Below are positions 1 through 35,003 of a DNA stretch of 35,003 bases, one piece after another. A program made the position numbers and the translations under genes. The stretch comes from Asaia bogorensis (lineage in GTDB: Bacteria; Pseudomonadota; Alphaproteobacteria; Acetobacterales; Acetobacteraceae): the NCBI GenBank assembly GCA_945873195.1, contig CAMCDA010000023.1:1-35003 (forward strand). The letters are read 5' to 3'. Under the pieces are notes generated by a model. The model saw only the letters and a program-made list of their open reading frames with translations, did no database searches and was not told where the DNA came from. Positions within the stretch are counted from its first letter, which is position 1, and every line of letters begins with the position of its first letter.

Positions 1-76
1 GAAGGTGGGTCTGGCGGCCGGCGGCGTCAATGGATTTCGCAAAACATTATGGCACTACAAATGAATTCCCGGAGTC

Positions 77-98
77 AAATGGCGGATTTCCACCATTT
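77..98. terminator. Possible weak terminator hairpin
   Basis: AAATGG (77-82) pairs with CCATTT (93-98), with a further GG/CC pair inside and one mismatch, and four T residues follow at 96-99. It could end transcription of a gene lying to the left of the window. The stem is short and interrupted, so this is tentative. Confidence 0.25.
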
Positions 99-156
99 TC
101 GGGCTGTTCGTTACGGTAAGTGGTCAAAAAGGCGTTAAAGATGGGTTAAGTCGTGG

Positions 157-206
157 ATGGCCCGCCTGCGCGGGCCATGACGAAGGGGGGCGGGCCGTGA
201 CGAAGG
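157..206. repeat. Palindrome plus 20-bp-period direct repeat
   Basis: ATGGCCCGC (157-165) and GCGGGCCAT (170-178) form a perfect 9-bp stem with a 4-nt loop. Its right half starts a near-perfect direct repeat: CGGGCCATGACGAAGGG at 171 and CGGGCCGTGACGAAGGG at 191, period 20. Such GC-rich hairpins are common between genes in alphaproteobacteria. Apart from this and the hairpin at 77-98, I see nothing in the first 300 bases. Confidence 0.6.
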
Positions 207-302
207 GCACTGCCGCGTCTTCTCAAATTGTTATTATATTAAACCTTGAAGTCACAAATACAAACTCCCACCTCCCCCTCCAAACACCCCAACGGCCCCC
301 AA

Positions 303-875
303 ATGTACCCCTTCCAAACCCTCCCCCCACGCCTCTCCCGAGAAATCTTCGCCGCCCTCCGCCAGGCCCTCCCCAACCCGACCGAAGACACCCAGGACGC
401 CATCGACGCCCGCGACATGATCGCCATGGCCGCCGTCGCCGCGCTCGACCCCATCGACGCGGCCGAGGCCATGCTCGCCGTCCAGGTCGTCAGCACGGAA
501 GCGCATGCCCGCGACAGCCTCCGCCTCTCCAATCTCCCCAACACCGACCTGCCCACCATCCTGCGCTGCCGAGCGCAGGCGGCCTCGATGATGCGGCAGA
601 TGCAGCAGGCGTTGCGGGCGCTGCACCGGATGCAGGCCATGCGCCCCCTGCCGGAGCCAGCCCAGCCGGACATCGCCCCCCAGGCCGAACCGGACCGTGC
701 AACCGCGTCGCCTCTCGCCGCCCGCCGCGCCCCGGCGCCGCAAGCGAACCGTCCCGTGCCGCGCCCGCGCCACCCGGACACGCCCCGATCGCCCTACCCC
801 CACCCGTCCGACCTCGGCCTGCCCCGCTTCGCCTGGGCCTGGATCAGACCGGAAAACAGACAGACGTCTCACTGA
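303..875 (+). CDS. Hypothetical protein with Pro/Arg-rich C-terminal tail (190 aa)
   Basis: I do not recognise this protein. From the ATG at 303, residues 1-115 are Ala-rich, predicted mostly helical, with Asp/Glu-rich stretches, ending in a Met/Gln/Arg-rich helix (MMRQMQQALRALHRMQAM). Residues about 120-190 are low-complexity Pro/Ala/Arg and look disordered, ending near an aromatic patch (FAWAWIRP). There is no signal peptide or membrane segment. An in-frame TTG at 246 would add 19 residues, but they are Pro/Ser/Thr-rich with no ribosome site. The ATG also lacks a clear Shine-Dalgarno sequence, so the start is uncertain. It stands alone about 100 bp before the ThDP enzyme. Several overlapping open frames exist in this GC-rich stretch; this one was chosen because its N-terminal half has the most protein-like composition. 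Confidence 0.5.
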   Translation: MYPFQTLPPRLSREIFAALRQALPNPTEDTQDAIDARDMIAMAAVAALDPIDAAEAMLAVQVVSTEAHARDSLRLSNLPNTDLPTILRCRAQAASMMRQMQQALRALHRMQAMRPLPEPAQPDIAPQAEPDRATASPLAARRAPAPQANRPVPRPRHPDTPRSPYPHPSDLGLPRFAWAWIRPENRQTSH

Positions 876-979
876 TCAACACAACGAGACGATAGGGAGA
901 CACGCCACCCCACCGCTCTTCCCCACCCATGACAGGCATGCGAACGTCCCCGGCATAAATCCGTAAGGGGAGCCAAGAC

Positions 980-2599
980 ATGCCGCGCATGACCGGTGGG
1001 GAAGCAATCGTTGACGGCCTGATCCGACACGGGATCGATACGGTATTCGGGCTGCCGGGCGTCCAGCTGTATGGGCTGTTCGACGCCTTCGCCCGGAACG
1101 CCAACCGGCTCCGCCTGATCAACGCCCGCCACGAGCAAACCACCGCCTACATGGCGCTCGGCTATGCCTGCGCGACCGGGAAGCCCGCCGCCTATGCCGT
1201 GGTGCCCGGGCCGGGGGTGCTGAACACGACCGCGGCGCTGGCCACCGCCTGGGGGGTGAATGCCCCGGTCCTGTGCATCACCGGACAGGTGCCCAGCACG
1301 ATGATCGGCCGGTTGCGGGGCCAGTTGCATGAGCTGCCGGACCAGCTCGCGACCTTGCGGACGCTGCTGAAGCACGCCGACCGGATCGAGGACCCGACCG
1401 AGGCCCCCACCAAGGTCGCCCGCGCGTTTCAGGAGATGATGTCGGGCCGTCGCGGTCCCGTGTCCCTGGAAATGGCGCTCGATCAGTTGCCCGCGACGGC
1501 CGAGGTCACGCCGCAGGACCCGTTGCCGCTGCATCCGAACCCGGTGCCCGATCCCGAGAAGATCGCCCGCCTGGCCAAGATGATGAATGAGGCGCGGGCC
1601 CCGATGATCTGGGTCGGCGGCGGGGCGCAGGATGCCTCGGCCGAGATCCTGGCTTTGGCGGAGAAGACCGGGGCGCCGGTCGTGTCGTTCCGCGGTGGGC
1701 GGGGGATCGTGGATGACCGCCATCCGCTGGGGCTGACGATCCCGGCCGGGTATCTGCTGTGGCCCGAGACCGATCTGCTGGTCGCGTTTGGGACTCGGCT
1801 GGACGTGCCGACGGCCCGGTGGGGGGAGATGCCGGCGGGGGTCACGATCGCCCGGATCGACATCGACGCGGCCGAACGGCGCCGGTTGCAGGTCGATCTG
1901 GGGATCACGGCCGACAGCGCGGATGCCGCCCGGGCACTGACCGAGCAGGTGCTGCCCCGCCAAGACGCCGCGCGGGCGGCCCGGATCGCCAAGGCCAAGG
2001 CGGATACGGCGGTCTCGATCCAGTCGGTCCAGCCTCAGATGTCGTATATCGAGGCCATCCGGGATGCCCTGCCCGAGGATGGTATCCTGTGCGATGAAAT
2101 GACCCAGGTCGGGTATGTGTCCTGGTTCGGGTTTCCGTTTCATCAGCCGAGGACGCTGGTGACCTCGGGCTTCTCCGGCACGCTGGGGGCGGGGTTCCCG
2201 ACGGCGTTGGGCGTGAAGGTGGCGTGGCCGGATCGGGCCGTGGTGGCGGTGTCCGGGGATGGGGGGTTCCTGTTCGGCGGGTCCGACCTGGCGACGGCGG
2301 TCAAGCACGGGATCAATCTCGTGACGGTCGTGTTCAACAACTCGGCCTACGGGAACGTGATGCGCGACCAGAAGCGGATGTTTGATGGCCGGGATTCGGG
2401 GTCGGCGCTGACCAACCCGGACTTCCAGACCTATGCCAAGGCGTTCGGCGTGCGGTCGTGGCGGGTGACGGATGCCGGCGGGCTGAAGACGGCGGTGACC
2501 GAGGCCCTGGCCGCCAACGCCCCCTGCCTGATCGAGGTCATGACCGACATCAGCAAGGAAACCGCCCCCTGGGCCTTCATCGCCCCCGCCCGCGGATAG
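980..2599 (+). CDS. Thiamine-diphosphate-dependent enzyme, acetolactate synthase large-subunit-like
   Basis: The 539-residue protein has the three-domain layout of the ThDP family (IlvB, benzoylformate decarboxylase and relatives): N-terminal pyrimidine-binding domain with catalytic Glu52 (NARHEQTTAYMALGYA), a central domain at about 190-330, and a C-terminal pyrophosphate domain with the GDG...NN motif (G426-D427-G428 to N453-N454) that binds Mg-ThDP. Such enzymes decarboxylate a 2-keto acid and transfer or release the activated aldehyde. The ATG at 980 follows AAGGGGAG at good spacing. There is no small regulatory subunit next to it and isoleucine/valine genes are absent, so it is probably not the housekeeping acetolactate synthase; oxalyl-CoA, phenylpyruvate or sulfoacetaldehyde-type substrates cannot be told apart by eye. 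It appears monocistronic and is followed by palindromic repeats. Confidence 0.88.
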   Translation: MPRMTGGEAIVDGLIRHGIDTVFGLPGVQLYGLFDAFARNANRLRLINARHEQTTAYMALGYACATGKPAAYAVVPGPGVLNTTAALATAWGVNAPVLCITGQVPSTMIGRLRGQLHELPDQLATLRTLLKHADRIEDPTEAPTKVARAFQEMMSGRRGPVSLEMALDQLPATAEVTPQDPLPLHPNPVPDPEKIARLAKMMNEARAPMIWVGGGAQDASAEILALAEKTGAPVVSFRGGRGIVDDRHPLGLTIPAGYLLWPETDLLVAFGTRLDVPTARWGEMPAGVTIARIDIDAAERRRLQVDLGITADSADAARALTEQVLPRQDAARAARIAKAKADTAVSIQSVQPQMSYIEAIRDALPEDGILCDEMTQVGYVSWFGFPFHQPRTLVTSGFSGTLGAGFPTALGVKVAWPDRAVVAVSGDGGFLFGGSDLATAVKHGINLVTVVFNNSAYGNVMRDQKRMFDGRDSGSALTNPDFQTYAKAFGVRSWRVTDAGGLKTAVTEALAANAPCLIEVMTDISKETAPWAFIAPARG

Positions 2600-2611
2600 C
2601 CCGAATCCACC

Positions 2612-2634
2612 CCCTCCCCCCTTGAGGGGGAGGG
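2612..2634. repeat. Palindromic repeat, first hairpin
   Basis: CCCTCCCCC (2612-2620) and GGGGGAGGG (2626-2634) form a perfect 9-bp stem. It is the first of two hairpins in the 226-bp gap behind the ThDP gene and resembles the CCCTC/GAGGG palindromes scattered between genes in many proteobacteria. It may also stop or stabilise the upstream transcript. Confidence 0.65.
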
Positions 2635-2676
2635 TAAGCAGCGGCACCGCCGGTGGGGTATCCCCCCTCACCCCAA

Positions 2677-2699
2677 CCCTCTCCCGCAAGGGGAGAGGG
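2677..2699. repeat. Palindromic repeat, second hairpin
   Basis: CCCTCTCCC (2677-2685) and GGGAGAGGG (2691-2699) form a perfect 9-bp stem with loop GCAAG. Together with the hairpin about 65 bp upstream it makes a paired REP-like unit. The rest of this gap (2700-2825) shows only C-rich sequence. Confidence 0.65.
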
Positions 2700-2825
2700 G
2701 GCGAGGCTGAATTTTCCACCCAACCCCACCCCATGCCCGGTGACAAACCACCCCCACCCAACCCGAATACTTGGCGCCGCCCGCGCTTCGGACCATAAGC
2801 ACCCCACGGCTTTGATGGCGGTTGA

Positions 2826-3410
2826 ATGACGTGGGTTGATCTCGTCGTGCTGGGCGTCCTCGTGACCTCGGCCGCGCTGGCGTTCATGCGGGGGCTGGTG
2901 CGCGAGGTTCTCGGCATCGGAGCCTGGGTCGGTGCCGTGGTGATCGCGGTGAAGACCCTGCCCATGTCGCGCGAACTCGCCGCGCGCTGGATCACCGAAC
3001 CCGCCTGGCTCGACCCGATCGGCTTCCTCGGCGCCTTCCTGGTCGCGCTGATCGTGCTGTCGATCATCGCCCGCCTGATCGGCCGCTTCGTGCGCGGATC
3101 AGCCCTCGGCGGAGTCGATCGCAGCCTCGGCATTGTATTTGGCCTGGCACGGGGTGCGGCGCTGGTCATCATTGCCTATATCCTCGGCGGCATGGCGGTG
3201 GCGGTGGAACAATGGCCCGACCCGGTATTGAAGGCGCGCTCCCTGGGATTTGCCTACGACGGCGCCGTCTGGCTGGCGCGTCAGGTGCCCGAGGAGTATC
3301 GCCCGCAGGTGAAGCCCCCGCCTGGTGGGCGGGAAGCCACCGCCGACATGCTGATGCGAGCGACACCCCAAGGTCGGGCGACCGAGGGCCGGGCAACAGG
3401 GGGACGCTAG
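2826..3410 (+). CDS. cvpA: CvpA family membrane protein
   Basis: This 194-residue protein has about four hydrophobic segments (roughly residues 4-22, 30-48, 62-85 and 100-125), the layout of CvpA, an inner-membrane protein first linked to colicin V export and later to envelope stress and bile resistance. MTWVDLVVLGVLVTSAALAF at the start and the Gly/Arg-rich loop VRGSALGGVDRSLG are typical of the family. The C-terminal 50 residues are hydrophilic, Arg/Gly/Thr-rich and variable. The gene lies 30 bp before purF, the same order as in many proteobacteria, so both are likely read from one message. The exact function is not settled even in model species. Confidence 0.9.
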   Translation: MTWVDLVVLGVLVTSAALAFMRGLVREVLGIGAWVGAVVIAVKTLPMSRELAARWITEPAWLDPIGFLGAFLVALIVLSIIARLIGRFVRGSALGGVDRSLGIVFGLARGAALVIIAYILGGMAVAVEQWPDPVLKARSLGFAYDGAVWLARQVPEEYRPQVKPPPGGREATADMLMRATPQGRATEGRATGGR

Positions 3411-3440
3411 ATGCACGCGGATAACAAGGAGACGCCGACC

Positions 3441-4922
3441 ATGGCTTGTCAGATCCGGGAGATCGATCCGCGGGAAGAAGACGACAAGCCGCATGAGGAA
3501 TGCGGTGTTTTCGGCGTCTGGAACGTTCCCGACGCCTCCGCCGTCACCGCGCTCGGCCTGCACGCTTTGCAGCACCGGGGGCAGGAGTCGACGGGCATCG
3601 TCAGCCATGACGGCACCAAGTTCCACTCCCACCGCGCGATGGGTTTGGTAGGCGATAACTTCGGCGACGCGCGCGTCATCGAGTCGTTGCCCGGCCGCAC
3701 TGCCATTGGCCACAACCGCTATGCCACCACCGGCAACACGGTGCTGCGGAACGTCCAGCCGCTGTATGCCGATTTCGAATTCGGCGGCTTCGCGGTGGCC
3801 CATAACGGCAATCTGACCAACGCCCATGTCCTCCGGCGCGCCCTGGTGCGGCGCGGCTGCCTGTTCCAGTCGACCACCGACTCGGAGGTCTTCGTCCACC
3901 TGATCGCCATCAGCCTGTATTCGACCGTCGTCGACCGGCTGATCGACGCGCTGAAGCAGGTCGTCGGCGCCTATTCGCTGGTCGCCCTGTCGGATGAGGC
4001 GCTGATGGGCGTGCGCGACCCGCGCGGCGTGCGGCCCCTGATCCTGGGCCGCATCGGATCCGAAGGGACCGGCGGCTGGGTGCTGGCGAGCGAGACCTGC
4101 GCGCTGGATATCGTCGGCGCCGACTTCATCCGCGACGTCGAACCCGGGGAAATCGTGGTCATCAACGACCAGGGCGTCCACAGCATCAAGCCCTTCAGCA
4201 AGGCCCCCGAGCGCTTCTGCGTGTTCGAGTACATCTATTTCGCCCGCCCCGACTCGGTGATGGAGGGGCTGGCCGTCTACGACGCCCGCAAGAAGATCGG
4301 CGCCGAACTGTCCCGCGAATCCGGCGTGCCGGCCGACGTGATCGTGCCGGTGCCCGATTCAGGCGTGCCCGCCGCGATGGGCTATGCGACCGAAAGCGGC
4401 ATCCCGTTTGAGCTTGGGATTATCCGCAATCACTATGTCGGCCGCACCTTCATCGAGCCGACCGATCATATCCGCCATTTGGGCGTGAAGCTGAAACACT
4501 CTGCCAACCGCCCGGTGCTGGAAGGCAAGCGGGTCGTGCTGGTGGATGACTCGATCGTGCGCGGCACCACCAGCCGCAAGATCGTCGAGATGGTCCGGGC
4601 CGCCGGCGCGCTGGAGGTGCATATGCGCATCTCCTCCCCGCCCACGACCCATTCCTGCTTCTACGGTATCGACACGCCCGAGCGTTCGAAGCTGCTCGCT
4701 TCCAGCCACACGATCGAGGAAATGGCGGCGCTGATCGGTGTCGACAGCCTGGCGTTCATCTCGATCGACGGGCTGTATCGCGCCCTGGGCAAGACCGAGC
4801 GTGATCCCGCCCACCCGCATTATTGCGATGCCTGCTTCACCGGAGACTATCCGATCGCCTTGCCCGATCAGGCGAACAACGCCAACCGGCAGCTCAGCCT
4901 GTTGGCCGAATCCCAGGGATGA
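3441..4922 (+). CDS. purF: Amidophosphoribosyltransferase PurF
   Basis: PurF makes 5-phosphoribosylamine from PRPP and glutamine, the first committed step of purine synthesis. From the start at 3441 the protein has 493 residues: a 20-residue propeptide, then Cys21 (HEECGVFGVWN), the N-terminal nucleophile for glutamine hydrolysis after processing; a class II glutaminase domain to about 235 (IGHNRYATTG, NGNLTNA); and a phosphoribosyltransferase domain with the PRPP loop VVLVDDSIVRGTTSRK (D369-D370). The ATG at 3441 is preferred because AAGGAGA lies about 8 nt upstream; the earlier in-frame ATG at 3411 abuts the cvpA stop and lacks a ribosome site. It overlaps the next gene by 4 nt (ATGA), so the SDR is translationally coupled to it. 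Confidence 0.97.
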   Translation: MACQIREIDPREEDDKPHEECGVFGVWNVPDASAVTALGLHALQHRGQESTGIVSHDGTKFHSHRAMGLVGDNFGDARVIESLPGRTAIGHNRYATTGNTVLRNVQPLYADFEFGGFAVAHNGNLTNAHVLRRALVRRGCLFQSTTDSEVFVHLIAISLYSTVVDRLIDALKQVVGAYSLVALSDEALMGVRDPRGVRPLILGRIGSEGTGGWVLASETCALDIVGADFIRDVEPGEIVVINDQGVHSIKPFSKAPERFCVFEYIYFARPDSVMEGLAVYDARKKIGAELSRESGVPADVIVPVPDSGVPAAMGYATESGIPFELGIIRNHYVGRTFIEPTDHIRHLGVKLKHSANRPVLEGKRVVLVDDSIVRGTTSRKIVEMVRAAGALEVHMRISSPPTTHSCFYGIDTPERSKLLASSHTIEEMAALIGVDSLAFISIDGLYRALGKTERDPAHPHYCDACFTGDYPIALPDQANNANRQLSLLAESQG

Positions 4923-5626
4923 CGGCGCGTCTTGACGGCTGCGTGGCGCTGGTCACCGGCGCCAGTCGCGGCATTGGCGCCGCTGTCGCGGTGGAGCTGG
5001 CGCGTTTGGGCGCGCATCCGGTGTTGGTCGCCCGCACCCAGGGCGGGTTGGAGGAGACCGACGACGCGATCCGCGCCGTTGGCGGGTCCGCGACGCTGCT
5101 GCCGCTGGATTTGCGGGACGGCGCGAAGATCGATGCGATCGGGCCGAGCGTTTATGAGCGGTTCGGGAGGCTGGATGCGCTGGTGCATGTGGCGGGCGTG
5201 CTGGGGAAGCTGACCCCGGTGGGACATATCCTGCCCGGCGATTGGAACGATGTCGTGGGCGTGAACCTGTCCGCTACCTGGCGCCTGATCGCCACGGCCG
5301 ATCCGCTGTTGCGACGCGCGCCGGCGGGGCGGGCCGTGTTCGTCACCGACGCGAGGGCGCGGGAGCCCAGGGCCTATTGGGGCGCCTATGGCGCGACCAA
5401 GGCGGCGATGGAGCATCTGGTGCTGACCTGGGCCGACGAGGTCCGGACGACCCCCATGCGGGTCAACCTGTTCGAACCAGGGGTGGTGGGGTCTCGGCTG
5501 CGTTCGGCCGCCTTCCCGGGAATCAACCAAGCGACGCTGCCGGGGCCGGAGACGGTCGCCCCGGCGCTGGCCGCCCTGTGCCTGCCCGGTGAAACCCGGC
5601 ATGGGGCGCTGGCTACCGCTGGCTGA
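4919..5626 (+). CDS. Short-chain dehydrogenase/reductase coupled to purF, atypical active site
   Basis: This 235-residue protein has the Rossmann-fold TGASRGIG cofactor loop at residues 11-18 and the YxxxK pair in GAYGATKAA, as in classical SDRs. The usual catalytic serine, 13 residues before the tyrosine, is Asp here (VFVTDARARE), preceded by Thr. That change may weaken or alter oxidoreductase activity. The start ATG overlaps the purF stop as ATGA. SDRs behind purF recur in alphaproteobacteria, but their substrate is unknown to me. Its last 14 bp overlap the end of the GNAT gene on the other strand. NADP versus NAD cannot be settled by eye; the Arg after the second strand (LVART) leans to NADP. 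Confidence 0.9.
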   Translation: MTARLDGCVALVTGASRGIGAAVAVELARLGAHPVLVARTQGGLEETDDAIRAVGGSATLLPLDLRDGAKIDAIGPSVYERFGRLDALVHVAGVLGKLTPVGHILPGDWNDVVGVNLSATWRLIATADPLLRRAPAGRAVFVTDARAREPRAYWGAYGATKAAMEHLVLTWADEVRTTPMRVNLFEPGVVGSRLRSAAFPGINQATLPGPETVAPALAALCLPGETRHGALATAG

Positions 5627-6125
5627 CGCTTTCGTACAGGACCATCCAGTGGCCGCCTTGCTCGAAGCAGAGCGTTTCTGTCATGCCGATCCCGCCCAAC
5701 ACCATGCGGGACCCGAAATTGGTTTCCCGGGCGACGGCGACGATGCGGGTCAGGCCGGCGCGGTCGTGGCCATAGCGGAGCGCGGCGCTGGCGGCTTCGC
5801 GGGCGAGGCCGCGGCCCTGCGCTTCGGGCCATAGGGCGAAGCGGAGCGCCACCCCACGGCCGTCCGGGCGCGTTTCCAGGCCGGTGATGCCGACGAAGGC
5901 CTTGCTGCCGGCCTCACGGATTGCCCACATGCCAAAGCCGTGGCGGCCCCAGGCGGCGACGTCCTGGGCGAGTTCCTCGGCCGTTCGGACATGGTCGCGG
6001 ACCCCGCCCAGCATGATGGCGAAGACGCGGGGATCGGCCTTGATGGCGCGCAGGTCGGGCAGGTCGGCGCCGTTGACCGGGGTCAGCACCAGCCTCCCGG
6101 TGCGGAGGATCCACAACGGGTTCAT
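5613..6125 (-). CDS. GNAT family N-acetyltransferase, RimJ/RimL type
   Basis: The 170-residue protein has the start typical of RimJ/RimL-type acetyltransferases (LRTGRLVLTPVNGADLPDL), a central FVGITGLE strand, and the acetyl-CoA pyrophosphate loop in WPEAQGRGLAREAASA (Q/R-x-x-G-x-G/A). The family acetylates N-terminal amino groups of proteins or small amines. The ATG at 6125 lies 82 bp downstream of the aldolase gene stop on the same strand, so it could be the last gene of that operon or stand alone. Its 3' end overlaps the SDR gene by 14 bp in a convergent arrangement. The substrate is unknown. Confidence 0.85.
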   Translation of the reverse strand: MNPLWILRTGRLVLTPVNGADLPDLRAIKADPRVFAIMLGGVRDHVRTAEELAQDVAAWGRHGFGMWAIREAGSKAFVGITGLETRPDGRGVALRFALWPEAQGRGLAREAASAALRYGHDRAGLTRIVAVARETNFGSRMVLGGIGMTETLCFEQGGHWMVLYESVSQR

Positions 6126-6207
6126 GACCAGGGGACCGAAGCGGGATCAGGGGCGGCGAAGGCAGGCGGGTCGCTCGCGCGAAGCCCGCCTCCTGGCTGA
6201 GTTGGTG

Positions 6208-6993
6208 TCAGCCACCATGCATCTTCCGGAGGTTGCCGGTGCGGGAGGTGGCGCCGGCCATCATGAACTGGCCGTCCTGGCCCGAGAGGATGAAGCGGGC
6301 GCCCATGGCGATGTAACGGGGCATGATCGTTTCGTTGTAGATGCCGGCCATGCCCGGGAACTTGTTATGCTTCTGGCAGGCGGCGATCATCTTGCTATAG
6401 GCGTCGGCCACGCGATCGTTGCCGAAATCGCCATGGATGCCCATCTCTGCGCACAGGTCGTTGGTCCCGATCAGCAGGACATCGACGCCGGGGACGGCCG
6501 CGATCTCATCCGCGTTCTCGATCGCCTTGGGGGTTTCCAGCATGACGACGGTCAGGTTGGCGGCGTTCAAGGCCTTGGCCGCGTCGCCGACGGAGGCATT
6601 GCGGAGGCCGTAATGCGGGCCGATGCCGCCCATGCTGCGGTGGCCGACCGGGGGGTATTTCAGCCGCTCGACGCATTCCCGGGCTTCGGCGGCGGTGTCG
6701 ATATGGGGGACGACGATGCCCATGGCGCCATTGTCCAGCGCGCGGGTAGCGATGGAGAACTGGCCATAGGGCACGCGGGCGATCGGGGCGATCCCGGCAT
6801 CGAGGGCGGCGACGGAGATCTGGGCGCAGGCTTCAAGCGACATGACCCCGTGTTCCATGTCGAGGAACAGCCAGTCGAAGCCGGACACGGCCATGGCCTT
6901 GGCGATCTCGACTGTGCGGGTCATGCGGACGCCGACGCCGAGGGAGAGTTGGCCGGCTTCGAGTTTCTCTCGCGCGACGTTGCGGACGGTCAT
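6208..6993 (-). CDS. HpcH/HpaI family aldolase
   Basis: This 261-residue protein is a class II pyruvate aldolase of the HpcH/HpaI (2-keto-3-deoxy-acid, 4-hydroxy-2-oxo-acid) family. Expected active-site residues are present: catalytic His48 (LDMEHG), Arg73 (IARVP), metal ligands Glu153 (MLETPKAIEN) and Asp179 (IGTNDL). Their spacing matches E. coli HpaI (His45, Arg70, Glu149, Asp175) from memory. Such enzymes split a 4-hydroxy-2-oxo acid into pyruvate and an aldehyde, using a divalent metal. The ATG at 6993 has AAGGA upstream. It lies 12 bp after the serine hydrolase stop, as third gene of the minus-strand operon. The true substrate is not clear; garL- or rhmA-like activities are alternatives. 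Confidence 0.9.
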   Translation of the reverse strand: MTVRNVAREKLEAGQLSLGVGVRMTRTVEIAKAMAVSGFDWLFLDMEHGVMSLEACAQISVAALDAGIAPIARVPYGQFSIATRALDNGAMGIVVPHIDTAAEARECVERLKYPPVGHRSMGGIGPHYGLRNASVGDAAKALNAANLTVVMLETPKAIENADEIAAVPGVDVLLIGTNDLCAEMGIHGDFGNDRVADAYSKMIAACQKHNKFPGMAGIYNETIMPRYIAMGARFILSGQDGQFMMAGATSRTGNLRKMHGG

Positions 6994-7005
6994 GGTCGGG
7001 TTCCT

Positions 7006-8487
7006 TCAGACGAGTGTTTCGACGGCCGTGGCGATCACGCGGTTCAGCGCGACCAGGTCCATCGGGTGGTCGGTTTCATTGGCAACGGCCACGGTCATCC
7101 GGTGCTTCCGCAGGATGAAGATGCGCTGGTCGGACGCGCCCGCGGCCCAGGCCGTGTCGGCGGGCAGATCGGGGAACAGCCCATCGGTATTGGTGCGGAA
7201 GCAGGCGGCATAGCTCGTGCCGGTATGGGTGGCGGACAGGGCGTAGTCGATCCAGCCCTCGGGCAGGATGCGATGCCCGTCCCACACGCCGTCCTGCAGA
7301 TACAGCACGCCCAGCTTGGCATAGTCCCGCAACGTCGCGAAGCCGGCGCCCGAGGCGATGAAGTTCCCGGTCATGTCCGCCGTGTGCTGATAGCTGGCCA
7401 TGCCCAGCCGATCGGCGAGCAGCCCGTAGACCGTCTCGTGATAGGGCAAGGCCCGCTTGGCGATCTGGTCGCGGATGATCGAGCCGATGACGTTGACCCC
7501 GCTGTTCACGTAGCGGAACACAGAGCCCGGCAGCACCGCCACGACCGACCGTTGGGCGGCGTCGAAGGCGTCGCCGGCCTCCTGGTAGACCGCGCTGTTC
7601 TCAAAGCCGACGGTGACGCGCCCGTCCTCGTGCCGGACGGGCATGCCCAGGCCGGAGCGCATCCGCAGCAGATGGTCCAGCGTGATCAGCCGATGGATCG
7701 ACCGCGGGTCGCGCCACAGAGGCGCGGGCGCCGGGTCATGCACCGACTCCAGCCAGCCATCATGGATCAACCGCCCCACCAGCGTACAACTGATCGCCTT
7801 GGTCATCGACCAACTCGGTGTTGCCCGGTCGGGGCGGCCGAACCCGCTGTAACGCTCATACAGGACGCGGTCAGGGGTGGCGAACAGGACGCCATAGGCG
7901 CCGGCGGAGTTGGCGAAGAAGGCGTCCAGCGCGTTGGTCAGGGCGGGGGGCGCGGCGGCCTGGGGCGCCACGTCGTCGCCGACCGGCCAGGCATGGCCGA
8001 TGCCATGAGGGTGGCGGTGGATGGGCTTGGGATCGAACTGGGCGATCGCGTGCTCCCCCAGCAGGATGCCGCCATAGCCGGGACGGCCGATCGCGGCGCC
8101 GAAGACCGGCGCCTGGTCGGGCTCGTTCCAGAAGGCGGTGACGCGGCGGTCATCCTCGTCGACCTGGATCGACAGATGGCCGGCGCGGACGGCGGCGGTC
8201 AGGCGCGCCGGGGCATTGTTGGGCGGGTCGCGGTGATCCAGGCCCGCCGGCGGCAAGGCGGCCCGCCAGCGATGGTGCCGGTCGGCGGTCGCGCGATCCA
8301 GGCCGCTGACGAACAGCATGTCGGCATAGCGCTTGGCGGCGAAGTTCACTGTCCGCTGCCGCAGCGCGTGGTCCGAGGCGTCACAGATCAGCGGATTGAC
8401 CGGCCCTTCGCCAAACGGATGCGGGGTGCGGTCGAAGATCGGCTCGACTGGGACGGCCGGGCGGGCGGCGCGGGGTGCGTCGTTCAC
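7006..8487 (-). CDS. Serine hydrolase, beta-lactamase/esterase (class C) fold
   Basis: Residues about 180-490 form a serine beta-lactamase-like domain with the catalytic S-x-x-K motif at Ser227-Lys230 (SWSMTKAISC) and the second motif Y-x-N at Tyr326-Asn328 (FRYVNSG). A late HTG (ATHTGTSYAA) may replace KTG. Members are esterases, amidases or D-aminopeptidases more often than true beta-lactamases. About 170 N-terminal residues precede the domain and I recognise no fold in them. No signal peptide is seen, so it is probably cytoplasmic. The start is GTG at 8487, overlapping the dioxygenase stop (GTGA), which means translational coupling. Its neighbours suggest it cleaves an ester or amide in a catabolic pathway rather than an antibiotic. 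Confidence 0.87.
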   Translation of the reverse strand: MNDAPRAARPAVPVEPIFDRTPHPFGEGPVNPLICDASDHALRQRTVNFAAKRYADMLFVSGLDRATADRHHRWRAALPPAGLDHRDPPNNAPARLTAAVRAGHLSIQVDEDDRRVTAFWNEPDQAPVFGAAIGRPGYGGILLGEHAIAQFDPKPIHRHPHGIGHAWPVGDDVAPQAAAPPALTNALDAFFANSAGAYGVLFATPDRVLYERYSGFGRPDRATPSWSMTKAISCTLVGRLIHDGWLESVHDPAPAPLWRDPRSIHRLITLDHLLRMRSGLGMPVRHEDGRVTVGFENSAVYQEAGDAFDAAQRSVVAVLPGSVFRYVNSGVNVIGSIIRDQIAKRALPYHETVYGLLADRLGMASYQHTADMTGNFIASGAGFATLRDYAKLGVLYLQDGVWDGHRILPEGWIDYALSATHTGTSYAACFRTNTDGLFPDLPADTAWAAGASDQRIFILRKHRMTVAVANETDHPMDLVALNRVIATAVETLV

Positions 8488-9377
8488 TTCGCCATCTCCG
8501 GTGTCCGCGCCGCGACCGGGGAGTCGAAGAAGCGGTTCACCATGCCCTTTTGGTTTTCGTACAGCGACCCCTGCTTGGCAGCCGGGGGCAGCGGCAGGCG
8601 GACGGGGGCGGGCGCCATCCGAGGCTCCCGCGTCTGGCCGGCCACCATCAACTCATCGAACTTGCCGATGCCGCCGGCAAAGCCCAGCAGCGGCCAAGCA
8701 TCGGCGGCGCGGAACTGGAGCAGCAGCAGCCGGCGGTCGTGGTCGGAGACATTGGGCGCCGATCCGTGGACGGCGCGGACATGATGTACGGTAATCGACC
8801 CCGCCTTGCCCGTCAGCGGGATGGCCGAGGCGTAGTCGCAGTCCCGGTTGGCCGGGTCCATGGCGCCGCAGAAGGCGCCGTTGGCATGATGGTCGTGGGT
8901 CGGGCCCTTGTGGCTGCCCGGGATGATCATGAGCGGGCCATTCTCCATCGCCATGTCGTCGATCATGATCCCGACGGCGGCCAGGTTGTCATTCGTATGG
9001 GGGTAGAAGGCCCAGTCCTGGTGCCACTCGACTGGCGCGCCGAAGCCCGCGCATTTCAGATTCAGCTTGGCCGTGTCGAAGCGGATGTCCGGTCCCCACA
9101 GGCTTTGCAGCACGGCGACGATCCCGGGATGGCGGACCAGGGCGGCATAGGCCGCGTGGTGCAGGTGCGCGGCCTTGATGCGGCGCACGCGGGGGGTTTC
9201 CGGGGTGTGGGAGTCTTCCAGGTCATAGACATCGGTATGACCGGTGACGCCGCGCGCGGCCTGGACGAAATGGTCGGTCGCGTCGCGCAGGGACTGGACC
9301 TCGGCGGGCGACAGCACGTTCGGCACGACGATCGCGCCGATCTCGTTGTATTCGTCGATCTGGGCCTGGGTCAGCAT
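8484..9377 (-). CDS. Phytanoyl-CoA dioxygenase (PhyH) family protein
   Basis: This 297-residue protein fits the PhyH family of Fe(II)/2-oxoglutarate oxygenases. The iron triad is visible: His119-x-Asp121 (VEWHQDWAFYPH) and distal His204 (VHGSAPN), followed by Arg for 2-oxoglutarate (RRLLLLQFR). GSHKGPTHDHH is also family-typical. The reaction would be hydroxylation of an unactivated carbon with succinate and CO2 released; bacterial members act on many substrates besides acyl-CoA. The ATG at 9377 follows GGAGGG at good spacing, making it the first gene of the three-gene operon with the serine hydrolase and aldolase. The substrate is not predictable from sequence alone. Confidence 0.92.
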   Translation of the reverse strand: MLTQAQIDEYNEIGAIVVPNVLSPAEVQSLRDATDHFVQAARGVTGHTDVYDLEDSHTPETPRVRRIKAAHLHHAAYAALVRHPGIVAVLQSLWGPDIRFDTAKLNLKCAGFGAPVEWHQDWAFYPHTNDNLAAVGIMIDDMAMENGPLMIIPGSHKGPTHDHHANGAFCGAMDPANRDCDYASAIPLTGKAGSITVHHVRAVHGSAPNVSDHDRRLLLLQFRAADAWPLLGFAGGIGKFDELMVAGQTREPRMAPAPVRLPLPPAAKQGSLYENQKGMVNRFFDSPVAARTPEMAK

Positions 9378-9450
9378 GGCTCGGTCCCTCCGCTTGATTG
9401 GCGGCAGGGTAGCACCGGCGGGCAGGACGGTCGAGGCTGGAGGCCTTGCG

Positions 9451-9512
9451 CCCGAGTGGGCCCCGAGTGGGCAGTCTGTCCCCGGCGCAAGACCGGGGAC
9501 GACGCGTGGGGG
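9451..9512. repeat. Direct repeat and dispersed palindrome behind rpsD
   Basis: CCCGAGTGGG occurs twice (9451-9460, 9462-9471). Next, GTCCCCGG (9478-9485) and CCGGGGAC (9493-9500) form a perfect 8-bp stem with loop CGCAAGA. The hairpin lies about 34 bp beyond the rpsD stop and could end its transcript, although no U run follows. The unit CCCCGGCGCAAG...GACGCG recurs at 25146-25173, so it belongs to a dispersed family. Confidence 0.6.
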
Positions 9513-9533
9513 CGGACCCCCGGCAGTCTGGTA

Positions 9534-10148
9534 TCAGCGCGAGTAGAACTCGACCACCAGGTTCGGTTCCATCTGCACCGGGTAGGGCACATCGGACAGC
9601 TTCGGGGCCCGCATGAACTGGCCCTTCATCGCGCGGTGGTCGACCTGCACATATTCCGGCACATCGCGCTCGGAGGTCTGGCTGGCGTCGAGCACCATGG
9701 CGAGCTGCTTCGACTTCTCCTTCACCTCGATGACGTCGTTGTCCTTCACCTGGTACGACGGGATGTTCACCCGCTTGCCGTTGACCATGATGTGACCGTG
9801 CGACACGAACTGACGGCAGGCGAAGGGGGTGATCGCGAACTTCATGCGGTAGCACACCGCATCCAGGCGCCGCTCGAGGATCTCGATCAGGTTCTCCGAG
9901 GTGTCGCCCTTCCGGCGGACCGCTTCCTCGTAGTACTTGCGGAACTGCTTCTCGCTGATGTTGCCGTAGTAGCCCTTCAGCTTCTGCTTCGCCATCAACT
10001 GGGTGCCGAAGTCGGTCGGCTTCTTGCGGCGCTGGCCGTGCTGACCGGGACCGTAATCGCGCTTGTTGACGGGCGACTTCGGCCGGCCCCACAGGTTCGC
10101 ACCCAGGCGGCGGTTAATTTTGTACTTACTTTCGGCGCGCTTGGTCAT
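9534..10148 (-). CDS. rpsD: 30S ribosomal protein S4
   Basis: S4 is a primary 16S rRNA-binding protein that nucleates assembly of the small subunit. The 204-residue protein starts [20 protein letters not shown] and ends VVEFYSR, with the S4 RNA-binding domain at about residues 90-155 ([34 protein letters not shown]). It lacks the N-terminal zinc-binding cysteines seen in some bacteria. The ATG at 10148 matches the family start; AAAGGG lies 11 nt upstream. The gene is alone here rather than in the alpha ribosomal operon, which is usual in alphaproteobacteria. A strong promoter and a leader hairpin are visible upstream. Confidence 0.98.
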
Positions 10149-10191
10149 GTTGCGCGTTGCCCTTTCGATGGCTCTTGTTGCACCGGTAGGC

Positions 10192-10209
10192 CTTTTCCAA
10201 CAGGAAAAG
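10192..10209 (-). promoter_or_regulatory. Hairpin in the rpsD leader
   Basis: CTTTTCC (10192-10198) pairs with GGAAAAG (10203-10209) across a 4-nt loop, giving a 7-bp stem about 45 nt before the rpsD start. It would lie inside the leader RNA made from the promoter at 10262-10291. S4 represses translation through leader RNA in some bacteria, so a control role is possible, but this is inference. Confidence 0.35.
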
Positions 10210-10261
10210 ACGGGCGCGGCCCCCGAAGGACCGTCCACGTTCCCGGCAATGAAGAGCGGCG

Positions 10262-10291
10262 CCTATACGGGGCCGAGCAGGGGGTTGTCAA
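10262..10291 (-). promoter_or_regulatory. Promoter for rpsD
   Basis: On the minus strand a perfect -35 TTGACA (complement of 10286-10291) is followed after 18 bp by TATAGG (complement of 10262-10267), four of six bases matching the -10 consensus. Transcription would start near 10255, giving a leader of about 105 nt before the rpsD ATG. A strong housekeeping promoter fits a ribosomal protein gene. Confidence 0.6.
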
Positions 10292-10350
10292 ACATCGCGT
10301 GCCACGGGAGACACTGGGTGGTCACGCAAAACCCAAGCCGGAGGAAACAG

Positions 10351-10950
10351 ATGGACGCCACGCTGACAATCTATGGCATCCCGCAGTCCCGCGCCCTGCG
10401 CTGCCTTTGGGCCGCCCGCGAGTTCGGCGTTCCCTACAACAATGAGCCCGTGCATTTCACCAAGGCCCGGGAGTCCGCCGATCTCGTCAAGGCTAATCCC
10501 AACGCCCGCATCCCGGCGATCGACGACAACGGCTTCACGCTGTACGAGTCGATGGCCATCAACCTGTACCTCGCGAAGAAGCACGGCGCCGGCCACGCGA
10601 TCGGCCTGCGGTCGCTGGAGGAAGAAGCCCTCGCGATGCAATGGAGCTTCTGGGTCATGACCGAGATCGAGAAGCCTTTGCTGACGATCATGCTGAACGC
10701 CCTGGGCATGGCACCGGCCGATGACGCCACGCTTGCGCAATGCCGCTCCGCCCTCGATCGTCCGCTGGGCGTGCTGGAGGCGCATCTGGCCGATCGGGCC
10801 TGGCTGCTGGGCGACCGCTTCACCATCGCCGACCTGAACGTGGCCTCCGTGCTGGTCTGGGCGCGGGGCGCCAAGCTGGACATGACGGCCTTTCCGAAGG
10901 TGACCGCCTGGCTCAAGGGCTGCATGAGCCGCCCCGCCTTCAAGGGTTGA
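10351..10950 (+). CDS. Glutathione S-transferase family protein
   Basis: This 199-residue protein has the two GST domains: a thioredoxin-like N-terminal part with the likely catalytic Ser13 (YGIPQSRALR), the cis-proline loop NPNARIPAID (Pro54) and the glutathione-binding Glu65-Ser66 (LYESMAIN), then an all-helical C-terminal part from about residue 85 (FTIADLNVASVLVWAR). It would conjugate or exchange glutathione on electrophiles in the cytoplasm. GAGGAAACAG sits directly before the ATG at 10351. The next SDR begins 51 bp later on the same strand and may be co-transcribed, although a 7-bp hairpin (10959-10977) lies between. The class within the GST family cannot be set with confidence. Confidence 0.92.
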   Translation: MDATLTIYGIPQSRALRCLWAAREFGVPYNNEPVHFTKARESADLVKANPNARIPAIDDNGFTLYESMAINLYLAKKHGAGHAIGLRSLEEEALAMQWSFWVMTEIEKPLLTIMLNALGMAPADDATLAQCRSALDRPLGVLEAHLADRAWLLGDRFTIADLNVASVLVWARGAKLDMTAFPKVTAWLKGCMSRPAFKG

Positions 10951-10958
10951 ACCACAAA

Positions 10959-10977
10959 GGCGGGGCGACGCTCCGCC
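10959..10977 (+). other. Small hairpin between GST and SDR genes
   Basis: GGCGGGG (10959-10965) pairs with CTCCGCC (10971-10977), including one G-T pair, over a 5-nt loop. There is no U run, so it is a weak terminator or RNA-stability element at most. Confidence 0.3.
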
Positions 10978-11001
10978 GAGACATAAAGGGGAGAATGAGG
11001 A

Positions 11002-11811
11002 ATGGGTAAACTTGACGGCAAGGTGGCGATCGTCACCGGCGCCGGGCGTGGCCTGGGGCGTGCCTATGCGCGCCGGCTCGCCGGGCTGGGGGCGAAGATC
11101 GCGGTCACCGACCTCAATCTGAAATCCTATGTGGAGTTCGAGGCCGAGGCGAAGGACATGACCGCGGAGTCCACGGTCGATGAGATCATCGCGGGCGGCG
11201 GGGAAGCGATCGGCATCGAGATGGATGTCTGCGACCGCGACGCCGTGGACGCGATGGTCAAGAAGGTGATGGACACCTGGGGCCGGGTCGACATCCTGGT
11301 CTGCAACGCCGGTGGCGGGCGCGGACGGCCGGTCGATACCCGGGCCAGCACGCTGGAAACCGACCTGCTGAAGCTCGTGACCGAGATGAACTACTACGGC
11401 ACGGTCTATTGCGTGAACGCCGTGGCGCCGATCATGAAGGCCCAGCACGGCGGCAAGATCGTCACCGTCAGCTCGGTCGCCGGCCTGACGCCGTCGCTGG
11501 ATGGCGGCTACGCCCATTATGGCGCGGCGAAGGCGGCGATCCTGCACTACACGAAGTACCTTGCGCAGGACCTCGGCCCCTTCGGCATCACGGCCAACTG
11601 CATCGCCCCGGGCACGATCACCACGGGCCGCATCGTGGCCAGCGTCATGCCGAACCGGGCTGGCGCCAACCGCGACCCGACCGAGCGCGTGGCGCTGCGC
11701 CGCCTCGGCGGTGTCGAGGACTGCGCCAAGGTCGTCGAGTTCTTCTGCACCGACCTGTCCGACTATGTGACCGGCCAGTGCATCGCGATCGATGGCGGGT
11801 TGATGCGCTGA
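11002..11811 (+). CDS. SDR family NAD(P)-dependent oxidoreductase
   Basis: The 269-residue protein is a classical SDR: cofactor loop TGAGRGLG (12-19), Asp37 after the second strand (VTDLN), which favours NAD(H), CNAGGG (101-106), catalytic Ser158 (VTVSSVAG), Tyr173 and Lys177 (YGAAK), and the C-terminal GQCIAIDGGLMR common in 3-oxoacyl-ACP reductase-like members. An insertion of about two residues lies between Ser and Tyr. GGGGAG is well placed before the ATG at 11002. It would oxidise or reduce an alcohol/ketone pair; the substrate is unknown. It follows the GST gene and is closed by a strong inverted repeat. Confidence 0.93.
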   Translation: MGKLDGKVAIVTGAGRGLGRAYARRLAGLGAKIAVTDLNLKSYVEFEAEAKDMTAESTVDEIIAGGGEAIGIEMDVCDRDAVDAMVKKVMDTWGRVDILVCNAGGGRGRPVDTRASTLETDLLKLVTEMNYYGTVYCVNAVAPIMKAQHGGKIVTVSSVAGLTPSLDGGYAHYGAAKAAILHYTKYLAQDLGPFGITANCIAPGTITTGRIVASVMPNRAGANRDPTERVALRRLGGVEDCAKVVEFFCTDLSDYVTGQCIAIDGGLMR

Positions 11812-11823
11812 AGCCGGCCAAAC

Positions 11824-11865
11824 GGTCTGGCGGATCATGACAATCCAGGCGTGATCCGCCAGACC
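11824..11865. terminator. 14-bp perfect inverted repeat after the SDR gene
   Basis: GGTCTGGCGGATCA (11824-11837) is perfectly complementary to TGATCCGCCAGACC (11852-11865), with a 14-nt loop. It sits 12 bp past the SDR stop and about 70 bp before the acetyltransferase gene. The stem is strong enough to stop transcription, but no U run follows, so it could instead be a protein-binding site. Confidence 0.55.
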
Positions 11866-11933
11866 AATCGCCTCCATGCCTTGCCCGCGGCGCCGGCCCC
11901 CGCCACGCTGCGGGTCAGATGCAGGAGACCGCC

Positions 11934-12635
11934 ATGCCCCCGCCCGTTGGCCCCGAAGTCGACACCACCCCCCGGCCGCTGCCCGCGCGGGTGACCATCC
12001 GCGGTCAGCACGTCGTGCTGGAACCGCTCCATATCCGGCACGCGCCGGAACTCTGGCACGCGGCCCAGGGCGCGGATGAAAGCTGGACCTATCTCGGGAT
12101 GGGGCCCTTTGCCTCGGCCGAGGCGATGCGGCGGCAGGTCGCCGACATGGCCAGCATGCAGGACTATCTGTACTGGGCCGTGCGGCCGGTCGCGACCGGA
12201 GTCGTCTCCGGCTGGCTCGCGCTGCTGGACATCCAGCCCAAGCACGCCGCCATCGAGCTCGGCGGCATCTGGTTCAGCCCCCGCATGCAGCGCACCAAGG
12301 CCTCGACCGAGACGATCTACCTGCTGCTCAAGCTCGCCGCGGACGACCTGGGCTACCGGCGCCTGGTGTGGAAGTGCAACGCGCTCAACGCCCCGTCCAA
12401 GCGCGCCGCCGAACGGCTGGGTTTCACCTATGAGGGCCATCTGCGGAAGCACTGGGTCATCAAGGGCCGCCAGCGCGACACGGACTACTACAGCATCACC
12501 GACGACGAATGGCCCCGCTGCCGAGATGCGCTGCTCGCCTGGCTCGATGCCTCCAACTTTGCCCCGGACGGCACCGCCCGCCGCGGCCTCGCGGAATTGC
12601 GTCTCGCGTTGCCTGCCCCGGCCGCAATCGCCTAG
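11934..12635 (+). CDS. GNAT family N-acetyltransferase (RimJ/RimL-like)
   Basis: This 233-residue protein matches the longer RimJ/RimL-like acetyltransferases: an N-terminal RGQHVVLEPLHIRHAPELWH, the central GWLALLDIQPKHAAIELGGI, the region WFSPRMQRTKASTETIYLL where the acetyl-CoA loop lies (QRTKAS instead of the usual QGRG), and a conserved end (KCNALNAPSKRAAERLGF). The start at 11934 is chosen because AGGAG lies 7 nt upstream; an ATG at 11919 would put that site inside the gene. Family members acetylate protein N-termini or small molecules. It stands between the inverted repeat and the efflux genes, with no visible link to either. Confidence 0.88.
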   Translation: MPPPVGPEVDTTPRPLPARVTIRGQHVVLEPLHIRHAPELWHAAQGADESWTYLGMGPFASAEAMRRQVADMASMQDYLYWAVRPVATGVVSGWLALLDIQPKHAAIELGGIWFSPRMQRTKASTETIYLLLKLAADDLGYRRLVWKCNALNAPSKRAAERLGFTYEGHLRKHWVIKGRQRDTDYYSITDDEWPRCRDALLAWLDASNFAPDGTARRGLAELRLALPAPAAIA

Positions 12636-12689
12636 AACGGGGGTGGCCGCGTCTCATGCGGCTGCCGGAGACGGCCCAGCCAGTGGGGG

Positions 12690-13853
12690 ATGAATATGCC
12701 GATCCTTTGGGCCGCACGTGGTCAACCCGCCACCGCGGCGGTCGCCCTTGGCGTCGTGCTCCTTCTTGTCGGTTGCAAGCCGGAGAACAAATTCGCCCCC
12801 CCGCCGCCGCCACGGGTCCAGGTAGCCCCGCCGCTTGAGCAGAAAATCACCCGCTATGTCGAGGCGACCGGCAACCTGTCTCCCGTCAACCAGGTTGACC
12901 TCGTCGCCCGCGTCTCCGGCTTCCTGCAGGAAATCGGCTATCGCGACGGCGAGATGGTGAAGCAGGGCAACAAGCTCTTTGTCGTGGAGCCACGCCCCTA
13001 CCTGAACCAGTTGCAGGAAGCCCAGGCGACTCAGGCCGCCGCCGCCGCGCAGTTGAAGCAGGCCGAGGCCGAGTACGTCCGCCAGTCTCAATTGGGTAAG
13101 CAGGACTTCGCCTCCCAATCCGTCGTTGATCAGGCCCTGGCAAAGCGCGACGCAGCCCGGGCATCCTTGCAGCAGGCCACGGCCAGCACGGAAAACGCGG
13201 CGATCCAGTACACCTATACCCAGGTCAATGCGCCCTTCGACGGCGCCGTCTCCGCTCATCTGGTCTCGGTCGGTGAATATGTCGGCGGGACCACCCCCAC
13301 CAAGCTCGCGACCATCGTTCAGCGCGACCCGATCTGGGTCCAGTTCTCGCTGAGTGAGCAGGACGTGCAGCGCATCCGGGAGGGGATGGCGAAGCGCGGC
13401 GTCAAGATTGATCCGGTCGGCACCGTGCCGGTGGAGGTCGGGCTGCAAACCGATACCGGCTATCCGTATCAGGGGCTGATCGACTACGTCGCCCCGGCGA
13501 TCGACGCCTCCACCGGAACCCTGGCCCTGCGCGGCCAGTTGAAGAACCCCGAGAACCGGTTGCTGCCGGGATACTTCACGCGGGTGCGTGTTCCCCTGGG
13601 CCGTGACATCGACGCCATGCTCGTCCCCGACGTCGCCATCGGCACCGATCAGCTGGGCCGCTACGTTCTGGTGGTGAACGATCAGAACGTGGTCGAGCAG
13701 CGACGGATCACGGTCAGCGATGTGGTCGGAGAAAACCGGGTCGTCGAGTCCGGCCTGAAATCCGGGGAGAAAGTGGTCGTCAACGGTATCCAGCGCGCGG
13801 TGCCCGGGCAGAAGGTCACGCCCGAGGCCGCTCCGCCGGCCAAGGGCGGCTGA
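12690..13853 (+). CDS. RND efflux membrane fusion lipoprotein (AcrA/MexA-like)
   Basis: This 387-residue periplasmic adaptor joins an RND pump to an outer-membrane channel. It has an N-terminal hydrophobic segment ending in the lipobox LLVGC (Cys29 from the first ATG), then a Pro-rich linker (PPPPP), a barrel-sandwich half (VDLVARVSGFLQEIGYRDG), an Ala/Gln/Glu-rich alpha-helical hairpin (about residues 108-165), the second lipoyl half (VNAPFDGAVSAHLVSVGEYV), a beta-barrel and a C-terminal membrane-proximal domain. A second ATG at 12696 has better spacing from GTGGGGGA and is the likelier start. The pump gene begins 6 bp after the stop, so they form one operon. No TetR or two-component regulator adjoins. 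Confidence 0.94.
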   Translation: MNMPILWAARGQPATAAVALGVVLLLVGCKPENKFAPPPPPRVQVAPPLEQKITRYVEATGNLSPVNQVDLVARVSGFLQEIGYRDGEMVKQGNKLFVVEPRPYLNQLQEAQATQAAAAAQLKQAEAEYVRQSQLGKQDFASQSVVDQALAKRDAARASLQQATASTENAAIQYTYTQVNAPFDGAVSAHLVSVGEYVGGTTPTKLATIVQRDPIWVQFSLSEQDVQRIREGMAKRGVKIDPVGTVPVEVGLQTDTGYPYQGLIDYVAPAIDASTGTLALRGQLKNPENRLLPGYFTRVRVPLGRDIDAMLVPDVAIGTDQLGRYVLVVNDQNVVEQRRITVSDVVGENRVVESGLKSGEKVVVNGIQRAVPGQKVTPEAAPPAKGG

Positions 13854-13859
13854 TCCGCC

Positions 13860-16800
13860 ATGATCTCCAAATTCTTCATCAACCGTCCCGTGCTGGCCAA
13901 TGTGCTGGCCGTGCTGATGGTCCTGCTGGGCGCGGTGTCGGTCTTCCGTCTGCCGGTCGCCCAGTATCCGAACGTGGTGCCGCCCACCGTCTCGGTGACC
14001 ACCCGCTATCCAGGCGCCGGCGCCACCGATGTGATGAACACCGTCGCCCTGCCGATCGAGCAGCAGGTCAACGGCGTGGACGGCATGATCTACATGCAGT
14101 CCACCAGCGCCTCCGATGGCACCTATTCGCTGATCGTCACCTTCGCGATCGGCACCGATCTCGATTTCGCGCAGGTGCTGGTGCAGAACCGGGTGTCCGC
14201 CGCGCTGTCATCCCTGCCCATGGCCGTGCAGGCACAGGGCGTCGTCGTCCAGAAGAAGTCCACCTCGATCCTGAAGATCATCGCCCTGACAGGCGACAAG
14301 GGCCAATTCGACAGTCTGTATCTGGCGAACTACGCGACCATCACCTTGCAGCCCGAACTGGCGCGCGTGCCGGGCGTTGGCCAGGTGACGATCTTCGGCG
14401 CCGGCCAATACGCGATGCGGATCTGGTTGAACCCCGACCAGTTGAAGGCCCGCGGCCTGACCACCGATGATGTCAAGAACGCCATCCAGCAGCAAAGCCA
14501 GCAGGTCGCCGCCGGTCAGCTCGGCGCCCCGCCCGCGCCCAACGGCACCAACTTCCAATACACGCTGAATATCGCCGGCCGGCTCGATGAGGCCGATCAA
14601 TTCGCCAACATCATCGTCAAGACCGGCTCTGACGGCACCGTCACCCGCGTCAAGGACGTGGGCCGGGTGGAGCTGGGGGCGCAGACCTACAGCCAGACGT
14701 TCACGGTCAATGGCCAGCAGGGCGCTGGCCTCGCGATCTTCCTGACACCCAGCGCCAACGCGCTGGCGGTGGCGGAAGCCGTCGACGCCAAGATGCAGTT
14801 GCTCGCGAAAAGCTTCCCGCCCGGCGTGGTCTTCTCGGTGCCGTTCGACACAACGAAATTCGTGTCGGCTTCCATCGACGAAGTCTATCGCACCCTGATC
14901 GAGGCCGGCATCCTCGTGCTGGCCGTCATCCTGGTGTTCCTGCAGGACTGGCGCGCGACGCTCGTGCCCGCCACCACCGTCCCGGTGACGATCATCGGCG
15001 CCTTTGCCGCCATGGCCGCGATGGGATTTTCGGTCAATCTCTCCACCCTGTTCGCGCTGGTGCTGGCCATCGGCATCGTCGTCGATGACGCCATCGTCGT
15101 CGTGGAAGGCGCCACCCATCAGATCGAACAGGGGCTCAGTCCGCACGACGCCGCGATCAAGGCGATGGAGCAGTTGTTCGGCCCCATCATCGGCATCACG
15201 CTCGTGCTGATGGCTGTCTTCGTGCCGACCGCCTTCCTGCCCGGCCTGACCGGAGAGCTTTACGCCCAGTTCGCGATCGTCATCTCGGCCACAGCCCTTC
15301 TCAGCGCGATCAACGCTGCGACGCTGAAGCCCACCCAGTGCGCCCTGTGGCTGCGCCCGGCCGTGCCGCCGGAAAAGCGCAACCTGTTCTTCCGCAGCTT
15401 CAACCGCGTCTACAACCCGATCGAGCGTGCCTACGCCCGCCTGATCGAGCGCATGGCTCGGCGCAGCGGCCTCATGGCGATCTGCGGCATCATCTTGATC
15501 TCCGGCGCGGTAATCGCCTTCAGCCGCGTCCCCACCGGCTTCCTGCCCCTGGAAGACCAGGGCTATCTGATGATCAGCGTCCAGTTGCCCGACGGCGCGT
15601 CCCTGGAACGAACCAGCCGAGCGATGAGCAAGGTATCGGATTTGGCGTTGAAGGTGCCGGGGGTGGAGTATGTCGTCGTGATCGGCGGCATGTCCGTGAT
15701 CGACAACAGCGCGTCGCTCGCGAATGCCGGCGTCGCCTATGTCACGCTGAAGGACTGGAGTGTCCGTGGCGCGGGCCAGGACCTGCGATCCATCTTCATG
15801 AACCTGTCCCGGGAGATGGAGCAGGTCCCCGAGGCATCGATCCTGGTCATTCCGCCCCCCGCGATCCAGGGCATCGGCAATTCCGGCGGCTTCACGATGA
15901 TGGTGGAGTTGCGTGACGGCTCCGGCGATCTGCGGAAGCTCGGGGAAATCACCAACGCGATCATCGCGGCCGCCGGCACGCAAACAGGCCTGACGCGCGT
16001 GGCCACATCGTTCCGAGCGCAGGTCCCGCAGCTTGATGTCGAGATCGATCGAACCAAGGCGCAAACGCTGGGCGTGACCGTGGGGCAGACCTTCCAGGGC
16101 ATGGCATCCTACCTGGGGTCCACCTTCGTCGGGCAGATCAACAAATTCTCCCGCACGTTCCAGGTCTATATCCAGGCCGATCAGGATTTCCGCGTCACCA
16201 CGCGGGATATCGAGAACCTCCCGGTCAAGACCGCGAACGGCACCATGGTGCCCCTGGGCACGCTGGCTAGCGTGACCCCGTCCACCGGGCCCGCGCTGAT
16301 CACGCTCTACAACCTGTATCCCGCGGCCACCGTGCTGGGGTCGCAGGCGGCCGGCTTCAGCAGCGGCGACGCACTGGGGTTGATGGAGCAGGCATCCGCC
16401 GCGACGATGCCGCCGGGTACGGCCATTGAGTGGTCGGCGATGTCGTTCCAGGAAAAGCAGGTCGGCAACCAGCTTGTCTATACGTTCGGTCTGGCGATCC
16501 TGCTGGTCTACTTGGTGTTGGCGGGCCAGTACGAAAGCTGGTACGCGCCCATCACCGTCGTCCTCTCCGTTCCTCTTTCGCTACTTGGCCCCGCGTCGGT
16601 GCTGACCGCGGCGGGTCTGGACAACAATCTTTACATCCAGATCGGTCTGATCCTGTTGATCGCGCTCTCCGCGAAGAACGCCATCCTGATCGTGGAGGTC
16701 GCGCGGGAAGAACGGGTGCTGCATGGCAAGCCAATCCTGGAAGCGGCGGTCAATGCGGCCCGCGCCCGGTTCCGCCCGATCGTCATGACGTCCTTCGCGT

Positions 16801-17009
16801 TCATCCTGGGCGTCTTGCCCCTGGTGCTCGCCACCGGCGCCGGGGCCAGCGCGCGGAAGTCCATCGGTGTGACCGTGTTCAGCGGCATGCTCGCATCCAC
16901 CTGCCTCGCGGTGCTGTTCGTGCCGTCGTTCTTCGTGGTGGTGCAGCGGTTTGAGGAATGGCTGAGCAGCGGCAAGAAGACCAAGCCAGCCGCGGTGCCA
17001 GCCGAATAA
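13860..17009 (+). CDS. RND multidrug efflux pump, HAE-1 (AcrB-type) permease
   Basis: The 1049-residue length and sequence fit the AcrB/MexB class, a proton-driven homotrimer that exports drugs and other hydrophobic compounds. It begins ISKFFINRPVLANVLAVLMV (TM1). The proton-relay residues are present: Asp409-Asp410 in TM4 (GIVVDDAIVVVEG) and Lys939 in TM10 (LSAKNAILIVE). Twelve membrane segments and two large periplasmic loops (about 30-340 and 560-870) are expected. The gene follows the adaptor by 6 bp. The outer-membrane factor is not encoded here, so a TolC-like channel must come from elsewhere. The C-terminus ends in a Lys/Ala/Pro tail. The drug range cannot be read from sequence. Confidence 0.97.
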   Translation: MISKFFINRPVLANVLAVLMVLLGAVSVFRLPVAQYPNVVPPTVSVTTRYPGAGATDVMNTVALPIEQQVNGVDGMIYMQSTSASDGTYSLIVTFAIGTDLDFAQVLVQNRVSAALSSLPMAVQAQGVVVQKKSTSILKIIALTGDKGQFDSLYLANYATITLQPELARVPGVGQVTIFGAGQYAMRIWLNPDQLKARGLTTDDVKNAIQQQSQQVAAGQLGAPPAPNGTNFQYTLNIAGRLDEADQFANIIVKTGSDGTVTRVKDVGRVELGAQTYSQTFTVNGQQGAGLAIFLTPSANALAVAEAVDAKMQLLAKSFPPGVVFSVPFDTTKFVSASIDEVYRTLIEAGILVLAVILVFLQDWRATLVPATTVPVTIIGAFAAMAAMGFSVNLSTLFALVLAIGIVVDDAIVVVEGATHQIEQGLSPHDAAIKAMEQLFGPIIGITLVLMAVFVPTAFLPGLTGELYAQFAIVISATALLSAINAATLKPTQCALWLRPAVPPEKRNLFFRSFNRVYNPIERAYARLIERMARRSGLMAICGIILISGAVIAFSRVPTGFLPLEDQGYLMISVQLPDGASLERTSRAMSKVSDLALKVPGVEYVVVIGGMSVIDNSASLANAGVAYVTLKDWSVRGAGQDLRSIFMNLSREMEQVPEASILVIPPPAIQGIGNSGGFTMMVELRDGSGDLRKLGEITNAIIAAAGTQTGLTRVATSFRAQVPQLDVEIDRTKAQTLGVTVGQTFQGMASYLGSTFVGQINKFSRTFQVYIQADQDFRVTTRDIENLPVKTANGTMVPLGTLASVTPSTGPALITLYNLYPAATVLGSQAAGFSSGDALGLMEQASAATMPPGTAIEWSAMSFQEKQVGNQLVYTFGLAILLVYLVLAGQYESWYAPITVVLSVPLSLLGPASVLTAAGLDNNLYIQIGLILLIALSAKNAILIVEVAREERVLHGKPILEAAVNAARARFRPIVMTSFAFILGVLPLVLATGAGASARKSIGVTVFSGMLASTCLAVLFVPSFFVVVQRFEEWLSSGKKTKPAAVPAE

Positions 17010-17026
17010 CCGGGAGGGATCGTTCC

Positions 17027-18001
17027 ATGTCCGTCATTCTGGGTTCCGGCGAATACCGGTATCGGGTCGAGGAAGGCTGGGGGCAATTGCCCGAAGGCTG
17101 GTCGTTCCATGAGGTCGGCGCGGTGGGTGTCGACCGCAACGACAATGTCTATGTCTTCAACCGCGGCGAACACCCGATGATGGTGTTCGATCGGGAGGGT
17201 ACGTTCCTACGTTCATGGGGGGAGGGTCTGTTCCCCCGCGCCCACGGCGTCCACATGGGACCGGACGACACGATCTGGCTGACCGATGACGGCGCCCATT
17301 GCGTCCGGCAATGCAGCCTGGACGGCAAGGTTCTGATGACCCTCGGCATCCCCGGCAAGCCGGCCCCGTTCATGAGCGGGCAGCCCTTCTGCCGCTGCAC
17401 CCATACCGCCCTGTCGCCGAAGGGAGAGATCTACGTATCCGACGGCTACGGCAACGCGCAGGTCCACAAATACGCGCCCGACGGCCGGCACATGATGTCG
17501 TGGGGTCGTTGCGGGATCGGAGAGGGTGAGTTCAACCTGCCCCACAACATCCATTGCGATGCCGATGGTTGGGTCTACGTCGCGGATCGGGAGAACCACC
17601 GCATCCAGGTCTTCGACGGCAACGGCAGGTTCGAAACGGCCTGGAGCAACGTCCTCCACCGCCCCAGCGCGCTGTTCATGACGCGGGGCGCCTGTCCGCT
17701 GTGCTTTGTGGGAGAGGTCGGGCCGTACCTGGGCTCCAATCGTGGCTTCCCCAATCTTGGGCCGCGGGTCAGCATCCTTTCCAACACCGGGAAGGTTCTG
17801 GCGCGCCTGGGGTTCGAGGAAAACGCGCACGGCCAGGCTCCTGGACAGTTCATGTCGCCGCATGGGATCGCGGTGGACTCGCGTGGCGATATCTATGTCG
17901 GGGAGGTCTCGGTCGCGTCCTGGCCATCCCTGTTCCCAGGGCAACCCCGGCCGGAGAAACTGCGAAGCCTGCAAAAGCTGGTGCGGGTCGGTGCTGCATG
18001 A
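17027..18001 (+). CDS. NHL-repeat beta-propeller protein (PAL-like)
   Basis: This 324-residue protein consists of NHL-type repeats of a beta-propeller: blades include GVDRNDNVYVFNRGEH (about residue 32), HMGPDDTIWLTDDGAH (about 75), ALSPKGEIYVSDGYG (about 128), HCDADGWVYVADRENHRIQV (about 175) and AVDSRGDIYVGEVS (about 285). It resembles the lyase domain of peptidyl-alpha-hydroxyglycine alpha-amidating lyase and related 6-bladed propellers, which bind metal in the central pore. I see no signal peptide. GGGAGGG is well placed before the ATG at 17027, 18 bp after the pump gene. Its end overlaps the phosphopantetheinyl transferase start. Enzyme versus binding function is undecided. Confidence 0.85.
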   Translation: MSVILGSGEYRYRVEEGWGQLPEGWSFHEVGAVGVDRNDNVYVFNRGEHPMMVFDREGTFLRSWGEGLFPRAHGVHMGPDDTIWLTDDGAHCVRQCSLDGKVLMTLGIPGKPAPFMSGQPFCRCTHTALSPKGEIYVSDGYGNAQVHKYAPDGRHMMSWGRCGIGEGEFNLPHNIHCDADGWVYVADRENHRIQVFDGNGRFETAWSNVLHRPSALFMTRGACPLCFVGEVGPYLGSNRGFPNLGPRVSILSNTGKVLARLGFEENAHGQAPGQFMSPHGIAVDSRGDIYVGEVSVASWPSLFPGQPRPEKLRSLQKLVRVGAA

Positions 18002-18758
18002 TCTCCCGCCGGTCGTCCCGCGGGAGACGCTGAACCCGGAATCGGGCATCATCGATCTGTGGTGGTATCCCTACGGTTCCACCACCGATCCGGCCCTGTT
18101 GGCGGAACACGCCGCCTTGATGACGCCGGAGGAGCGGGCGCGGCATGACCGGTTCGTCGGGGCGGCCGATCGGGCGCTGTTCCTGGCGACGCGCGCCCTG
18201 GTCCGCACTACGCTGTCTCGTTACGCCTCCGTGGCGCCGGCTGACTGGCGGTTCGGCACTCATGCCCGCGGCAAGCCGCATATCGAGGCGCCGGCGACCA
18301 CGCCGCCGCTGCGCTTCAACCTGTCGAACACGCACGGGCTGATCGTTTGCGCGGTCAGCACGACGTTTGACGCCATGGGTGTGGATACGGAGCCGGCGGA
18401 TCGGCGCAATGCCAGTGTGGCGCTCGCGGATCGTTATTTCTCACCGACCGAGGTCGCGGCATTGAATGCCCTGCCGGCCGACCGGCAACAGCGACGGTTC
18501 CTTTCGTACTGGACGTTGAAGGAAAGCTACATCAAGGCGCGTGGCTTGGGTTTGGCGATCCCGCTGGATCAGTTTTCATTCCTGCTGGATGACGACCGCA
18601 TCGGGATCGCGTTTGACCCGCGCCTGGGCGACAATCCCACGCGCTGGCGGTTTGCGTTGATGGAGGCGCAACCGAACCATCTGGTCGCGATAGGCACCGA
18701 CACCGGCGGGGCGGAGTGGTCGTTGCGCGCCCGCCGTGTCGTGCCGTTGGTGGATTGA
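17991..18758 (+). CDS. 4'-phosphopantetheinyl transferase, Sfp type
   Basis: The enzyme moves 4'-phosphopantetheine from coenzyme A to a serine of a carrier protein. The 255-residue protein shows the Sfp-type signatures: Gly130-Val-Asp132-x-Glu134 (AMGVDTEPADRR), binding Mg and CoA phosphate, and Trp174...Lys177-Glu178-x-x-x-Lys182 (YWTLKESYIKARGLGL). The N-terminal part has the RFNLSNTHGLIVCAV strand typical of the family. The likely start is GTG at 17991, inside the last codons of the NHL gene (11-nt overlap), so translation is probably coupled; the exact start is uncertain because the ribosome site is weak. No polyketide, peptide synthetase or fatty-acid gene adjoins it. The gene ends 6 bp from the convergent dehydrogenase gene. 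Confidence 0.9.
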   Translation: MLHDLPPVVPRETLNPESGIIDLWWYPYGSTTDPALLAEHAALMTPEERARHDRFVGAADRALFLATRALVRTTLSRYASVAPADWRFGTHARGKPHIEAPATTPPLRFNLSNTHGLIVCAVSTTFDAMGVDTEPADRRNASVALADRYFSPTEVAALNALPADRQQRRFLSYWTLKESYIKARGLGLAIPLDQFSFLLDDDRIGIAFDPRLGDNPTRWRFALMEAQPNHLVAIGTDTGGAEWSLRARRVVPLVD

Positions 18759-18764
18759 TCCCCT

Positions 18765-19934
18765 TTACCAGGCCGCGTCGAGCAGCATCCGCACCGTCGG
18801 CGGTCCCTCGATCTTGCGCGGGTTCGTGTGAATCCACCGGTCGTGCATGGAATTGACGGCGATCGTATCGAGTTGATCCGCTTTCACGCCGACCGCCCGT
18901 AGTGTGCCGGGCAGGCCCAGGTCGGCGATTAGTTCCGCCACCGCGTCGGCGGCCTTCATGTTTGGCCGGCCCATCGCCTCCGCCACCATGACCTGGCGCT
19001 CGGCGTTCACTGGTTCGTTGAACCGCAGCACCGAGGGCAGCATGACGCAGGAGGTGTAGCCGTGCGGCACATCGGCGGTGCCGCCCAGCACATGGCCGAT
19101 GCCGTGCGAGGCACCCTTCGAGACGCCATTCTGCGACCCCATGATCGACATCCAGGCGCCCAACTGGCAGTCCAGCCTCGCTTCCAGATCGGTGGGGTTG
19201 GCCTTGACCGCGCGCAGCCCGCGGGAGAGCAGGCGCAGCGTGTGCATGGATGCACCGTCCGAGAACGGGGTGGCGTTGATCGAGCAGATATCCTCGACCG
19301 CATGATCGACGGCGCGGATGCCGGTTGACAGGAACAGCCATTCCGGCGTGTGAACGGTGACGGCGGGATCGAGGATGACGGCCTGCGGCATCATCAGTTC
19401 CATGCCGTAGGATTGTTTCAGATGCCGCTCGGTGTCGGTGCAGCCGGCGAACCAGGTGAACTCCCCGGCCGAGAGCGTGGTAGGCACGGCGATGAAGCGG
19501 GCGCCTGGCGGTTTGGTGGGCGGGCGGATGGTCTTGCCCTCGGGGGAGATGGTCGCGTGGAAGGCGTCGAGCTGGCGCGGATCGGTGATGTCGTTGCCGA
19601 GGCAAAGCCCGACCATCTTGGCCGCGTCGGTGACGGACCCGCCGCCGACGGTGACCAGCAGGTCGGCCTTGGCGGCCCGGGCCTCATTCGCCGCGGCAAC
19701 CACGTCGATGCGGGGTGTATGGGCGCCGATCTTCCCGCACACGCCGGCGAGGCGGTTGCCCAGCACGCCGCGCACCTGGTCGACGACATCGGTTTCCCGC
19801 GCCAGCGTGCCGCTGACCATGACGTAGACGGCCTGTGATTGCAGCCGCTCCAATTCGGCGGTCAGCGCGTCCTTCAGGGGAATGCCCTGGATGACCCGAT
19901 CCATCGGCGGGTAGCGGTGGATGCCTTGGAACAT
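18765..19934 (-). CDS. Iron-containing alcohol dehydrogenase family protein
   Basis: This 389-residue protein has the type III ADH fold: the NAD-binding VTVGGGSVTDAAKMVG (95-110) and PTTLSAGEFT, and a C-terminal helical metal domain. Three of four usual iron ligands are seen, His211 (VDHAVED), His277 (ASHGIGH) and His291 (VPHGY), with the extra His281. The first ligand, normally Asp in a G-M-D-A-x-x-H-A context, is Arg207 (GIRAVDHAVE), as in some maleylacetate-reductase-like members. Metal use and substrate are therefore uncertain. The ATG at 19934 follows AGGGAGA. It reads toward the phosphopantetheinyl transferase gene with only 6 bp between. A role in alcohol/aldehyde or maleylacetate reduction is possible. 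Confidence 0.9.
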   Translation of the reverse strand: MFQGIHRYPPMDRVIQGIPLKDALTAELERLQSQAVYVMVSGTLARETDVVDQVRGVLGNRLAGVCGKIGAHTPRIDVVAAANEARAAKADLLVTVGGGSVTDAAKMVGLCLGNDITDPRQLDAFHATISPEGKTIRPPTKPPGARFIAVPTTLSAGEFTWFAGCTDTERHLKQSYGMELMMPQAVILDPAVTVHTPEWLFLSTGIRAVDHAVEDICSINATPFSDGASMHTLRLLSRGLRAVKANPTDLEARLDCQLGAWMSIMGSQNGVSKGASHGIGHVLGGTADVPHGYTSCVMLPSVLRFNEPVNAERQVMVAEAMGRPNMKAADAVAELIADLGLPGTLRAVGVKADQLDTIAVNSMHDRWIHTNPRKIEGPPTVRMLLDAAW

Positions 19935-20032
19935 GGTTTGTCTCCCTGTGTCGGTGGGGCGCGTTGTTCCCCGATGCTGTGCCTGACGGTGTTGGTTGAT
20001 CCGGTGGCCGATCTGGCGGTGGCGCGGAGGCT

Positions 20033-20137
20033 GCCCCACGTCGTCCCGGGCGGAGGCCCGAATTCCACGACTTTCCCCTGTCGCGAGCCGGCAAGTCGTG
20101 GATAGCGGCCCTTCGGCCCCTACGACGCAAGTGGGGC
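20033..20137. repeat. Nested long inverted repeat
   Basis: The outer arms are GCCCCAC+GTCGT (20033-20044) and ACGAC...GTGGGGC (20122-20137). Inside lie a small hairpin CGGGC/GCCCG (20047-20060) and a perfect 9-bp pair, CCACGACTT (20065-20073) with AAGTCGTGG (20093-20101). The whole fills most of the 260-bp gap between the dehydrogenase and reductase genes. It resembles the larger structure at 25087-25177 and looks like a non-coding mobile palindromic repeat. Confidence 0.6.
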
Positions 20138-20194
20138 GGTGCCCGGAATGACGTGGCGGGTGGGGCGGCGAGATGCCCTCACAACCGTTCAGCC

Positions 20195-21040
20195 TCAGTC
20201 CTTCTTCGCGCAGAACGCGTCCAGCATGTCGCACTCCACCTTCCCGCCCTCATAATCCGCCGCGATCCGCTCGTACAGCGAGGCGGCGGCCTCGTAGAAC
20301 TGCGCGCCGGCAGGGTCTTCGGAGACGAAGGCGGAGATTTCCTCCATCTCGGCCACCCAGCGATAGGCCTTGGAGTGCATCTTCGGCATCTGCCGCGTCA
20401 GCCACCCGTACAAAGCGGGCTGGCTGACCGCCATCTCCGCCTTCAGCGCATCCGCCGTGCCGGCCCGGGTGGCCGCCAGCATCATCGCGGCGCCGAGGGC
20501 AGTGAATCCCTTGGTGATCCCGGCATAGGACATCTTCATGGCCGACGCCGCGCCGATCGGCCCGGGCTGGATCGGCATCGACAGCCCGTATTCGGTCAGG
20601 ACAGCGGCCTTGGGCGCGTCCTCCCCCGACAGATAGATGCGCGTGTTCTTCGAGTCGGGCTCCGGCGGCGGTCCGATGATCCCGCCATCGACAAAGGTCG
20701 CCCCGGCCGCCTGCACCACGGCCGCCACGCGCAGCACCGTCTTCGGGTCGAGCGCGTTGCAGTCCACATAGATCGGCTTGCGGTTGGCGTTCCGGAGCGC
20801 CGGAGCCAGCCGCTCCGCCAGGCTGACGGCATCGCCGGGGGGCAGGATGGAGAGGATGATATCGGCCTCGGCGATCCCGGCGTCGGTGGCGTCCACCATG
20901 CCAGCATCGGCGGCCCGGGCCAGCGTGGCGGCGCTGCGGCCGGCCAGCGAGGTCCGGACCTCCAGCCCCTTTTCGGTCAGGCGTTTGGCGACGGCGCTGC
21001 CCATGATGCCGGGTGCGATCACGGCGACGATCGGTTTCAT
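20195..21040 (-). CDS. 6-phosphogluconate dehydrogenase-like NAD(P) reductase with DUF1932 C-terminus
   Basis: The 281-residue protein starts with a Rossmann fold (MKPIVAVIAPGIMGSAVAKR); the first glycine of the GxGxMG motif is Ala here. IILSILPPGDAVSLAERL and FVDGGIIGPPPEPDSKNTRI are typical of the 3-hydroxyisobutyrate/6-phosphogluconate dehydrogenase superfamily. The C-terminal helical half (KMSYAGITKGFTALGAAMML, with Lys in the catalytic position) resembles the DUF1932 branch. The ATG at 21040 follows GGGGGAGG. It would oxidise a hydroxy acid with NAD(P); the substrate is unknown. The EamA exporter gene ends 63 bp upstream on the same strand, so co-transcription is possible. Confidence 0.88.
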   Translation of the reverse strand: MKPIVAVIAPGIMGSAVAKRLTEKGLEVRTSLAGRSAATLARAADAGMVDATDAGIAEADIILSILPPGDAVSLAERLAPALRNANRKPIYVDCNALDPKTVLRVAAVVQAAGATFVDGGIIGPPPEPDSKNTRIYLSGEDAPKAAVLTEYGLSMPIQPGPIGAASAMKMSYAGITKGFTALGAAMMLAATRAGTADALKAEMAVSQPALYGWLTRQMPKMHSKAYRWVAEMEEISAFVSEDPAGAQFYEAAASLYERIAADYEGGKVECDMLDAFCAKKD

Positions 21041-21103
21041 ATCCAGGCCTCCCCCTGTTTCATCGCGGGCAGCATGGCGAAGGCGGTGCCCCAACGGAAG
21101 GGG

Positions 21104-21964
21104 TTACGGAGTTCGCCGTTCCGCGACCACCAGCACGATGCCGGACAGTGCGATCAGCCCAGCGCCGAACCACACGGCGGAGGACGGAATGTCGCCCCAG
21201 ATCGCCCAACCCAGCAGGAAGGCCCAGACCAGGGCGGTATATTCCACGGTCGCCATGACCGAGGCTGGAGTCCGTCGAGCCATCTCGAACACCAGGAACT
21301 GCGCCAGGCCCCCGAAGGCGCCGACGGATGCGAGCAAAGCCAGCTCCATCAGGTCGGGCGTGTCCCAGGTGGTGACGCAGACCGCCGCCGTGATCGGCAG
21401 GAAGATCGCGTTGTTGAACAGCATCTGGATCAGGGAGGACTCGCGCCGGGCGATCTGGCGCATGAGGATGATGGCGTATCCCCAAAGCGCGGCGGCGATC
21501 AGGACCAGCAGCGTGGGCAGGGAGGCACGGACTCCGAATGGATCTGCCGCGAACATCACGCCCACGAACCCGATCGACACCGCGAGCCAGCGGGTCGGCG
21601 TCACGGTTTCCTTCAGCACCCGCGCCGCCAGCAGGGTCACCATGATGGGGGCGGCGAAATACAGGGTTAGCAACTGCGCCAGCCCCATGCTGCGGGCGGC
21701 CGTGTAGTAGCAGATCCAGGCCGTCATGGTGATCGCGGCGCGGAAGGCCAGTGTCCGCTTCAGCGGAGTCTCGATCGCACGCTTCACCAGCGGGCAGCGC
21801 CCGATGCACAGGCAGGCGGCCAGGATCGTCGCGCTGCGGAAGAACAGGACCTGCCAGACGGACAGCGTTTCGACCAGGAACTTGATCGCGGCGTCATGCA
21901 CGGCGAACAGCCCATAGGCCAGAACGCCGAGGCCGATGCCAAGAAGAGTCGCGTTCCCGCCCAT
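21104..21964 (-). CDS. DMT superfamily transporter, EamA type
   Basis: The 286-residue membrane protein has ten predicted hydrophobic helices in two EamA repeats (residues about 10-140 and 155-280), as in drug/metabolite exporters of the RhaT/YdcZ kind. Markers are LLTLYFAAPIMVTLLA in the first half and ALVWAFLLGWAIWGDIPS in the second. The ATG at 21964 is chosen because AGGAG lies 8 nt upstream; a GTG at 22042 would add a hydrophilic leader without a ribosome site. The family exports small metabolites or amino acids across the inner membrane; the substrate is not predictable. It may share a message with the reductase downstream. Confidence 0.88.
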   Translation of the reverse strand: MGGNATLLGIGLGVLAYGLFAVHDAAIKFLVETLSVWQVLFFRSATILAACLCIGRCPLVKRAIETPLKRTLAFRAAITMTAWICYYTAARSMGLAQLLTLYFAAPIMVTLLAARVLKETVTPTRWLAVSIGFVGVMFAADPFGVRASLPTLLVLIAAALWGYAIILMRQIARRESSLIQMLFNNAIFLPITAAVCVTTWDTPDLMELALLASVGAFGGLAQFLVFEMARRTPASVMATVEYTALVWAFLLGWAIWGDIPSSAVWFGAGLIALSGIVLVVAERRTP

Positions 21965-22069
21965 GATCCCGGCTCCTAGCACGGGCGGCAGGGAGGGGAA
22001 CGCGTTATCGGCGCGGACCCGCTCCGCGCGGTGAATTGTCACGGAAAAGGCGACGTCCCCGTGGAAGCC

Positions 22070-22798
22070 CTATCGGGTTGTGCCGAGCCGCAGCACCGCC
22101 AGCCACGCGGGATCGGCTGGTTCCAGGATGCCGTCTGCGCCGACCGGAAAGAACCGCCGCGTCACGGCATTGCCGACATTGCCGCCCACCGCCGGGATCG
22201 CGCCATCGATGGGTCCACCCACCACGATGTCGCAATGCGACGGAAACCGCCCCGTCGGCAAATCCTCAAACCGCAACCCCGCCGCTCGGCCGCGCCCCCG
22301 GCAGATCAGATCGCCAGGCTGGGGGGCATAGGCATCGGGCGGTTGGGCGGTCATCACCCAGCGCCCGCCGCGCCGGGACGCGTTGATGTATTCGGCATGA
22401 TCGGCGGCATAGGGAAAGCGCGGCCCGGCCCCGGCCGTCCGCATGACGTAGGAGATGAAGGCCGCCGACCAGGCGTATTTGCCGTCTTCCTCGGGGGCGA
22501 AGGTCCGGCCCAACCCGTCATGGCGGCCGGTCCAGCCGCTTTCCTCCGATCCCGCGTCCATCCCGAGCCACCAGTATTCGCCGATGCGCTGCCACAGGCC
22601 CTGGTCTCGTTCGGACTGGTCGCCCTCTGTCTCCGGCAGGTCGAGCGAGCCGAAGGCCCGCCATTCCCGCAGCGCGATCGCGACGACGGTATCGCGGGAG
22701 AAAGCCTGGTAGGGCACGCGGGCGAACGGCGGCACGTGGGAGTCGAGCGACGGCGCGCAGGCGGACAAAGCCAGCACCAGGGCCAGCACGAGCCTCAT
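22070..22798 (-). CDS. DUF2272 domain lipoprotein
   Basis: This 242-residue protein begins with a lipoprotein signal (MRLVLALVLALSACAPS; lipobox LSAC, Cys14), so it is likely anchored to a membrane on the periplasmic side. The rest matches the DUF2272 type: WSAAFISYVMRTAGAG, HAEYINASRR, PQPGDLICRGRG and SHCDIVVGG recall NlpC/P60- or CHAP-like cysteine hydrolases, with Cys (LICRG) and His (SHCDIV) as possible active-site residues, although I cannot align them with certainty. Its ATG overlaps the upstream permease stop by 4 nt, so it is translated with the ABC transporter. That linkage is unexpected for a cell-wall-type enzyme. Confidence 0.82.
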   Translation of the reverse strand: MRLVLALVLALSACAPSLDSHVPPFARVPYQAFSRDTVVAIALREWRAFGSLDLPETEGDQSERDQGLWQRIGEYWWLGMDAGSEESGWTGRHDGLGRTFAPEEDGKYAWSAAFISYVMRTAGAGPRFPYAADHAEYINASRRGGRWVMTAQPPDAYAPQPGDLICRGRGRAAGLRFEDLPTGRFPSHCDIVVGGPIDGAIPAVGGNVGNAVTRRFFPVGADGILEPADPAWLAVLRLGTTR

Positions 22799-23460
22799 CG
22801 CCGCCCCGCGATGGCGCTGTTTTCCAGCCGGCTGACCAGCCGAACCAGCGGCCAGAGCAGGACGAAATAGGCGATGGCCGCGACGACGATGGGCGTCGGG
22901 TTGTAGGTCACGCTTTGGGCCTGCCGAGCCTGGAACAGTAGCTCGGGCAGGGCGACGACGCTGGCGATGGAGGTCAGCTTCACGACCTCCAGCGTATTGG
23001 ACACCAGGTCCGGCAGCACGTTTCGCACCGCCTGCGGCAGGATGACGTATGTCATGGCTTGCAAGCGAGAGAGGCCGGTGGAGCGGGCGGCCTTCATCTG
23101 ACCGGTCGGCACGCTCTCGATCCCGGCGCGGAGAATTTCCCCGTAATAGGCGCCGGTGTTGAGGAAGAAGCCGATGGCGACGCAGCCGAAGGCGCCGAGT
23201 TCGAGTCCCGCGAAGGGGAGCGCGGCATAGAGGAAGATCAGCAGGACCAGAGGGGGAAAGGCGCGGAAGAAATCGACCCAGGCCATCAGCGGCCAGCGCA
23301 CCCAGCGGCTGCGGGCGGTGGACAGGATGGCCAGGATGATGCCCCCGATCATGCCCAGCGGCACGACCATCAGGGACAGGAGGATCGTCGACCACAGCCC
23401 GGCCAACAGGATGGGCCAGGCGGCGAGGATGATCTCCTGGTTGAGGAAGACCTCGATCAT
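22795..23460 (-). CDS. Amino-acid ABC transporter permease (second)
   Basis: The 221-residue protein is an inner-membrane permease of the His/Glu/Gln/Arg/opine family. It has about five membrane helices and the EAA loop GEILRAGIESVPTGQMKAAR that contacts the ATPase. FFRAFPPLVLLIFLYAALPF is the usual first-third motif. The start ATG at 23460 overlaps the stop of the other permease (ATGA), and its own stop overlaps the DUF2272 start. With its partner it should form the heterodimeric membrane pore for a polar amino acid or similar solute. Confidence 0.95.
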   Translation of the reverse strand: MIEVFLNQEIILAAWPILLAGLWSTILLSLMVVPLGMIGGIILAILSTARSRWVRWPLMAWVDFFRAFPPLVLLIFLYAALPFAGLELGAFGCVAIGFFLNTGAYYGEILRAGIESVPTGQMKAARSTGLSRLQAMTYVILPQAVRNVLPDLVSNTLEVVKLTSIASVVALPELLFQARQAQSVTYNPTPIVVAAIAYFVLLWPLVRLVSRLENSAIAGRR

Positions 23461-24137
23461 CGTTTCCACGCGAACCGGGTTTCGACCCAGCGACCCAGGA
23501 TGACGACGGGCAGGAACAGGATCAGGTAGGCGATGGCGCCCAGGGTCAGCGGCGACGGGTTGAAGCTGTGCGACACGCCCGATGACGCCTGGGAGAGGAT
23601 GTCCGCCAACCCGATGACGGAGCCGAGCGCGGTGCCCTTGGTGATGGCGATGGTGCGGTTGGTGAGTGGGGGGACAGTCAGGCGGATGGCCTGCGGCAGG
23701 ACGACCCAGCCCAGGGTTTGCGGGAAGGTGAGGCCGGTGGACCGCGCCGCCTCCCACTGGCCGCGGGGGACGGATGTGATGCCGGCCCAGAAGATTTCCT
23801 CGGTGAAGGCCATCAGGACCAGGGTCAAGGAAATCCAGGTGGCGACGAAGGCATCGGGGGAAATCCCGGCCGAGGGCAGGCCGAAATAGATCAGCACGAT
23901 GATGACCAGCGGCGGCAGGGCGCGGAACAGGTCGACGACGAAGATGATCAGCCAGTTCAGCGGGCGGATGGCGAAGGCGCGGACGACGGCCAGGAACAGG
24001 CCCAAGGCGATGCCGGCAATGATGACCAGCAGGGCCAGGCGGATGGTGAGGAAGAACCCGTCGATGATGTCCGGCAGGTACTTGGCCATGACCGTGGGGT
24101 TGAAGAACGTCTCGGTGAACTTGTCCCAGCCCGACAT
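23457..24137 (-). CDS. Amino-acid ABC transporter permease (first)
   Basis: This 226-residue permease has the same fold as its neighbour, with the EAA loop EEIFWAGITSVPRGQWEAAR and LFRALPPLVIIVLIYFGLP. Five hydrophobic segments are visible. It begins 20 bp after the ATPase stop and overlaps the second permease by 4 nt. Two different permeases imply a heterodimer, as in HisQM or GltJK. The substrate cannot be named: the binding protein, which would define it, is not in the window. Confidence 0.95.
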   Translation of the reverse strand: MSGWDKFTETFFNPTVMAKYLPDIIDGFFLTIRLALLVIIAGIALGLFLAVVRAFAIRPLNWLIIFVVDLFRALPPLVIIVLIYFGLPSAGISPDAFVATWISLTLVLMAFTEEIFWAGITSVPRGQWEAARSTGLTFPQTLGWVVLPQAIRLTVPPLTNRTIAITKGTALGSVIGLADILSQASSGVSHSFNPSPLTLGAIAYLILFLPVVILGRWVETRFAWKR

Positions 24138-24157
24138 CTGTCAGGGTGCCCCGACGA

Positions 24158-24946
24158 TCAATGGTGCCGCCCGACGCGGCTGAGGAAGGCGCGCGTCCGA
24201 TCCTGCGTCGGGTTGGAGAACAATTGCTCGGGCGGGCCTTCCTCGACGATCAGGCCGTCATCCATGAACACCACGCGGTCGGCGGCGGCGCGGGCGAAGT
24301 CCATTTCGTGCGACACGACGACCATGGTCATGCCGCTGTGCTTGAGGTCCCGCATGACCTTGAGCACGCTGCCCACCAGTTCGGGGTCGAGCGCGCTGGT
24401 CGGCTCATCGAACAGCATGACCCGTGGTTCGAGTGCGATGGCCCGGGCGATGGCCACCCGCTGCTGCTGCCCGCCGGAGAGTTGGGTCGGGTAGTGGTCC
24501 GCCCGGTCGGCGAGGTCGACGCGGGCCAGCGCGTCCTGGCCAATGCGGGTGGCCTCGGCGCTGGATTTCCCCGCGACCTTTCGCAGCGCGAGGGTCACGT
24601 TCCCCAGCGCGGTCATGTGCGGGTAGAGGTTGAACTGCTGGAACACCATGCCGATGCGCTGGCGCGCCTGGTTGATGTCGGTGCGGCGGCTGAGCATGTC
24701 GATGCCGTCGACGATCAGGGTGCCGGCGGTCGGTTCCTCCAGCCGGTTGAGGCACCGCAGCAGGGTGGACTTGCCGGAGCCGGAGGGGCCGATGACGAAG
24801 ACGACCTCTCCCTGTCGCACGATCAGGTCGACGCCTTTTAGGACGTGCAGGGCGCCGAAATGCTTGTGGATGCCCCGGGCCTGGATGATGGGGGGCTGGG
24901 TGGACGCCTGGACCATCGGGGCTGGGGTGGTGGGAGAGGCTGTCAT
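24158..24946 (-). CDS. Amino-acid ABC transporter ATP-binding protein (GlnQ/HisP type)
   Basis: The ATPase of the polar amino-acid importer. Counting from the ATG at 24946 (262 residues): Walker [10 protein letters not shown] (53-61), Q loop ([11 protein letters not shown]), signature LSGGQQQR from 156, Walker [15 protein letters not shown], and switch His in VVSHEMDF. The first 20 residues are a Ser/Thr/Pro-rich extension before the usual start ([12 protein letters not shown]). A GTG at 24955 with GAGG 4-5 nt upstream is an alternative start. It is the first gene of the operon ATPase-permease-permease-DUF2272. Confidence 0.95.
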
Positions 24947-25086
24947 GGGTGGCACGTCGCCTCAACGGCTTCGCCTGCGTCGCCACCCCCGCTTCGAAGG
25001 TGCGACGCCGCGCCGCTGTTCAACGGCCATTGGGCGGGTGGCCGGGTCAAGCCCGACCATGACGGGATCGGCCGGAGCGGCCCTAC

Positions 25087-25177
25087 CCCCCCGTCATCCA
25101 CGGCCTTCTGCCGGGGGCCAACCCCAGCACCCGTGCCGCCAATGGCCCCCGGCGCAAGGCGGGGGATGACGCGGGGG
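25087..25177. repeat. Nested long inverted repeat
   Basis: CGTCATCC (25092-25099) pairs with GGATGACG (25164-25171), extended by C/G runs outside. Inside, GCCGGGGGCCA (25110-25120) is a perfect 11-bp match to TGGCCCCCGGC (25143-25153). The right half (CCCCGGCGCAAG to GATGACGCG) is a variant of the element at 9480-9505. The remaining part of the 330-bp gene-free gap (24947-25276) holds a smaller CGGG/CCCG hairpin at 25043-25055 and nothing else I can name. Confidence 0.65.
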
Positions 25178-25276
25178 CATCGTCCCGCGATGACGGGAAC
25201 CCGCAATCTATCGCCAAGCGCAAACGACCCCCGGCCCATCACGGACCAACGCAAACGGCTGCTCCGACCCTCCACC

Positions 25277-26284
25277 TTACCGGAAGATCTGGCTGAGCAG
25301 TCCGGGATCGACATCCTCCAGCCGGGGCGGGCTCCACTTCGGATTCCGGTCCTTGTCCACGACCAGCGAACGCACGCCCTCCACAAAGTCGGGATGCGCC
25401 ATCGTCGTGCGGGTCAGTAGGAACTCGAAGTCCAGCGCCTGCGGCAGGGTCATGTTGGCGCCACGGCGCAGGGCCTCCACCGTCCAGACCATGGCGGACG
25501 GCGACACCGAGCGCATCGCCTTCAGCGCGGCCTTGGCCCAGTCGGCATCCAGCTTTTCCAGCCGGTGCACCATTTCCAGCACCGTATCGGCGCTGAAGCA
25601 GTGATCGATATCCGCCAGATGCGGGGCCAGGGAATATGCCGGCAGCGTCTGGTTGAACCGCGCCAGGGCGGCCGGGCCTTCCGCGGCGAGCGCGGCGGAC
25701 AGGGCCGGCAGATCCTCCCGCTTGGTGAAATGCGTGCCAAAGCCGCAATGGACCGCGTCGGCGCCAAAGATGCGCAGGCCGGTCAGGCCCAGATACATGC
25801 CCATCTGGCCAGGCATGCGCGGCATGAAATAGGTGCCGCCGATGTCGGGGAAGAAGCCGATCGCGGTTTCCGGCATGCCGAACGACGCGTGCTCGGTCGT
25901 CACGCGATAGGGGCCGTAGACCGACACGCCGATGCCACCGCCCATGCAGATGCCGTCGATCAGCGCGATATAGGGCTTGGGATAGGTCGCGATCATCAGG
26001 TTCAGCGCGTATTCCTCGCTGAAGAAGGCCTCGACCTCGGTCCGGTCACCGGACATCTGGCCTTCGCGCAGGTTGATCACGTCGCCGCCGGCGCAGAAGG
26101 CGCGGTCGCCGGTGCCCGAGATCACCACCGCATGCACATGCGGGTCGTCGCGCCATTCGTTCAGCGCCTTGGTCATGGCGCGGACCATGTCGAGGTTCAG
26201 CGCGTTCAGCGCCTTCGGTCGGTTCAGCACGATGCGGCCTACGCGGCCGTCGCGGCTGGTGATCAGGGTGTCGTCTGTGGTCAT
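25277..26284 (-). CDS. 3-hydroxyisobutyryl-CoA hydrolase (enoyl-CoA hydratase/isomerase family)
   Basis: The 335-residue protein is a crotonase-fold enzyme of the HIBCH type, which frees 3-hydroxyisobutyrate from its CoA ester in valine breakdown. Oxyanion-hole motifs are FCAGGDV (63-69) and MGGGIG (114-119); MPETAIGFFPDIGGTYF gives Glu139 and Asp147, and the C-terminal HPDFVEGVRSLVVDKDRNP is characteristic of HIBCH rather than of ordinary enoyl-CoA hydratases. The length also fits. The ATG at 26284 is clear. It lies 64 bp downstream of the folD stop on the same strand. The 6PGDH-like reductase 4 kb away could in principle act on its product, but other valine genes are absent. Confidence 0.92.
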   Translation of the reverse strand: MTTDDTLITSRDGRVGRIVLNRPKALNALNLDMVRAMTKALNEWRDDPHVHAVVISGTGDRAFCAGGDVINLREGQMSGDRTEVEAFFSEEYALNLMIATYPKPYIALIDGICMGGGIGVSVYGPYRVTTEHASFGMPETAIGFFPDIGGTYFMPRMPGQMGMYLGLTGLRIFGADAVHCGFGTHFTKREDLPALSAALAAEGPAALARFNQTLPAYSLAPHLADIDHCFSADTVLEMVHRLEKLDADWAKAALKAMRSVSPSAMVWTVEALRRGANMTLPQALDFEFLLTRTTMAHPDFVEGVRSLVVDKDRNPKWSPPRLEDVDPGLLSQIFR

Positions 26285-26348
26285 GGGGTCTTCTCCGGAA
26301 TTGCGGTCCGTCTACCGCGCCGGCCTGGTCCGCACCATAGGCCGGCGG

Positions 26349-27191
26349 CTAACCGCGGCGGGCAAGGGCGGCCTTGACGGTGTTTTCCATCAGGCAGGCG
26401 ATCGTCATGGGGCCGACACCACCGGGCACCGGGGTGATCGCGCCGGCGCGGGCTGCGCAGGCCTCATAGGCGGCGTCGCCGACCAGGCGGCCGTCGGGCA
26501 GACGGTTGATGCCGACATCGATCACCGTTGCGCCCGGAGCAATCCAGTCACCCTGGACGAATTCCGGCTGCCCGATCGCCGCGATGACCACATCCGCTCG
26601 GCGGCACTCGGCCGGCAGGTCGCGGGTGCGGGAATGGGCGATGGTCACGGTCGCGTTGGCGCCGAGCAGCAGGGCGGCAACAGGGCGGCCGACGATGGTG
26701 GAGCGGCCGATCACCAGCGCCCGAGCGCCGGACAGCGGAATATCGGCATGGGCCAGCAGCTTCATGACGCCCGCGGGGGTGCAGGGCACCAAGGTCGGGC
26801 GGCCATCGGCCAGATGCCCGGTGTTGAGCGGGTGGAACCCGTCTACGTCCTTGCCGGGATCAATCGCCTCGATCACCGCCTGGGCGCGGATATGCGCGGG
26901 CAAAGGCAACTGCACCAGGATGCCATCGACGGTGGGGTCGTTGTTCAGGCGGCGTACCTCAGCCAACAGGGCGGCTTCGGTCGTCTCGGCCGGCAGGCGG
27001 ATCGTATGGGCGGCGATCCCGGCCTCCCGCGCCGCGCGATCCTTGGAGCGGACATAGACGGCGCTGGCCGGATCGTCTCCCACCAGCACAACGGTCAGGC
27101 CCGGCTGGAAGGACAGGCCGGCGACCCGGGCGGCCACCTCCGCCCGCAAGGCGGCGGCGACCACCTTGCCATCGATAATCCGCGCGCTCAT
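26349..27191 (-). CDS. folD: Methylenetetrahydrofolate dehydrogenase / cyclohydrolase FolD
   Basis: FolD interconverts 5,10-methylene-, methenyl- and 10-formyl-tetrahydrofolate with NADP, supplying one-carbon units, including for purine synthesis. The 280-residue protein has catalytic Tyr46 and Lys50 ([17 protein letters not shown]), the substrate loop GILVQLPLP, the NADP site [16 protein letters not shown], and the C-terminal [18 protein letters not shown]. The ATG at 27191 overlaps the DUF167 gene stop by 4 nt (ATGA). Together with the two upstream genes it forms a compact operon often seen in alphaproteobacteria. Confidence 0.97.
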
Positions 27192-27490
27192 AGCGCCGCC
27201 AGCCGATCGCCGAGGGAAGACGCTTCCCCCGACACACGCACGAGTTTTTCGCGGCTCGATTCGCCGGCCGCGATGGTGACGGCCGATTTCGGCACGCCCA
27301 ATGTCCTTGCCATCAATTCCCTGACTGCCTCATTCGCGCGTCCACCCTCCGCCGCCTCGGTCACGCCGAGGCGAAGGCGAGGGCCGTCAGCCGAGGGGGC
27401 AACGCCCTGTACCCCCGGCCGCCTGGATTTGGGTTGGACCTTGATCATCACCGTCACGCCGTCCGGCGTTCCACGCCAGAATTCGTTCAC
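27188..27490 (-). CDS. DUF167 / YggU family protein
   Basis: This 100-residue protein has the YggU fold signature: [18 protein letters not shown] near the start and [20 protein letters not shown] in the middle, then [20 protein letters not shown] and [10 protein letters not shown]. The function is unknown. The start is GTG at 27490, overlapping the YggT stop as GTGA, and its stop overlaps folD as ATGA. The neighbouring YggT gene is its usual partner. Confidence 0.92.
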
Positions 27491-27801
27491 AGAAGCGATC
27501 GGAGAGAGCCAAGAACGACCGCTTCAAACACCTTGTTCAGCAGCATCCGCGCCGCCTGGAGCAACAGCAGGAGGATCAGCGGGCTGAGATCGATGCCGCC
27601 GAGGTTCGGCAGCAGGTTGCGGATCGGCCGCAATGCGGGCTCGGTGATCCGGTAGAGGAAATCGCCGATCGTCCATACGACGCGATTGCGGGTGTCGAGC
27701 ACCCCAAATCCCGCGAGCATGCTGAACAGGGCCGCCAGGATGACGGCCCATATGTACAGGTTGATCAGCTGATCCGCGAGCCAGAACAGCGTACTGATCA
27801 T
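27487..27801 (-). CDS. YggT family membrane protein
   Basis: The 104-residue inner-membrane protein has two hydrophobic segments (residues about 3-33 and 70-90) separated by a conserved loop, YRITEPALRPIRNLLPN, the YggT hallmark. The ATG at 27801 is preferred because GGAGA lies about 9 nt before it; an ATG at 27810 sits almost on that site. YggT proteins have been linked to osmotic tolerance and, in other lineages, to division or membrane assembly; the role is unproven here. It is the first gene of yggT-DUF167-folD. Confidence 0.92.
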   Translation of the reverse strand: MISTLFWLADQLINLYIWAVILAALFSMLAGFGVLDTRNRVVWTIGDFLYRITEPALRPIRNLLPNLGGIDLSPLILLLLLQAARMLLNKVFEAVVLGSLRSLL

Positions 27802-27918
27802 ACGAGGCATTCTCCGATGGGTGGGGGGAAGCTAATGGCGGGCGGGGGCCTCCGCAACCCGTTCCGTGTGGCCCTCTGTTACCCGCGACAGGACGCTCAA
27901 AAAATCGTTCAACCGCGC

Positions 27919-27947
27919 TTGACTTCCCCCTGCCTCATGAGCATTGT
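27919..27947 (+). promoter_or_regulatory. Probable promoter for tRNA-Ala
   Basis: TTGACT (27919-27924), five of six -35 bases, is followed after exactly 17 bp by CATTGT (27942-27947), a weak -10. It lies 45 bp before the tRNA. A good -35 with a poor -10 is common for alphaproteobacterial stable-RNA promoters. Confidence 0.45.
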
Positions 27948-27991
27948 CCGCGCCCTGCAAGGACCCCCCGCGGTCCGATGCGGAGCGGGAT

Positions 27992-28067
27992 GGGGCTGTA
28001 GCTCAGTTGGGAGAGCGCCTCGTTCGCAATGAGGAGGTCAGGGGTTCGATTCCCCTCAGCTCCACCA
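27992..28067 (+). tRNA. tRNA-Ala (anticodon CGC)
   Basis: The 76-nt sequence folds as a cloverleaf: acceptor stem GGGGCTG/CAGCTCC with one G-T pair, D arm GCTC...GAGC, anticodon arm CCTCG-TTCGCAA-TGAGG with anticodon CGC (reads GCG, alanine), and T arm AGGGG-TTCGATT-CCCCT. The 3' CCA is encoded. GCG is a common codon in such GC-rich genomes. I see no duplicated 3' end nearby that would mark an integrated element. Confidence 0.97.
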
Positions 28068-28110
28068 TCTCGCCCCCTGCTTCTTCGAAAATGAATATCG
28101 TTGGCCGGCT

Positions 28111-28126
28111 ATCGAACATGTTCGAT
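28111..28126. promoter_or_regulatory. 16-bp perfect palindrome, possible operator
   Basis: ATCGAACATGTTCGAT reads the same on both strands and lies between the tRNA and the 3' end of the small unknown gene. Its two-fold symmetry with no loop suggests a dimeric DNA-binding protein site rather than a hairpin. No regulator gene is adjacent. Confidence 0.45.
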
Positions 28127-28166
28127 GGAGGCACGTCACGCGGCGGCGACCCGAGCGCGACATCCG

Positions 28167-28493
28167 TCAGAATTGCGGCTCGCCCTTCATCGCGCCAAAG
28201 ACCTGCCTGTCCCTGTTCTGTTGCATCAGCATTGTAATGCCCGGCGTGGTTTCCAACCCCATGCCCATAGGCATCCCGGTGTCCGGGTCAGGGCTGATCT
28301 TCGAGTAGCTTTGGCTCGATACCTTTTCCCATTTGCCTGCGGGCTTCTTGATCTCAAAACTGACAACTGTCGCCTTGAAGACCATCCGAACGATGGGATC
28401 CTTGGGTGCGGACGGCTTGGTCAGGCTCGGGCAGCCGGCAATGATTTGCCAACCGTTCTTGCCAGCCCAGGCGGTCAGTTCGTTCTTGTTCAC
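28167..28493 (-). CDS. Small hypothetical protein (108 aa)
   Basis: I do not recognise this protein. From the GTG at 28493 it begins (M)NKNELTAWAGKNGWQIIAGC and is soluble, with a basic middle (FEIKKPAGKWEKV) and a Gly/Met-rich segment (DTGMPMGMGLETTPG) before a C-terminal helix (TMLMQQNRDRQVFGAMKG). GGGAGGA lies 6 nt before this GTG, which decides the start; the ATG at 28535 would place that site inside the gene. No signal peptide or membrane segment is seen. It is divergent from the dehydratase gene and convergent with the tRNA. Confidence 0.7.
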   Translation of the reverse strand: MNKNELTAWAGKNGWQIIAGCPSLTKPSAPKDPIVRMVFKATVVSFEIKKPAGKWEKVSSQSYSKISPDPDTGMPMGMGLETTPGITMLMQQNRDRQVFGAMKGEPQF

Positions 28494-28673
28494 GCAATAT
28501 CCTCCCAATGGGTGGCTTGAAATCCAACGCACCATACCACGGCACGATGGACATGGGCGCTATCCCGGCGTCTCGCCGCGAAAATCGCGGTTCGATGGCG
28601 ACCGACCGATTTGTTCGATAAGCTCCCGACGGATGTCCATTGAACATCGATCTCAAAAAAAGGAGGGCCGACC

Positions 28674-29153
28674 TTGGCGACAATCACGTTCCCCATCGAG
28701 GCGACGCACATCATGATGTTTGCGCGCTCCATCGGTGACGAAAATCCCGTCTACCACGACGCGGAGAAGGCGAAGGCGACCGAAATCGGCGGCATCATCG
28801 CGCCGCCAACCTTTACCGCGGCCGTGGCGCAATTCAATCCGGAGGGCTCGCGTCCCAGGCCCGGTGAGAAGTGGTTCGGCTCGGGGAAAACCCCAAGCGG
28901 CATCGAAGGCAGGGCCCCGTCGGCCGGCGGGCTGAACGCCGAACAGCATTTCGAGTATTTCCGTCCGATCCGTCCCGGCGAAACGCTCATCGCCGAAACC
29001 AGGCCCGGCCGGACCTGGGAACGCGACAGCAAACGCGCCGGCAAATTGCTGTTTTCCGACCGCATCACGGAGTTTCGTGATCGTGATGGAGAACTCGTCG
29101 TGTCGGTACGAAGCGTCAGCGTCAAAACCGAACGACCGGTAGGCCCCGGCTGA
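28674..29153 (+). CDS. MaoC-N / FAS1-like dehydratase domain protein
   Basis: The 159-residue protein is a single hot-dog domain of the MaoC_dehydrat_N (FAS1-like dehydratase) kind. Residues about 14-50 carry FARSIGDENPVYHDAEKA and IGGIIAPPTF, which parallel the hydratase motif GDxNPxHxD...GGxIA; LNAEQHFEYFRPIRPGETL is the usual central strand region. Such domains hydrate or dehydrate acyl thioesters and often pair with a second hot-dog subunit, which is absent nearby. The start is TTG at 28674, supported by AAAGGAGGG 7 nt upstream; no ATG fits. Whether it acts alone as a homodimer or with a distant partner cannot be told. Confidence 0.88.
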   Translation: MATITFPIEATHIMMFARSIGDENPVYHDAEKAKATEIGGIIAPPTFTAAVAQFNPEGSRPRPGEKWFGSGKTPSGIEGRAPSAGGLNAEQHFEYFRPIRPGETLIAETRPGRTWERDSKRAGKLLFSDRITEFRDRDGELVVSVRSVSVKTERPVGPG

Positions 29154-29254
29154 CTCCCCCACGGCCGGCGCGGGACTGGAGCTATCCCCGGCTTCGAAGC
29201 GCCCGACCGCGGATTAAGAACCCCCCCAGGTAAGTTAATACGACTATCTCCGAC

Positions 29255-29288
29255 CCGTCATCGGACTGTCATGCAACGAGAGCATAAG
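29255..29288 (+). promoter_or_regulatory. Candidate PHO box with -10, upstream of the giant nuclease gene
   Basis: CCGTCAT (29255-29261) and CTGTCAT (29266-29272) are separated by exactly 4 nt. This is the architecture of a PhoB site (two CTGTCAT-like halves, 11-nt period); the second half is perfect and the first has one change. Ten bases further is CATAAG (29283-29288), four of six -10 bases, at the distance known for E. coli Pho promoters. The leader to the ATG at 29425 would be about 130 nt and holds two copies of CCGCGCGG (29307, 29331) able to pair. The spacing agreement is seen; PhoB control is inferred. Confidence 0.5.
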
Positions 29289-29424
29289 CCGACGCGGATG
29301 GGGGGTCCGCGCGGCTCATTGGCTGTCTGCCCGCGCGGGGCCAGTGGTTGTCCGCGGGGCATGCGGTACAACGGCCGAGAACGCGCTGACGCTCCCATGC
29401 TTTTCAAGCAAGGGGATCGCCAAC

Positions 29425-32400
29425 ATGGCGCTTGGGCCGGGATCAATCGCGTTCGTTGGATTCAATGCCGACGGCAACGACAACATTGCCTTCGTGGCGC
29501 TGGAAACCTTGCCAGCCGGAACGGTCATTTTCTTCCAGGACAACGAATGGTCCGGAACCGCCTTCAATACCGGTGAAAGCGCCTGGAGCTGGACCGCCGC
29601 GGCCGATGTCGCCGCCGGGACGGTGGTGCGCATCGACAGTATCGGCGGCGCGCTCGCGACCGACATCGCGACCAACATCGGCACCGCCACCTTCGTTGAC
29701 GCCACGAACCGGGGCATCTCCTCGGGTGACGAGATCCTCTACGCCTTTGTCGGCACCAACGCGACGACCCCCACCGCGTTCCTGACCGCCTTCGCCAGCA
29801 ACGCCCTGACCAGCGGCGCGTCGCTGGATGGCACCGGCCTGACCGCCGGCGTCAACGCCATGTCCTTCGGTGTCGCAACCGGTGCCGACATCGCCGCCTT
29901 CAACGGCGCGCGCACCGGGCAGACCAGCTTCTCGGGCTACGCCTCGGTCATCAACAACCCGGCCAACTGGGTGTTCCAGGATGGCAGCGGCGACCAGTCG
30001 ATCGACACCGTCACGCCCGACCTGCCGTTCCCGACTACGGCCTTCACCGTCGCCGGCACCGAAACCCAGACCGTCACCTTCGCCGCCGGGTCGCTGGCGG
30101 TGTCGGCCCTCGAAGGCAACAGCGGAACGACCAGCTTCTCCTTCACCGTGGAGCGCACCGGCGGCACCACGGGTCAGGTGACGTTCACCGCCCAGTTGAA
30201 CGCCGGCGACGCCAATTCCGCCGATTTCGCGGGCAACCCCGCCCTGCCGATGATCGTCAACGGGACCATCGCGGCCGGCGCGTCCAGCAGCGTCGTGACC
30301 ATCGACGTGGCCGGCGACACCGCGGTCGAACTCAACGAGGGCTTCGGCCTCACCCTTCTATCCGCCACCAATGCCGACGCCTCGGTCACCACCGCGCTCG
30401 GCGGCACCCTCAACGCGGCCGGCACCATCCAGGACGACGACGCTCCGACCTTGGGCGGCATTCGCATCCTGACCGCCGCGGAATCGCTGCAAGGCGCCGC
30501 GACGACCCCCGTCGCAACGGATGCAGTGACCTTGCTGCGCCTCGGCGCCTTCACCCCGACGATTGGCAACTCGGAAGTCGTTGGCTACGACGCCGCGACC
30601 GCCCGCATGTTCGTCATGAACCCGAACGCCAACCAGTTGGACATCGTCCAGATCGAGGCCTCGGGCAGCCTGACCCCCGTCGTCGGGATCGATCTGTCTA
30701 CCCTGACCGACTACGGCGCCGCCTCGACCGTGTCCGTGAAGAACGGCATCGTCGCGGTCGGATTTGACAGCGCCGTGGACGGCGCCATCGGCCACGTCGC
30801 GCTGTTCGACACGAACGGTACGTTCATTGCCCAGCTCGATGTCGGCATCGGCCCCGACTCGCTGACCTTCACCCCCGACGGCGCCCGCATCCTGGTCGCC
30901 AATGAGGCGGAGCCGGACACTACCGTGCCGCTCACGGTCGGGTCGGTCTCGATCATCGATGTCAGCGGCGGGGCGGTCTCCGCCACGGTCATCAACACGA
31001 TCTCGTTCTCCTCCCTGAACGGGTTCGAGAACCAGTTGCGCGCCGCGGGCGTCCAGGTATTCCCCGGGCAGGCCGCCGCCAACGATATCGAGCCGGAATA
31101 CATCGCCGTCTCTCCCGACGGGCGCTTCGCCTACGTGACGTTGCAGGAAGTCAACGCGATCGCGGTGATCGACCTTGCCGATCCGACCGCATCCGCCCCG
31201 ATCAGCATCATGCCGCTCGGCTCGATCGATCGCTCGCTGCCCGGCAACGTGCTCGATACCTCCGATCAGGATGGCGGGATCAACGTCAATGGGGCGCCGA
31301 TCCTTGGCCTGCCGCAGCCCGACGCGATCGCCAGCTTCGCGGTGGCCGGCGTCACCTATTTCGTCACCGCCAATGAGGGCGATTCACGGGTCGGGCTCAC
31401 CGACTCGGTCCGCCTGAGCAATGCCGCCTATGTTCTGGACCCGACCGCGTTCCCGAACGCAGCGGCCTTGAAGGCCAACGCCGATCTCGGCCGGTTGAAT
31501 GTACTGACCACGATTGGCGATACCGACAACGACGGCGACTTCGACCAGATCTACGCCCTCGGCGGCCGAGGCATCTCCATCTTCCGCCAGAACGCGGACG
31601 GCAGCATCACCAAGTTGCGCGAAACCGGCGGGGAGTTCGAACGGATCATCGCCGCCCGTGCCGACGCCGGGACGACGTTCAACCAGAACCAGGGCAGCGG
31701 CACGTTCGACAACCGGTCCGACGACAAGGGCCCGGAGCCCGAAGGCATCGACATCGGCACGATCAACGGCCGGCAATATGCATTCGTGGCCCTGGAACGC
31801 CAGGGCGGCGTCATGGTCTACGACGTCACCGATCCGGCGAACGCGTCCTTCGTCTCGTACATTCCGCCTGCCGCCAATGATCACGGCCCGGAAGTGGTCC
31901 GCTTCATCGCGGCCTCCGACAGCCCGACCGGCACGGCCCTGCTGCTGAGTGCCAACGAAATCAGCGGCACCACAACCGTCTATGCGGCGCTGGCGTCCGA
32001 CCTGCCGCAGCAGGTCCGGTTCGCCGCTGGTTCGCTGAACGTCGCGCGGGCCGAGGGCAACGCCGGCACCTCCCAACTGACCTTCACCGTCGAGCGCATC
32101 AACGGCATGCTCGGCCAGGTCGATTTCACCGTGCAACTCGGCGCCGGCAGCGCCGGTGCCACGGACTTCGCCGGGTCTCCCGCCTTGCCGCTGGCGATCA
32201 ACGGATCGATCGCGGCCGGCCAGGCCAGCGCGACCATCACCGTCGATGTGGCCGGCGACGCCGTGTTTGAGGCGAATGAAACCTTCACCTTGGCGATCCA
32301 GAGCGCGACCAACCTGCTGGCCGGTGTCGCCGTCCAGGTCGCCGCCACGCAATCGGGCGCGACCGGCACGATCCTGAATGACGAAGCTCCGACCTTCATC

Positions 32401-35003
32401 GGTCAGGTGCAGGGCGAGGGGCATGCCTCCGCGATCGTTGGCCAGGTCGTGACCTTGCAGGGCGTCGTGACGGCCGTCGATACGAATGGTAGCCGCGGCT
32501 TCTACATCCAGGACGCTGGCGACGGGAATGCCGCGACGTCCGATGGCATCTTCGTGTTCCTGCCCAGCGGGACGCTGCCGACTGTGGGGAATGCGGTTCA
32601 GGTGACGGGCACGGTGGGGGAATTCACGCCCAACGGCGCCGCGCCTGGCGCGTTCTCAACGACGCAACTCGCCTCCGTCACGAATGTAACGGATATGGGC
32701 GCGGGCACGCCGATCGTGGCCTCCGTGATCGGCGGCGCCGGTGGGCTGCTGCCGCCGACCGAGAGCCTGGCCGCTGGCGGTCTGTTCTACGAGCGGCTTG
32801 AAGGCATGCTGGTGACCGTGAAGACGCCGGTTGCTGTCGGTCCTCGCAACGGCTTCGGCGAGATATTCACCGTCGTCGACAGCGACAACGATGCCTCGAA
32901 CGGCCTGAACGCGACCGGCATGACGCCGCGCGGCAACCTGCTGCTGACGCCTGGCACCGGCGTGTTCGGTGACAACGCGAGCACCGGCGGTGACTACAAC
33001 CCGGAACGCATCCAGATCGATGACGACAGCGGCATGCTGGCCGGGTTCTCGACCCCCACGGCCAATCTGGGCGCGGTGCTGAACGATGTGACCGGCATCA
33101 TGCGCTATGACTTCGGCAACTACGAAGTCATTGCCACGCAGGCCTACACGGTTGGCAAAGCCAGCACCTTGGTGAAGGAAACCACCACGCTGACCGGCGG
33201 CGCCGACAAGCTGCGGGTTGCCGCCTACAACGCCGAGAACCTGGACCCGAACGACGGCGTTGGCCGCTTTGCCACGATTGGCGGCGAAATCGTCAATCGC
33301 CTGCTGTCGCCGGACATCATCGCGCTGCAGGAAGTGCAGGACAATGACGGCGCCACCAACTCGGCCACGGTCGCCGCCGACGTCACGCTGCAAATGCTGG
33401 TCGACGCGGTTGCGACCGCCGGCGGCCCGGCATACGCGTTCATCGACCATCCGTTCATCGGCGACGATACCAACGGCGGCCAGCCCGGTGGCAACATTCG
33501 CACGACGTATCTGTATCGCACCGATCGGGTGAACTTCGTCGAGGGGTCGCTGAAGACGATCGGCTCCGACGGCAGCGCGGTGACGACATCCTACGTCGAC
33601 CAACGGACCAATCCCGACAACGCCTTCTTCGACTCGCGCCCGCCGCTGGTGGCCACGTTCACGTTCAACGGCACGCCGATCACGGTGATCAACAACCACT
33701 TCACCTCCAAGGGTGGCAGCGCGCCATTGCTGGGGAGCGACCAGCCGCCCTTGAACAACGGGGAGGTGCAGCGCGCCGCCCAGGCGCAGGCCGTCAATAC
33801 GTTTGTCGATAACGCGCTGGCCGCCAACGCCCATGCCCGCGTCATGGTGATCGGCGATCTCAACGAATTCCCCTGGGAGCAGCCGATCGACGTCCTGAAG
33901 GGCACCGCCACGATCACGGGCTACGACGTTCCAGGCACGAACCCGTCCTTGGCGACCGCGACCTTCACGCCTGGCGGCACCGCGGTGCTGACCAGTCTTG
34001 GGGACACCCTGCCGGCCGAGGAACAATACGACTACGTCTTCGACGGCAACTCCCAGACGCTCGATCACATCCTGGTCGACAACAACCTCGCGGTTGGTGC
34101 GCAATATGACATCGTCCGCATCAACGCCGAGTTCGCCGACCAGACATCGGATCACGAACCGCTGATCGCGCAGGTCACGATCCCGACCTTCAGCCTGGCC
34201 AACTATGTGCGCATCGGCCGCTTCGACCTGCCGGAACCGACCCGCACCACGGCGCCCGCCGGCAGCGTGCTGGCGCAGGAAGTCTCGGCCGTCACCTACA
34301 ACTGGGATACCGGCTCGCTGTTCGTCGTGGGCGACGGCGGCACGTCGATCGTGCAGATCAGCACCACCGGTCAGTTGATCAACTCGATGACCTTGGCCGC
34401 CGGTTCCAGCCCGCAGGGCACGGAATTCTACGACCCCGAAGGCCTGGCCTATATCGGCGGCGGCAAGTTCGTCATGACCGAGGAGCGCGACCGCCAGCTT
34501 GTCGAGTTCACCTACACCCCCAACACCACGCTGACCCGCGCGAATGCGCTGACCGTGAAGCTGGGCACCTCGATCGGCAACAACGGGTTCGAGGGGCTGA
34601 CCTTCGATCCCACGACCGGCGGCTTCATCGTCGCGAAGGAAATCAACCCGCAATACGTGTTCCTGACGAACGTGAATTTCGCCGCCGGCACCGGAACGAA
34701 CGGATCGCCGACCACGACCGACTCCACGCCGTTCTTCGATGTCGGGCCGGCGGGTCTGGCGGATCTCGCCGACCTTTACGCCCTGTCGAATGTCGACGCG
34801 TTGGACGGCCTGGCCGCATCCAGCCACATCCTGCTGCTGAGCCAGGAATCCGGGAAGATCGTCGAGGTCGATCGTTCCGGCACCGTGTTCAGCACGCTGA
34901 CCATCCTGTCGGACGCCGGCAACCCGCTTTCGACCGCCGATCAGCAGCATGAAGGCATGGCGATGGGCGCCGACGGCACGATCTATGTCGTCAGCGAGAA
35001 CGG
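29425..35003 (+). CDS. Giant multidomain exported nuclease-like protein (ExeM/NucH type), 3' end missing
   Basis: An uninterrupted frame of at least 1859 codons runs off the right edge. Visible order: 1-205 an N-terminal beta-rich domain (IAFVGFNADGNDNIAFVALE, FFQDNEWSG); 215-340 Calx-beta; 343-860 choice-of-anchor I (DIEPEYIAVSPDGRFAYVTL, KGPEPEGIDIG); 862-989 second Calx-beta; 991-1256 OB-fold of extracellular nucleases (GFYIQDAGDGN); 1263-1587 an endonuclease/exonuclease/phosphatase domain with YNAENL, Glu1303 (LQEVQD), His1425 (INNHFTSKGG), Asp1478/Asn1480 (IGDLNEF) and Ser-Asp-His 1575-1577; from 1589 an SdiA-regulated/phytase-like propeller (DPEGLAYIGGGKF from 1670). All catalytic motifs for phosphodiester cleavage are present. 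No Sec signal is visible, so type I secretion with a C-terminal signal beyond the window is likely. AAGGGGA precedes the ATG. Likely role: degradation of extracellular DNA or other phosphoesters. Confidence 0.9.
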   Translation, partial: MALGPGSIAFVGFNADGNDNIAFVALETLPAGTVIFFQDNEWSGTAFNTGESAWSWTAAADVAAGTVVRIDSIGGALATDIATNIGTATFVDATNRGISSGDEILYAFVGTNATTPTAFLTAFASNALTSGASLDGTGLTAGVNAMSFGVATGADIAAFNGARTGQTSFSGYASVINNPANWVFQDGSGDQSIDTVTPDLPFPTTAFTVAGTETQTVTFAAGSLAVSALEGNSGTTSFSFTVERTGGTTGQVTFTAQLNAGDANSADFAGNPALPMIVNGTIAAGASSSVVTIDVAGDTAVELNEGFGLTLLSATNADASVTTALGGTLNAAGTIQDDDAPTLGGIRILTAAESLQGAATTPVATDAVTLLRLGAFTPTIGNSEVVGYDAATARMFVMNPNANQLDIVQIEASGSLTPVVGIDLSTLTDYGAASTVSVKNGIVAVGFDSAVDGAIGHVALFDTNGTFIAQLDVGIGPDSLTFTPDGARILVANEAEPDTTVPLTVGSVSIIDVSGGAVSATVINTISFSSLNGFENQLRAAGVQVFPGQAAANDIEPEYIAVSPDGRFAYVTLQEVNAIAVIDLADPTASAPISIMPLGSIDRSLPGNVLDTSDQDGGINVNGAPILGLPQPDAIASFAVAGVTYFVTANEGDSRVGLTDSVRLSNAAYVLDPTAFPNAAALKANADLGRLNVLTTIGDTDNDGDFDQIYALGGRGISIFRQNADGSITKLRETGGEFERIIAARADAGTTFNQNQGSGTFDNRSDDKGPEPEGIDIGTINGRQYAFVALERQGGVMVYDVTDPANASFVSYIPPAANDHGPEVVRFIAASDSPTGTALLLSANEISGTTTVYAALASDLPQQVRFAAGSLNVARAEGNAGTSQLTFTVERINGMLGQVDFTVQLGAGSAGATDFAGSPALPLAINGSIAAGQASATITVDVAGDAVFEANETFTLAIQSATNLLAGVAVQVAATQSGATGTILNDEAPTFIGQVQGEGHASAIVGQVVTLQGVVTAVDTNGSRGFYIQDAGDGNAATSDGIFVFLPSGTLPTVGNAVQVTGTVGEFTPNGAAPGAFSTTQLASVTNVTDMGAGTPIVASVIGGAGGLLPPTESLAAGGLFYERLEGMLVTVKTPVAVGPRNGFGEIFTVVDSDNDASNGLNATGMTPRGNLLLTPGTGVFGDNASTGGDYNPERIQIDDDSGMLAGFSTPTANLGAVLNDVTGIMRYDFGNYEVIATQAYTVGKASTLVKETTTLTGGADKLRVAAYNAENLDPNDGVGRFATIGGEIVNRLLSPDIIALQEVQDNDGATNSATVAADVTLQMLVDAVATAGGPAYAFIDHPFIGDDTNGGQPGGNIRTTYLYRTDRVNFVEGSLKTIGSDGSAVTTSYVDQRTNPDNAFFDSRPPLVATFTFNGTPITVINNHFTSKGGSAPLLGSDQPPLNNGEVQRAAQAQAVNTFVDNALAANAHARVMVIGDLNEFPWEQPIDVLKGTATITGYDVPGTNPSLATATFTPGGTAVLTSLGDTLPAEEQYDYVFDGNSQTLDHILVDNNLAVGAQYDIVRINAEFADQTSDHEPLIAQVTIPTFSLANYVRIGRFDLPEPTRTTAPAGSVLAQEVSAVTYNWDTGSLFVVGDGGTSIVQISTTGQLINSMTLAAGSSPQGTEFYDPEGLAYIGGGKFVMTEERDRQLVEFTYTPNTTLTRANALTVKLGTSIGNNGFEGLTFDPTTGGFIVAKEINPQYVFLTNVNFAAGTGTNGSPTTTDSTPFFDVGPAGLADLADLYALSNVDALDGLAASSHILLLSQESGKIVEVDRSGTVFSTLTILSDAGNPLSTADQQHEGMAMGADGTIYVVSEN

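Follow-up and report, generated by a model that had tools for sequence, protein, structure and literature searches.

Among extracellular nucleases, ExeM of Shewanella is a protein of 871 aa that carries a signal peptide, OB and EEP domains, an LTD module and a C-terminal membrane anchor (PMC6085458; PDB 9sf8/9sf9). The alkaline phosphatases PhoX and PhoD have conserved active-site residues and are normally stand-alone Tat substrates that are exported folded, and a subfamily of PhoD with an Asp ligand has been described (PMC4223295). In Synechocystis PCC 6803, a phosphatase and an extracellular nuclease are encoded by the separate genes of the Pho-controlled phoA-nucH operon (PMC1906773), and nuclease and 5'-nucleotidase are fused on one chain in named plasmid genes of Picosynechococcus PCC 7002 (WP_012305544, 1686 aa), Skermanella rosea (WP_203099293, 2021 aa) and Paracoccus (WP_139616074, 1770 aa). 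Here we analysed a window of 35,003 bp, which is the entire contig C23 of a draft assembly of 400 contigs and 5.45 Mb, and describe a giant gene of an Acetobacteraceae-like alphaproteobacterium that probably encodes one exported modular phosphoesterase of 5109 aa, made under phosphate starvation and converting nucleic acids to phosphate.

From the ATG at position 29425 of the forward strand, a start that is backed by relatives beginning MALGPGSIAFVG, the frame is free of stops to the end of the window (29425..35003), giving 1859 codons, and it continues on contig C143 (L008:12852-2953, minus strand), where more than half of the gene is located. The joined frame stays open for 5109 codons and encodes a protein of 526 kDa with a pI of 4.2 and four cysteines, in the order Nt–Calx–choice_anch_I–Calx–OB–EEP–SdiA–cadherin–LTD–LTD–5'-nucleotidase–PhoX-like–PhoD–RTX–5'-nucleotidase–Hint. 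Separate genes or a frameshift between the domains were ruled out by the frame without a stop. GC-rich shadow ORFs (781 codons) on the other strand were likewise rejected as genes, being without homology support.

The N-terminal domain (Nt, 29425..30069, this and all following domains of the window on the forward strand) has no Pfam or NCBIfam model; the PCC 7002 nuclease shares it, as do Nt-Hint proteins that stand alone. It is followed by a Calx-beta-like domain (residues about 226-345, 30100..30459), 62% identical to the Calx copy of a gene in genome G032, by the beta-propeller-like choice_anch_I domain (residues 380-853, 30562..31983; PF22494, 368 bits; NF038117, 455 bits, over the cut-off of 300), and by a second Calx-beta domain (residues 926-970, 32017..32394; PF03160, 25 bits, just under the cut-off of 27), of which the first is a paralogous copy that alone stays below the Pfam threshold. 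The nuclease comprises an OB-like part (32452..33054), aligned with PDB 9sf9, and an EEP domain (33187..34194; PF03372, Exo_endo_phos, 37.7 bits, over its own cut-off), with PDB 9sf8 and 9sf9 as structural relatives. An OB-like part followed by an EEP domain with metal and phosphate residues is the layout of ExeM/NucH; the corresponding model NF033681 matches residues 1012-1568 with 183 bits over positions 2-508 of 546, and since the cut-off of 300 is not reached, we regard the nuclease as a distant relative and do not file it as ExeM. The window ends within an SdiA-regulated, YjiK-like propeller (residues 1616-1858, 34222..35001; PF06977, 143.5 bits, cut-off 21; PDB 3qqz). The SdiA module begins a separate gene in G029 and G032, indicating that the window gene was fused at codon about 1591-1600. 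On C143 the chain continues with a cadherin domain, two LTDs and a 5'-nucleotidase. Next come a PhoX-like unit, PhoD together with its N-domain and the RTX repeats, and the chain closes with another 5'-nucleotidase and Hint_2 as its last domain.

An earlier note, made from the window alone, had claimed one open frame of at least 1859 codons with choice-of-anchor I, two Calx-beta domains, an EEP nuclease and an SdiA-regulated propeller in this order, and had listed six EEP residues. The frame and the domain order are confirmed, and each of the residues (E1303, H1425, D1478, N1480, D1576 and H1577) is intact at its position. Both Calx-beta domains are present as a paralogous pair, although each falls under the Pfam cut-off, and the RTX repeats that the note proposed to look for at the C-terminus do exist but are internal, the C-terminus being Hint_2. 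The reading as an exported phosphoester-hydrolysing chain is likewise supported, whereas a nuclease with extra propellers understates a protein to which C143 adds LTDs, 5'-nucleotidases, PhoX-like, PhoD, RTX and Hint modules.

The PhoD unit (PF09423, 142.6 bits, cut-off 27) has intact GD, DDHE and D-x-H motifs. It lacks Cys and has GDWR at the place of the Fe-ligand Cys, which is the Asp type, and it would thus belong to the Asp-ligand subfamily (PMC4223295). The other phosphatase unit scores 21.2 bits with PF05787, below the cut-off of 24, and is therefore called PhoX-like; Cys, NHE/NQE, GEE, EN and RPED are conserved among 13 relatives, and a PDB search with this unit gave nothing useful and no alignment to a solved PhoX.

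The 5'-nucleotidase units (5_nucleotid_C, PF02872, 117 bits, two stretches) are close copies with a BLAST identity of 93.8%, and the longest run identical between them is 142 bp. Their N-domain occurs in two types, of which type A keeps ASDxE and SH, and type B, found in both copies of the giant protein, has YG-ESG and VDQ. In the alignment of both copies and all type-B relatives, the Asp of the first D-x-H is changed to Gly or a gap and the His of the later SH to Gln, residues that we assign as metal ligands by comparison with UshA and an alignment with 2z1a. Because the canonical dinuclear metal ligands of the N-domain are lost, we call these modules nucleotidase-like, and they may not be 5'-nucleotidases. 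One reading of this loss, compatible with the proposal as a whole and to be taken seriously even if we put it somewhat below an even chance, is that the N-domains are dead enzymes kept for binding or structure and that only the EEP, PhoX-like and PhoD units work. However, the N-domain copies differ by dN 0.011 and dS 0.21 over 412 codons (dN/dS 0.05), and acidic and His residues not found in the canonical site are conserved throughout type B (GESG, EGD, GNHEFDLG, VDQLD and GGGHER). This strong constraint, though by itself no proof of catalysis, and the new residues would fit a rewired metal site as well. What the altered site does is a question raised by the giant protein; an AlphaFold2 model of the altered 5'-nucleotidase (rows L058-L062) had a mean pLDDT of 39, and no claim is based on it. 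All modules compared evolve under purifying selection, with dN/dS values of about 0.2-0.3 except for the 5'-nucleotidase N-domains with their lower value between copies. Among genes of otherwise the same architecture, some genomes have type A and others type B, a pattern that suggests exchange of the domain. The subtype with altered ligands (L008:9523-11253 and L008:3781-5526, minus strand; L032, L058-L062, L072, L087) is common to alphaproteobacteria and MAGs labelled Akkermansia(ceae). In two of these MAGs, labelled Akkermansia muciniphila (L059 and L061), PhoD-choice_anch_I-5'nuc is found in ORFs that are 3574 and 3166 codons long and about 40-68% identical to modules of the window species, and the species label looks doubtful.

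No N-terminal signal peptide was visible by eye in the giant protein. Taken together with the pI, the near absence of cysteines and the RTX repeats (HemolysinCabind, 33 bits), this makes type I export in an unfolded state the most likely route. The own genome encodes a PrtD/HlyD pair elsewhere than at the giant gene, and in PCC 7002 genes for an ABC transporter with a peptidase domain and for HlyD come after that of the smaller relative (Nt-OB-EEP-5'nuc). Since Tat normally exports both PhoX and PhoD folded, their presence on a chain with no visible signal peptide is a puzzle, and one may ask how these iron-dependent enzymes would mature without being folded before export. We consider it rather doubtful that the 526-kDa chain is a complete line from nucleic acid to phosphate, in which nucleotidase-like domains would be catalytic with a rewired metal site and PhoX and PhoD would travel unfolded through a type I exporter and acquire their iron outside the cell. 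In another contig of the assembly, an ORF of 5721 codons (L116, G000:C24:6001-26000, positions 5453-19999, minus strand) consists of repetitive cargo-like sequence and, at its end and in frame, the latter half of an ABC exporter of type I (TIGR01842, 431 bits, positions 187-538), and it is followed by a HlyD-like ORF; this is a fusion, a deletion or a misassembly.

A Pho box (CCGTCAT-CGGA-CTGTCAT, 29255..29272, forward strand) with one mismatch to CTGTCATN4CTGTCAT lies 153 bp upstream of the ATG and is the sole match with at most two mismatches in the 35-kb window, where 0.10 would be expected. At the same limit, Pho boxes were found upstream of 9 of 65 related genes (shuffles: mean 0.08, maximum 1), although some of the nine come from close relatives, which limits their independence; none lies upstream of the genes of G029 and G032 at up to three mismatches. 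Directly downstream of the giant gene and on the same strand is a stand-alone PhoX gene (515 bits), and no gene fits between the two.

The single frame, the domain order, the catalytic residues of the EEP and PhoD units and the likely ones of the PhoX-like unit, the Pho box and the purifying selection can be read from the sequence; export route, activity and the working order proposed next are inferred. PhoB would bind the Pho box and turn the gene on, and a type I system would export the chain unfolded, to fold outside with Ca2+. The OB/EEP nuclease would then cut DNA or RNA, and the nucleotidase-like, PhoD (diesterase/monoesterase) and PhoX-like (monoesterase) units could free phosphate from the fragments, while LTD, Calx, cadherin and propeller units may serve as spacers between the enzymes or in binding to substrate or a surface, and Hint may cleave the chain close to its C-terminus. 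ExeM nucleases act in biofilms and in DNA use (PMC6085458), and the main role could accordingly be carbon or nitrogen use of DNA, cutting of biofilm matrix or defence against DNA traps; we find this unlikely in view of the Pho box, the PhoX neighbour and the PhoX-like, PhoD and nucleotidase-like units, which belong to phosphate-releasing families. Gene fusions reveal which enzymes act together, and here a nuclease, nucleotidase-like domains and two unrelated alkaline phosphatase families behind a phosphate-starvation site would be tied into one extracellular phosphorus-scavenging pathway, on a natural multi-enzyme chain suited for testing channelling.

The adjacency of C23 and C143 is supported by contig overlap and synteny rather than by a long read. 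In a draft assembly with contigs ending within the giant gene, the gene could be an assembly product, so that the true gene ends or continues otherwise past the window and only the nuclease-SdiA part is real, and the G032 assembly is likewise broken within repeated 5'-nucleotidase modules. We consider this quite improbable: the last 149 bp of C23 (34855..35003) are identical to the end of C143, a single match with no third copy in the assembly, the frame is preserved, and about nine relatives have the same SdiA-cadherin-LTD-LTD-5'nuc order that spans the join. Furthermore, the 142-bp run of identity between the 5'-nucleotidase copies is shorter than the overlap, and the repeat should hence not have misled the assembly. 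That the giant protein is a Hint-bearing polymorphic toxin against other bacteria, as its nuclease and C-terminal Hint domain might suggest, is scarcely credible, since nothing toxin-like follows Hint, the space before the PhoX gene holds no further gene and the remaining enzymes are of nutrient phosphatase families.

A tRNA-Ala (CGC; 27992..28067, forward strand, ARAGORN) is located 1.36 kb upstream of the giant gene, and the gene content downstream of this tRNA varies in the genus (G002, G007, G029 and G032); a search near the giant gene for att-like repeats of the 3' end of the tRNA found none. In G029, the same tRNA-Ala is followed instead by an ORF at least 3158 codons long (L158:3-9476). 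A tyrosine integrase gene (L032:738-2150, minus strand) about 0.9 kb upstream of the G029 SdiA-LTD-LTD-5'nuc-PhoX gene suggests that the latter sits in a mobile island.

Good relatives were found in 3 of 33 genomes within the genus and in 50 genomes of the 299-genome family sample, a scan of genome contigs gave six relatives, and the best named match was from Neoroseomonas lacus (Acetobacteraceae). The modules are freely shuffled, with separate genes for the nuclease, choice_anch_I-5'nuc, SdiA-LTD-LTD-5'nuc (about 1820 aa), PhoX and PhoD, and with partial fusions such as SdiA-LTD-LTD-5'nuc-PhoX (G029, 2651 codons), choice_anch_I-5'nuc-PhoX (G238, 2078), OB-EEP-PhoD (G185, 1647), Nt-choice_anch_I-EEP-5'nuc (G198) and Nt-Calx-OB-EEP-5'nuc (G032). 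In the class sample, G471 has Calx-OB-EEP-5'nuc-5'nuc-choice_anch_I (3374 codons), and G418, G655 and G648 are similar. Just upstream of the G032 gene are two tandem stand-alone Nt-Hint proteins (L033:6334-9750), from which we guess that the giant may have arisen by growth of an Nt-Hint protein between its two ends. The own genome also has an Nt-Hint gene seemingly split over two frames (L011:10567-12332, minus strand) and a second EEP nuclease cut by a contig end (L010:8352-9767, minus strand).

PhoX and PhoD on one chain occurred only in the giant gene among the genomes searched, and two 385-genome class samples, at strict E-value limits, yielded neither another PhoX-PhoD fusion nor any fusion of EEP with SdiA. 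In the open-access literature we found no paper on choice-of-anchor I with a phosphatase and none on fusions of PhoX with PhoD and multi-domain nucleases, which is weak evidence of absence, and the phosphate paper on PCC 7002 does not mention its nuclease-nucleotidase. The earlier note had not seen its exact combination described. The full module set was not found in the other genomes sampled, but a nuclease with choice_anch_I, with or without 5'-nucleotidase, is also seen in WP_203099293, G418, G471, G655 and G648. Its functional reading lacked a purpose, which the Pho box and the adjacent PhoX gene now supply.

Compared to the known systems, the giant protein shares with ExeM the OB and EEP domains and their catalytic residues, but its nuclease is one of many units. 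Its PhoD unit and probably also its PhoX-like unit resemble the described alkaline phosphatases in their active-site residues, and both differ in being parts of one chain. As in phoA-nucH, phosphatase and nuclease would be under one Pho-controlled promoter, here as a single chain with more and different phosphatase families. The plasmid-encoded fusions likewise join nuclease and 5'-nucleotidase, together with Nt in PCC 7002 and choice_anch_I in Skermanella, whereas they have one 5'-nucleotidase each and no PhoX, PhoD or SdiA-LTD. The family relatives (SdiA-LTD-LTD-5'nuc, G029, G238 and G185) share the modules and in part also their order, and some have Pho boxes, but each has only part of the set. 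In conclusion, the giant gene is, as judged from its sequence, probably an extreme version of modular Pho-controlled extracellular phosphoesterases; its parts are known, whereas none of the other genomes sampled had the full combination.
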